Shown here: positions 1 to 64,000 of the stretch, piece by piece
Numbering within the stretch: position 1 is the stretch's first letter
Layout: each line of letters opens with the position of its first letter
DNA from: Pollenia angustigena
Taxonomy: Eukaryota > Arthropoda > Insecta > Diptera > Polleniidae
Assembly (NCBI GenBank): GCA_930367215.1
Contig: OV884057.1
Coordinates: 103,317,284-103,381,283 of the forward strand
DNA: 64,000 nt
Reading direction: 5' to 3'
Notes under the pieces: model-generated
Databases searched by the model: none
The model's input: the letters and a program-made list of their open reading frames with translations, nothing else
Told to the model about the DNA's origin: nothing
Made by a program: the position numbers and the translations under genes

Positions 1-558
1 AGAAAAATCACAATTGAGGAGCCGCACAAAAAAAACGGACCTGTTCAGTGCTTAAACTGCCAAGAATTTGGCCATACCAAGGCATACTGCTACTTACCCC
101 CTGTCTGCGTAGTATGTGGTGAACTACACGGTACAGTTTCTTGTGATAAGTCTAAAACCGACCCCAACGTAAAAAAATGTAGCAACTGTGGCGGTAATCA
201 CACTGCCAATTATAGAGGATGCCCAGTATATAATATTGTCAAGCAGACGGTTGGACCGAAAACAAATACCCCTCAAATGCAGGTTGCAAATCAGGTAAAC
301 ACAAATGCAATTCCAGCCCCCCAGCCTAGTAATAACAGAACCTCTTACGCTAACGTCCTAAAATCAAACCATCAGCCAATGCAAGGTGCCTCGCCAAGTA
401 ATGATGAAACTCCGGTTTCTAATTTAAGTCGTTTAGAAAAAACCATGGAAACATTAGTGCAAACAGTAAATAATTTTACGAACACAATGGGTAATATGAT
501 GCAGGAAATGCTTAGAATGCAATCGATGTTATTGCAAGCTGTACTTAAGAAACCATGA
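1..558 (+). CDS. Jockey-like ORF1 (gag-like nucleic-acid-binding protein), partial
   Basis: Frame 1 is open from the window edge to TGA at 556-558. It carries three zinc knuckles, with cysteines in CLNCQEFGHTKAYC (from base 49), CVVCGELHGTVSC and CSNCGGNHTANYRGC. Such ORF1 proteins bind element RNA and form ribonucleoprotein particles. After the knuckles comes a Q/N/P-rich stretch and a Met-rich C-terminal segment (MGNMMQEMLRMQSMLLQ) that looks helical and may oligomerise. The N-terminal part lies outside the window. The stop overlaps the ORF2 start as ATGA (555-558), suggesting coupled reinitiation. Confidence 0.88.
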   Translation, partial: RKITIEEPHKKNGPVQCLNCQEFGHTKAYCYLPPVCVVCGELHGTVSCDKSKTDPNVKKCSNCGGNHTANYRGCPVYNIVKQTVGPKTNTPQMQVANQVNTNAIPAPQPSNNRTSYANVLKSNHQPMQGASPSNDETPVSNLSRLEKTMETLVQTVNNFTNTMGNMMQEMLRMQSMLLQAVLKKP

Positions 559-3143
559 ACTGTTTAAAAATTTGTTTTTGGAACGCAAACGGCATCCGCC
601 AACATAAAAATGAATTAGAATACTTTCTTAAAAATAAACAAATTGATGTCATGATGATTTCTGAAACTCATTTGACCTCAAGAAATACGTTTAAAATCAA
701 TGGTTATGTACTATATGATACCAAGGACCCTCGAGATAGAGCTTGTGGAGGTTCTGCCATCTTAATAATAACTCGAGTCAAACACTACATTATGTGTGAT
801 CACCGTGAAGACTATCTGCAAGCAACGACTATTTGTGTTGAGGAGCTAAATCGAAACATAGTAATTTCTTCTTTATACTCTCCACCTAGATTTTCCATAT
901 CAGAAGGCCAATATTATAAATATTATAAATCATTAGGACCCTGTTTTCTGGCCGCTGGCGATTATAACGCTAAACATACCTTCTGGGGGTCACGACTTAT
1001 AACACCAAAAGGTCGTGTTTTGTTTAACACAATCTCTAAAATGGGTTTAAATGTGGTCGCGAGCGGGCAACCAACATACTGGCCTACTGATCAGCAAAAA
1101 ATTCCAGATGTTATCGACTTTGGCGTGGTTAAAAACATCCCCACAGAAACGATTCATGTTGAAGCTTCCTTAGAATTATCATCCGACCACACACCTACAA
1201 TTGTTACTATATCGAACCCATATAGAATTGTATTTCCGTCAGGTTACTTAGCGACGCCAGCCACACAAATAAATTGGTTAAAATATAAAAAATTTCTCAG
1301 TGCCCATTGCACAGAAAATATTCCGCTTAGTACACCGGAGAATGTGGATCTCTCTCTTGTTAACTTTGACAGTTGTCTTAAACTAGCTGTTCAACACTCC
1401 AGCGTTACCCCCAAAAAAATTAAAAATAATAAAATATGTTCTTCAGATGTCGAGCGGCTCTTGACTGAAAAAAGGAGAGTTCGAAGAGAGTGGCAACTTT
1501 ACAGATCCCCGCAACTTAAGATTTTATTAAAAGAATGTACAAAAAGGCTAAGAAAGTTACTACAGAATCAGAAAACGGCTTCTCTAGAAAAATATCTTAA
1601 GGAACTTGATGCAACTCCACAATCTGACTACTCATTATGGCGTGCAGCTAGAAATCTAAAAAGGCCAGTTATATCTAAGCCACCATTAAGAAACTTGAAT
1701 GGTAGTTGGGCAAGAAACGATATTGAAAAAGGAAATCTTTTTGTTAGTCATTTGAAAAACGTATTTACACCAAATATATTTCACAATATTGCGGTCGAGT
1801 TACCACCTGTTGCTGCTAGAGCAGCTATTCCCCTCAGATTTGAGTTAAGAGAAATCGAAAAGGCTATTTGTGACTTAAACACTAAGAAGGCACCTGGTAT
1901 TGATAAAATCAGTAATAAAATGCTTTTGGAGCTACCTCGCATAGCAAAGAAAATTATTCTTTTTATTTTTAATGCTATTTTATGCCTTGAATACTATCCT
2001 CAAAAATGGAAGGTTTCCTTAGTTACCATGATACCAAAGCCAGGTAAAGATCATACAAAAGTTGAGTCTTATAGGCCTATTAGCTTATTATCAAATATGT
2101 CAAAGCTGTTTGAGAAATTATTAGTTTCAAAATTAACACCAATTTTAAGTGAAAATAGATGTATTCCAAACCATCAGTTCGGATTTAGAAGAAAACACAG
2201 CACAATCGAGCAGACTCATCGAATAGTAAATGTCATAAGAAAAGCATTTGAAGAAAAGAAATATTGCTCAGCACTCTTCATCGATGTTTCGCAAGCTTTT
2301 GACAAAGTCTGGCATGAAGGCTTATTACACAAATTGAAGCAAAATTTACCAGCAAACACACACAAGCCGCTAGAAAGCTACTTAGTCGGTCGTCAATTTA
2401 TTATTAAAGAAGGAAATTTTTTAAGTTCACCTCAGCCCATTGCCGCTGGAATCCCACAAGGCAGCATCCTGGGCCCCCTATTATACTTAATTTATACTTC
2501 GGACATGCCAACAAGCAACTACACACAAACTTCAACATTTGCAGACGATACAGCTTTTCTAAGCGTTCACGAAAATCGCTATGAAGCATCGCGTTACTTA
2601 CAGCATCATATATTTCAACTAGAAATATGGTTAAGACAATGGAGGATAATGGTCAATGAGCAAAAATGCGTACATATAACAATCACTTTGCGCCGGGAAT
2701 CTTGCCCCCCTATTACAATCAATAATCAAATAATTCCTCAACATTCGCATGTAAAATATCTTCATTGGCTTATTGGAAGAAATTCTGTCCTTAGTCTCGA
2801 TTGCAAGCTTCCACTTTACAACTCTATCTTAAAGCCTATCTGGTGCTACGGTATTCAACTATGGGGCACTGCCTCGGTCTCTAATATCGACAAAATTCAA
2901 AGGCGCCAAAATAAACTTCTTCGAATAATCACAGCCGCTCCCTGGTATGTTAAAAACTCAAACATTCATAAGGATCTCAATGTGCCATTAGTAAAATCTA
3001 TGATTACAAAATACGCAATAAAATATTTAAAAAGGCTTGAACAACACCCAAATCCACTAGCTCGAAATATTTTAAATCATGGCGGCCACACTCGCTTAAG
3101 AAGAAGAGACACTGCAGCACTTATCCAATTAGATGAGCGATAA
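555..3143 (+). CDS. Jockey-like ORF2: AP endonuclease + reverse transcriptase
   Basis: An 862-residue ORF. Residues 1-230 form an apurinic-type endonuclease: KICFWNANGIRQHK at the start, the ISETHLT glutamate near residue 37, LAAGDYNAKHTFWGS, and the catalytic SSDHTP near residue 210. The reverse transcriptase follows, with APGIDKISNKML, SYRPISLLSNMSKLFE, FIDVSQAFDKVWH, GIPQGSILGPLLY and the active-site FADD. These nick target DNA and prime cDNA synthesis. After HVKYL the frame jumps straight to HWLIGRNS, which in relatives sits some 25 residues further on, so there appears to be a small in-frame deletion near 2750-2765. No premature stop is present. The RNase H-like C-terminal tail seen in some clades is absent. 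Confidence 0.93.
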   Translation: MNCLKICFWNANGIRQHKNELEYFLKNKQIDVMMISETHLTSRNTFKINGYVLYDTKDPRDRACGGSAILIITRVKHYIMCDHREDYLQATTICVEELNRNIVISSLYSPPRFSISEGQYYKYYKSLGPCFLAAGDYNAKHTFWGSRLITPKGRVLFNTISKMGLNVVASGQPTYWPTDQQKIPDVIDFGVVKNIPTETIHVEASLELSSDHTPTIVTISNPYRIVFPSGYLATPATQINWLKYKKFLSAHCTENIPLSTPENVDLSLVNFDSCLKLAVQHSSVTPKKIKNNKICSSDVERLLTEKRRVRREWQLYRSPQLKILLKECTKRLRKLLQNQKTASLEKYLKELDATPQSDYSLWRAARNLKRPVISKPPLRNLNGSWARNDIEKGNLFVSHLKNVFTPNIFHNIAVELPPVAARAAIPLRFELREIEKAICDLNTKKAPGIDKISNKMLLELPRIAKKIILFIFNAILCLEYYPQKWKVSLVTMIPKPGKDHTKVESYRPISLLSNMSKLFEKLLVSKLTPILSENRCIPNHQFGFRRKHSTIEQTHRIVNVIRKAFEEKKYCSALFIDVSQAFDKVWHEGLLHKLKQNLPANTHKPLESYLVGRQFIIKEGNFLSSPQPIAAGIPQGSILGPLLYLIYTSDMPTSNYTQTSTFADDTAFLSVHENRYEASRYLQHHIFQLEIWLRQWRIMVNEQKCVHITITLRRESCPPITINNQIIPQHSHVKYLHWLIGRNSVLSLDCKLPLYNSILKPIWCYGIQLWGTASVSNIDKIQRRQNKLLRIITAAPWYVKNSNIHKDLNVPLVKSMITKYAIKYLKRLEQHPNPLARNILNHGGHTRLRRRDTAALIQLDER

Positions 3144-3308
3144 ACACCTATAAAAGTGAACATAGCCCGTGATGAAGAAAATTTTGTATGGCACTGGCAG
3201 GAGATAAAATAACGTATTAGGTTAAGATTTGATTAATTATTGTTAGTTCATATTTAATATTTGAAGATTCAATAAAAAATAATGACAAAAAAAAAAAAAA
3301 AAAAAAAA

Positions 3309-3356
3309 CTAATTCTTAAACAATAATTACAACTAACTAAAGTTACTTTCGTAACA
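3309..3356 (-). repeat. LTR 5'-end fragment (family of the solo LTR at 17510)
   Basis: The 48 bases match, with small gaps, the reverse complement of the first ~58 bases of the solo LTR at 17510-18105, and end in the reversed terminus CGTAACA. The fragment abuts the poly-A of the Jockey-like element. I infer that the Jockey element inserted into, or deleted most of, an LTR of this family. Confidence 0.7.
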
Positions 3357-4616
3357 ATATATATGAGTTAAGTTGTTGTTAGATGGCATACATAATTTTT
3401 TTGATGGAGGGGCACACAGATTACATTCAAGATTTCTGTCAGGAACTGCATTTTTTTTTAAATATCGATTTGAAAACATATTATCCGAAAAGTGATTTGA
3501 ACAAGCGATTAGGTTTTTACCATCTCTAATGTTGAATAATTCGATCCAAGTTGCTCTTCTACGAAGAATTAGGTAAAAAATGCTTTATGTTTAATAGGTT
3601 TTATAACAAAATATCATTTTTATAATATAGAAAAATGAATTCTACAACTAGGAATTATCATATTATAATATAATATAATTGGATTATTAGTTTATTCAAT
3701 GATAAAGTAGATAAGTGAACATTTTGATAAAGACAAATTAACGGGCTGTTTTTAGGACACGAGCGCATGACTCGTTGGTTTAACTTACATTTAAAACAAA
3801 AACAAGTTCTGAAATTTTGCATTTGTTTTAAATGTAAGGTAAACGAACGAGTGAGGCGCTCATGTTCTGAAAACAGGCAGTTACTTATTTACAGCCAAAT
3901 GTCCTGTGAATAACTGGCCAAAATCTTTGTATATTGGAAAAAATGCATAACAACGTAAACAACCTTTACAAGACTCATTATATACCTTAATTGGTCAGTT
4001 TCTTTGTTTGGAAAATTAACATTGTAAAATTTTTACAGTGTCGGACACAGACTCTTCCCATTTTTTAATCGGTTTTCAGATTTTTATGTTTATTTCTTAG
4101 ATATCTGTAAATTAAAATATATTAAATTCTCAAATGAATAACATCTGCCGAGAAATATTCACGGTATTACCCTATTGAATATTTGCAAATATTTATATAT
4201 TTTAATTTTAAAATTTTCAAGTTTTGTTTTCTGTTATATATTTATTTTGGTTTTGACATCGAGGTGAAAAAATGTATTCTTAAAGATGATATTGAAGGTA
4301 GCAAATTTTTTTTCTTAAAGTAGTTTTTTTTAAATAAAATTAACTTTAAAACGATTTTTGAATACATGATACATTAAAATACGGTTAAATGTTAAATTTC
4401 TGCGTTTTATATAAATCAATATGCATATACATACGTACATATTTCAATCTTAAACATTGCGATTTGAAAATATTTTTGTAAAAAAAAAAGTACTAAATAA
4501 TATAAATAAAATTTTAACATATTTAATGAAACCCTGTATGTCTGGTGAAAAATAAAAATGTATCAATACATGTACATTTCTTTTCACTAACACATATTTA
4601 AGTTATGTACTACTAG
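3357..4616. other. Non-coding AT-rich stretch with one foldback
   Basis: No gene is recognisable. A ~131-bp imperfect palindrome spans 3746-3876: the left arm reads ctgtttttaggacacgagcg and the right arm reads cgctcatgttctgaaaacag, each continuing inward with a match to acttacatttaaaac. It is probably a small foldback MITE. The rest is low-complexity AT-rich sequence. Confidence 0.6.
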
Positions 4617-4633
4617 CCCAATAAGCATTTTGG

Positions 4634-4930
4634 CTGGAATTCAAGTGGAATTACATTTGAAATCCAATCACAATTTCCAATTTCCAGTGTTGAATTACAG
4701 TTGAAACACAGTGGAATTCAATAGCGAATCCAGCAAAATTAACCATTGAATTACAGTCGAACAAAACAGTACCTGTACAGTGTAATTCCAGCCTTGAATA
4801 ACAGTGTGATTCAAGTTCAACCGAACCTGTTTTTACACTTGAATTCAAGCACGGAATTGCAGTGGAATTCAAGTCGAACGGAACCTGTTTTAATCGTTGA
4901 ATTCAAGCATGGAATTTCAGTATTATTCAA
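4634..4930. repeat. Subterminal GAATTCAAG-type repeat array
   Basis: About ten short degenerate copies of a GAATTCAAGTGGAATTxCAGT-like unit, several inverted, are packed into 300 bp. A smaller set occurs at 7600-7655 near the other end. The likely role is transposase binding, by analogy with CACTA subterminal repeats. Confidence 0.65.
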
Positions 4931-5598
4931 GCAATGTTACAACAGTATTTAAATACTGTTATAACATTATTTTAACAACAATTTTAAAACCATTTTCTGC
5001 ACATTTTTTAGACGATTTCCTCTTGTAAAAATAAAACATTTTATAAAAATAGGTACATAGTTTATATTTTAAAAATAAAAATAAACAAAATAAACGATAA
5101 ATCACATTTCATTAGTCTTTTTGTGTGAGCTCTATTTTTTCAAGGATGACTAAACCTTCTTGCATTTTATAAAAAAAGGTACATATTTATATGAATAATA
5201 ATTGAATAATGAAAAAGTTTATATGATAAGGTATTGAAATTGCGATGAGAGTAATGATTGGATAATGAAAAAGTTAAAGTTAGTTTAAATATTTACATTA
5301 ATTTGTTAAAGTTTTGCTTGTTTTTGTTAATTTTTTATTAATGCGATTTCTGGCTTGCTGGAAAAGGGCTATGGTATTTATTTCAAACTCCATATCACTG
5401 TGGTCAGAAAATTTCTCGTTGTAGGCTACTGTAATATTTTGGAAAAGTAAATAAGTTTTGTTCAATCATATAAAAATTATCCGGCCTTTTAATTGAAAGA
5501 AAAATATTTTTAAAGCGTATGTTTTTTACATTTCCATAAGTTTCTGATTTTTTTTCTGTGATGGTTGTTTCGCAAGTAAACTTTCTTCAACAATGCGC

Positions 5599-7074
5599 TT
5601 ATACAGCTGGCTTCCAATTTGATGGTGCTTTTTTAATTTGTTGCAAATTATTCTCAAATTTGAATGCGCTAACTGATTCCAAATCATTAAACGTTTCAGC
5701 ATCCTCAGCCAAATGCGTTAAGCAGTGAAAATTAAATGTCAGAAAGGATTCATCATAGTAGAGTGGTATTAATTTAACAAATTCATTTAACATACTGTGG
5801 GCGCAGTCCTTATTATTGAAGCCATTATCACTATGCATTAGTATTCTAATAGAAATACTCAGCAGTAAAAAATGAGTATATCTGTCAGGTGCTAAAATGT
5901 CTTTCAATACGTAAATACCGCTGTATAGTACAAACTGCCGATATTCCGTTGCTTTGTATCTTTCAAGCTCACTAAAAGCACGCGGCTTTCGCGCGAATTC
6001 CCTTAGAATTTGCGTTTTTAAAAATAGGAACTTTGATTCAAGACATTTTACTTTCTGTGTACTCAAACAGAAGCTTGAACTTCTCTTTTTAATCCATGTC
6101 ATCATTAGCGTTTTAGCGACTCCTAGGCACACAACATGCATGTAGTCATTAGGGAAGGACTTTACCATGTCAATGCTAAGTTTTTCTATTTCTAGTTGTG
6201 CCATATAGTTGTAATGACTTGGATCGGCTCTTGATCGAAATTCAAGGTCTGTTCGCCTCGCTTCAATTTTATATTTGAAAATCATTTTTCCATTGCATGA
6301 ACTGCCTCTTTTGACGCATTTAGGGCAACTGCTATACCCTGTATGTCCTTTGATCCCTTTCACGAATGCTCGGGCTGGAGCATCACAGATGAATGATCTA
6401 CACGATATTGTGAAATGCGTCCCTGGAAAGTCAAGTCCTTGGCATATCAATTCATTCAACTCTGCGACAAATCTTTTTAAAAGCATGTCAGAAGTCGATG
6501 GTTTCTTCACTCCACAAAACGCAGCCACTGTATATATATCAGTGTAACCATTTACGTTACATAAAATTGGCCATATTTGCCGATTTGAACTTTTTGCTAA
6601 GGGAAAACCGTCTATATTAAAGTTCAGCTCTAAGGTTTTAGTCCCAATTACGTTTTTTAGCAAAAAATCTGTCATGGAGTCCTTAAGGCCATAGTACATT
6701 AACTCACCCGAACCCATAGCTTCAATATCTGGACATTTCGGAGTGTTCTTTAAAGTTCGGGCATCCGATTGTAAATCCTTATGATGCTGGTTAAGGATTC
6801 GCAGTAAACTGTTTATTGCAGCATTCGCGATGGCCCATACAGCCAGCTTTATTTTAAAGTCCCTGTCTCCCACAGAATTAATTTTAGTATCAGATATACC
6901 ATCTTTGTTTATAATTGTGTCTTCACAGACAGACGGTCCATCGTTCAAAGCTATGTGTACATCGTGGACATCGTTGGAAGCCATTTCCATTGGTTGTTCA
7001 TTTCCCAAAATATGCTGATTCTGGGTAAGCAGTGCAAAAATTTTACGAGCATCTGCTTTTGGTTTTGAATACAT
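5599..7074 (-). CDS. CACTA/EnSpm-like transposase
   Basis: A 491-residue reverse-strand ORF with no internal stop. Features typical of animal Tnp2/DUF4218-type transposases: FNIDGFPLAKSSNRQIWPIL (first acidic residue), ICDAPARAFVKGIKGHTGYS followed by a CPKC zinc-ligand pair, DYMHVVCLGVAKTLM, and a C-terminal HCLTHLAEDAETF...FKFENNLQQIKK block. It would cut and paste the surrounding element. The start is uncertain: the first ATG sits inside AAAGGTATGTATTC, which also reads as a splice donor, so an upstream exon is possible between 7075 and 7600. Confidence 0.72.
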   Translation of the reverse strand: MYSKPKADARKIFALLTQNQHILGNEQPMEMASNDVHDVHIALNDGPSVCEDTIINKDGISDTKINSVGDRDFKIKLAVWAIANAAINSLLRILNQHHKDLQSDARTLKNTPKCPDIEAMGSGELMYYGLKDSMTDFLLKNVIGTKTLELNFNIDGFPLAKSSNRQIWPILCNVNGYTDIYTVAAFCGVKKPSTSDMLLKRFVAELNELICQGLDFPGTHFTISCRSFICDAPARAFVKGIKGHTGYSSCPKCVKRGSSCNGKMIFKYKIEARRTDLEFRSRADPSHYNYMAQLEIEKLSIDMVKSFPNDYMHVVCLGVAKTLMMTWIKKRSSSFCLSTQKVKCLESKFLFLKTQILREFARKPRAFSELERYKATEYRQFVLYSGIYVLKDILAPDRYTHFLLLSISIRILMHSDNGFNNKDCAHSMLNEFVKLIPLYYDESFLTFNFHCLTHLAEDAETFNDLESVSAFKFENNLQQIKKAPSNWKPAV

Positions 7075-7901
7075 ACCTTTATACTTATATATTCCAAATT
7101 TCCTTTATATTTTTTATTTTATTTTCTTTTCTTTATTTTCTTTTTGCTTATTTTCACTTTTATTTCTTTATTTTCACTTAAAAACTTTGTAATTTTCGCG
7201 TTGTAAAATTCTTCACAATTAATATTTTATGATTGACATTTAGAGTACATAGCTCGATTTGATGCCGACGTTGTTTTTGAACAACGTTCTTTAGGTGGCA
7301 GTGTTTCGTATCCAATCGCCGGAATAATGGATGTAATGTAACATAATTTAATATAAATAAAAACTATTTTTTCACAACACAACCACTAAAAAGAAACGAA
7401 AAACAGAAAACAAACTTCTGCGAAATAGATAAATCTAGAAATCGAAAAATTTGTCTGAAAATTTAATTATAAAATCTTCATCACCGCCGCCAATGATTTT
7501 GCAACAACAATGTACCATATATAACATATGTACTTATACTTCAAACAAATTTGTTGTTGTTTTTTAACAACCTTTTAACAGACTGGAAAAAGGATGGATA
7601 TCAAATGTAATTCAAGTTTGAATTCACACTGGAATTCCAACATTTGAATTCACAACAAATTTGTGCTTATTGGGAGGTACCTGCTCAGAGGGATTGTCAA
7701 AGAGTCGTGTTACTTAGTATACTTTGGTTTTAACACTCAATATCAAAAAATAAAAAACTTAAAACAAAAACCTAAACCTACAATAAAAAAAATATGTGTA
7801 TGTGGTATGTACATTAGGGTGTCCCAAATTTTTTTTTGTAAGAGGCTCAAGCATAATTTGAAAGCTTATAGGGTAAAGTATTTTTGATTTTTTTTTTTTT
7901 A

Positions 7902-8305
7902 GAATTTTCGGAATAGGTTTAGAGGTGTAACTCGGAAACTGTAGGACAAAATTCCATTTTTGTTTTTCTTAATTGTTTAGAACTTATCGGTTTTCAAAAT
8001 CGCGTCCCTAGTTTTAATACCTTTCATATAAATTTGAAAAGTAATAAACCGTTATTTACAGAATTTGTTAAAAAATTACGAAAAATTGTAATTAAGGGTA
8101 TCTAAATGAGTACACTCAGCACCAAAACTTATAATTTTTTCACACAGGAATAAACCTTGGATACTTTTCTTTAAAACTGTTTCCTCAAAAGTGAAGAAAC
8201 TCGTGGTATTAACCAAGTTATGAGTAAAGTTAAATAAATGGCCGAAAACTCCGTTTTTTTATGAAAACTCCATTTGCGCGACCTCTAAACCTATTCCGAA
8301 AATTC
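7902..8305. repeat. Foldback MITE inside the left Harbinger terminus
   Basis: GAATTTTCGGAATAGGTTTA at 7902 is mirrored by TAAACCTATTCCGAAAATTC ending at 8305, with TA on both sides. Comparison with the uninterrupted right terminus (TTTTTTTAAGCACGATGG) shows exactly this segment as an insertion at TA, suggesting a Tc1/mariner-type origin. It has no coding capacity. Confidence 0.8.
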
Positions 8306-10344
8306 TAAAGCACGATGGCCACGGTCAAACTGATTTGACAAATAATATGTATTTATTGGTAATATTTGGTTTTGCTTAACACAGCAACGTATCAAACTAA
8401 AACCATCAAATTTCATTTCAAAGCTGTTTTTAAAAGGTAAGAATGTGTGGTTTATTTGGTCGCAAAATATTTTTAATGTTTACAATTAATTTTTTTAGAA
8501 ATATGAATGACACAGAAAATTGTTGCATGGCTATTGCTCTGGCATATGCAGGAAAAAAGAGAGAAGAAAAAAGGCGTAAAACGACTTTGGATGAAAAACT
8601 GGCACAAGAAAAGAAATGAATTTACTCACGAAAATTTACTTAATGAGCTTAAATTGAGTTCTCCAAGCGATTTTCGAAATTTTTTGCGCATGAGTGAATA
8701 CACGTATCAAGAACTTTTAACTTTGGTTGGCCCGAAAATTAAAAAGCAGGATACTGCAATGCGTGAATCAATTTCTCCGAATCAACGCCTTTCCACAACC
8801 TTGCGTTTTCTGGCTACGGGTAATTCATTTGCTGATTTAAAATTTACCAGCGCTATTTCGGAACGAGCAGTTGGTCGCATTGTTATGGAAACTTGTATAC
8901 AAATAAATAAGGCATTAAAAAATTACATAAAGGTGAATAAAATGCAATTTTTGTTTTATTTATTAATTAATTTATTTAAATACTAAAAAAGAAAAAAGTA
9001 TAACTCAAGTAAATCATTGAAAAGACGAAAAATATCGTGTCAGTGAACCTTCCGACGTCTCACTTTGTAAGGTATAGTTAATTTCCGGGTTTATATGTGG
9101 CGATACGAGTGGTACTGGAACTTTCATAATAGGTGTGCTACTTCGAGTTAAAGTGACATTGCTGTAATTAGAAGCTGGAGTTTGGGGCGAACTGCATTCA
9201 CTGAAATAAGCGGGTGGTGAAGGGGTTGCAATGTTTATATGCATAGCATTTCTATGCAATGTGCCCATTTGGCCTTCAAAAAGAATTTCGTTAATAAATT
9301 TTTCAGCGTATGCTCTTTGTGTGACAGTCATTTTTTTTAGCTTCAATGCCCAACCCTCGGCAACATTGTCGCATTCGTCCGGAGCCTGGTTGAGGCGTTT
9401 AGCTGCCAAAATCATTAATTCTTCCGCCGCATCTGACTTTTTACGCTTCTTTTCGCAAATCTGCAAACAAAAATTAAAAAATAGATTGATATATGTATGT
9501 ATTTTTATTTACAGATCCCTTCAAACGAAGACGAGTGGAAAAAAAATGCAACAGACTTCTATCGCCGTTGGAATTTTCCTAACTGCTTAGGAGCCATCGA
9601 TGGCAAACACATTGCAATAAAAAAACCACCGAACTCTGGGTCGTTCTACTATAATTATAAAAAGTTTTTTAGCATTGTTTTATTGGCAGTAGTAGATGCG
9701 AACTACGAGTTTATTATGGTGGATGTTGGCACAAACGGAAGAGTATCAAATGGCGGAGTACTAAACAACACCAAATTTGGAGAAGCATTTTGTGAAGGTG
9801 CATTGAATCTGCCGAAACCATGCACATTGCCATCAACAAATACTGATGGCCTGTTCAACAATCTCGACAGCAAATCGAAGCGATCGCCATCCATTCGCTC
9901 GATTTCGAATTAGATTGGGTTCAACAATTTCGACAGCTTTCGATCGCTTGCTCTTACGATTGTAAATATTTGTTACTTACGTATCAAAAAAATAAAGTAT
10001 TACCATATACGGTATTTGTATATTTTGTTGCTTTATTGTTAAAAAGTATCATAAATAATACTAATTTGCTGGATAACAAATACAACCGCGTTTGAAATTT
10101 CATCAGCTGTATAAAAATGTCAAAAAATAAAAAAACCTTTCTTGTTGAAATCAAAACTTTAGAAAAGTGTAAACAAAAGTTAAATTTTATTAAAAACAAA
10201 ATATTCAAGCAAAAAAAAATAAATTAATAATACAAACAAATAATAAACAAGCCAATCAAACAAAACGTGAAAAAAAAGTTTAATAAGTACCAAGTCAATA
10301 TTTTGATAGCATCAGCTTGCTCCTTGGCAGTCGTTACATTTGTT

Positions 10345-11035
10345 TCATTTGACGACAATTTGTTCCCAACAACCGTCTTCCTCTTTTTTATCTGAAGAGC
10401 AGTTTGTATTTAATTCCTCATTATCGACCTCTATCCTTCTTCGTTTTGATGAAGTTTTAAAATTTTTGCTGTTTTCCTCCAAAATTTGTAGTATTGCAAA
10501 TAATATTAAGGGATCTGTCTCTTCAATTTTGCTTTCTTGTGCATCCACCGTCGCAGAATTAGAGAATCTTGGTAGTGATTCTGATATCTGCTATCTGAGT
10601 TTTAGCACTTTTAACTTTACCCGCCAACACTCTACAACTAAGTGCTGCAGCCCAGGACCAAAGCAGCGTCCGATAAATAATATGGTCTAGGGAAGTTTAA
10701 TAGTTTAGTTTATATGTAACACCACTAGTTTCTGGCAGGGTTTTGTTGTTTTCTGAATTTTTTTTTGTCCTACATTTAAAATCTGCCCATGTCTGTAAAT
10801 ATATGTAATATTTTCAAAATAAATTCAAGGTATGGTTGTTTTCTGGCTTTAATTATAATTTGGTTTACATTTTCCCACTTTGCAATAGAACGCGTGCATC
10901 CATGGATGGAACAATGACTTTTATTTTAGGCCTATTATTTTCCATTACTCGTCCATCGAAAATTAATTTGCTTCAAACACTGGTGCACCTCTCGCCAAAT
11001 CAGGATTTTCCTCCATGTATTCACCTAATGTAAGC
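10345..11035 (-). pseudogene. Myb/SANT-like DNA-binding protein remnant
   Basis: Reverse-strand fragments in several frames resemble the Myb/SANT-like accessory protein of Harbinger elements: YMEENPDLARGAP at 10980-11033, a TRSIAKWENV block near 10870-10900, and an open 67-residue tail (10548-10345) beginning DAQESKIEETDPLIL and containing the basic stretch KRRRIE. Stops and frameshifts separate the blocks. The call rests on short motifs only. Confidence 0.5.
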
Positions 11036-11044
11036 AGTATATGA

Positions 11045-11200
11045 CACTCATTTATTTCTCTCAAGAAGCGTTTTCAAGATATTCGCGAAAATCATGTTAT
11101 TCTGCATTAGGGCAATTTTTGGAAATATATAATATAACTCCAGAAAAACACGATTTTCGCGAATATCTTTAAAACGCTTATCGAGAGAAATAAATGAGTA
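11045..11200. repeat. Small foldback (~156 bp)
   Basis: The arm ACTCATTTATTTCTCTC...TTCGCGAAAATC is mirrored by GATTTTCGCGAATATC...GAGAGAAATAAATGAGT. It lies inside the Myb-bearing element, directly upstream of the Myb remnant, and has no coding capacity. Confidence 0.72.
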
Positions 11201-13385
11201 CCATATTCTTGTTTAGCCGCCCCAATTAAGATTAAACGAATACCATTTTTAAAGGCTAATTTTTTGTGGAGTATTGTAATATAATTTAATCGTAATAATT
11301 TATTTAAATTACTCTAAAAAATTTCTTGTTTTTTATAAATTCCATGATTCGACAACAAAACAGCAAGTGAGTGGTTTTGACATTTGTTTTCGTTATGTCG
11401 ACAATACCTTCGATATTAATAAACCGCTTTTTGTATGAAAGTACTTACGTTTTCTTTCGAGTTGTCGTCTAACCGAGTGTTCGTATAGAATAAAGTAAGT
11501 TGAACCCAAAACAGTCGTTCTTTCGAAATCGTTGAACAGGCCATGAATTGCCTTTTGTTTTTGTGGGAGATGATGCGTTTCAGCTGTCACCTAATTTAAT
11601 GAAACCGTATTCCCAAACAGGGCTTACCGAAGAGCAACGCATTTTTAATTATCGCTTGAGCCGCGCCCGACGCATCGTTGAAAATGCTTTTGGTATATTA
11701 GTATCCCGATTTAGGGTGTTGCAAGGAGCAATTGGGCTTTCGCCAGAAAAAGTTGAAACAATTGTATTGACGTGCTGCTATTTGCACAATTTTTTGAGGA
11801 AAAAAAAGGCGAATGAATACATATCTGAAGGCGCAGTTGATAGTGAGAATTTGCTGGTTGGAAGAATAGTTGATGGTTTATGGAGGGAAGATTCCCATTC
11901 AACACCATTACAAAGCAGTCACTCAAGAAATTCATAAAACGCTGCTAAATTAATTAGGGACCAATTTTGTAGTTATTTTAATAACGAAGGTCAAGTTTCT
12001 TGGCAAAAAAAATTTGTAAGCACCAAACTAAATAAATAAATATAAATTATATCTAAAAAGCACTTACCATTGTATCACTTTCATCTATCATGGACGTTTG
12101 CGATGCACACTGTTTCTCATTGTCTCTGAGAAAATCTATAGCTTCAAAATAGTACAAGCTAGGTTCGCACTCCTCTTCTACTCCGGCGCCACTTTTCTCC
12201 ACCTTCTCAATTCTTTTTAGTTCTTTTCTATAAGCGGTTCTTATATATTAATTTTTTGTGTTACATCTTTTTTTCCGCGTTCGGATACTTTTCTTTGTAT
12301 TTTTGAAGAAGAACTTCATACTGAGAATTTTTTTGATCTCGGTTGCTGTATTCCTTGGATTTAATCTGCCATAAAGCAGGCAAACCACGGTATACTTCAA
12401 TAAATTCGAGTATAAAATTTTTTTCGTCCATTTTTTAATCATCCACATAATTTGTATTGTACGGTGTTGTCGCTGCGAAAACTGAATAAAAATGCCATTT
12501 GACGTTTTTCGCAGCAACACATCAAATTCGCTTCAAATCTAGTAGCGGCGGCAGTGAAAATCTAAATTGTTTTGATTTTCGTCAAACTCACATCAACATA
12601 TACGTGTGAGATTTTTTTTCACTAACACAATCAAAAAAAACTTAGTTTGACAAATCAATTTGATACGTGGCCATCGTGCTTAAAAAAAAAATCAAAAATA
12701 CTTCACCCTATAAGCTTTTAAATTTTAGTTGAGCACCTATGAAAATCACAAAAAAAAAAATTTTGGGACACCCTTATGTACATATCACTGCTTGTTTTTT
12801 GCCGGCCAATTGAAAAATAATTGAATCAATAAAATCACTTTCTTCAAAAATACCATTCATTGACATCTGCAGCAGGTCATGCGATGAGTCGACATTGGAT
12901 GTGGACGAATTAAGTTGCTTAGCAAACGTTTCAATATATTTTTGGATTACGGACTGCATTTCCCAAGCAGCTTTCTGTTGATGTTCGTAATCAATTTCTT
13001 CCAACTGTGATTCAACCAAATTGCCCAGCCAGCCATATTTTTGGACATTTTTCTTTTTAGCTGTTATCATTTCTTTAAAAACCGTAAATTCACGTCGCAT
13101 TTCAGAGAATGGGTTGCTTTTATGTAATATGCATGTAAGTGCATTAAAAATTTCGTAAATGAATAATTATTGCGAAAAGTTTTAACCTATGTTAAATTCA
13201 AAGTTTATTTTAGTACCTTTATACGTTTTTCGCTGGGTTCTTCATTGGTGCTAAAGCAGCTTTCATCAGTTATGGGTGTTGAACTACCTTGTTCTTCGAA
13301 TTTGTTAGAGGTACAATCCGTCTAAAAAACAATTATCTTAACTTTCAATTTCTACAATTATTTGAATATGTAAATATTACCTGTA

Positions 13386-15044
13386 CCTCGTTTCTGTATT
13401 TCTCGCATCGTAAAATTTCTTACATGAAGTGTGAAACAAAAAATTCCATCGTTTCTCGATTTATGAGATAAAAGTGTTTCTGTATTTGAATGCGAAAACA
13501 GGCACAACAAATTCTGTTTATACTGGAATATTTCCAGTAATTAAGTGTCAAATAAAAGCGAAACGTCAACAAAAGAAATAAATATAATAAAAACGGGGCT
13601 GCCAGATTTGACGAGTTATTGTCATTTTGACAACTTTTTGTTCCGAAATTAGCAAAGTGACGATTTAATGATTTTTCTAAAAAAGTGACGAAAGCCAAAT
13701 CAAAAATATTTTATAATTTTGTTGTTACTTTCTATAGAAATTCATATTGAATTTTTAAATTTCAAACACTTCATATTTTGTGGCGTTGAAAATTGAAAAA
13801 ACAAAATGAATTTCTGTAGAAAGTAACAACAAATTTATAAAATACTTTTGATTTTTTTTTGCTTTCAATGAAATTGTTGGCGTTGCCCCTTAGTCTTCGA
13901 AATAAGATAGTTTTAAATACTTTAATATGTTTGTTTATTAGTAAAAAAAATATCTTTAAAAACAAGACAGCTTAAATTTTTTTATTTATCCCTTTTATGA
14001 AAATTGTCCTCGAAGTTGTTTGCCTCTTCCCTGAAAAATGTATCGGCAAAAGCAAAATTTCGAGGGAAAGAAATGGACCGATTTGGCTGATGCTGTTGTT
14101 AAATGAGTTAAACACAAATTCAGCTGGTTTTAAAATTAACATCGGGTTTAATGTGTAAAGTATGCTTTTGCTTGTCTATAGTAGATCAAAAGCATATTTT
14201 TAATAAAAGTTTACTTTAGAACTCTTAAAGTATGCTTTGTTAATGACTATAGTTATGGGCCATTTATTTTATTTTTTGTTTAATATGATATTTTCTCATG
14301 CCTTTGTGTGACTTCTTCAGGGAAAAACAATTTTTAATTGTTATCGGATTAAAGAAAATAAATAGTTTTATAAAAAATTATCCTTCAGCTTAACAAAAGA
14401 AATATAAATTTAAAGAAATTATAAAATACCCATGAACTTTAACTTTGTTTTTGTTTGATTATGTTTTAATAAAAGTCGAAACAAATTTGTTTACAATTTA
14501 TTTTAAATTACACGATTTTTAAAACAAAAAAGGGGGATCTTTTATATTTTTTTCTCAGAAAATTGACGATTTTGACACAAATTTATCTGGCAGCGCTGAT
14601 TAAAACCAAAACAAGAAAGGCTAAAAAAAATTTAAAATAACAAAATATAACAATGGTTTTTTTGTTTATTTTCATCATATAAATTATGCATTCATCATTT
14701 ATATTCCTTCTATTTTTTTATTTATTTAAAAAAAATAGTATATAAACATATTTTAAATTCAAAATATCTACATTTTGTTTTTCTCGCCACCAATTTCAAA
14801 TGAGACTTATTTTGACAGTTCTTGAAAGAAACTTTTCGCAAAACATTGTTATAGAAACACTTTTTCTCGCATCCTTCCAATAATTGCTGGAAAATTATTA
14901 AAATGACAGATAATTCTCGCCAAGAAAAGATACAGAAACACTTGCGTGAGAAAAACCATTTTTTGTTTCATTTCACACTATTTTTGTTGCAATTCACACG
15001 TTTCACGCGGAAAATTTTACGAAGCGAGAAATACAGAAACGAGG
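13386..15044. mobile_element. Non-coding DNA transposon, TA target site
   Basis: The left end CCTCGTTTCTGTATTTCTCG (13386) is mirrored by CGAGAAATACAGAAACGAGG (to 15044), with TA on each side. Removal restores the exon end and splice donor of the surrounding MADF gene. The 1.66-kb interior has no convincing gene. A second inverted pair (GCTGCCAGAT 13598-13607 and ATCTGGCAGC 14585-14594) suggests a nested ~1-kb element, and a third pair (13690-13744 with 13800-13862) is a small inner foldback. Confidence 0.8.
13598..14594. repeat. Nested element with GCTGCCAGAT ends
   Basis: The inverted ends GCTGCCAGAT and ATCTGGCAGC are both followed inward by TGACGA/GTCATTTTGAC-like sequence. The same signature recurs singly at 20487-20530 (gatgtcagatgtgacgattt), right after the gypsy 5' LTR, so it is a dispersed family. 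Confidence 0.55.
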
Positions 15045-15072
15045 TACTGAATTTTATCTTCACTCTCCCTGC

Positions 15073-16126
15073 ACAGAAAAAAGTAAAAAACGGTTTTGAT
15101 CACCAAAATAATTGAAACAAGCGAAAAATTGTTTAATTTTGCACCTATCACCGAAATGATTATACCAATTACTCAAATTTGCAAAAATTGCAAAACAAGG
15201 ATTTTTTTTCCAATTAAAAAGTTTTTACATTTTAATTACAAAAATAATTGAAAAAATTATTAATATTAAACAATATTTTAATTGAATGAATTAACAAATT
15301 AATTAAAAAAATATCAATATTTTAATTGAATGAATTACTAACGTAATTGATTACAATACAGAAAATTAATTATTTTAATAATTGTATTGATTAAAACAGT
15401 GATTGAATTTTTGCATTAAATCGAATAAATTTTTAATTGAATAAATTAAACAGTGAATTTGAAATACACTCTAAATTCAATTACGCAAATTATTTAATCA
15501 AACAAATTGTTAATTGAATAAGTTTGTTAAATCAATTCAGTTGATGGTTAAATGAAGCAAAATAATAATATTTAAAATATGTATATGTTTTATTTAAATA
15601 TGGTTTAAATAAACCTTGTTTTATTTGTTAAATTGTAATAGCTCATGCTTAATTGTACAAATTTTGGAAGATTTTTTTGATAGAGGAATTTCATACATAC
15701 AACTTTGTATAAAATTGTAGAATAACTCTTATTCTTCAGGGTATTCAAGATTGAAAACAAAAAACTGTTTTTGTTGTGTAATTTGGCTGTACTTTTTTTT
15801 TGACAAAAACATGTGTGTATTAACATGTAAGGGCAAAGACAATAAATTTATAAAGATGTTGGTTGCACTTGTAACATTTTTCGCAAACTGTTGATGAGGG
15901 AGGAAAGCAACAAGGAGAAAGCAACAAAGTGTTCAATTCAAACAACCGAGTTGATTGATTCAATTAAACTTATAATTAAAATTAAGCTTAAAATCAAGTA
16001 AAATTTTAATTGAAAAAAAATATTTTTTTTTAATTCAATCAATTAAGAACGTAATCAAATTTATTTTAAAATTCAAAAATCACTATTAATTGAAAAAAAA
16101 AACTGCCAATAATTTTTTGCTGTGTG
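15073..16126. mobile_element. Non-coding AT-rich insertion with CAG(C/A)AAAAAA ends
   Basis: The left end CACAGAAAAAAG and the right end TTTTTTGCTGTG form short inverted termini, with TGCA near both junctions. The insertion splits the MADF exon after FWNHMPA. Its ~1 kb is dominated by AATTAATTGAATT-type words in both orientations. No ORF is convincing. Exact ends are uncertain by a few bases. Confidence 0.65.
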
Positions 16127-16457
16127 ATGCAGGCATGTGGTTCCAGAAATGACAGTTGCTGAAAGCACCAAAGCTTGGCACGTACAAATCACTTCTTCCA
16201 CTGCCGCTTTTTTTCGAGTTGTTGATCAGTCTCATCTCCCTGATGTATTGGCTTCGTAAACTTTTCCATTTATTTTTAATGTCTGTTACAGACACATTAA
16301 ACATTTCTTTTTCAAAATTATTTTTTATTTCATTAAAGGCCTTTGCCTTTTTTATGTGGTCCATTTACTCCTTAGATCGCACACTGTAAAGATAATCCCT
16401 TTCCTGCACGAATAAAATTAATTTTTCAATATTTTTTCTCTCCCATTTATATTCCAT

Positions 16458-16766
16458 AATTATTTATGCAGCCTTTTTTTCCCACAAAATTTATTTAACC
16501 GCGAATTTTTTTAAACCACTCAAAACAACGTCAGAAAAAAGAAATAAGCAAATACCAAAAAACAAAATAAATGTCAACAAAGAAAATGAGAACAAAGCGT
16601 GTCGCCGAGTACCGAACACAAAACCCATTCTCTCTTCCCCACCCGTAATTTGCTACCAAACTAAATGTTTCCCTTCCAAATGTTTCCCTATCTAAATGGG
16701 CACATATACATACACAAATAAAAAACCGATTTGTTAAATCAACTGCGCTGTACAAATAGTTAAGTA
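16458..16766. other. No feature seen
   Basis: AT-rich sequence upstream of the MADF gene. It may hold that gene's promoter and 5' UTR, but no motif stands out. Confidence 0.4.
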
Positions 16767-17152
16767 TACGCAAAGAAAAAACATGATTAATGAGTGGTCA
16801 CTACGACCATTTTTATTCATTCTTGCCTAATATTTTTACCCTAATAAACTTATTGTAGTGCTAATATAACTTGCAAAAATATTTGTTGTCCTTAACATTT
16901 TTAAATTCACTAAATAATATTCTATGGTGTTTTACACCTTAAAATTTACTCTGATCTAGCTTAATATATTAAATTATGTGAAATGTTTTGAACTATAAAA
17001 TTATAATAACAACATTAGTTGCCACAAAAGGTATGATTAATACCATAATTTTTGTTTGCTTTAAAACACATTCTCTAAAGGAGCAAACATTTATTGACAA
17101 AGCAAGCAGTGTGTGTTTATACGAATTTTTCCGTCCGCGAGCGTCAGTTAAT

Positions 17153-17250
17153 CGGTAGGCTAGCTGGTAGTGAGCTAGACCATCAGCGCCGGGGTTGCGG
17201 GTCTACAGACAAGCGTAGTGCTTCGTGGGATTAGGAAATTTAAAAAAAAA
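17153..17250 (+). repeat. tRNA-derived SINE (degenerate copy)
   Basis: CGGTAGGCTAGCTGGTAGTG (A-box-like) continues AGCTAGACCATCAGCGCCGGGGTT and ends in an A-tract. The same head occurs at 42199 with a better B box. Copy 2 of the host element (near 25510) lacks this segment after ATCGGTA, confirming that it is an insertion. The B box here has decayed. Confidence 0.65.
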
Positions 17251-17509
17251 CATGAATTGGAAATAAATTAATTATTATACTTTTATTTAGACAGATAAGT
17301 TTTTTCTATAAACACAATCATAACAATGTATAAATACTCAATTGCGTTGTCTTTCTTGCAGCCAAAAAAACCAACAAAATGTTGTCATTACCCCCTAATT
17401 TTTTTAATTTCTGTTCTACAGGTAAAGGTATGTTTTTATTATCCTTTATTTTACTTGCCTTAAATTTTATTTTTCATAAGCTACATTTTATTTATTAATA
17501 TTAACATAC

Positions 17510-18105
17510 TGTTACGAAAGTACATAACTTTAGTTAAGAATTAGTTGTAATTATTGGTTAAGAATTAGATTAATTTATTAGTTATCTTGTATTGATTAGC
17601 TATTAAGTATTTGTTAGTTATTTTATTAGTTAAATTGTTATTGTATAAGTTATGCACACTTTTAGTGTAAAAATCAATGTAATGTTAAAATTGTTGTGCA
17701 TAATTGTACTTCAACCCCACTGTAAATACTCGAATTTTCGTCATTAAGTTATCTCAATTTATGGTAACGCCTAAAAGTATGCCTTAGAGCCATCTAGACG
17801 TTACTAGTATCATCTACACGTCTGGGCTAGAGTATAAATACTTGCGGCGGCTAGCATAATGAGTTCATTCTAAGTTCAGACTTTGTCAATAACGTATCAC
17901 GCTGAGAAAATTATAGTTGGTTGTGAATAAATGCTATAAATTACGGTTGTTAAAGTGACTAAGTACTAAATAAAGTTGTGTAAATTATAAACAGTGTATT
18001 AAGTGTTGTGATTATTTTGTTTTATTTAAAGTGCAATAAAGAACTCGAAACGGTTTATTATAAAATAAATAAACCAAAACGTTATTGAAAGGCAGCAACG
18101 TAACA
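17510..18105 (+). repeat. Solo LTR
   Basis: The 596-bp segment starts TGTTACG and ends CGTAACA, with the 4-bp duplication ATAC on both sides (17506-17509, 18106-18109). A TATAAATA box lies at 17833-17840 and AATAAA-type signals follow. The 4-bp duplication and TG...CA ends suggest a Ty3/gypsy-type LTR left by recombination between LTRs. A reversed fragment of the same LTR lies at 3309-3356. Confidence 0.85.
17833..17840 (+). promoter_or_regulatory. TATA box of the solo LTR
   Basis: TATAAATA lies about 320 bp into the LTR and is the probable U3 promoter of the lost retrotransposon. Confidence 0.6.
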
Positions 18106-18367
18106 ATACATTTGTTATATTTTAATAAAAAATCAATTTTTGAAATTAAATATGTTTTTGGTTTTATTTTGAGAACCATATAACATGTTTGAATGATCGT
18201 TTGCGTATTCTTTTTGAACATAATAATATGTTTGAGACAATAAGTAGCTATAAACATTATTGTTGAACATATAAAATTACTTAAGGCGTTTTTGACACAA
18301 TCATAACCACAAACATAAATGATAGTTTCCGTTTGTGATTGTATCAACCATGTTTTTTCTTTGCGTG

Positions 18368-19001
18368 TGTAAAACGCAAAAAAGTCTAAAAAACAAACAA
18401 ACAAACAAAAATTATACAAAACAGACGTTTATATATATGTACATCTTGTTACTTTTGGTGATGGGAATAATCTATAGATACATTGAATTTTATGAAAAAA
18501 AAAAATTTGTAATTTTTGATCACATCTCAGCCATTTAAAGACCGATCTGGCTGAATTAGACAAACAAAACATAATTATATAACAACCTAGGCCCCATCAT
18601 AAATGTGATCTTCATAAATCCCATTTCAACACGCCCACAGACAGCACAGAATTAAGAAAAAACCTGCTTCCGATCCTTAGTGAAGTAATGGCGATGCATT
18701 CTTATTAAAATAACTAACTCAATAACGTAAACAATTTTTTTTATTTACCCAGTTTGACATTACCAGATGTCGCCAAATTCAAACAAGTTTTATCTTAAAC
18801 TGCGTGAGGAATGAATGTGATTTTTCTTTAAATAAAATAATTGCTTAAAATTAAATTTTTAAAGAAATTTAAAAAATTTTTTTTCCTGTTGATAAGTGAG
18901 TGAGTATATGGGCCCGAGAAATCCAAAAAAGTTATATTTTTAATACTAATAATTTATTCATACACAACCGAGCACAAGTACAAACAGGTATGTCTACCAA
19001 T
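18368..19001. other. No feature seen
   Basis: AT-rich sequence with AACA-rich runs and no supportable ORF or inverted termini. Confidence 0.4.
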
Positions 19002-19300
19002 AAGTCTGAGTTCATACGGCTCATGTCTTAATGACAAGATTCTTCCTTTTCTTCTTTGAACATGAATTGGCGTTCAAATGATTCTTGTCATGTTGACGAC
19101 ATATTTTTTTTTTGTATAGTCGTGCGTATGCATGTGTGCTTTTTTGATATTGAAAACAATAACAAAATTAAACAACGAATGAAAAAGCAAAACGTAAAGA
19201 CAGTACATGCATCTGTGTACTCGTTTCTTTTCCCCTCGTCCATCTCGCCTATAAAGTAGCAGTCATGTCAATAAGACATGAGCCGTATGAACACAGACTA
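19002..19300. repeat. ~300-bp MITE
   Basis: AAGTCTGAGTTCATACGGCT followed by CATGTCTTA is mirrored by TAAGACATG and AGCCGTATGAACACAGACTA, giving inverted termini of about 28 bp. The interior is non-coding. The target duplication is unclear. Confidence 0.8.
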
Positions 19301-19727
19301 AGTATGAACATTAATAAATTTGTATAGCGATAGCTCTGAGTATGAACAAAAATGCATGCGTATGTATGTATTAGAGTTGTCAACCGATTAAGAATAATTC
19401 GATTAATCGATCAAACAAAACCAAACTCTTGTTCGAATAATTTATAAACGACAATTTTCGAATAAGGAATAAATCGATTAATTAATGTCGATTAATCGAA
19501 TAATTTTTATTATTAAAAAATAAATTAAATAAAAGCTTAGAATTTAGTTTATTCTCATACGTTTTTAGTGATTTTATACAAAATATAGGAAAGTTAAAAA
19601 ATATTGTTGCCATAGCCCTGGTTGTAATTAATCTCAATGCCTAGTAAGCAAAAACCGTGTTGTGTACTCATTGTATGTATTTCAAAAATGTATTTTATGT
19701 TCTTATTAAACAAGTCTTAACAAACAA

Positions 19728-19932
19728 TTGCAAAACTCGTTCGTTACAGAATTAAAAATACAAGATGACAATTGCTTCTAATAGTTTTTCAATAATGCAT
19801 GTCCTCTTCCGTGATTTTAGCACGGACATGCATTGATGCAATCAGACTATTTTGTCTAATAAAGCGCCAAAACAACTAAAAGAATAATTTGCCATCTCGT
19901 ATTTTAATTTTGCAACAAACGAGTTTTGCAAC
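19728..19932. repeat. ~205-bp foldback with inner palindrome
   Basis: TTGCAAAACTCGTTCGTT and an AGATGACAA-type block are mirrored by the right arm ending CAACAAACGAGTTTTGCAA. The loop itself contains the palindrome AATGCATGTCC...GGACATGCATT. Non-coding. Confidence 0.75.
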
Positions 19933-20058
19933 TTACCTTCTCAATTGTCATCATCTGTTCTATTTTTAAATCAAACGTTAAAAAATTTTCAAGAAAGGGT
20001 ATATTTCAATTTCGGGTCAAACATTCAGAAATAAACAAAAAGCTTAAAAATAAAGAAT

Positions 20059-20476
20059 TGAAGCAGTTCATTATTTCTTTATTTCTTTATACATTTACTT
20101 TTCGTTTTCTTTATTATATGTATAGTGTTAGTTGTGAATTCTACTATTTTAAATTCTTTTTTTAAACTTAACGGAAATTCAACGTATTTTAGTTAAATAC
20201 AACCATGTCAAATAATATTAATATCTTTTTTATACAACTTTGTTTATGTTTATTGTTAAGTACTTATTTTTACACTCATGTTAGAAATTAGTATAAAAGC
20301 AGCACGAAATGCATGAATAAAGTCACTTTGCTTTCTGCCTTCAAGCAATCAACAACTTTGTTTAGTACTAGTTTACCGGACGAGTTGGAAATTCTTTGAA
20401 GTTCTTGAAGAAAAGTATTATTAAATAAAAGGTTTGCGTTTAAATCGTCGATTTGTTCAATTAAATGAACAGTTCA
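20059..20476 (+). repeat. Gypsy 5' LTR
   Basis: It starts TGAAGCAGTTCATTATTTC and ends AATGAACAGTTCA, an imperfect inverted pair. TATAAAAG lies at 20292-20299. It differs from the 3' LTR mainly by a 4-bp ATGT insertion in TTATATGTATAG and a few substitutions, so the insertion is young. Both LTRs share six or seven further bases (TATAATC), so the true end could be 20483. Confidence 0.88.
20292..20299 (+). promoter_or_regulatory. TATA box in gypsy 5' LTR
   Basis: TATAAAAG, also present in the 3' LTR at 27385-27392, is the probable transcription start signal of the retrotransposon. Confidence 0.65.
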
Positions 20477-20484
20477 TATAATCA

Positions 20485-21530
20485 GGGATGTCAGATGTGA
20501 CGATTTTACGTCATTTTGACGATTTTTTTCGCTGAATTTACCAAAATGACGATTGACGATTTTGAATGTATAGTCACTTAGGTGTTGACGATTTAATCCC
20601 GTCAATAAATTTAGTTTAAACTTTAATCTTTCATCAAATTTTTAACACTTTAATCTGTCAAGTAAAGTTTTTTTCTTACCGAACGTTTCCACATGCAAGT
20701 AATTACTTGCAAGTAGTGTATACGTATTATCAACAAAAAATCGAGGAAACAGCCGATTGGCTGAATGAACAAAAATTGTGTGAATGTTAGTGAAAAAGTG
20801 TCAGTGTATTGAGTTTTTCGAACTTGCACTTGCATGTGGAAACGGGGGGTTAGTTAATATATGTATATAGAGGCGAATATATATTTATATCTACTAGCGG
20901 ACTCGACGAACTTCGCCTCGTCCCAATTTTAAGCCTTCAGACAAACTTTAGAGTAATAATACAACACAAATATTAAAATTTTTAATAAGATTTATTTGAA
21001 TGGAATCAGTAGAGAGCGATTTGATGTACAAAAATCTATAAATCACTAAATATATAAACCATCTTTAAACGCATAAAATTCGGCGTTTAAACTACCAACA
21101 CAGACCATATGAATTTGATAAGATTTATCGTAGTGCTGTCACATGTTATTTTTTTACCACATATAACACATGGGAGAATGATTTATAGTTGCTGAGTTTA
21201 AACTACATATAAATTCAAGTTTAGTTCAACTAAACCAGCGTTTAAGCCATCAGTGGTTTATTAGCCATTATTGTACAAGTTTTTTTTTAGAAAAACTAAA
21301 AAACAACTTGTTAATATTAGTCAGGGCCATTTTTTGATGTTTTTTTTATATTGGCAGGAAGATTTTTCGAAAAAAAATAATCTGACAGCACTATTTCACT
21401 TGTTTGTTTTATTTGAGTACAATAACTGCCTGCTTTTAAAACACGAGTGCAAAACTCCTTCAAATTACTGCCTGCTTTTAGATCGCGAGCACAAAAGTGA
21501 CTCGTTTAACTAAACATAAACGTTGAAGAA
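20485..21530. other. Gypsy 5' leader, with foreign repeat scraps
   Basis: No ORF. Immediately after the LTR comes TGACGATTT-rich sequence resembling the ends of the element at 13598-14594. Near 20893 ACTAGCGGACTCGACGAACT resembles the start of the repeat at 45955. At 21430-21510 two CTGCTTTTA...CGAG-type units recall the foldback at 3746. Part of this leader is therefore probably inserted repeat. Confidence 0.5.
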
Positions 21531-22100
21531 ATGGCTACTTTTTCTGCTGAACAGTTCCAGCAAATACTAGCCGCAATGGGTGGAAATGCCAGGGGTGGAT
21601 CATTTACCAGTTGCACCGCTCGTTTTAAGGGACAGAGAGATCCCGCCGCAGTAGAGGAATTTTTAGCAGCAATTAGTGTCTTTAAAGACATTGAGAGGAT
21701 TTCTGACGCTGATTCCTTACGTGGAATGCCACTTCTATTAGAGGATTATGCTGCATCGTGGTGGATTGGAGTTAAGGATACCGTAAATACGTTTGAGCAG
21801 GCTACTGCACTCATTCGAAGTACGTTTACTCCTCCTGTTCCCGACTGGCGCATTTTTTCCAATTTGTTTGAAACAAAACAACAACGGAATGAGCCCACTG
21901 ACAGTTTTATATGCAAGAAGAGACTTCTTCTCGCCCAGCTTAAAACGCCTCCGAGTGAAACTATACAATTAAACTTGTTGTATGGACTCCTTAATCTCAA
22001 TATAAGGGAGCGTGTACGGCGCGAAAATATAACATCATTTGAAGCTCTTATTTCTGCCAGCCGTGAAGCAGAGATGTTTTTGCCGAAGCCCGACCTATGA
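21531..22100 (+). CDS. gag: Gypsy Gag (capsid part)
   Basis: A 189-residue ORF starting MATFSAEQFQQILAAMGG. A retrotransposon Gag core is visible: FKGQRDPAAVEEFLAAISVFK, LLEDYAASWWIGVKDTVNTF and DSFICKKRLLLAQL. It would form the capsid shell. The ORF stops at 22098-22100 and overlaps the next ORF's ATG (ATGA, 22097-22100). The nucleocapsid zinc knuckles are encoded in that next frame, so they are normally reached by frameshift or reinitiation. Confidence 0.82.
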   Translation: MATFSAEQFQQILAAMGGNARGGSFTSCTARFKGQRDPAAVEEFLAAISVFKDIERISDADSLRGMPLLLEDYAASWWIGVKDTVNTFEQATALIRSTFTPPVPDWRIFSNLFETKQQRNEPTDSFICKKRLLLAQLKTPPSETIQLNLLYGLLNLNIRERVRRENITSFEALISASREAEMFLPKPDL

Positions 22101-25100
22101 AGACGAGTGTTAACGAAGATAAGAAGGAAGTTCAAACAAACCGCTGTAGTTTTTGCCGAATTAAGGGTCATTCCATAGAAACGTGTTTCAAAAAGAAAAA
22201 TCGCGATGAGCGACAAAATGTTCAACAGACAACACAACAAAAGGATAGAATATTTTCAAATATCCAGCAACAGCAACCAAAACCTGATGTGATGAGAAAA
22301 CCTACATTTTCTTGCTACGGATGTGGATCACCTGGCGTATATAGGTCAAACTGCCCTTCATGTAATTCTGATGGTAAGGAGAGCACGCAGTATTTGTCCT
22401 TTAACACAATTTCGTCTACTATTATTGGACATTTACTACCAGCAGCTCATGTGGAGTTCTACGGTCTTAAAGGAGAAGTTATATTTGATAGTGGAGCTAA
22501 AACCAGCGTTGCCAGCTTGGAACTAAAAAATATACTCACTTTAAATAAGTGCATTTTTCAGGATGTTAATGCTGAAGTCACCCTGGCCGATGGTTCCGTT
22601 TCAACGAACAAAGTGATGTCCACAATTTGCGATGTATCAATTGGTAAAAGGGTACGCAAAATAAGACTTATATGCTTACCGAATGCTACCAAAAACAGAA
22701 CACTTCTTGGTGCCGATTTTCTCGAACAAGCTGGTATTGTGCTCAACATGGCTCAAAGATATTGGTATTTTGAGGATCAACCCAAACAAAAGTTCGCATT
22801 CGTAAATTCAAAATCAACACCAATTTGTTCAATGCAGGTTAACGAGGAAGCTTCTCCATGTACAAAAGCGGTAAAAGAGATGTCGGCATTTATATCATTC
22901 GCCGAGAGTAAAAACGTTCTTATACCTCTCCATGGGACTCCAAAATTCATTAAACCAAGGATATATTCTCCACCCTTACCAAAGACTCCAACTTTTTGTT
23001 ACCAAGATGACCCAACATATGCTATTGAGAAGTTATTGCAGGAAAAATTTAAGGCAAGTGGTTTAATAAATCAACAAAAATCGCCAGATCGTTCCGATTA
23101 CTCCCCACAATACATTCAACCAATGTTTAAAAGAAAAACGCATATGAATGAAAATTTTTCCAACACCGTAACATCACCAATCAAAACACGCAAAGTAGAA
23201 GACACGGATGATTATTTTACACCTTTATTTTTCCTGGATATTAAAATATTAAAAGAATCTGATGGTATAAATCTAAATGCTAACCAAAAAGCCGAGCTAG
23301 ACAGAGTTTTAATATTAAATAAATCCGTATTTGAAGAATCTACCGGCGTTACACCGTATGCTAGCCATCGTATACACACTGAGGATCATGATGCTATTGC
23401 AATTCCTCCTTATCGTTTGTCTCCAGCTAGGAAAGCTGTTCTCAAAAGCGAGGTTAGTAAGATGTTAAAATCCGGAGTAATTGTTGAATGCCAATCTCCA
23501 TGGGCTGCTCCCGTAGTTATGGTGCCCAAGAAAACTGGTGGAGTTCGTGTATGCATAGACTACCGTGAACTTAACGCAATCACAAAACCAGATCGTTACC
23601 CCTTACACGGGTGGATGACATATTGCATGAGGCTAAAGTAACTAGTTATATGTCAACAATTGATCTACAAAGTGGTTACTGGAAAATAGGAGTTCACACT
23701 TCAGATCAAGACAAAACCGCTTTCGTTACACCCTTTGGTATGTACAAATTTACCCGTATGCCATTTGGCTTACGAAATGCTCCTGCAACATTTCAAAGGT
23801 TGATTGATCGCCTAAAGACCTCTCTAGGCGAAACCGTATTTCTGGCATATTTAGATGACATAATTGCATGCTCTTCTAGTCTAGAGCAGCATCTTCGTGA
23901 TCTACATAGTATTTTTCAGCGACTAAAGGAGTTTGGTCTCAAAGCAAACCTGGGAAAATGCCGTTTTGCATGTGATGAGGTAAAATACCTAGGGCATGTG
24001 CTTACTCCACAGGGAATAAAAACAGACCCAGAAAAAGTATCAGCATTGTATAACCGCAAAGTACCCCGAAATATCAAGGAATTATTATCGTTTCTGCAAG
24101 CGTGTTCCTGGTATCGCCGATTTATACCCTCATTTGCTGATGTGTCGAAGCCTTTATCAGCCCTGTCAAAAAAGAATGCTATATGGCACTGGGGTCCGGA
24201 ACAACAAAACTGCTTTGATTATCTCAAAACCTTATTAACATCAGCGCCAATACTCAAACAAGCTATTGATGGTGAGTCATTTATTCTGAAAACGGATGCT
24301 AGTGGTTACGCACTGGGGGCAGTTTTGCTCCAGGGGGAGGGCCACAATGAACATCCAATAGAATACGCAAGCAGATTATTATCCGATGCAGAACGGAATT
24401 ATTCTACTATTGAACGTGAAGCGCTAGCAATTGTTTGGGCTGTACAAAAATATCGTGGATACATTGAAGGAGCCCCCATAAAACTCGTCACTGACCACCA
24501 GCCCTTAAAATGGTTGATGAAACTCAGAACGCCTACAGGACGTCTAGCCCGCTGGGCTCTACAGCTACAACCTTTTGATATCCAAATTGAGTATAAGCCA
24601 GGTAGGACAAATGTTATTGCCGACACTCTTTCTAGACCACCGTGTGAAGACAATCATAGTGAAGCAGAAGCTTGTGAAATTTGCTCATTTTCTATTGAGA
24701 TGCCAAGGAAAAAACTCAAGTGAAATAAGACAAAGCCAACTTAATGATCCTCAACTGATGACAGTCATAAAATGCCTTGAAGATAACACCGAGGACCTAA
24801 TCTACTGGTCAAAAAGAGGATACGTTATGAATAATGGCGTCCTTTATTGCTACACGCAAAGAAAAAACATGGTTGATACAATCAGAATCGCAAACTATCA
24901 TTAATGTTTGTGGTTATGATTGTGTCAAACACGACTTAAGTAACAATATATGTTCAGAATAATGTTATAGCTAATTATTGTCTCAAACATATTATTATGT
25001 TCAGAAGAAAAACGCAAACGATTATTCAAACCATGTTTCTATATTTCCTAACACCATGCAACATGTCTATTTTAACATGTTATATGATTGTCACAATAAA

Positions 25101-27108
25101 ACCAATAAAATGTTCAATATCAAGAATATATTTTTTATTAAAAACACATATATAATTCAAATACATATAAAATATATACATATGTATATTAAAAAATAAC
25201 ATTAAATACATCAATTTAGCACTTGTAAAAGTAAAGTAAAGACAAACTTACTTTTTTTCTATTAAAAAATCCACTATTTTAATACACTCTGGAACAGCAA
25301 TTGAAATAATTTCCAAGACGGCTTTAATGTTGTAGGTTTTCTTGGCTGTTAGAAAGGCAACGTTATTGCATATTTATACTTGATTATAATTTTATATTAA
25401 TAACTTAACTGTTTCAATAAACTAATTTATTTTGTAAGTTTTGCATCGCAGCATGGCCTTTTTCTCCCGAAAAGCTTCTTAATTATTTTGTAATCATCCA
25501 TGTTTACCGATTAACTGATGCTCGCGGACGGAAGAAATTTTGTTTCTTTATAAACACACACTGTTGGTTCTAACAATAAATGTTTGTTCATTTAGATAAT
25601 GTATTTTAAAGCAAACAAAAATTATGGTATTAAACATACCTTTTGTGTGCAACTAGTATTATGATTTTATATGTATAGTTGAAAATATATTTATTATAGC
25701 AGCAAACCTTTCCCATAATTTAATATGTTTAGCTAGATCAGAGTAACTTTTTAGGTGTAAAACACCATTTAATATGATTATAGTGATTTTAAAAATGTTA
25801 CGGACAAAAAATATTTTTTCAAATTATATTAGGACTATAATAAAATTATTAGGGTAAACATATAAGGCAAATATGAATAAAAATGGTCGTAGTGACCACT
25901 CAGTAATCATGTTTTTTCTCTGCGTGTACAGTAATGACGATTCTGAAGATGCCCAACTCGTCATACCTAGTGAAGATAGATCCGACATCCTTAATTACTA
26001 CCATAATGATGAAACCGCCGGTCACTATGGTATTGAGAGAACCACACGTAAAATAACCTCTAGATACTATTGGCCTGGAATAAGAAAAGACATTGAAAAA
26101 CATGTAAAGGAATGTATAGAATGCCAGAGATACAAGGCAACAAACTTTAGACCTGCAGGTCTTTACCAAACGGTATCATGTAACCAAAGATTTGAGGTAA
26201 TTGCAATCGACCTCTTTGGACCCTTGCCTATCACTCCAAATGGGTTTCAGTGGATTTTTATAATAGAAGACATTGCTAGTAGGTGGGTTGAACTCTTTCC
26301 CTTAAAAATTGCTACAGCTGAAGAATGCGCTAAAACTTTAATCAACGAAATATTTTTACGGTATGGTATACCTAGGAAAGTTATCAGCGACAACGGCGTT
26401 CAATTTGTTTCAGCTGTAATGCAGAAAGTCGTTTACTGCTTAAACATTGAACATACACTGACTCCTGTTTATCATCCTGAGGCAAATCCAGTTGAACGTA
26501 AGAATCGGGATATGAAAGCCCAACTTGCCATTTTAGTTGGAAATAATCACAAGGCCTGGGATGGAAAATTACACAGCATTCGCTTCGCAATGAATACGAC
26601 GTTATGCCAAAGCACAAAATACACAGCAGCTTTCTTAACATTTGGTAGAGAGCTACGCACACTCGATGATGTACAACATGACGTAAAAACTATAATTCAG
26701 TCTGAAAATTTCAATGCCGAAATTACACCATTTCTACAAAACCTGGTTAATGTTCTTAAGGACGTCAAAGAAAATGTCTACAAGCAACAAGACCACAACA
26801 AACAAAACAGCAATAAACACAGACGTAATCAACCACCATTGGAAATTGGCTCAAGGGTATTGGTAACCACACACGTTTTAAGCAACAGCAACAAAGGAGT
26901 TACGTCAAAATTTGTTCCAAAGCGAGATGGCCCCTATATTGTCATAGGAAAGAAGGGTACAACTTCTTACACCATAGCTCATGAAGATGATTTGAATCTA
27001 CCTCTGGGAACTTACCATGCTTCAGCCCTAACACCAGTAGTGGGGTCAACAAATGAATCTATACAACCCGTAGGCAAAATGAGAACTAGAGGTCGCCCAA
27101 AAAAATGA
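22097..27108 (+). pseudogene. pol: Gypsy Pol: zinc knuckles, protease, RT, RNase H, integrase (broken)
   Basis: 22097-23641 carries two Cys/His knuckles (CSFCRIKGHSIETC; CYGCGSPGVYRSNC), an aspartic protease (VIFDSGAKTSVAS) and the RT start (GVRVCIDYRELNAITKP). A frameshift near 23610 shifts to 23611-24723: STIDLQSGYWKI, PFGLRNAPATFQ, active-site YLDD, then RNase H (KTDASGYALGAVL, IEREALAIVWAV, TDHQPL). A second frameshift near 24715 precedes the linker. The DNA element at 24853-25926 splits the linker before integrase, whose HHCC zinc site (HYGIERTTRK...CIECQ) and DDE core (AIDLFGPL, ISDNGVQF, NPVERKNRD) remain open to 27108. Confidence 0.9.
24853..25926. mobile_element. Non-coding DNA transposon, TA target (copy 2)
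   Basis: CACGCAAAGAAAAAACATGG is mirrored by CATGTTTTTTCTCTGCGTG, with TA on each side (24851-24852, 25927-25928). Excision rejoins the gypsy frame exactly at YCYS. It is 1,074 bp, without a transposase. Compared with copy 1 (16767-18367) it is reversed and has neither the SINE nor the solo LTR. Confidence 0.88.
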
Positions 27109-27155
27109 ATATTTTGATGTCTCATCGGGACGATTTTGACATCAAAGGGGGAGAC

Positions 27156-27569
27156 TGAAGCAGTTCATTATTTCTTTATTTCTTTATACATTTACTTTTC
27201 GTTTTCTTTATTATATAGTGTTAGTTGTGAATTCTACTATTTTAAATTCTTTTTTTAAACTTAACGGAAATTCAACGTATTTTAGTTAAATACAACCATG
27301 TCAAATAATATTAATACCTTTTTTATACAACTTTGTTTATGTTTATTGTTAAGTACTTATTTTTACACTCATGTTAGAAATTAGTATAAAAGCAGCACGA
27401 AATGCATGAATAAAGTCACTTTGCTTTCTGCCTTCAACCAATCAACAACTTTGTTTAGTACTAGTTTACCGGACGAGTTGGAAATTCTTTGAAGTTCTTG
27501 AAGAAAAGTATTATTAAATAAAACGTTTGCGTTTAAATCGTCGATTTGTTCAATTAAATGAACAGTTCA
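27156..27569 (+). repeat. Gypsy 3' LTR
   Basis: Preceded by the polypurine tract at 27144-27155 and nearly identical to the 5' LTR. The termini TGAAGCAGTTC and GAACAGTTCA match. Confidence 0.9.
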
Positions 27570-28081
27570 TATAATCTTCGAAACAAGATTATTACAGAAT
27601 TGATTTATATAAATCATATCTTGAAAGTAGAAAATGTTGTTATTGTATTATATTTTTTTTTTAAATTATATATTTATAAATATCTTTTCCATTTGCGTAA
27701 GTGTCACAATATTATCATTGAAAACGATATAGTGTAGTCTAGTGGAAAAATACATAAGAGAGACAGCGGCTGTTCTATAAAAGAAATCGAAAATCCAGAG
27801 TAATATCGGATTATTAAGAAATTAAGGGTTTAACGATGCCTTTAAGTAATACAACGATATAGAGTTAAGATGAAAAATGTTATGCATCAAAAAAAGAAGA
27901 AGCCATAGCGGATGGAATGGAAGATTTTCCATAGTATTTTTTTTGTAAAAATAATATTTTTATTCGTTATTCTCCTCGATTAATCGAATAATTTTGTAGT
28001 TTTAATCGTTTGATCGAACGAACAGAAACCATTATTTGAATTATTCGAACAAAGTTGAAAGGCGAATAATTAACAACTCTA

Positions 28082-29155
28082 GTATGTATGTATATTCGCA
28101 TGAAAATAGGCATATATCGATGAGTATCGACAAATCGATGGGCCTGGCTATAAAGCTGGCTACGTTACTGTCTTACAGCTAACAGCATTGAAATATTGCA
28201 AAGATAAAATAATGTTTAAGTTTTTTTTTGATGAAAAATGGCAAGTTCCTCCCCAGCAACTTAACAGCAAATTTCCTATCAAAACCGAAGTTGTGGACTC
28301 AATCGGTTAACCGATAAATTTCTACCCGATTAACTGATCGGGTTTTTTTCGATTAACGATTAAACCGGCTAAATTCAGTCGATTAACCGATGTAACAAAA
28401 ATTTCAATATTTTGTGGTATGTATTATAACAAATTTTTTTGTGTTTTTATTTATTTGTTTCGTGTCATAATCAGAGAACGGCTTTGTGCGATTGCGAAAA
28501 ATTCGCATTAAATCAACAACATCAAATACACTCATTTGTGTTCATGCAATCAAACTTTCTCAGCCACACACATCGGTGTTGTTTTAAAATTCATTCAAGT
28601 CATGCATCGCATATTGGCTTTGCCATTCATACCATACCATGTTTAGCTTCGTTCGCCAATTATTGCTTTGGTAAAAAACATATACAAAGAAAGAAAAATA
28701 CACAAAAATCATTGCTCTGATGACTACTCAGCAGCTGAAACAATTTCCGTAGAAACAGAAGACGTTTGTATTTTTTATCATTTCTTAAAAAGTATAGTAG
28801 TTCTGTATGTACAATGTATTGTTGTTAATGTTTCTTGTTACACTTTTAAAAGATAACCTGCAAATAATATGACTCATAATTGATATATGTACAAAATGTA
28901 TGTTTAGAAAATATTTTTTTATACAAACAAATAAGGTGTTCGTGTTCAGTGATCTTCATTTAATACATTTTCCGCTGACTGGTGACTAAAATTACAATGT
29001 TTTTCAATGTTTTTATCTTCATTATCGATCAGCAGGAATGTGGCGAAAAATGGGTTAATTGTTTGATTGTAAACACCTTTTTTTGTTTCACATTTATCAT
29101 ACATACTTCTCATATCAGTCTTTTAACAGAATTAACCGAAATTATCTAAGTTTAT
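28082..29155. other. Non-coding, with CGATTAACCGAT palindromes
   Basis: No supportable gene. 28295-28395 holds several CGGTTAACCGAT and CGATTAACTGATCGGG words in both orientations, resembling the flanks of the hAT-like foldback. They may be a second, degraded copy. Confidence 0.45.
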
Positions 29156-31290
29156 TATACCCTTCACCACAGGTGGAAAAGGGTATATATAAGTTTGTCA
29201 TTCCGTTTGTAATTTCTACAATATTGATCTTAGACCCTATAAAGTATATATATTCTGGTTCCTTATGAGGAGAGAAGTTGATTTAACGATATCCGTCCGT
29301 CTGTCCGTCTTACGTTTGATATGTGTTTACGGATGTGGGCGGGATTGGAGAAGTGGGCGTGGTACCTCCCATACAAAAAGTATTAAAAATTGTATAAAAA
29401 CCTGAATTTTTGACTGTAATATGACCTATGGTTACGCCTTATATATCAGAAGATCGGATATTTTTAATAGAAAATATTTTTTGAAAAACTCGGGAAAATC
29501 GGCTTAGATACGAAAAAATTATGACAAAAATATTATTTTTTTTTTGAAAAATACTCATTTTCGGGAACCATGGATCTTCCCGAGTCAAAGTTTTATAACT
29601 AAAATAAGAAAATAACCAAAATAATTTCTTCTTTAACACGTCGGTATTAAAGTTATGACCAAAATACTGAAATCCCAAAAATTACTCTTTTTTATACCCT
29701 TCACCACAGGTGGAAAAGGGTATATATAAGTTTGTCATTCCGTTTGTAATTTCTACAAAAGTGATCTTAGACCAAATAAAGTATATATATTCTGGGTCCT
29801 TATGAGGAGAGAAAATGATTTAAAGATGTCCGTTCGTCTTACGTTTGATATGTGTTTTTAGGAGACTCCAGACATGATAGCGGCTAGGTTGTTTTACATT
29901 TATGTCACACATAGTCCACCATTTCTGGCTATTGAAATTCAGCCAGATCGGTCCAAAAATGGCTGAGATATGACCAAAAAACCACGACTGCCTCTAATTT
30001 TTCCAAAAAATCCCTTGTGGTTGTTGTATTTTTATTACTTTTTTCTGTATTTCTGAAGAACGGCTAAAGCCAAAGTTTTCAAATTAGGTACAAACATTAA
30101 GGTTATAAATGCACACCATCTTACAAAATGTGGGCGGGGTTGGAGAAGTGGGCGTGGTACCTCCCATACAAAAAGTATTAAAAATTTTATAAAAACCTGA
30201 ATTTTTTTACTGTAATATGATCTATGGTTACGCCTTATATATCAAAACATCGGAAATTTTTAATAGAAAATATTTTTTGAAAAACTCGGGAAAATCGGTT
30301 TAGATACGAAAAAGTTATGACCAAAATATAAATTTGTTTTGGAAAAATACCCATTTTCGGGAACCATAGATCATCCCGAGTCCAAGTTTTATAACCAAAA
30401 TAACTGGCAAAGTTCTTCTTTAACACGTCGGTATATAAATCTGTCAAATCGGTTAAGAAATAGCAGAGTTATGACCAAAATACTTACTTCCCAAAAATTA
30501 CTCTTTTTTATAATTAAGTTTGTTTTTTATACCCTTCACCGAAGATCCTTCACCCTATATACTATATATATTCTGGGTCCTTATGAAAAGCGAAGTTCTA
30601 ATCCGGTTGTCGTGTCCTCTCCCCCCCCCCCCCCCCCCTTCGCATTTGTTTACATATACTAGCATAATGCCCAATATGATTTTCGTTATTACCCTTCTTT
30701 ATTATATCATATATTTAACGAAATAATTTTAACAAATAGAAACTAGGAATTTTTGTGTTTTTTGCTACTTAAAAACTCTCCAAAAGAGATAAATCTACGT
30801 TATGACAACAGTGCCTTTACCAAAAGAAAACAACCAAAAAATGTGTTGAGTTGTAAACAGTAAACGGTTCATATTTCATTTTAATGATATTTAAACAGCA
30901 TTCGTTCATGGTTCAGTTGTCTAGGGGGTGTATTAAGTGAGAAACTGTGGGTTTCCTGGTTCGAATCTTGGTTTTTAAAAAAGAAATTTTTTAATTTCAA
31001 AAGATTTTGTTATTCGTGCTTGAGTTTATAAAAATATTAAAAAAAAATATTTTCTTTTTAAAAAACCAAGATTCGAACAAGGGACAACTGAACCATGAAG
31101 GAACGTTAATCGAATATCATTAAAATGAAACATGGCACATGGTTAAATCAAGTTCTCTCCTAATAAGGACCCAGAATATATACACTTTATAGGGTCTTAG
31201 ATCAATATTGTAGAAATTACAAACGGAATGACAAACATATATATGTATACCCTTTTCTACCTGAGGTGAAGGGTATAAAAAGAGTAATTT
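29156..31290. repeat. Inverted cluster of a dispersed 'ACCCTTCACC' repeat family
   Basis: ATACCCTTCACCACAGGTGG followed by AAAAGGGTATATATAAG and GTTTGTCATTCCGTTTG starts copies at about 29157 and 29695, and a reversed copy ends near 31282. Shared blocks (GTGGGCG, TACCTCCCATACAAAAAGTA, GAAAAACTCGGGAAAATCGG) recur in each and continue reversed to about 31830. No protein is encoded. A pure C18 run lies at 30621-30638. Confidence 0.75.
30870..31133. repeat. Foldback with tRNA-like GGTTCGAATC motif
   Basis: CATTTTAATGATATT and CATGGTTCAGTTGTC on the left are mirrored by GACAACTGAACCATG and AATATCATTAAAATG on the right. The inner arms contain GGTTCGAATCTTGGTTTTT and its complement. The B-box-like word suggests a tRNA-derived sequence that became palindromic. 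Confidence 0.7.
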
Positions 31291-31976
31291 TTGGGATTTC
31301 AGTATTTTGATTATAACTCAGCCATTTTTTAACCGATTTGACGGATTTATGTACCGACGTGTTTAAGAAGAAATTTTCCAGTTAGTTGGGTTATAAATCT
31401 TGGACTCGGGAAGATCTATGGATCCCGAAAGTGGGTATTTAAAAAAAAATTATTATTTTGGTCATAACTTTATCGTATCTGAACCGATTTTTCCGAGTTT
31501 TTCAGAAAATGTTTTCTACTAAAAATGTCCGATCTTTTGATATATAAGGTCATATTTGATATATATAGGTCATATTACAGTCAAAAAGTTCAGGTTATTA
31601 TACAATTTTTGAAATTTTTTGTATGGGAGGTACCACGCCCACTTCTCCAACCCCGCCCACATTTTGTGGGTTGATGTGTATTTATAACTTGAATGTTTGC
31701 ACCTAATTTGGAAACTATGGCTCTTGCCGTTCTCCAGATATACAGAAAAAAGCAATAAAAATACAACAACAACAAGGGATTTGTGGAAAAAATTAGAGGC
31801 AGTCGTGGTTTTTTGGTCATAATCTCAGGTTGATTGTTTTTAACACAACTGCTTTAAAATTTAGCAAAAATCATCGAAGTTCTTAGCTTTTAAAAAAATA
31901 TTCATATGTATATGTACTAAGAAAGTTTAAACACTTGCTATAAAAAATTTTTTTCATCTAAAAATTCGTAGTTTTT

Positions 31977-32692
31977 AAAGGCTAGATAACACTATTATAC
32001 TTTGTATTAATACATGTCAAAAACTCAAGTAATATGACAAAGTGTGAAAGAGTGAATGCAATGTGTCACGAAAATGACAAGTGTTATGAAAAATGTTTGA
32101 CATCCCATACGACTTCATCGGTTTTCGAAAAATTTCTAAAGCCTAGATTACACTATCTCACAAGTCTTACGTATTCCATAATACTTTGTGAGATAGAAAT
32201 CTAATGAGTTTTGTTGCGAATGTCAAAAAATCTAATGTAACAAGACAGTTTGTGTTCACAGCATCACACGAAGTATAAACACTCACACATGAAATAAAAT
32301 GCAACCCTGATCCAATGAAAAGCATTATTGTGTAGAAATTTTTCAAAAAACGATGAAGTCGTATGCGATGTCAAACTTTTTTCATAATACTTGTCATTTT
32401 CGTGACACATTGCATTCACACTATCACACTTTGTCATATTACTTGAGTTTTTGACATGTATTAATACAAAGTATAATAGTGGAATCTAGCCTTAAGCAAT
32501 TATAATTTTCATTGGATCAGGGTTGCATTTTATTTTATGTGTGAGTGTTTATACTTTGTGTGATGGTGTGAACACAAACTGTAATGTTAAATTAGATTTT
32601 TTGGCAGTCGCAACAAAACTCATTAGATTTCTATCTCACAAAGTATTATGGAATACATAAGACTTGTAAGATAGTGTAATCTAGCCTTAAGT
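31977..32692. repeat. Two interlocked inverted repeats (A-B-A'-B')
   Basis: Arm A (from 31977, AAGGCTAGATAACACTATTA) is mirrored by A' ending at 32494 (GGAATCTAGCCTTAAG). Arm B (from about 32138, GCCTAGATTACACTATCTCA) is mirrored by B' ending near 32692 (GATAGTGTAATCTAGCCTTA). Each arm is ~140-190 bp. B starts before A' and ends after it, so the pairs cross rather than nest. Both share the terminus AAGGCTAGATxACACTAT. Confidence 0.8.
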
Positions 32693-33039
32693 TACATTCA
32701 ACAATTCGAATGGTCCCTACAAGAAATGAATGAGCGAGTAGTCACATTTTTCATTTTGGTGTTATGAAAATGATAGAAAGAAATGTTCGAATGTGACCGA
32801 AAACTTTATTTCGGTCATTTCTTTCTATAATTTTCTTAACACCAAAATTATTGTAAAGCAAGCCACGACCTAAAAATTTTAAATGCAGAAAACATAGTTA
32901 TATTTTAAGTATTTTTCAACAACAAATATAGCACAGATTAAATAAGAATTTTATTAATTTATGTAAAAGTTATATTAAAACATACACATGTATTTACAAT
33001 TATTATAAAATTATGCTTCTATTAACGAAATATAATACA
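32693..33039. other. Non-coding, with small foldback 32753-32851
   Basis: ATTTTGGTGTTATGAAAATG followed by a GAAAGAAATG block is mirrored by CATTTCTTTCTATAATTTTC and TTAACACCAAAAT. The remainder up to the Polinton is AT-rich and featureless. Confidence 0.6.
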
Positions 33040-33087
33040 AGTAGTATAAATATGGGGATTTTGTATATGATTTTTCCTCCCTACGTG

Positions 33088-33271
33088 ATTCCCATAAGGA
33101 GGAATTTTTAAATTTCAATTTCCTCCCTACGTGTTTTCCCATAAGGAGGAATTTTTTCTTCCCATAGGGAGGAATTTTTAAATTGAAATGTTACTTTAAA
33201 CTTAGATATTCTAGATTAATTTTTCAACTTTTTTTTTGCTCCAATGGATTTTTCCATAAGGAGGAATTTTA
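33088..33271. repeat. Iterated CCATA(A/G)GGAGGAATTTT motif near left terminus
   Basis: Copies lie at 33091-33107, 33138-33155, 33161-33177 and 33254-33270, two of them preceded by TTCCTCCCTACGTG, so each forms a small CCTCC/GGAGG dyad. The same array is mirrored at about 52970-53170. Sites for the integrase, terminal protein or an origin factor are plausible. No function is proven. Confidence 0.75.
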
Positions 33272-33486
33272 AATATAAACAAAATAAAAAACTTTTGAGT
33301 AATTTTAAATAAAAAAAGAGAATTATATAAAGATGATTATATTTTCTTCAATGAAGAGAAATTTAAAAATGCGTACAAATAAATTGTTTGAGTATTTTTA
33401 AATAAGATAGAGTAATGTGTAAAATATTTAGAATATGTACCACATGTAAGTATAGAGATTAACTCAATTTGAAAGTTTGCCATTAA

Positions 33487-33495
33487 TATAAAAAG
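33487..33495 (+). promoter_or_regulatory. TATA box for the terminal-repeat gene
   Basis: TATAAAAAG lies about 65 bp upstream of the ATG at 33557. It is mirrored in the right repeat. Confidence 0.5.
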
Positions 33496-33556
33496 GCTTA
33501 GGGAGTGTATTCCACATCATTATTCTAATTGTCACTTTAAAGGAAACTTAATAAAA

Positions 33557-33927
33557 ATGGTAAGCATTTCGTACATAATAAAGGTATATTTAATTATTTA
33601 TTATGTTTTTTTGTTTGTTTTCAGATGTATAAAAAAATTGTGAATATTGCCCAAGGTATTAAGCCTGAGTATATTAGAATAGATGATGTACCTTTAAACC
33701 AATCTTTGAAAATTGTGAATTTTGAATGGAAAGAAACACAATATGGCATAAAAGTCATTGCCAATTTAGACGACAATAAATGGTTTTATCTCCCCAATAG
33801 AATGATAAAATTTTTAAATAAGGAGGATTCATACTTAACTCAAATGAATGATAAAGTGTGGACAATTATTTACAAGGGGCGTCAATTACCAAATGGACCT
33901 GCAATATTCGATTTAAATTATACCTAA
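33557..33927 (+). CDS. Small Polinton protein in left terminal repeat (OB-fold-like?)
   Basis: The exon ATG (33557-33559) is followed by a GTAAGC...TTTTCAG intron (33560-33624) and then a 100-codon ORF starting MYKKIVNIAQGIKPEYIRID. The pattern of alternating hydrophobic strands (LKIVNFEWKETQYGIKVIAN; WFYLPNRMIKFL; WTIIYKGRQLPNG) suggests a small beta-barrel, perhaps a single-strand DNA-binding OB fold, which would fit replication. That is inference from strand pattern only. The copy in the other terminal repeat differs by one residue (Ser to Pro in KED-S/P-YL), so the pair is homogenised or young. Confidence 0.7.
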
Positions 33928-34019
33928 AATCCTTACAATAAAGATAAATATAATAAAAGAAAAACAAGATTTTTTTTTAATTTTTATTACTTTTATTTAA
34001 AATAATTTTACATATAAAA

Positions 34020-34320
34020 ATTTAAAATTTAATTTCCAAGAAATAAGAATCATCGTCCTCCAAAAATTTTTTTATGAAGTCGGGAATCTCCTCCTTCGCG
34101 TTGTCGGGGATCTCTTCCTTTATGTTCATCTCTGCGGGATTTGGATTTTGAAATTTGGAGTTCTTAGCCGCGTTGTCGGGGATCTCTTCCTTTATGTTCA
34201 TCTCTGCGGGATTTGGATTTTGAAATTTGGATTTCTTAGCACTAAAATTATGCTTTTGTTATATTTGTTTGCAAACGTTAAATGTTTGCAAAACTCGCAA
34301 CTGATTTTAACGCTTTCCAT
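34020..34320 (-). pseudogene. Zinc-finger-like small protein, left-repeat copy, broken
   Basis: On the reverse strand ATG is at 34320, starting MESVKISCEFCKHLTF with both zinc-binding cysteines. A ~19-bp deletion then removes the histidine half and shifts the frame. A ~75-bp segment encoding the acidic KEEIPDN part is tandemly duplicated. The right-repeat copy (52004-52249) is open. Confidence 0.7.
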
Positions 34321-37300
34321 TTTTTAATTAAATAAAAATATTAAAAAATCTTTTGAAAATACCTCGTAAAACATATATTTATTTATTTACTTATAAACTT
34401 TTTTTATTTTGGTATACATATTTAAAGTTAATCAAAGCATATTTTGAAAACTGATCTATGATTATTGAACTTTTAAGAACATTCTGGTAAAAAGTAAATA
34501 TACAATTGTTATTGTGGAAATTAAAAGTCAATAAACTTTTCGTTATGCTAAAAAGTGCAATCGTATGCATTTTTAAAGTTTATACATTAACCTTGAATGT
34601 TTGCTTCATATTAAATTATGAGTTAATAAACTTTTCATAAGTGAAAAAAATGCAATCGTAGCAGTTTTTAAGTTTAAGAATTTACCTTGAAAGTTGGCTT
34701 CAAATTAAGCCATGAATTAATGAACTTTTCAAACGTATTTTATTTCATTATTTATAATAATTATAACATATTTTATTAAACAGTTATCAAATATTTTTGA
34801 AACTATAAACATGGCCGGTATTATTAAATGTAGTGAGTGCAAAAAAGTTTTTGAAAAAGAAATGGACTTAAAATTTCATGAAAAAACGCATGCGTCTTCA
34901 TCTTCAAAAAATCAAATAGGAAAAGTGAAACAAGTGGCAAGTGCCTTTAAAACTAGAATAATAATTCTTTCATATGAAAATATGAATAAAAAAAATATTA
35001 TTCCGGAAATATTTTTAAAAGGAGCTGCCGCGGTAATGAAGTCGGAAGTGTAGAAGTTTTTAAGACTCCATGTCATATTGAAATTCAATATGGAACTTTC
35101 AGGGTTTTATATAAAGCCCAACATTAAAGAGGGAGAAAATATATCCACAGAATTAAAAACCTTCCAAACCAAAATGGAAGAAATATATTGTATTGAAGAT
35201 TTTGATGTCATTTTTAATAACAAAATTGAAAAAGTGTTACAAAAAATGGAGGAGTTTCAAGAAAGGGATAGTGGTTGGAATCTTATTGAAATATTAAAAG
35301 TGGATGTCAATTTAAACAAGTACCAACCAATAAAAGGCTCAAGTTTCATACAACTTCCCAGAAAATTAATGTTAAAAAAAGCCTGCCTCAATATTAAAAA
35401 CAGAGATGAGTTTTGTTTTAAATGGGCTGTTATATCTGCAATAGCTAACTTAAGACAAAATAACGCCAATCTACCATTTATGTATAATGTTAAGATTGAG
35501 GAACAAATAATTGTCATAAATGGTTATACCTTAAATTTTAAGGGATTAAGCTTCCCTCTAAAAATAAAGGACATAGCCATTTTTGAAGAAAACAACCCTC
35601 TGTTAAGTATTAATGTTTTTGGATATGATGACGAAAAAGATTTAGTTGTTGGACCCTATTACAAAACTAAAGGGAAAAAATCTAAACACATTTCCCGTAT
35701 GTTCCTACAGGAGAAAAATGGAGTTAATTCCCACTTTATGTGGATAAAAAATATTTCAAGGTAAGTTTATAATTGACAACCGTTATAATTTTGTGTTATT
35801 AAAATGATATCTTTATTTTTCTTTTTGCAGATTAATCAGATTGCAAACAACGAAGCATAAAGGGAAAATTTTTGTATGCGATGACTGTCTGCAGCATTTT
35901 TACCAAAAGGATAAATTAAAAAATCACCAACAACACTGTAACAGAAAAATCGCCTATGCTCCAAAGGAAAGTGAGTCAACATTAAAATTTAAGAATTTCA
36001 ATAACTCCATTGAAGTTCCATTTGTGATATATGCTGATTCGGAATGCATTTTTGAAAACATTCAAACGTGCATTCCGAAAGGGGATACTTCATCAACAAC
36101 TTTGATTGATAAGCATATCCCCTATGCATTTTCATATTTCATTAAGTGTAATTTCAATGATAATTTAAATAGATTAAGAATATTTAAAGGGCTTGATTCC
36201 GCAAAGCTCTTTATAGAAAATTTAGTACTAGATATAAAATATTTAAATGATAATTTTCTCACTAAAATTGTCCCAATGACACCCTTAACCGAACAGGAAA
36301 ATTTAAATTTTGAAAACAATAATGTTTGTCATATTTGCTCTCAAGCTATTACAAATGACATAAAAGTAAAAGGTTATTGTCATTTAAGTGGAAAGTATAG
36401 AGGACCAGCTCATAACTATTGCAATATTAATTATAAAATACCAAAATTTTTCCCTGTAATTTTTCATAATTTTTCGGCCTATGACTGTCATTTATTTATT
36501 AAGCAGCTAAACAATATTGATGATGGTCCTATAAATATTATTCCACTTAATAAGGAGCTATATATATCACTGTCTAAGTCTATTAAAGGCGATAGCACTG
36601 ATAATATTGAAATACGATTTTTAGACTCCTATAGATTTATGCCCTCAAGCTTAGACAATCTCGTTAAGAATTTAACTAAACATGAATTGAAAATAGTGAA
36701 ATCATTTTGTGTAGATGATGAAACTAAGTTTAATTTACTTGTAAGAAAAGGAGTTTTTCCATATAGTTATTTGAATTCTGTTGCGAAACTTACAGAAAAA
36801 CATTTGCCAAGCAAAGAAGATTTCTTCAATAAGTTAAATAATACACATTGTTCTGAAGAAGACTTCATTCATGCTAAAATGGTTTGGAGCACATTTCAAT
36901 GTGAAACTTTGGAAGACTATTTAATGTTATACCTTAAAACTGATGTTTTATTGTTAGCAGATGTATTTGAGAATTTTAGGATTGTTTGTAAAGATATTTA
37001 TAATTTAGACCCATGTCATTATTTCACAGCTCCAGGATTATCATGGGATGCTATGCTTAAATTAACAAATATTAAATTAGATTTGCTTACTGATCTAGAA
37101 ATGATCTCCTTTCTTCAAAAGGGTATTAGAGGAGGAATAGTTCAATGCTCTCAAAGGCATTCTATTGCTAACAATAAATATTTGCCAGATTATGATCAAA
37201 GCCTACCTTCTAAATACTTAATGTATTTAGACGCAAATAATTTATATGGTTGGGCAATGTCTGAAGCTCTACCAGAAGGTAATTTTGAGTGGGTAAGAAA

Positions 37301-37494
37301 CATTGATAATTTTTCTTTAGACTCAATATCAAATGATTCCGATATTGGATATATTTTAGAAGTTGATTTAGTATATCCAACAGAAATCCATGATACTCAC
37401 AATAATTTACCTTTTTGTAGTGAAAACAAAACTCCACCAGAATCTAAAGAAAAAAAGTTACTTGTTGATTTAAATAACAAATCTTAGTATGTAA

Positions 37495-38463
37495 TAAAGA
37501 GATGCACAAGCACAAGAAATATTGCTTACAAGCAATTTCATTGAATTTAGATAGTGTGTGTTTATTACTCTCTCATTACAAAACACATACTTCCAAAAAC
37601 AATTGTTTTGTTTTACGATCAAAATATAGAAGAATAGAACAAAACTGCACTAGAACAATGCTGAACTAAAATAAAGCTGAATTAGAACAAAGATGAAGTA
37701 GAACATTAAAACAGAAATAGAACATTCCAAGCATGTTTGAATGTTTTGATTGTAAACATATACCAAAGAGAATTGCAAAGTGAGAAACATTTTCGTTTTG
37801 TAATGAATATGAAAAAGCTTAAAAAAGTTTATATGTAATATTAATTTTTATTTACAAAAATTTATTGTTTATTATTTACATACATATAAAGGTACTTAGG
37901 TCTAATATTTAAATAAAATTAAGAAGAATTCATTATTTTCATAGATATAAAAAATAAAATCTAATGGTGTGTTTCACAATTTTTTGGGAATATTGATAGC
38001 AACAAAATATTAATAATTATTTAACTAGAATTAGAAATATTGGTTAAATAAACGTTTAAAGTTTTATATAAAAATAAAACAAGACCTCAAGCTTGATAAT
38101 TTAGTTATACATAATATAATAATAAAGGTCGACTAAAATAAAATATATGTACATTTAGGAAATAATTCAAAAATATCAATTTTTTTATTTTTTTTTAATG
38201 TTCTAGTGCATTCGATGCTTTTACTATAATTTACCGTTTCTGTATTTCATTGTCTGTTTTTGTGTTGATATTCTGTTTGTTTTGATAATACAAGCACTAA
38301 CAAAGCAGAAGAGAAAAACTTTTCAAGTTATGCTTGTTTTGTTTTGGTGGAAGTAATGTGTTGTTATGTTTGTTTTGCTATGTATGTTTACAGTGAAATA
38401 ATATAATTGATAGTTGTGTGAAGTAGAACATAGAACATTAAGAATATTTTGCGCAGCCCTTTA
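37495..38463. mobile_element. hAT-like non-autonomous element in polymerase B
   Basis: The ends TAAAGAGATGC and GCAGCCCTTTA are flanked by the 8-bp duplication GTATGTAA (37487-37494, 38464-38471), as for hAT. The 969-bp interior is non-coding, with several GAACAAxxxTGAAxTAGAACA-type words at 37625-37705. Confidence 0.88.
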
Positions 38464-39034
38464 GTATGTAATTTATTATAAAAACTTACAGTAATGTTTA
38501 AAACATGGTTTGAAGCTAACTAAAATTCATAGAATATTAAAATTTAAGCAGTCTTATTGGTTAAAAAAATATATTTCACTAAATAATTTTCATAGAACTA
38601 ACGCAAAAAACACTTTTGAGAAAAATTTCTTCAAATTATTAAACAATGCAGTATATGGAAAACGTTGATAAACGCAAAAATATTAAAATAGTTAATAATT
38701 GGGAAAATGTTGGTAAGAGACTTGGAGCTCGTTCTCTTATCGCTAAACCATAATTTCATTCTCTAAGTATATTTGAAGAAAACATGGTAGCAGTTGAACT
38801 AAATAAATCTTTTTCATTTTACAATAAACCTATTTACTTACACTGAAAGAAAAATGCTTCATATATTTAATGAATCATTTTCATCAAAAAGTTTTCCTTG
38901 GGTAAATGAAAATTTTCATTGTCTAAATGGAATTTCATAGGTTTGATGAAGTATTTTCGTTAAAATCGCTTCATTAGATTTCGTAATTACGTTAAAAATT
39001 TTCATTGGATATATGAAAACTTAAGTGCAGAACT

Positions 39035-41443
39035 ATGAAGGAATATTGCAACGAGACAAAAAGACTTACACAACAACAACAACGACTAAAATTCATACTT
39101 TCGTGCAGAAGTTATGGAATAATACCAAATCACACTAAGAACACAACAAATCAGGTAAACCGGCTGTTTCAATGTGAAACAATAAGAAAATCACTAGAGA
39201 AAATTGAATATAATTTTCACAAAAAGATTTTACACCTAGAAGTTTCACAAACAAACACTAATATTAAACTTATTAAACGCAAAATTTTTCAATTAAGAGC
39301 TGGTATTGAACACATGATCACGGAAGATGATTATAAAAACTTTTTTATTAAACAAACAGATAGAACAAAACACATAACGAAAAATGTGAAAGAGGTACAA
39401 ATAAAAAAACTGAATACACTGAAGGAAAAACACTTCAAACTTCATGGTTTAATTTTTAATGACCATTGGTTTGAAAATAGAACTAGGACAATTTTTCCAG
39501 TTGAATGTAAATGGATGTTATCCCTAGGGAAAAAATTCTCTTTACCAGTTGATAAAGGAAATTTCTCCTCAGTTCACATCATTGCAGACGTGGAACAATG
39601 TATTCAGGGAATGGAAAACGTAGACAAAGAAAAAGAGGTAGCTAGAACAAAATTGGCGAACATGGTAACCAACTTTAAACGTAAATTTGTAAATACGCCA
39701 AAGGAAAAATTTATTATTACAGTTTTTGAAAAAACGAGGAAATTTATTAACAAACATAAGGACATCATAATTATACAGCCAGATAAGGGCAATAAAACAG
39801 TAATCATGTACAGGAACGAATATAAAGAAAAAATGAACAAACTTTTAGATGACAAAAATACATATCGATCTGTTAGGTCAGATCCCACGACTAAACTGCA
39901 GCGGGAGAATAACAATATTATTGCAGAACTACATAGGGGAAACTACATTGACTCTTGGCAAAAACGCAAACTAATATGTTCTGCGGCAACGGCACCTAGG
40001 ATATATGGATTGCCAAAAATCCACAAGCCTGGAACACCTCTTCGACCTATCGTGTCCTCAATACAAGTCCCTTGCTATAGTCTTTCAAAATACGTGGGTC
40101 AAATACTAAAGCATATCATTTCGGATAAATATAATGTAAAGAATTCTACGCAGGTGAAAACACAATTAGAGACTATGCAGCTCAACGAAAATGAAGTCTT
40201 AGTATCTTTTGATGTTATTTCGCTTTTTACAAATATCCCAGTCTATACGGCAATTAAAAATATAATGAAAAAATGGGACAAAATTAAAGAATTTACAAAA
40301 ATCCCTAGTTCTAAATTTCTGCAAATCCTCCAATTCTGCTTAACGGACAATAACTACTTTGTGTATGAAGAAAAGGTCTATAACCAGATCTTCGGCATGC
40401 CAATGGGCAATCCTCTTTCGCCTACTATAGCAGATATAGTACTTGACACCTTACTTGACGATGCAATCACGGAACTTAGAAATAAAAATATTCACATAAA
40501 ATACATAATAAAGTATGTAGACGATATATTAGCCATAATCAACATCAAAGACAAAGATATTATTCTGAACACCTTCAATAGTCACCACCCCTAAATTAAA
40601 TTTACAGTAGAACTTGAGAAAAATTGTGAAATTGCGTACCTCGATATTAGACTACGTAGACAGCAAGATGTGATTAAATTTGACTGGTACGCAAAGGAAA
40701 CTTCATCTGGCAGAATAATGAATTACAACGCGACACAACCCAAAAACCAGATAATCAATACAGCAAAAAATTTTATATCAAGAGTATTAAATATAAGCGA
40801 CCCGCAATATCATAACAAAAATATCGACAAAATCTCAGAAATTTTATGTAGCAATAGTTTCCCTAAAAAATTAATAAATACACTTATCAACGATACACTA
40901 AAACATGAACAAAGCAAAAACATTAATAATGATGACAACCCTGAAAAAGGCAAACAATTTTACAGTGTAAAATACATACCTGGCTTGACGGATAATAGAC
41001 ACATAAGGACAACAATAAAATCAGAACAAATAAACTTTGCATACAAACCAAATACAACTTTAAGTGCAATATTTTCAAGAGTAAAGGCGCCAATAGAAAA
41101 ACCACAACAAAGTAATGTTGTTTACGAAGTAAAGTGTAACGGAAGGGACGATCAGAACTGTGACTTAATTTATATAGGAACAACAAAGCGCTCCCTTGAA
41201 AAGAGAATGGGAGAACATCAAAATGATATATTAAAGAGAAGAGAAACAAGTGCATTATCCCAACACATGATTTCTACATCTCACTCCTTTAAAACAGAAC
41301 AAGTGAGAGTGTTGGATTTTGAACGAGGGGAGAGAAAGAGATATACGATAGAAAGCTTAAGAATACAACAACACATAATGAAAACAATGAACCACAATGA
41401 AGATGTTGACAATATTAGTGCCTGTTATAGAACCGCAATATAA
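39035..41443 (+). pseudogene. Penelope RT + GIY-YIG endonuclease, one nonsense codon
   Basis: Open in a single frame except TAA at 40592-40594. The N-terminal half carries IQPDKGNKTVIM, IYGLPKIHKPGTPLRPIVSS, VSFDVISLFTNIPV, FGMPMGNPLSPTIADIV and the catalytic KYVDDILA, all typical of Penelope RTs, which are related to telomerase. The C-terminal part has a GIY-YIG nuclease: VVYEVKCN, DLIYIGTTKRSLEKRMGEH and a glutamate in KRYTIESLRIQQ. The nuclease nicks the target for integration. Only one codon separates this from an intact gene, so the insertion is fairly recent. Confidence 0.9.
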
Positions 41444-41635
41444 TTATTTCTGTGATAATAACTTTAAGTTGTGCTTTACTGTTTTTGTTAAATATGTTTG
41501 TGCAGTTTAATTTTATTATAAACCTGTCGATGTTTTTAATGTAAAATAATATATATTTTTGTAAGTTGTGTTTGCTTGTTGTGAAAAAATATTTTTGTAT
41601 TAATGTTATCCTTTTATTATTTTTATTTAAATAGA

Positions 41636-41680
41636 CGACCCTTGAAAAAGTCACCAAAAAAGTGACGAAACGTCGGGTGA
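41636..41680 (+). ncRNA. Hammerhead-like hairpin at Penelope 3' end
   Basis: CTTGAAAAA is followed by the stem GTCAC (41650-41654), loop CAAAAAA, GTGAC (41662-41666), then GAAA and CGTCGGG. The order of a degenerate CUGANGA-like box, stem II and GAAA box follows a hammerhead ribozyme core, a motif known from Penelope-like elements. The second copy (50721-50757) has the compensatory stem GTCGA/TCGAC. The 5' core box is degenerate, so activity is doubtful. Confidence 0.5.
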
Positions 41681-42198
41681 AATGAAATAAAATTGTTTTT
41701 TTATTTACATCAACATCATTAGGTCTTATTAGCTTATAAAAGAAAAATAAACTGAAAATTAATAATCAATTGGCCAAAGAAATAAATACGAATTAAGTTT
41801 GTCCAAGTTAAACAAAAAATTTTAATTGGGAACTTAAAAAAACAATATACAAACATAACTATATTCATAAATTAATACAAAATTATAGTTTCCTTAAAAA
41901 AATGTTTAATTTTTAATTAAAAAATGTAAGATTTAATAATTTCATGCATCGAATGTTACATGTATGCCATTAAATTTATGAAATCAAAAAATTTTTTTAT
42001 AAAAGCAACATATTTCAATAATTGCCTTCATAAATTTAAATTTTCATTATGACAATAAAAATGTCATTATAGTAATGAAACAAAAACTTTCAATCCACTT
42101 TCAATCAACGTTGTTATTGTTATTATGGACAATTTAATCTCATATTTACGGTCTTAATTGAGAAAAAAAACATAGTTTTTTTATACAAAAACTACACT

Positions 42199-42360
42199 GC
42201 CCCGGTAGACTAGCTGGTAGTGAGCTAGTCTATCAGCACCGAGGTTACATGTTCGAATCCCACCAGAGACAGAAAAAAAATAAAAATAAAATAAAGTAAA
42301 ATAAAATAAGAAAAAAGAAAAAAAAATAAATAAAAAAAAAAATAAAAAAAATAAAAAAAA
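42199..42360 (+). repeat. tRNA-derived SINE
   Basis: The tRNA-like head GCCCCGGTAGACTAGCTGGT contains an A box (TAGCTGGTAGTG), and a good B box (GTTCGAATCCC, 42251-42261) follows. An AAAATA-rich tail then runs to about 42360. It lacks a closed tRNA cloverleaf acceptor stem, so it is a SINE rather than a tRNA gene. A diverged copy is at 17153-17250. Confidence 0.75.
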
Positions 42361-43341
42361 TTTTACTTTATTGAAAGTATTCATCCAATGAATAATATTC
42401 ATGGATCTAATGTAATGTTTCATTAAGTCCTTTTAATGAAACAGGTTTCATTGATCCAACGAAGCGCTGCATAGGTTCCTTTATAATGCAATTTTTCATG
42501 GGATTAATGTCAAAATTCGTTAGTATTGCGAAGAAAATTCTTTCAGTGTAGGTTTTACAATCTTAGAACTTTCGAAATGGAAAATGTATGATTTTCATTA
42601 CGATTACATATTACCAAAATATAAAACTAAAGTAGAATTAAATTATATGGACACAGATTCATTTATTTATACATTTGAAACGGATGACTTCTATAAAGAT
42701 ATAATTAACGACATTGATTTAAAGTTTGATACATCAGAGTATGAAACAAATAATAAATTTGGAAAACCAAAAAAAAAAAAAATAAAAAAGTCTTAGGGAT
42801 GATGAAAGACGAAAATAATGGAATTATTATGAAAGAATTTGTAGGCTTGAGAGCAAAAATGTATGCTTTTAAAACAGCAGATATGCAGGAAATTAAAAAG
42901 GCTAAGGGTGTCAAGAGTAGCATATGTAACAGTTTAAGTCTATCTGATTATAAAAATTGTTTATTTAACAAACAAATTTATTATGGAAATATGTATATTT
43001 TTAAGTCAAAACTACATGTGTTATATACCTCCTTAATTAATAAAATATCATTAAGTTATTTAGATAATAAGAGATATATTTGTGATAATAATGTTAATAC
43101 TCTTGCTTGGGGTCACTACAAGCAACAATTTTTAAAATTTGATGAAGATGATGACTACTTAATGAAAGTAGACGTAGATTTAATTAATTATAAAGATCAG
43201 TTTCAAAAAGATAATGAAGATGATGAATATTTAATGGAAATTGAATACTAAAGAAACATTTTTTCATGTAAATATTATTTTAAATTAAAAATAAAACATT
43301 TTTATATACATATATTATAAACAAAAAAGAGTTTAATTTTT

Positions 43342-43944
43342 TTAAATATTTTGCCATAATACATTTTCATTATCGTAATCTAATTTCTTTCGATTTCTTG
43401 TAACACGAGGAGAATATTGATAAGGTAAAGTTGATTGTTTCATATTTGAATAGTTATCAGTTTTGGATAATATTCTAATTTTTGGAGTTCCTTTTTCCGA
43501 AAAGCTTTTAAGACGCTTAGCTACGGAAGATGCAGAAGAAGGATTAAATTTTTGTATTCTTGTATCCATATCGTTCTGGTCATCATTATTTGTGTAAATA
43601 TCTTCAGGCAAATTCAAATCTGTTTGCAGTGCTATACTACTCGACTGAGGTGTAATTGTTTGCGTTTCAATATGCTTTTTATAGACCTTTTTCGTTTGAG
43701 TTTCATTATCGCGCAAATTATGCATTGTTGATATTTTATTCTGATTAGATGATCGTTGGGATCCAATTAAATATTTAGCAAGTTCTTGTTTAATATAATA
43801 CCATTTGTTTATATCCTTCAGTGTATGTGAACCATATATTGGCAAGAGTTTCCGATGTAAAAAATCTGAGTCAGAATGTTTAACTTTAAATTTTTCGTAA
43901 GTTGATGGATGTAGAACTATAAGTTTTGATAATTTATTTGACAT
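43342..43944 (-). CDS. Polinton conserved protein of unknown function (200 aa)
   Basis: The open reverse ORF starts MSNKLSKLIVLHPSTYEKF. The first 60 residues look folded (KLLPIYGSHTLKDINKWYYIKQELAKYL). The rest is S/T/Q/N-rich and basic (SSASSVAKRLKSF; RVTRNRKKLDYDNE). A hydrophobic N-terminal motif of this form (K-L/M-x-L-V-x-P) followed by a disordered tail recurs beside the small and ATPase genes in Polintons. It is probably virion-associated. Its start overlaps the stop of the upstream small ORF by 11 nt, indicating a compact virus-like gene cluster. Confidence 0.72.
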   Translation of the reverse strand: MSNKLSKLIVLHPSTYEKFKVKHSDSDFLHRKLLPIYGSHTLKDINKWYYIKQELAKYLIGSQRSSNQNKISTMHNLRDNETQTKKVYKKHIETQTITPQSSSIALQTDLNLPEDIYTNNDDQNDMDTRIQKFNPSSASSVAKRLKSFSEKGTPKIRILSKTDNYSNMKQSTLPYQYSPRVTRNRKKLDYDNENVLWQNI

Positions 43945-44139
43945 TTTCTAAAATTTTTCCAATGACTCCACTTAATATTGATGTAATAATAATGGGTAAA
44001 AATCCTCCCTTTTGAATAAGATGTTTCCTCTTTTGACGCATAGAGGTTTGTGATGAGCAAACTTTCCTCAAAGTATTTTTATATGGTTTTAGTTTTTCAA
44101 ACACATTTTTGTTTATTTTATGATTTCTGTTTATGATAT
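43934..44139 (-). CDS. Small Polinton protein with GG-hydrophobic tail, start unclear
   Basis: The reverse frame encodes about 65 residues: a KNVFEKLKPYKNTLRKVCSS segment, a basic MRQKRKHLIQKGGFLP junction and a hydrophobic tail (IIITSILSGVIGKILE). Basic segment, GG and hydrophobic helix together match the small protein that commonly sits by the ATPase in Polinton-type genomes. No ATG is visible in frame, so translation may need splicing or the start has been lost. It ends 11 nt inside the next gene. Confidence 0.6.
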
Positions 44140-44177
44140 TTAAAATAATTTAATTTAAAGTTTTGATAACAACATTG

Positions 44178-44909
44178 TCAACATTTTTCAAAATTGCATT
44201 TCGTAGTTTGTGATCCGCTTTTTTGAGAACATAGAGAATATGTTTGTTCTCCTTCAGTAACTTTAGATTTGAAGTCATTGTTTATATTTGCATATATATA
44301 GTAATCTGTATTAAAAATATTTGATCTAAATCTTAAAGCGTTTGGTATTTCTTGAGTAAGATCAACTATTAAATAACCATGGGCCTGTTCTGTACAATGA
44401 TTATATACATCTACTAAAGATTTTGAGTTTTCTGGATATACTTGACGAGCTAGATGTTGGAATTGTGTCTTATCTCTTGGATTTTTAAACATAACTATAT
44501 ATTTGGAGTTTAATGATATATCTCGCGAATAAGACCCTTTATGAAAAATATTTTGTGTAACTAAAATTACGCTTAAGTTTCTATGATGAGATCCTTTTGT
44601 AAATAGTTCACAAACTTTCTTATTTGATGATTCATGCATTAAATCATCCAATATTATTAAAGTAGATTCTTCGTCATTCGTATTAAAAGACTCTGGAATT
44701 CCTTTAACAAACTCTACATTTTCTATATTTGGAAGTGCATTTATTTCAGAATAACACCATATGATTCGGTATATATCTTTAGATATTATATTTTGATTTT
44801 TTATAATATTTTTAATAAAAGTAGATTTCCCACAGCCTGAGGGACCACAAACCATCATTGTAAATGGATATATAAACTGATGAAACATGTTTGCACTCTT
44901 AAAAGCCAT
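44178..44909 (-). CDS. Polinton packaging ATPase (FtsK/HerA type)
   Basis: An open 243-residue ORF starting MAFKSANMFHQFIYPFTMMV. It has Walker A GPSGCGKST (residues 22-30), Walker B LIILDDLMHE (near 84-93) and a sensor-like VILVTQN. These are typical of the adenovirus IVa2-related or FtsK/HerA ATPases that pump DNA into the capsid. The C-terminal tail is polar and short. It lies 39 bp from, and divergent to, the integrase gene, so the gap at 44910-44947 must hold both promoters or starts. Confidence 0.93.
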   Translation of the reverse strand: MAFKSANMFHQFIYPFTMMVCGPSGCGKSTFIKNIIKNQNIISKDIYRIIWCYSEINALPNIENVEFVKGIPESFNTNDEESTLIILDDLMHESSNKKVCELFTKGSHHRNLSVILVTQNIFHKGSYSRDISLNSKYIVMFKNPRDKTQFQHLARQVYPENSKSLVDVYNHCTEQAHGYLIVDLTQEIPNALRFRSNIFNTDYYIYANINNDFKSKVTEGEQTYSLCSQKSGSQTTKCNFEKC

Positions 44910-44947
44910 TTGTTAATGAATTAAAAAGGAAGAATATTTTATTTAAT

Positions 44948-45871
44948 ATGAGTAGAAAAAATCTTATTGACGAAATTCATAGTCAAGCTAGAAAAAACTT
45001 TAAGCGTCGTAGGTTTATTCAAAAGGGAATTTTAGATACTTGGCAAATAGACTTGGTGGAGATGTTACCATATGCAAAATTTAATAAAGGTTTCAAGTAT
45101 ATGCTTACTGTAATTGATGTTTTTTCAAAGTATGCCTACGCTGTGCCATTAAAAACTAAAACAGGATTTGAGGTTTCAAAATCATTTAAAAGTATTGTAA
45201 ATTTAAACAGTAACAAAGCTCCTAAAAACCTGCATTCAGACCAAGGAAAAGAATTTTATAACACATATTTCAAAACTCTAATGAAAGAGCTAAATATTAA
45301 CCATTACCATACCTATTCAAATTTAAAAGCGTCAATAGTTGAACGATTTAATAGAACTTTAAAAAATAAAATGTGGAAGCAATTTAGTATGCAAGGAAGC
45401 TATAACTGGATAGATGTATTAGACAAACTATTGACAGAATATAATTCATCTTATCATCGAAGTATAAAGATGAAACCTAATTCAGTCAACAAGCGAAATG
45501 AAAAAAAAATTTTAAGAACTGTGTATAATAATTTAAAAGTTTTTAAAAACGGAAAATTCAACATAAACGATTTTGTTCGCATAAGCAAATATAAAAATGT
45601 TTTTGAAAAGGGGTATACACCAAATTGGTCTACAGAAGTTTTTAAAGTTAATAAAATAAATGCAACAAACCCTGTCACATACCAGCTAAAAGATTTTAAT
45701 GGAAATTTAATTAAAGGTGGATTTTATCAAGAGGAGTTATTAAAAACTAAAGTTCCTAACATCTTTTTAGTTGAAAAAGTCTTAAAACGTAGAGGCGAAA
45801 AACTATTTGTAAAATGGTTGGGTTTCGGAAAAGAATATAATTCATGGATTAATCAAACAGATTTTAGTTGA
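44948..45871 (+). CDS. Polinton retroviral-type integrase with chromodomain
   Basis: Open, 307 residues. The rve core carries the DDE triad: DTWQIDLVEM, NLHSDQGKEF and SIVERFNRTLK. After an SH3-like segment (FNINDFVRISKYK) a C-terminal chromodomain is evident: VEKVLKRRGEKLFVKWLGF then YNSWI. Integrase joins the element ends to chromatin and makes the 6-bp duplication seen here. The chromodomain may guide it to histone marks. The zinc-binding N-terminal domain is minimal. No damage is seen. Confidence 0.95.
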   Translation: MSRKNLIDEIHSQARKNFKRRRFIQKGILDTWQIDLVEMLPYAKFNKGFKYMLTVIDVFSKYAYAVPLKTKTGFEVSKSFKSIVNLNSNKAPKNLHSDQGKEFYNTYFKTLMKELNINHYHTYSNLKASIVERFNRTLKNKMWKQFSMQGSYNWIDVLDKLLTEYNSSYHRSIKMKPNSVNKRNEKKILRTVYNNLKVFKNGKFNINDFVRISKYKNVFEKGYTPNWSTEVFKVNKINATNPVTYQLKDFNGNLIKGGFYQEELLKTKVPNIFLVEKVLKRRGEKLFVKWLGFGKEYNSWINQTDFS

Positions 45872-45954
45872 TAAACTAAATTTTTCATATATGTATAACA
45901 CACAACTTATAACATTTAACATTTCTAATAAATATGGCGTTAAGCACAGAGGAA

Positions 45955-46905
45955 AATAGTACTAGCTGACCCGGTCTACGTTGCTGGCTCTAAGTAAACA
46001 TTAGTTTTGTATTACCACACGATTTAAATTGAGCATTTAACGAAATTTACGGTCTTTAAAATAAAAATCCATGGAATACCTATCATAAATTTTTTTTAAA
46101 AAATAACTTACATATGGTGTGGATATGGGCTCAATCAAAAAAGAATAAGTTGGACCATGGCGATAATTTTAAAGAAAAAATCGTCCAAATCGGTCAAGCC
46201 GTTCTCAAATCATGCTCTTAATAGAAAAAGTGGGCGTAAAAGTAGGCGTGGTAATTTTTTCTTTCGATGAAAACGTAAAATAAATTAATACGAACAGTTA
46301 AAAGAAAAATTAGTCAAATCGATGGAGCAGTTTTTTGATTTTAGGTAAATCGAAAAAAGTGGGCGTAAAAGTGGGCGGGGCAAAATTTTCTTTCCGTAAA
46401 AACCTAAGTTAAACCATGGCGATCATTTTGAAGAAAAAATCGTCCAAATCGGTCAAGTCGTTCTCCAGTTATGCGCTTAATAGAAAAAGTGGGCGTAAAA
46501 GTAGGCGTGGTAAATTTTTCTATCGATGAAAACTTAAAATGGATTAATACGAACATTTGAAAGATAAATTAGTCAAATCAAAATCGTCCAAATCGGTCAA
46601 GCCGTTCTCAATTTATGCGCTTAATAGAAAAAGTGGGCGTAAAAGTAGGCGTGGTAAATTTTTCTATCGATGAAAACTTAAAATGGATTAATACGAAGAT
46701 TTGAAAGAAAAATTAGTCAACTCGATGGAGCCGTTTTCTGATTTTAGGTAAATCGAAAAAAGTGGGCGGGGCAAAAGTATCCTATGTCCGTCTCCTGGCT
46801 CTAAGCTACCTCCCTACCAATTTTCAGCCAAATCTGTTCTGCTGTTCTTGAGTTATAAGTGGTGTAACTAACACGACTTTCTTTTATATATATAGAATAA
46901 GATGA
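45955..46905. repeat. Inserted GGGCG-rich repeat between integrase and minor capsid gene
   Basis: It starts near ACTAGCTGACCCGGTCTACG and ends TTTATATATATAGAATAAG. Inside, a unit containing AAAAAGTGGGCGTAAAAGTA is repeated about four times with GGCGTGGTAAATTTTTCT and CGTCCAAATCGGTCAAGC. There is no ORF. It splits the N-terminal coding part of the minor capsid gene. A related terminus occurs at 20893. Confidence 0.7.
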
Positions 46906-46969
46906 TTCAGTAAATTTATATAAAAACACCTCTAGTACTTTCACAAATTTATTAAAGCAATCACTTAGC

Positions 46970-47731
46970 ATGAGTGACCAGTGGGAAGTCGGATTATCAG
47001 ATATATCCTTCTCGATAGTGAATAAACAACTAAATATGAATCAAAATATACTTAAACGTAAAAAACGCAACATTTCAAATTTAAATAATCAATCTGTAAA
47101 AACATTGAAAATTGACTCAAATAATGAATACGATGAAATAAAAACAAAATTGAAACTAAAAAATATAAATAAAACTTCAAGATTTTTAAATACATTAAAC
47201 ATTGATAAGCCCCAATCTAATATACCTATGAGAGAAAAAAACACTCGCAACGTAAATACAAAAAGCTCAGAACCATCAAATAATGAAAAAGATCCAATTT
47301 TATCATCAAGAGAAAAAGATACTCGTAGCGTAAATATAAAAAGTCCAGAATCATCAAATAATGAAAAAGAACCCATTTTATCATCAACAAATTATATTTT
47401 GGAAAAATCTTTGAACAAATTCTCTGACAACATAAATCAGTTTATTAATAAATTTGAATCGTCTGATATAAGTGAAAACATATTTATTTATACTGATATA
47501 ATAAAACCTCGGAATGTTGGTAGTAAAAAAATTAAATGTTTAAAAATATTTTCAGTAGCAACATTAAAGAACTATATTAATTTCAATAGAATTGAATATT
47601 TTTTTGCTCTTGAAGCCTATAATATAAATGATATTTCCATAATGATTCGAAATGATGAAGGAGAAGAGATAAGCTTTAATAAATTAGTTCCCGTCTATCG
47701 TACTCTACACTTTAAAAAAAAGTGTATATAA
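46970..47731 (+). CDS. Polinton penton-like minor capsid protein (N-terminus displaced)
   Basis: From ATG 46970 the ORF begins MSDQWEVGLSDISFSIV. The frame is open further upstream to about 46911, where in relatives the N-terminal strand lies, so the true start was probably left of the repeat insertion (a short ORF start MALSTEENSTS is at 45934). The C-terminal ~90 residues (FIYTDIIKPRNVGSKKIKCL ... ISIMIRNDEGEEISF ... RTLHFKK) match the single jelly-roll penton-type protein of Polintons. The middle is replaced by K/N/S-rich sequence with two copies of an REKxTRxVNxKSxExSNNEK-type unit (residues ~85-140). Confidence 0.78.
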   Translation: MSDQWEVGLSDISFSIVNKQLNMNQNILKRKKRNISNLNNQSVKTLKIDSNNEYDEIKTKLKLKNINKTSRFLNTLNIDKPQSNIPMREKNTRNVNTKSSEPSNNEKDPILSSREKDTRSVNIKSPESSNNEKEPILSSTNYILEKSLNKFSDNINQFINKFESSDISENIFIYTDIIKPRNVGSKKIKCLKIFSVATLKNYINFNRIEYFFALEAYNINDISIMIRNDEGEEISFNKLVPVYRTLHFKKKCI

Positions 47732-47775
47732 AATAGGTGTGTAACCAAACAAAATTAATCATTTTTATTACAACC

Positions 47776-48194
47776 ATGGATACGATTTATACAAGTTATT
47801 ATAATAATCAGTCTGCAGAAAATATACAAAATATTGGTGAAATTTACAATACGGTCGTGGTATTGGATCCATATTTTCGGCTGTATTTTCACATTTAAAA
47901 CCCTTATTTAAAACGGGGATGAATATATTAAAGAATAAATCATTAGATATTGGAAAGGAAATTTTAGAAGAAATTGGAACAAAGCCAATAAAATAAATCT
48001 TACTAAACAAAGGAAAAAAGGTCATACAAAATATAAAAGAAGCTACTATTGATAAAATGAAAACAATGCAGAAAGGTAAAGGTCGACGTATAAAACTTAA
48101 ACGTTTAAAGCAAAAGCAACAGATTAAATCAAAACGTTGTAGAGGAAAGAACTTTAAGGATATTTTTGGAAATTGGAAATGTCAGGATTTATAG
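47776..48194 (+). pseudogene. pVI-like small capsid-module protein, broken
   Basis: ATG 47776 opens MDTIYTSYYNNQSAENIQNI. A frameshift near 47850 leads to YGRGIGSIFSAVFSHLKPLF, the glycine-rich amphipathic stretch typical of adenovirus pVI-like proteins in Polintons. A TAA at 47994-47996 is followed in the same frame by a very basic tail (GKGRRIKLKRLKQKQQ) to 48194, overlapping the major capsid start. In relatives such proteins link capsid and DNA or disrupt membranes. It is inactive here as it stands. Confidence 0.68.
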
Positions 48195-49447
48195 AATGTA
48201 TGAAGAGTGAGTTGGATTTATTTGAATCTCCTCCAATTCAAACCAGCGTTGTTAAAATTGAAGAAATATGCTACAATCCAATTGCCTCACTAGATAATTC
48301 GAGCACAATTGAATTTGGATCACTAGGCAATGGTGAAACATATCGAGATCTGAACAGTATTTATCTTCGACTAGTCATTGAATTAAAAGGAAACGGAGGA
48401 GTAGTTAATAACTTACTGCACTCCTTGTTCAGAAATTGTATTGTACACCTTAACAATAAAAATGTATCACAACCTGACAATAACTATCACTATAGGGCTT
48501 ATATCGAAAAATTGTTACATTATGGAAATGATGCTAGATCAACACATCTTGAATCATGTGGCTGGGCTATTGATACAAATAAAATAAATTCATTAGTTGA
48601 TAAAGAAAATCCTGGTTTAAACAAGAGAAAAAAACTATTTAAAGATGGGAAGAGAGTAGAGCTTTTTGGAAAACTTCATGTTGATGTATTTAATCAACAA
48701 AAATACTTGCTTAATAATGTTGATCTAAAGGTAACATTAAATTTGGAAAAACCGGAATTTTACATTTTAGAAGGTGGCGATAAAAATGAATCCTATATTA
48801 AAATACATGAAGCTAATTTATTAAAAAACCACCTTACTATTAATCATAATATTCTAATGGCTCATCATAATGTATTACAATCAAGAAATGCTATTTATCC
48901 TTATAAAAGAGTGGAAATAAAAACGTTTACAATACACCCTGGAAATCACTCATTAACTTTAGATAACGTTATACTAGGACGGTTACCAAATTTTTTAATT
49001 TTTGGAATGGTGTCTAATAAAGCATATACTGGAGAGAAAAAAGAAAATCCATTTAACTTTCAACATTTTAATTTACAAAGATTTAATTTGGTTGTTAATG
49101 GAGTACAATTTCCTGCACAACCAATTGAACTTAACTACAATAACGGAGGAATAATAAGTACTCGTGGTTATCAAACACTATTTAAAGGAACTGGAATTCA
49201 TCATTTCGATAAAGGTCATCAAATAACTAAAGAACTTTTTGATAACGGATATTTTTTACTTGCTTTCGACTTAACACCAGATCATAATAATAATTCCAAT
49301 TGCGGTAACTTAATTAACCAGGGAACTATTCGTATTGAAGGGCGTTTTGGAAAACCAATTGTTGAAGCAATAACGTGCTTAGTATACTGTGAATTTGATA
49401 GTGTTATAGAAATTGATAGAACGCGTAATATTATTCAAACACTATGA
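48179..49447 (+). CDS. Polinton major capsid protein (double jelly-roll)
   Basis: Taking ATG 48179 (MSGFIECMKSELDLF) as start gives about 422 residues with no stop. Signature blocks are FESPPIQTSV, YRDLNSIYLRLVIEL, NSLFRNxxVHLN-like LLHSLFRNCIVHLNN, YHYRAYIEKLLHYG, ELFGKLHVDVFNQQKYLLNN and FGKPIVEAITCLVYCEFDSV. These are the double jelly-roll capsid protein conserved across Polintons. Its TGA overlaps the protease ATG (ATGA, 49444-49447). A TTG six bases upstream is open but the ATG is the likelier start. Confidence 0.95.
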   Translation: MSGFIECMKSELDLFESPPIQTSVVKIEEICYNPIASLDNSSTIEFGSLGNGETYRDLNSIYLRLVIELKGNGGVVNNLLHSLFRNCIVHLNNKNVSQPDNNYHYRAYIEKLLHYGNDARSTHLESCGWAIDTNKINSLVDKENPGLNKRKKLFKDGKRVELFGKLHVDVFNQQKYLLNNVDLKVTLNLEKPEFYILEGGDKNESYIKIHEANLLKNHLTINHNILMAHHNVLQSRNAIYPYKRVEIKTFTIHPGNHSLTLDNVILGRLPNFLIFGMVSNKAYTGEKKENPFNFQHFNLQRFNLVVNGVQFPAQPIELNYNNGGIISTRGYQTLFKGTGIHHFDKGHQITKELFDNGYFLLAFDLTPDHNNNSNCGNLINQGTIRIEGRFGKPIVEAITCLVYCEFDSVIEIDRTRNIIQTL

Positions 49448-49636
49448 ATTCAATTAATATTAAAAATACTTTGAACTCCAATAATATAACCAAATATAAA
49501 TTTAAAGGTGTATTTGCATGTAATAAATTGCCAACACATCCAGTCTTAAAACCGTCATTTTACGTTGCTAACACTGATCCATCACATAAGCCTGGAGAGC
49601 ATTGGGTTGCTTTTTATTTTCCTAAAAACAAACCTT

Positions 49637-50838
49637 TCTGTCAATTTTTAACAAACAACACCCTAAAATACAATTTACTACTGAGATTGAAAAAAACGGA
49701 GAAATCGCGTACTTAGACTCAAAAATTATACGCAAAAATAATAAGATTCTGTTTGATTGGTACACTAAAGAAACATCTTCAGGAAGGTTAATGAATTACC
49801 ACGCTACACAACCCAAAAATCAAATTATAAACACAGCAAAAAATTTTATTTCTAGGGTATACAACATAAGTGATACACAATTTCATAATAAAAACAAACA
49901 CATTATAACAAACATTTTAAAAAACAATAGCTTCCCCACCAAACTCACATCTACATTGATAGACAATACGATTAAACAATTGGATAAGGACAAAAATAAC
50001 CACATCAAATCTGCAAACATAGAAAAAGAAGAGAACAAATTTTACAGTGTAAAATACATACCTGGGTTAACCGATAATAATAATATACGGTCGTCAATAA
50101 AAACAAAAAACATCTGTTTTGCATACAAACCCAATTTGACATTAAGTACAATTTTTTCTAGAGTTAAGGCGCCAATTAATAAACAAAAACAAAGTAACAT
50201 TGTATACGAATTACAATGTGAAGGAAATGACAAACAGCCATGCGAGCTAATTTATATAGGAACAACAAAACGTACACTGGAGACAAGAATGGGAGAACAC
50301 AAGATGGACATAATGCGGAGAAAAGAGACAACAGCACTAGCACAACACATCCTACATACTGGTCACACAATTAGGTTCGATGATGTAAAAATTCTAGATA
50401 AAGAAAATAAAGAAAGAAAGAGGTACACAATTGAAAGCCTAAGAATCCAACAACAAATTAATAGAACAATGAATTTGAAGGAAGACACGAACAAAATAAA
50501 TGCGAGCTATATTGTTGCCATTACTTAAGCTGTGATATATTTAAAGTTTAAAGTAATATGTATTTTTTAAATATTAAAATTAATTTTTATATTTGTATGA
50601 TCCTGAGTACATCTAAAACTTTTTAATGTGATTAAATTTTCATATTGTAAGTCTTTAATGTTTATGTGGTACATTATTGTATTTATTTTATTGTTTTTAT
50701 AATTTTTAAATAGACAATCCCTTGAAAAAGTCGACAAACAATCGACGAAACGTCGGGAACAAAATATTGTAATTAAAAATTGAATTTTATTTACATTGAA
50801 GAAATTTAGGCCCTATTAGCTTGACAAAAATAATATTC
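49637..50838 (+). mobile_element. 5'-truncated Penelope-like fragment
   Basis: It begins within the RT C-terminus, contains the GIY-YIG region (49791-50528, with ELIYIGTTKRTLETRMGEH) and ends at a TATTAGCTT-type 3' end near 50822. It is homologous to but clearly diverged from 39035-41443. AAACCT flanks both sides. Confidence 0.88.
50720..50757 (+). ncRNA. Hammerhead-like hairpin, second Penelope copy
   Basis: CTTGAAAAA, stem GTCGA (50730-50734), loop CAAACAA, TCGAC (50742-50746), GAAA, CGTCGGG. The stem differs from the copy at 41636 by compensating changes, which supports a selected RNA structure. Confidence 0.5.
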
Positions 50839-51179
50839 ATAAACCTGCTGAGTACTTTTGTTCTGCTGGCCAATCTCCAAATAAATACTTTAGATTATTT
50901 TTAGATAAAAATTGTAAAACTTTTCTGTATAATAGTCTTCGAATTCAGAGTGAAACTTCAATTTTATGTGGAGTTTATTGTTGTGTATTTATTTATTTAA
51001 GATCTAAAAATATGAGTTTCAAACTAATTTTAAAATTATTTAATTATTTTAATTTATATTACAATGATATATTAGTTGTAAGTTTATTTAAGTATATTTT
51101 TAAGAATTCTTAAGAATATAATAAAAGATAAAAAATAAGAAAAAAAAAACACATTTTTGTTTTTTATATTTGCTCTTTA

Positions 51180-51467
51180 TTAATTTTTAAATATAACCTT
51201 ATAACTATTTATTAAATTTACATTTATTTTTCTGAGGTAGTATACCGTACACCTGCACGGATATGGACCCTCTTTACAATTGTTGTTATGCCATGGGCAG
51301 CATTCAAAATGAGGGACGTTTAGTCCTTCATCGTAGTCATCTACACCGTACTCCTCATTTTCCTCTAACATTGTAACAAAATGGTATATGCACTCCCTGT
51401 GCTCAAACATCAGAACATTTTCAAAGTCTTGTAAAAAATTATGTACATATTCTTTTAAGTAAGACAT
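51180..51467 (-). CDS. Small Cys/His-rich hypothetical protein
   Basis: A 95-residue reverse ORF starting MSYLKEYVHNFLQDFENVLM. The middle is acidic (EENEEYGVDDYDEG), followed by a Cys/His cluster HFECCPWHNNNCKEGPYPCRC that could bind zinc. It lies between the protease and the right terminal repeat. I do not recognise the family. It may be an accessory Polinton gene. Confidence 0.5.
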   Translation of the reverse strand: MSYLKEYVHNFLQDFENVLMFEHRECIYHFVTMLEENEEYGVDDYDEGLNVPHFECCPWHNNNCKEGPYPCRCTVYYLRKINVNLINSYKVIFKN

Positions 51468-52003
51468 TTTTGTTCTGATTTGTCTGGATTCTCTAATTTG
51501 AATGTTTCTCGTTTCAAAATTTTAAGATATAAGTGTGATATATCAGAAGAATTTAAACATCAGTATATATGTATATATCGTATGTAGCCAAATCTATTTG
51601 TAATTAACTCATAATTTAATGTTAAGCAAACATTCAAGGTTAATTATTTAACTTAAAAAATGCATGCTATTGCATTTTTTCACTTATGAAAAGTTTATTA
51701 ACTCATAATTTAATATGAAGCAAACATTCAAGGTTAATGTATAAACTTTAAAAATGCATACGATTGCACTTCTTAGCATAACGAAAAGTTTATTGACTTT
51801 TAATTTCCACAATAACAATTGTATATTTACTTTTTACCAGAATGTTCTTAAAAGTTCAATAATCATAGATCAGTTTTCAAAATATGCTTTGATTAACTTT
51901 AAATATGTATACCAAAATAAAAAAAGTTTATAAGTAAATAAATAAATATATGTTTTACGAGGTATTTTCAAAAGATTTTTTAATATTTTTATTTAATTAA
52001 AAA

Positions 52004-52249
52004 ATGGAAAGCGTTAAAATCAGTTCCGAGTTTTGCAAACATTTAACGTTTTCAAACAAATATAACAAAAAAAGGCACATTATGCGAGTGCATAATTTTA
52101 GTGCTAAGAAATCCAAATTTCAAAATCCAAATCCCGCAGAGATGAACATAAAGGAAGAGATCCCCGACAACGCGAAGGAGGAGATTCCCGACTTCATAAA
52201 AAATTTTTTGGAGGACGATGATTCTTATTTCTTGGAAATTAAATTTTAA
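52004..52249 (+). CDS. Small zinc-finger-like protein, right-repeat copy
   Basis: An open 81-residue ORF starting MESVKISSEFCKHLTF. The C2H2-like pattern is FC...RHIMRVH, but the first cysteine of the finger is Ser here. The left-repeat copy keeps Cys but lost the histidines. An acidic tail (KEEIPDNAKEEIPDFIKNFL, EDDD) follows. The role is unknown, perhaps a DNA-binding regulator of the element. Confidence 0.6.
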   Translation: MESVKISSEFCKHLTFSNKYNKKRHIMRVHNFSAKKSKFQNPNPAEMNIKEEIPDNAKEEIPDFIKNFLEDDDSYFLEIKF

Positions 52250-52343
52250 ATTTTTATATGTAAAATTATTTTAAATAAAAGTAATAAAAATTAAAAAAAA
52301 ATCTTGTTTTTCTTTTATTATATTTATCTTTATTGTAAGGATT

Positions 52344-52714
52344 TTAGGTATAATTTAAATCGAATATTGCAGGTCCATTTGGTAATTGACGCCCCTTGTA
52401 AATAATTGTCCACACTTTATCATTCATTTGAGTTAAGTATGGATCCTCCTTGTTTAAAAATTTTATCATTCTATTGGGGAGATAAAACCATTTATTGTCG
52501 TCTAAATTGGCAATGACTTTTATGCCATATTGTGTTTCTTTCCATTCAAAATTCACAATTTTCAAAGATTGGTTTAAAGGTACATCATCTATTCTAATAT
52601 ACTCAGGCTTAATACCTTGGGCAATATTCACAATTTTTTTATACATCTGAAAACAAACAAAAAAACATAATAAATAATTAAATATACCTTTATTATGTAC
52701 GAAATGCTTACCAT
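52344..52714 (-). CDS. Small Polinton protein in right terminal repeat
   Basis: Mirror copy of 33557-33927: ATG at 52712-52714, intron 52647-52711, 100-codon ORF to 52344. One residue differs (Pro for Ser). Having one copy per terminal repeat doubles the dose and keeps the copies alike by conversion. Confidence 0.7.
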
Positions 52715-53200
52715 TTTTATTAAGTTTCCTTTAAAGTGACAATTAGAATAATGATGTGGAATACACTACCTAATCCTTTTTATATTAATGGCAAACTTTC
52801 AAATTGAGTTAATCTCTATACTTACATGTGGTACATATTCTAAATATTTTACACATTACTCTATCTTATTTAAAAATACTCACTTCATTGAAGAAAATAT
52901 AATCATCTTTATATAATTCTCTTTTTTTATTTAAAATTACTAAAAAATTTTTTATTTTGTTTATATTTAAAATTCCTCCTTATGGAAAAATCCATTGGAG
53001 CAAAAAAAAAAGTTGAAAAATTAATCTAGAATATCTAAGTTTAAAGTAACATTTCAATTTAAAAATTCCTCCCTATGGGAAGAAAAAATTCCTCCTTATG
53101 GGAAAACACGTAGGGAGGAAATTGAAATTTAAAAATTCCTCCTTATGGGAATCACGTAGGGAGGAAAAATCATATACAAAATCCCCATATTTATACTACT

Positions 53201-53730
53201 AATACATATCTTTAACGAAATAGGTTTTTTATAAAAATAATTAAAAAAACAAGCCTATCTACTGGGCTCTCTTCTATTTCCGTTTTCGTGTTTACAGCTA
53301 AGGGTGCTTTTACACGATCTGTATTTAGCAGTGTACTTGGCAAATTTCCCACTGCAAAATGCAAGCATGTCGTGTAAATGCAAAAAAATTGCTTCTGTAA
53401 ATGTCAGATGGAAGTAGCAGTGTAACATTTTTGAATTAGTGTGCGTTCTATTTTGACCTGAAAACTCATCTGACATCAGCTGTTTTGCAGGAAATTTGCT
53501 TGTGGCGGCATATGTCATTATATTTTTTTATTTATGAACACACCTTGTTAAAAAAAATTTTTTAATTAACTAAAATACAAATAAAAGTGAATAACTGTAA
53601 ATAATTTGCTGTTATGAACGAACGTGTGAAAGCAAAAATGATAAATCTTTTGCGTGTTCATTTAGATAGGGAGTTATACTTAAAAGGAATATTTTTTCGA
53701 ATAGCTTTGATGAGAAGACTTCTACCTGTC
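53201..53730. other. Non-coding; TGTCGTGTA-type repeat scrap
   Basis: No gene is supportable. 53330-53380 (CACTGCAAAATGCAAGCATG then TCGTGTAAATG) resembles 63620-63645 (CACTGCAAAATACATACATG then TCGTGTG), so both are pieces of one dispersed repeat. Confidence 0.45.
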
Positions 53731-54427
53731 TTGGTAGAAGTCTTCCAAGAGGTTGAGAAGTATCCAACTCGAAATCTCGCATTAAAGATGAGTAGCAAGA
53801 TTCTTGAAGCAGACCTAGGTAAGTTTCTTAACATTGACCCTGTGATGAGGTCAGGTCCGGGAGATTTTCTAATGTTGACATTTTCTATCGCTTATTTTAC
53901 TTTTTTCATTTGTGTTCTTCTGGTACAATGGTAGAAGTCTTCCAAGAGGTTGAGAAGTATCCAACTCGAAATCTCGCATTAAAGATGAGTAGCAAGATTC
54001 TTGAAGCAGACCTAGGTAAGTTTCTTAACATTGACCCTGTGATGAGGTCAGGTCCGGGAGATTTTCTAATGTTGACATTTTCTATGGCTAATTTTACTTT
54101 TTTCATTTGTGTTTTTGGCCCAGGTACGGTTTTCCAGTCTTAGTGGAGATTCGTGGGTTATAAGGCATTGCATATGTCATACAGCCTTCCATAAGCTGTA
54201 ATTGGAGTTTTTCGTGTCATCTAGGCTGTTTAAATAGCCTTCTATTGCAGCGTCGTGTTTCTGTATCAGTTTGTTGAGTAGAGTTGCCTGGCATAACCGT
54301 AGTTGGGCCTTGATGGTTGGGGAACGATTATTTTGCCATTGTCTTTTCAACTTCTTTTTCCCTGACAAGGGTCTCTATATCCACCGATGTGAATTGCGGA
54401 GCACCCTTTTTTGTCCGCTTGATTGGG
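53731..54427 (-). pseudogene. Jockey-like ORF2 fragment: linker and RT start, with tandem duplication
   Basis: The reverse strand reads SVDIETLVREKKKLKRQWQ and SNYSLWKAV (54420-54177), then the RT opening SPGPDLITGSMLRNLP (54106-53906). The ~170-bp RT segment occurs twice in direct repeat (53731-53900 and 53932-54106, offset 201 bp), with near identity. Confidence 0.8.
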
Positions 54428-54429
54428 GT

Positions 54430-56693
54430 TGTATTTCTTTTATTTATTTATTTCATTAAATGTAATATGGCCAATTGAAATATATATTACAAAGCAGTTT
54501 GACTGAATACAGTTATAAAATATTTAATAATACAAAATTTATTTTAAAAATATATATAACAAAATAGAGAAAAAACATTATTTTAATTACATTAAATTAA
54601 ATTAATCATCAAACGGGTTTAGTTACTTCGGTTCCCCAACCAACAGAAAAAACGAAAACACAGAAAACAAAAGATTCCAGCAGTGTAAAACACAATAATA
54701 AAACAAAAAAAAATTAGGGAACAAGTTTAATTATACATTTGTAAATACATTTTTAATACACAAAGAAATGCATATTTGTATAAACAAATGATTTTTATTT
54801 AAATAATTATGTGAAATATCCATCTAATAAAAGGGTCAGAAATTAACTTTAAAGCTAATTACAAAGTATTCTATTAAGTTTTAGGCGGAATGCATTGTAA
54901 GAATGAAAAATATTCTAAGTTCCAGAGGCAACCAGTTCCAACTACGTGCAGTTCTTACTACAAACGAATGTTCATAGAGTACATTATTAATTCTCAGAAT
55001 CAAAACCTGCGGGTTCCTAGTAGAACGAGATTTAGAGCAGAGTGGTTTAGGCAACCCAGTTTTAATTACCCTGTAAAAAATATCAAATTTCGACGTTGTA
55101 TCAAATCAGGGAAGGAACAGCCAAGGAAAAGTTTAACATATTCAGAAATATGTTCACGTACTCGAATATTATAAACAAATCTAACGATCATATAAACCAC
55201 CCTATTTAATTTAGAAATCACATACGAAAATGTACCCGTAAAAACCTCAAGACTATATAGTATATTCGAAATTAAAAGAGAATGAGCAAGACAACATCTT
55301 ATACGAAACGGCAAGTAGATGTTTGTTGAGTACAGTTTACGTAATATTCCAAAAATTTTACAACAGAGGTGGTCAACATGGCTCTCAAAAGTTAAACGTT
55401 TGTCAATATAGATACCCAAACATTAAAGTTTATCAACAAATACAACTGAAGAACCAGATATAGAAATGCGTAGGTTGTGCAAATTTAAATCACCATTAAC
55501 AAATACTTGGGCTTTCGTTTTAGCAGTATTAACAACAAAAGAATTCGCAGATGATAGGTAATAATTAACTTTACAGCTAAAAGTGTCAACATCATTCTTG
55601 TTGCTGTTAAACAGAAGCATAACATCATCAGCAAATAACAATGACCCGCAGCTTTCAGAATCCAATTGGGCTGGTAAGTCATTAATATATAGGATAAAAA
55701 GAAGTGGTCCCAAGACAACCCTGAGGCACACCAGAAGTAATTGCAAGTAAATTGGAACTCTGATCATTGACATTTACAAATTTAGATCTGCCAGTAAGAT
55801 AAGACAATATAAGCTTGCAAGCCGTGGTAGAAAATTTAATTAAATAAAGACAACTCACCATCATTTAGATTCCTCCTTATATCCTCAGTCATGTCAAGCA
55901 AGAGAGAAGTATTGTGATTACAACGAAAAGCATATTAAGATGGAACAATAAGCCTTCGAAGAGAATTTAATATTTGTTCCTTTAATATGTGTTCAACAGC
56001 TTTGGACAAAGAAATGAGAATTGATATGGGCTTAATATCATCAATTGTCCGAACACTTCTACACTTTGGAATTGGAACAATCCGAGCTGTTATTGATGTA
56101 GTTAAAATCAAATTGACGTGATGAATTAGAATGTTAGATACATAAGGATAAATAATCCTAGCAAAACGAATGGGTATGGTATGGATACCTATAGACTCAG
56201 ACTTAACCCTACAGATCGCAATAAATAACTCCTCCTCACTAACGCAACTAAAGGAAAAATAACCATTTACATCAATAAAGGTGCTCAAATCCACATCATC
56301 ACTTAGTGAATCAGACGAGTTAACAAAAAAATTCATTACACCAACCATTATCCCCAGTTAGACTAGACTTCCTAAAAATTCTCCACATGCTCTTCTCTCT
56401 TTACGTATAATACTTTTAGCCTTATTTCGGTATTTGCAGTACACATTCCAATTCAAAGTATTCCTATTTGAACGATAATCCAAATAAGACAAGCCTGTAA
56501 GTGATGTTGCCAATAAAAGGTTGTTAGATCTGAACCAACTGTTATCATCCATTTTTACTCTCTTCCTCACTGTAGGCACGTAAGAACAAAGGGTGTTAAA
56601 AAAGAAATTAATAATAGAAGCTTGATAATCAACATCACTCGGATTAAAAAACGTATTAGTGTCAAATTCTGATATAACAGCAAAAATACCCTT
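54430..56693 (-). mobile_element. Decayed non-LTR retrotransposon inserted in Jockey-like element
   Basis: The reverse-strand RT lies in pieces in shifting frames: SWFRSNNLLLATSL and YRNKAKSIIRKERRA (56579-56358), PIPKCRSVRTIDDIKPISIL (56348-55935), TSGVPQGCLG (55864-55682), SLLFADDVMLLFNSN (55773-55423) and FESHVDHLCCKIFGILRKLY (55419-55066). The 3' end has a long UTR and the tail AAATAAATAAATAAAAG at 54436-54455. The clade (CR1/I/Jockey group) cannot be resolved. It is 5'-truncated at about 56693. Confidence 0.75.
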
Positions 56694-56699
56694 GCTGCA

Positions 56700-56973
56700 G
56701 AATCCAAGGCATCCGTAAATCGGTCGACAGCTGTTTGGATGTAAGATGAATTTTTTAGGGAAATGCTATGAGATAGATGAGAGCTCAAATACATTTTATA
56801 CTTCAACCAATTTTTTTTTTTTTTTTTTGGATAGGAAATAAAGTTTGCAGCTGCGTTATCAATGTTGCCTTTTAGAATAAGGATTGAAGGTGAATGATCA
56901 GACGATAAATCATATGATGAACTAATTAGTAATTAATCGCGCTTAATGTTTTTAATTACGGCAAATTCGATCA
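56700..56973 (-). pseudogene. Jockey-like endonuclease C-terminal fragment
   Basis: The reverse strand reads IEFAVIKNIK then SSYDLSSDHSPSILIL (catalytic SDH), and YIQTAVDRFTDALDSAARV before the junction near 56693. It continues the endonuclease broken at 60911. Confidence 0.72.
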
Positions 56974-56994
56974 GGGGGGTTACTATATAACTCG

Positions 56995-58179
56995 TTTACT
57001 ACTTACTTACTTAAATGGCTATTACAGAAAGTTTGTTCCTGTAGCCAATTTATTACACCAAGCTTTGAAATGTCTTCCTCCACCTGATCTTTCCATCGGA
57101 GTTTTGGTCTTCCTCTTCTGCGTGAACCATCACCAGGCGCGTATTCGAATGCCTTTTTAGCTGGAGCATTTTCTTCCATTCGCACAACATGGCCTAGCCA
57201 ACGCAATCGGTGTAGTTTTATACGCTTCACAATGTCAATGTCGGCATACAGCTCATGGTTCATACGACACCGATATTCTCCGTCAACGCAGATGGGTCCA
57301 TAAATTTTACGAAGAATTTTTCTCTCGAATACTCCAAGTACTGCCTCGTCTGCTTTCGCAAGTACCCATGCTTCAGAGCCATACAACAGCACGGGTAGTA
57401 TCAGTGACTTGTATAACGTGATTTTTGTCTGTCGAGAGATGGCTTTGCTCTTAAACTGCTTACTTATTCCAAAGTAGCATCTATTAGCCAGTATAGTTCT
57501 TCTTTTAATTTCAAAACTGATGTTGTTCGTTTTGTTTATGGCGGTGCCGAGGTAGATAAAATCGTTGACTATTTCAAATTTATAGTTTTCAACTTCCACT
57601 GTTGGCCCGAGTCTACTGGACGTCCTGTGCGTTGATACCATCAACTTTGTTTTATCTGCGTTTACCACCAGACCCACTTTAGCAGATTCTTTTTCGACTT
57701 TTTCAAAGGTGGCAGTCACTGCTCGCAGTGTTCGACCCATGATGTCAATATCGTCAGCATATGCAAGTAGCATGTGTTGTTTTGTGTATAGTGTGCCAGT
57801 TCTATTCACATCTGCGTGTCGTATAACCTTTTCCAGCAGGATATTAAAGAGGTTACACGAGAGACTATCTCCTTGTCTGAAACCTCGCTTGGTACTGAAT
57901 GGTCCGGAGAGGTTTTTTCCTATTTTGACTGAAGATCGCGTATCAGCAAGACTCATTCTGCAAAGTCGTATAAGTTTTGCCGGGATACCAAACTCAGACA
58001 TGGCCTGAAACACCTTTGATCGTATGGGGCTGTCGAAGGCGGCTTTGTAGTCGACAAAAAGGTGGAAGGTGTCGATTTGTTTCTCTTGAGTCTTTTCCAG
58101 GATTTGGCGTAGTGTGCATATATCTGGTCGATGGTGGATTTGCCAGGTCTAAAGCCGCATTGATATGGCCCAATTATCT
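56995..58179 (-). mobile_element. 5'-truncated RTE-like retrotransposon
   Basis: Flanked by a 12-bp duplication CTATATAACTCG (56983-56994 and 58180-58191). The 3' end is a (TAAG)n-like microsatellite (plus strand TTACTACTTACTTACTTAAA), typical of RTE. Only the RT and C-terminal part are present. Confidence 0.85.
57003..58179 (-). pseudogene. RTE-like reverse transcriptase, 5'-truncated
   Basis: Open from 58013 to 57003 (336 residues). A frameshift near 58110 separates it from the upstream QCGFRPGKSTIDQI. Motifs: FVDYKAAFDSP, GFRQGDSLSCNLFNILLEKV, the active-site AYADDIDIMGR, NDFIYLGTAI and a late RRRGRPKLRWKDQV. This is the RTE-type layout with no RNase H. Good coding preservation suggests recent insertion. 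Confidence 0.85.
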
Positions 58180-58459
58180 CTATATAACTCGATTCGATAG
58201 TTAAAAATTACGGATACGGATTTTTCCTACCAACTAACCCGAATTCGTAAATTAATTTGCTACTTTCGGGCTGCCGTATCCGATTATCAGATACTCGTTC
58301 TCTACTTTCGGATGTGCATCACTATGTACTTCGAATGTAGATGTAAAAGTCTCTCGAAAGTTGGCATTTATTCTCGTTTGATTTTGAGCTAACGGATGAT
58401 ATAAAAAAAAAAATTAAAATAAATCAAAACATCGACACCAAACGCTGAAAATGTAAGTA

Positions 58460-59263
58460 CAGTACTTTTCGCTTATAGTCCATTCCGCTTAAAGGCCAAA
58501 AACGGATATAAGCCAAAACTGTCATATTCACATGCAAATTTTTTCGAATTTCATACAAATTACTGGTTCTAAGGTCCATTTCGCTTGTAGTCCATTTTCG
58601 TTTAAAAGCCACATTTTCTTAGCATGCGTATATAATTTTTCATGCAAAAATGTTCGCTTTTTTATATATTTTTAATCAACTGGCAACATGTTTTAATTTA
58701 CCTTTCTGGCAACTATTATAAATGCCAAATTTCGCAATTTATATTTCATGACATGGTGTCTTCGTCCGACAATTTTTTGTTAAATAAACGTCCAACTTCA
58801 TAAAAAAAACGCCAATAAAAATATTAGAGTTTTTTTATATAGACTTTGACGTTTGGTATACCAAAAAATTGTCGGGTGAAGACTCCATGTAAAGATCCTT
58901 TGAAATTGATATATATGTTGTGTTTGATTTCGTCATCCACATAATTAAAATGAATCTCATACGCATTTGTTTTTATTGAAATCTTTTAAAGCATTTGAAT
59001 TAATTAAAAATAAAGATTTTTGTTTTAACTATTTTTTTAAAATAAATCAATATTTGGTTATGTTTTAAATAAACTTTTCTTTTGTTTAAAAAGAGTGGAT
59101 TTATTAAAGAAAATAATATTTTTATAGTCCAAAATGTGGATTATACTAGGTTTCACTTATTATCCATAAAATGGCTTAAAAAAAAATCGGTTATAGTCCA
59201 AATTCGCTTATAGTCCACAAAAGTTGTGCAACTATAGTAGTGGACTATAAGCGAAAAGTACTG
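58460..59263. repeat. Tc1/mariner-like MITE
   Basis: CAGTACTTTTCGCTTATAGT is mirrored by ACTATAAGCGAAAAGTACTG, with TA on both sides (58458-58459, 59264-59265). The interior repeats the words TTATAGTCCA and CGCTTATAGTCC several times near both ends. A second inverted pair (GTCTTCGTCCGACAATTTTT at ~58760, mirrored at ~58862-58886) lies inside. Confidence 0.88.
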
Positions 59264-59321
59264 TATTTGTTAAGTTTATGTGTATTAATAGATAAAAATT
59301 AATACAAGTCTTTTTCAATAG

Positions 59322-59742
59322 GGAAAATGCTACGAAAAATATTAATACGAAGCAAAGGCAATTTGAAATTATGCTCAACTTTATGACAGAGCATCCGCAG
59401 TGCTATATAAAAGCTCGGGACGACAAACAAGCCACCAACAATTTATGGAAACGATTGGCAGAAGATCTGAATACAGCCGGTCCACCAATGCGGGAAGTGG
59501 TCCGTTGGAAGAAAGAAGGTAATATATAGTTTACCCATAAATGGAAATAAATTTTTTTTGTTTAGGTTTGGGCAGATCACAAGACCCATCTTAAGGCCAA
59601 ATTGCGGAAGAACCGCATTAATTTTTCGGGCACAGGCGGTGGCCCGGCAAAAATGTGTTCATTTACCGCACTCGAAGAAGGTGTAATTGATTTACTTGAA
59701 ATGAAGGAGGTGGTTGATGGTATGAGTGGGGTCCGGAAATAA
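59322..59742 (+). CDS. Myb/SANT-like DNA-binding protein (Harbinger-type partner), 5' exon unknown
   Basis: The acceptor TTTTTCAATAG precedes exon 59322-59518, which reads QFEIMLNFMTEHPQCYIKAR and NLWKRLAEDLNTAGPPMREV. A 47-bp intron (GTAATA...TTGTTTAG, 59519-59565) leads to the exon to TAA 59740-59742: VWADHKTHLKAKLRKN, GTGGGPAKM and LTALEE-like FTALEEGVIDLLEM. This tri-helix fold with its TGGGP linker is the standard Myb/SANT partner of PIF/Harbinger transposases. No start codon is seen in this exon. The first exon may lie left of the MITE at 58460, where a GTAAGT donor occurs. Confidence 0.72.
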
Positions 59743-59936
59743 AAAATTTAATAAATTGTTACTAACATTACATCCATCAACTGCATAAAATCTACACCAT
59801 CGCGTAGGATTTTACGTTCCAATCTCTCGTCTTCATTTTCCATCCAAAGGGCAACCGAAACCATTTTTATAACGCACAAATATTTCTTGTTTATTTTTTT
59901 TTATTTTGACATTTTGCGTAATAAATGCTGCCAATA

Positions 59937-60740
59937 ATTAGTATTGTGGTTATTTTGTTGAACTATTTATGGTTTTTAATCCAAATTTTTAATATTTTTA
60001 ATTAGGCTTAAGTTCATCAAATTTAATTTTCATTAAATTATTTTATGAAGAAAGGAATTTTACAACATGAAAATCAATTAAAATTTACTGAATTCCTTTC
60101 TTCATAAAAATAATTTAATGAAAATTAAATTTGATGAACTTAAACCTAATTAAAAATATTAAAAATTTGGATTAAAAACCATAAATAGTTCAACAAAATA
60201 ACCACAATACTAATAATTGTTAAAGCTAAGGCACGAGCTCTATGTCTGCATTTGTCCTTCAAGTTGTGCTGAAAAGGTCAGCAAGAAAAAGAAAGACAAA
60301 AAAATTAAAAAACAAAAACAAAAATATGTACTTTGAACTTCAAGAAGAATTCTTGACAAAAGTACGGAAAAAACAGAAGTAAAGGAAGAACATGTAAAAT
60401 AAATTAAAATAGATAATCATTCAAAGCAAATTTCGATCTACCAAAGGTTAAATACAATTTGGTTTAAGGATTGATGTTTGACTAATGACGTCAGCAGTCG
60501 TCGATGACTGCGAGTGTTAAACGGCAAGCCCTCTGAGGAGATTGAGTGGTTGCAATCGAAACATGTCAGGGTAACCTGTCCGTAAAAACGCCTGGGTTCG
60601 AGCCCAGATTGAGTCAAGAATGAAAAATTATCAGTAAATTTTAATTGATTTTCATGTTGTAAAATTCCTTTCTTCATAAAAATAATTTAATGAAAATTAA
60701 ATTTGATGAACTTAAGCCTAATTAAAAATTTTTATTAAAA
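59937..60740. repeat. Compound foldback repeat with tRNA-like core (copy 1)
   Basis: The word TTAGGCTTAAGTTCATCAAA and its complement occur four times: an inverted pair 59937-60214, and a final reversed arm at 60690-60725. The centre holds GGGTTCGAGCCC (60594-60605), a perfect B-box-like motif, and GATTGAGTGGTTGCAATCG. The whole unit recurs reversed at 62505-63175. Confidence 0.7.
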
Positions 60741-60910
60741 ATGCTGCCAATGTTAAATAATATATTCGAAAGTAGTGCCAACATTATTTCAATTAGCGGC
60801 AGCACTTTTCGCTCGATCCGAAACTGTTTCATGGTAAGAGTTAAAATCCGGATCGAATACAACTTTCGAGCTGTTCATACTTTCGAATCGAGTTACATAG
60901 TAGCCCCCCA

Positions 60911-61990
60911 CGTCTGGTAGCTTGTTGAAGTAGGTGGGCCAATATGTAGGTTCCCCCCTCGATACGACATCAAGATTATTTGCAGTGACGGTGTTTTATA
61001 CATAGCTAGTAACCTCTAGGACTTATAAGTCTGGAGCCCCAATACGTATGCTTAGCGCCTGCTGCAATTATTTTCTGTCCCAATATGGAGAAGACGATTA
61101 AAAATTTATTCTGTGCAATTTAATGTCTATGGGGACAACATACGGATGATAACGTGATTTAAAAATCTGTAAGATTTATAGAAGTAGCCTGGATACAATA
61201 TTCCTACCACAAGTCCGTCCGCTCGGATGTTTTGTGTCGTATGTTTGGTGACCATTTACCCTTAAGCAGTTTTTTAGAGTAAAGTGGGTTTCATAGACGA
61301 GAAGCACGTGCCTTTGAAGAGAATCTGCTACTTCGTGTTTATGTTGAAAGAGCCCGTTTGCGTTCCAGATACATATTTTGAGCTGGTTAAATTTTTGTTT
61401 AGTATTATTTTGGTTTCGCGCCATTTCCTTAAACATTTTCTACATGATGGCCATGAAGTTTTTCATAATTTGAATAAGATTTTCAATTATGCCCGATATG
61501 TCTGCAGAAGGTATTTGTGGAGATTCCTTAAGAACATTAGCATAAGAAGGTTGGTTGGCGTTGGGAGTTTTCTTACAGGACTTGTGCATATGTGTGGTTT
61601 TGTTTGTTGATTTGTATTGAGTTAACATAAGAGCCCGCGAGAAGGCTGGACGCATAAGGTGGACGATATTGGGGGTGCGCATATTTTTGGATTTGCTCAG
61701 GTTCTTTTAAGTGAAAAAAGACTCCACTACCCTTACAATTAGCAGTGTGATTTTCGCCACAGATACTGCTTTTCCTTACCTTAGGGTCAACTTTGGAGTG
61801 ATTGCATTCCCAAGTTTTATGAGCGTCACCACAAACCACACATACGTGAGATAGCTTGCAATATGATTTTGTATGCCCGTATTCCTGACAATTGGTGTAT
61901 TGAGTGGGACCCTTCCTACTTAGGAGGAATCTCAAGTTGTAAATAGGAACCGAATTTTTTGATTTTTTGTCAATTTTGACAGACACTGCA
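60911..61990 (-). pseudogene. Jockey-like ORF1 and endonuclease start, decayed
   Basis: ORF1 (about 61986-61440) has knuckles CQEYGHTKSYC, CVVCGDAHKTWEC and CGENHTANC. A frameshift follows, then YANVLKESPQIPSADI. The endonuclease start LKICIWNANGLFQHKHEV (61436-61176) continues in mixed frames with GAKHTYWGSRLISPRG (near 61060) to a LPDV break at 60911. Confidence 0.8.
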
Positions 61991-62015
61991 AAATACAGAT
62001 CGTGTTAAAGCACCT

Positions 62016-62190
62016 TTAAAAGAAAACGCTCTGATGCTGCTCTGCTGGCAGGAATCGATAAAATTCTTGATACTTGTTTAGACAACCGTGGATACCTTGT
62101 GGATTTATTTTTTGCACTAAAGCATGATATCGAAGTTTTCTGTGAGGCTAAAATTTTCGTTGGCATACACAGAAAGAAGCTTATTTTCTA
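62016..62190 (+). other. Short open frame of coding appearance
   Basis: The forward frame is open for ~57 codons with balanced composition: RKRSDAALLAGIDKILDTCL followed by DNRGYLVDLFFALKHDIEV and FCEAKIF. No ATG start is visible. It may be an internal fragment of a transposon protein. I do not recognise the family. Confidence 0.35.
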
Positions 62191-62504
62191 AAGCAATCAA
62201 TTTCGTTTCTAAACACAAGACAATCCAAAAATAATTTCATGTTTTTAATATATTTTGTTTATATTTAGTAAAATTTTCTTTAATATAGAAACATTTTGTC
62301 ATGATCAAAAAATTCGACTTTTTGGTGATCAACAATTTCTTAAAAAAAGAAAATCAAAAGTTTTTAATAAAAACAAGAAAGATATATCGGAGATCAAGCT
62401 GCATTTATTTAATATTAGTTTGGTTTTCTTGATTTTAAACAGAATCGAATTTCTTGCATCAAGAAACTAGAGGGATTTCTTAAAATTTTTCAGTAAATAA
62501 TTAG

Positions 62505-63175
62505 TATCGTGGTAATTTTGTTGAACTATTTATGGTTTTTAATCCAAATTTTTAATATTTTTAATCAGGCTTAAGTTCATCAAATTTAATTTTCATTAAA
62601 TTATTTTTATGAAGAAAGGAATTTTACAACATGAAAATTAATTAAAATTGTTATTGATAATCATTCATTCTTAACTGACCTGAGATACGATCCCAGGCGG
62701 CTGGTTACCCTGACATGTTTCAATCGCTACCACTCGATCTTCTCAGAGGGTTTTGCCGTCTTACACTCGCAGCCATCGACGACTGCTGATGTCAATAGTC
62801 AAACATCAATCCTTAAACCAAATTGTATTTTAACCTTTGGTAGATCGAAATTTGCTTTTTTGAATGATTATCCATTTTTAATTGATTTTACATGTTTTTC
62901 CTTTATCTCTGTTTTTCGTACTTTTTGTCAAGAATTCTTCTTGAAGTCCAAAGTACATTTTTGTTTTTTCATGTTTGTCTTCCTTTTTCTTGTTGACCTT
63001 TTTCAGCACAACTTGAAGGACATATGTATGTACACATAGAGCTTGTGCCCTAGCTTTAACAATAATTAGTATCGTGGTAATTTTGTTGAACGATTTATGG
63101 TTTTTAATCCAAATTTTCAATATTTTTAATCAGGCTTAAGTTCATCAAATTTAATTTTCATTAAATTAATTTGGA
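62505..63175. repeat. Compound foldback repeat with tRNA-like core (copy 2, reversed)
   Basis: Reverse-complement relative of 60215-60740, with matching blocks CTGACATGTTTCAATCGCTA, CGACGACTGCTGA, TTTGGTAGATCGAAATTTGC and GTCAAGAATTCTTCTTGAAG. The TTAAGTTCATCAAATTTAAT arms flank both ends. The B-box-like word is degraded here (GATACGATCCCAGG). Confidence 0.7.
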
Positions 63176-63570
63176 TTAAAAATTTTTCAGTAAATGCTCA
63201 AAGAAACTTGGTTTAATTCAATTAATATTTATTTGAATCGACATGTTAAGCAAATAAATAAAAAGTTTCTTATATTTATTGTAAGTTTTCTTAAACTAAC
63301 TAAGGCGTTTTTATGTAAAAAATTCAGGCTTTTCTTTGTATTTTGTAAAATATTAATGGCCGATTTCACTAATTTATTTAAATAGTAATTTAATTTTATA
63401 ACTCGTTTTTCATGTGAAATAAAAATAAAAAATGAAGAAATATATTTAAAAATGAATTGATATTTAAGTAGAATTGGTAAAATTGACCACAAGCAACAAA
63501 AACTTGATTTAAGTAACTATAACATAAAAATAATGCTTGTTTTAAGCTATATTTAAGTCCCCTTTTAAGG
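63176..63570. other. No feature seen
   Basis: AT-rich sequence without supportable ORF, inverted termini or recognisable repeat. Confidence 0.4.
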
Positions 63571-63670
63571 CTACCGTACACGACATGTTTTTGTCATCTG
63601 ACATGTCCAATTTTTCACTGCAAAATACATACATGTCGTGTGTCACCTTTTTAACTTTGCTTCTGTAACC

Positions 63671-63949
63671 CTGCGGCCACACGTTCAAGTTGTTCTTGAT
63701 AGTCTTTTACATATACTGCTTGTCAAAATTTACATAAATTGTAAGCAATTTACTTCCAAGATGTCAACAACAACAGAGACAAACTTGTACTCAGCTGTTA
63801 AATTGAAAGTAAATTGCAAACAAATGGAAAGGTGAAATTGAAAGCCATCTCGTGGTCAATTTAAAAAGTGTGCGTGTGTTAGTAAAAAACTGAGAGTGTA
63901 TTGCAAATTGAAAGGAATTGAAAGGCAAAACTTGATCGTGTGGCCACCA
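63671..63949. repeat. ~280-bp MITE
   Basis: GCGGCCACACGTTCAAGTTG is mirrored by CAAAACTTGATCGTGTGGCC. The interior has CAATTTACTT and AAGTAAATTG arms and no coding. The target duplication is not clear. Confidence 0.65.
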
Positions 63950-64000
63950 AGTAAAAGTAAGATGCAAAGTCATCAGACAAAATTTCAATTAGAGCGTGCC

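What the first reader, a model, noticed from the sequence alone, without database searches (positions are those of the whole stretch)
33040..53200. Complete-ended 20-kb Maverick/Polinton with 6-bp target duplication
Both termini (AGTAGTATAAATATGGGG) and the AATACA duplication are readable, and the whole virus-like gene suite is present with open integrase, ATPase and major capsid genes. This is the most virus-like entity in the window and a good family reference.
Basis: partly seen in the sequence, partly recalled or inferred. Interest (0 to 1): 0.9.

Follow-up and report, generated by a model that had tools for sequence, protein, structure and literature searches.

The report
Broken-up fly Maverick with complete ends
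This is one insertion of a known kind of virus-like mobile element (a Maverick, or Polinton) in what looks like a fly genome: its ends are complete, but younger DNA insertions have broken several of its genes, and each end carries an extra small gene that may help copy its DNA.

Summary
The ends are as described. The element runs 33040-53200, opens AGTAGT, closes ACTACT and has AATACA on both sides. Its inverted repeats are about 1.6 kb (10 substitutions in 1,506 aligned columns). Integrase, packaging ATPase and a double-jelly-roll major capsid gene are open. It meets six tested Maverick/Polinton criteria; two (minor capsid, protease) stay inconclusive. The 4 organism-named relatives among the 120 listed capsid hits are flies.

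'Whole gene suite' is not borne out. PolB is cut by a hAT-like insert and by a 3.7-kb TA-flanked element that holds a Penelope-like element, and has stops and frame changes. The likely protease gene is cut by a second Penelope-like copy, and a repeat insert lies at the start of the putative minor capsid gene. About 6.8 of 20.2 kb is later insertion, leaving about 13.4 kb.

One less ordinary point: each inverted repeat carries a 100-aa gene with two relatives found. Its moderate-confidence model is OB-like, with PRD1 ssDNA-binding protein as the best Foldseek match (weak). I suggest, as a lead only, a replication SSB. Overall: a degraded new member of a known kind, not a good intact reference.

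The parts
33034..33039 (.). left copy of 6-bp target-site duplication AATACA
33040..34649 (+). left terminal inverted repeat, begins AGTAGT; its first 240 bp hold four CATARGGAGGAA motifs and two TTCCTCCCTACGTG motifs that can pair into hairpins
33625..33924 (+). TIR gene A, left copy: 100-aa protein, OB-like predicted fold; a 65-nt GT-AG intron-like stretch (33560-33624) lies just before it
34022..34258 (-). TIR gene B, left copy: open only in part (72-bp tandem duplication; 19 bases fewer than the right arm in the finger region)
34724..37486 (+). PolB, N-terminal pieces: zinc-finger-like N-terminus (by eye), in-frame stop 35051-35053, intron-like GT-AG gap 35761-35830 (70 nt), DNA_pol_B_2 match in 36300-37484
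37487..38471 (.). hAT-like nonautonomous insert (37495-38463) between 8-bp duplications GTATGTAA, with TAAAG-type ends; interrupts PolB
   Evidence: the hAT label is from recalled end and duplication rules
38495..38840 (+). PolB middle piece (DNA_pol_B_2 E 5e-4 on 38495-38665, below the curated cut-off), with a frame change near 38660 and a further stop near 38751
38841..42548 (.). 3,708-bp element with CACTGAAAGAA inverted ends and flanking TA; interrupts PolB
39017..41736 (+). Penelope-like element copy 1, nested in the TA-flanked element: reverse transcriptase (RVT_1 E 2e-10) and GIY-YIG-like region (by motif), one in-frame stop at 40592-40594
42549..43251 (+). PolB C-terminal pieces, frame change near 42780
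   Evidence: assigned by recalled motifs and position only, no Pfam polymerase match
43342..43947 (-). open 201-aa frame, unknown accessory protein
   Evidence: no family match
43934..44149 (-). open 71-aa frame with hydrophobic C-terminus, unknown
   Evidence: not searched against any library
44178..44912 (-). packaging ATPase (Pox_A32 E 6e-8, Walker A GPSGCGKS, Walker B LIILDD), open
44903..45871 (+). integrase: rve core E 1e-13, D50/D113/E147 of the stop-to-stop frame, weak C-terminal chromodomain match (E 0.009, below cut-off), open
45960..46893 (.). tandem GTGGGCG-rich repeat insert, boundaries approximate, at the start of the putative minor capsid gene
   Evidence: exact ends inferred
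46901..47731 (+). putative minor capsid (penton) frame, 5' end apparently cut off, with a 78-bp in-frame tandem duplication
   Evidence: identity by position and recalled motif only; no match, no relevant solved relative
47750..48194 (+). small basic/amphipathic capsid-module protein (pVI- or PW-like by position, recalled), with a frame change and stop 47994-47996
48158..49447 (+). major capsid protein, open: 429 residues from stop to stop, first ATG at 48179; double jelly-roll model
49429..51113 (+). likely adenain-type protease, two pieces (49429-about 49640 and 50832-51113) split by Penelope-like copy 2
   Evidence: weak: best match of the second piece is adenovirus protease, E 0.19
49643..50823 (+). 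Penelope-like element copy 2, 5'-truncated, 62% aa identical (180/290) to copy 1; left boundary approximate
51675..53200 (-). right terminal inverted repeat, ends ACTACT
52001..52249 (+). TIR gene B, right copy: open 82-aa small protein with a C2H2-like spacing (by eye; no Pfam zinc-finger match)
52347..52646 (-). TIR gene A, right copy, 99% identical to the left one
53201..53206 (.). right copy of target-site duplication AATACA

Best explanation
A single Maverick/Polinton integrated here, probably in a fly genome. Shown: the ends, the 6-bp duplication and near-identical inverted repeats of one integration, with open integrase, ATPase and capsid genes. Inferred from known Polinton biology: a linear, protein-primed PolB-copied DNA was joined at its AGT ends by the rve integrase with a 6-bp staggered cut, and the capsid and ATPase genes once served a virion. 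After integration the copy was hit by further insertions at four sites (hAT-like, TA-flanked element with a Penelope-like element inside it, GTGGGCG repeat, second Penelope-like copy) plus small changes, so it is now non-autonomous.
Against: No empty site, long reads or second copy could be examined. The whole 559-aa PolB frame lists no DNA_pol_B_2 match; only pieces cut from it do. The C-terminal PolB pieces match no polymerase family. Minor capsid and protease assignments are weak by sequence. Sequence comparison with solved structures found nothing for the capsid protein, and its fold matches large DNA viruses' capsids as well as virophages', so the fold alone does not single out Polintons. 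The integrase has 33 residues between its second Asp and the Glu, where 35 is usual in retroviruses (recalled). Fly host rests on 4 named relatives among 120 listed hits, the nearest of them 55% identical.
Confidence: 0.93

Rival explanations
1. The PolB and protease insertions predate this integration: the defective element was replicated and packaged in trans by an intact relative, so the break pattern is inherited.
For: The inverted repeats differ by only 10 of 1,506 columns, pointing to a recent integration, yet the copy already holds insertions at four sites, one with a further nested element, while integrase, ATPase and capsid frames are open.
Against: Four indels in about 3.1 kb of summed repeat arms is a high enough rate to explain the small breaks by ordinary decay after integration (my estimate, few events). 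Exchange between the arms could also keep them alike. Whether other copies share the inserts is unknown, because the assembly could not be searched.
Confidence: 0.12
2. Assembly artefact: the two ends come from different Polinton copies joined by the assembler.
For: Near-identical repeats of 1.6 kb can mislead an assembler; no reads were available.
Against: Matching 6-bp flanks (chance 0.00074), the expected gene order between the ends, and arm-specific differences in both repeats.
Confidence: 0.05
3. TIR gene A is not an SSB but another small OB-like or beta-barrel protein, for example a regulator or host-interaction factor.
Against: The two best Foldseek rows in the PDB are PRD1 SSB P12 (E 0.0054 and 0.015), and of the 8 rows at E<=0.001 in the viral library 2 are named ssDNA-binding proteins, the other 6 unnamed or uncharacterized.
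Confidence: 0.6

Closest known systems
Maverick/Polinton elements
   Same: End motif (AGT)2//(ACT)2, 6-bp duplication, rve integrase, protein-primed-type PolB, packaging ATPase and double-jelly-roll capsid; modules as described for vertebrate Mavericks
   Different: Inverted repeats of about 1.6 kb, longer than the 46-1,447 bp reported for intact vertebrate Mavericks; genes inside the repeats; GT-AG intron-like gaps in PolB and before TIR gene A, where intact vertebrate elements were described as intronless; several genes broken
Drosophila-associated adintoviruses 1-3
   Same: Lengths of 13.3-14.6 kb; PolB, integrase, capsid, protease and FtsK homologues stated for adintovirus 1, and an almost identical complement for 2 (passages)
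   Different: Here integrated, with defined ends, and broken; direct sequence comparison not made
PRD1 ssDNA-binding protein P12
   Same: Best Foldseek rows for the TIR gene A model; in PRD1 the gene also lies close to the right genome end on the inward-facing strand
   Different: No detectable sequence similarity, low TM-score 0.35, and here the gene is inside both inverted repeats

Membership tests
Maverick/Polinton | terminal inverted repeats with AG(T)-type ends | tested here: met
   motif compared with PMC8097293 passages
Maverick/Polinton | 6-bp target-site duplication | tested here: met
   AATACA both sides
Maverick/Polinton | rve-type integrase | tested here: met
   (E 1.1e-13); D, D and E present with 33 residues between the last two
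Maverick/Polinton | protein-primed-type family B DNA polymerase | tested here: met
   DNA_pol_B_2 E 8.3e-17 and 1.2e-14 on cut pieces of the 559-aa frame and 5e-4 on the next piece; the uncut frame lists no such match; the gene is broken; protein priming itself not testable
Maverick/Polinton | packaging ATPase (FtsK/A32 type) | tested here: met
   Pox_A32 E 6.2e-8 above its cut-off, and Walker motifs
Maverick/Polinton | double-jelly-roll major capsid protein | tested here: met
Maverick/Polinton | minor capsid (penton) protein | tested here: inconclusive
   frame in the expected place, no match; one irrelevant row at E 1.1
Maverick/Polinton | adenain-like cysteine protease | tested here: inconclusive
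   best match of the second piece is adenovirus protease but E 0.19; first piece no relevant match; no Pfam match
Maverick/Polinton, 'intact' copy | all core genes open | tested here: not met
   PolB and the likely protease split; putative minor capsid and small capsid-module frames disturbed
OB-fold single-stranded DNA-binding protein (TIR gene A) | OB fold | tested here: inconclusive
OB-fold single-stranded DNA-binding protein (TIR gene A) | cooperative ssDNA binding | not testable with these tools
   needs purified protein
hAT-like insert | 8-bp duplication of the hAT type and short inverted ends | tested here: met
   GTATGTAA, only two places in the window; TAAAG ends read directly; no transposase seen, so family by recalled rules only
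Penelope-like element | reverse transcriptase with GIY-YIG endonuclease | tested here: inconclusive
   RVT_1 E 2e-10 in copy 1; YIG motif seen but no Pfam GIY-YIG match

The most novel reading that the evidence does not exclude
A lineage of fly Mavericks carries its own replication SSB, an OB-fold protein of about 100 aa, as a near-identical gene in each inverted repeat beside a small zinc-finger-like gene. Replication from either end would thus expose and express an SSB gene early, and exchange between the repeats would keep the copies alike. This would supply a replication factor that I did not find described for Polintons in my searches (listings, with passages read of one paper).
Probability: 0.25. 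Interest if true: 0.5.

Novelty: new member of a known kind. Interest (0 to 1): 0.32.

Why it matters
It gives exact ends, a target duplication and a gene map for a Polinton, probably of a fly, whose capsid protein has 914 relatives in public data. It also warns that 'complete-ended' does not mean intact. If TIR gene A is an SSB, it adds a testable replication part to a group whose replication machinery is known to me mainly through PolB.

Full report
What is there. The window holds one Maverick/Polinton between 33040 and 53200. It opens with AGTAGTATAAATATGGGG and closes with the reverse complement. AATACA lies immediately outside each end; by sampling, two random places of this window share a 6-mer with frequency 0.00074. 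The inverted repeats reach to 34649 and from 51675 (1,610 and 1,526 bp). With strong gap penalties they align over 1,506 columns with 10 substitutions and four gaps of 1, 19, 32 and 72 nt; megablast on the same arms counts 22 mismatches and 86 gap positions. The 72-nt gap is a tandem duplication in the left arm. The repeat end carries four copies of CATARGGAGGAA, in part inside hairpin-like units; the motif was not found in the window outside the element.

What is broken. PolB has an in-frame stop at 35051-35053. A 985-bp segment, 37487-38471, is bounded by GTATGTAA on both sides, with TAAAG-type ends. There is a frame change near 38660 and a stop near 38751. A 3,708-bp element at 38841-42548 has CACTGAAAGAA inverted ends flanked by TA. 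A further frame change lies near 42780. The 3.7-kb element itself contains a Penelope-like element (39017 to about 41736; reverse transcriptase E 2e-10). A second, 5'-truncated Penelope-like copy (about 49643-50823; 62% aa identity, 180 of 290) splits the likely protease gene. A GTGGGCG-rich tandem repeat (about 45960-46893) sits at the start of the putative minor capsid frame, which also has a 78-bp in-frame duplication. The small capsid-module frame has a frame change and a stop. The four inserts sum to 6,796 of 20,161 bp, leaving 13,365 bp (approximate, as two inserts have estimated ends). This is close to the 13.3-14.6 kb of adintoviruses found with Drosophila (passages of PMC8363768).

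Introns. A 70-nt stretch, GTAAGT...TTTTTGCAG, separates two PolB pieces at 35761-35830, and a 65-nt stretch, GTAAGC...TTTTCAG, lies just before TIR gene A. Intact vertebrate Mavericks were described as intronless (passages of PMC8097293). These are predictions without transcripts.

Mechanism. Shown: one integration with 6-bp duplication, and insertions inside it. Inferred from established Polinton knowledge: protein-primed copying of a linear DNA by PolB, integration by the rve integrase, packaging by the ATPase into a jelly-roll capsid, and that the nested insertions came after this integration. This copy should not make a full PolB as it stands, so any present movement would need help in trans (inference).

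Literature seen. Passages of PMC8097293, PMC8363768, PMC11071308, PMC8276246 and PMC4028283; other papers only as search listings. No paper surfaced whose listing describes an SSB gene in Polinton inverted repeats; the library lacks most subscription papers, and the adintovirus paper PMC8502044 was not held.

Limits. The host assembly could not be searched, so copy number, shared insertions and the empty site are untested.

Against the first version I corrected the named solved integrase relative, the adintovirus gene-set wording, the position of one PolB stop and the capsid codon count, and added the result that the uncut PolB frame lists no polymerase match.

Noticed in passing
20075-27467: LTR retroelement with 300-nt direct repeats 92% alike at its ends, aspartyl protease and H2C2/rve integrase matches and a reverse-transcriptase-like frame (by eye); it seems interrupted between about 24900 and 25860.
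   Followed up: partly
549-3143: Long open LINE-type frame with endonuclease and reverse transcriptase (RVT_1 E 6e-37).
   Followed up: partly
9485-9910 and 11536-11934: Two separate DDE_Tnp_4 pieces, Harbinger-type by recall.
   Followed up: no
43216-43296 and 52214-52289: The end of PolB and its downstream DNA is 75% like the end of TIR gene B (E 2e-7; above 200 shuffles): a possible partial duplication, not seen at protein level.
   Followed up: partly
41640-41736 and 50715-50820: Both Penelope-like copies end ...TATTAGCTT after a GACGAAACGTCGGG-type motif, reminiscent of the hammerhead ribozymes of these elements (recalled); Rfam gathering thresholds found none.
   Followed up: no
29151-32700: Cluster of direct and inverted repeats beside the Polinton's left flank, with GTGGGCG-type motifs; BLAST of the insert at 45955-46895 found no match to it.
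   Followed up: partly
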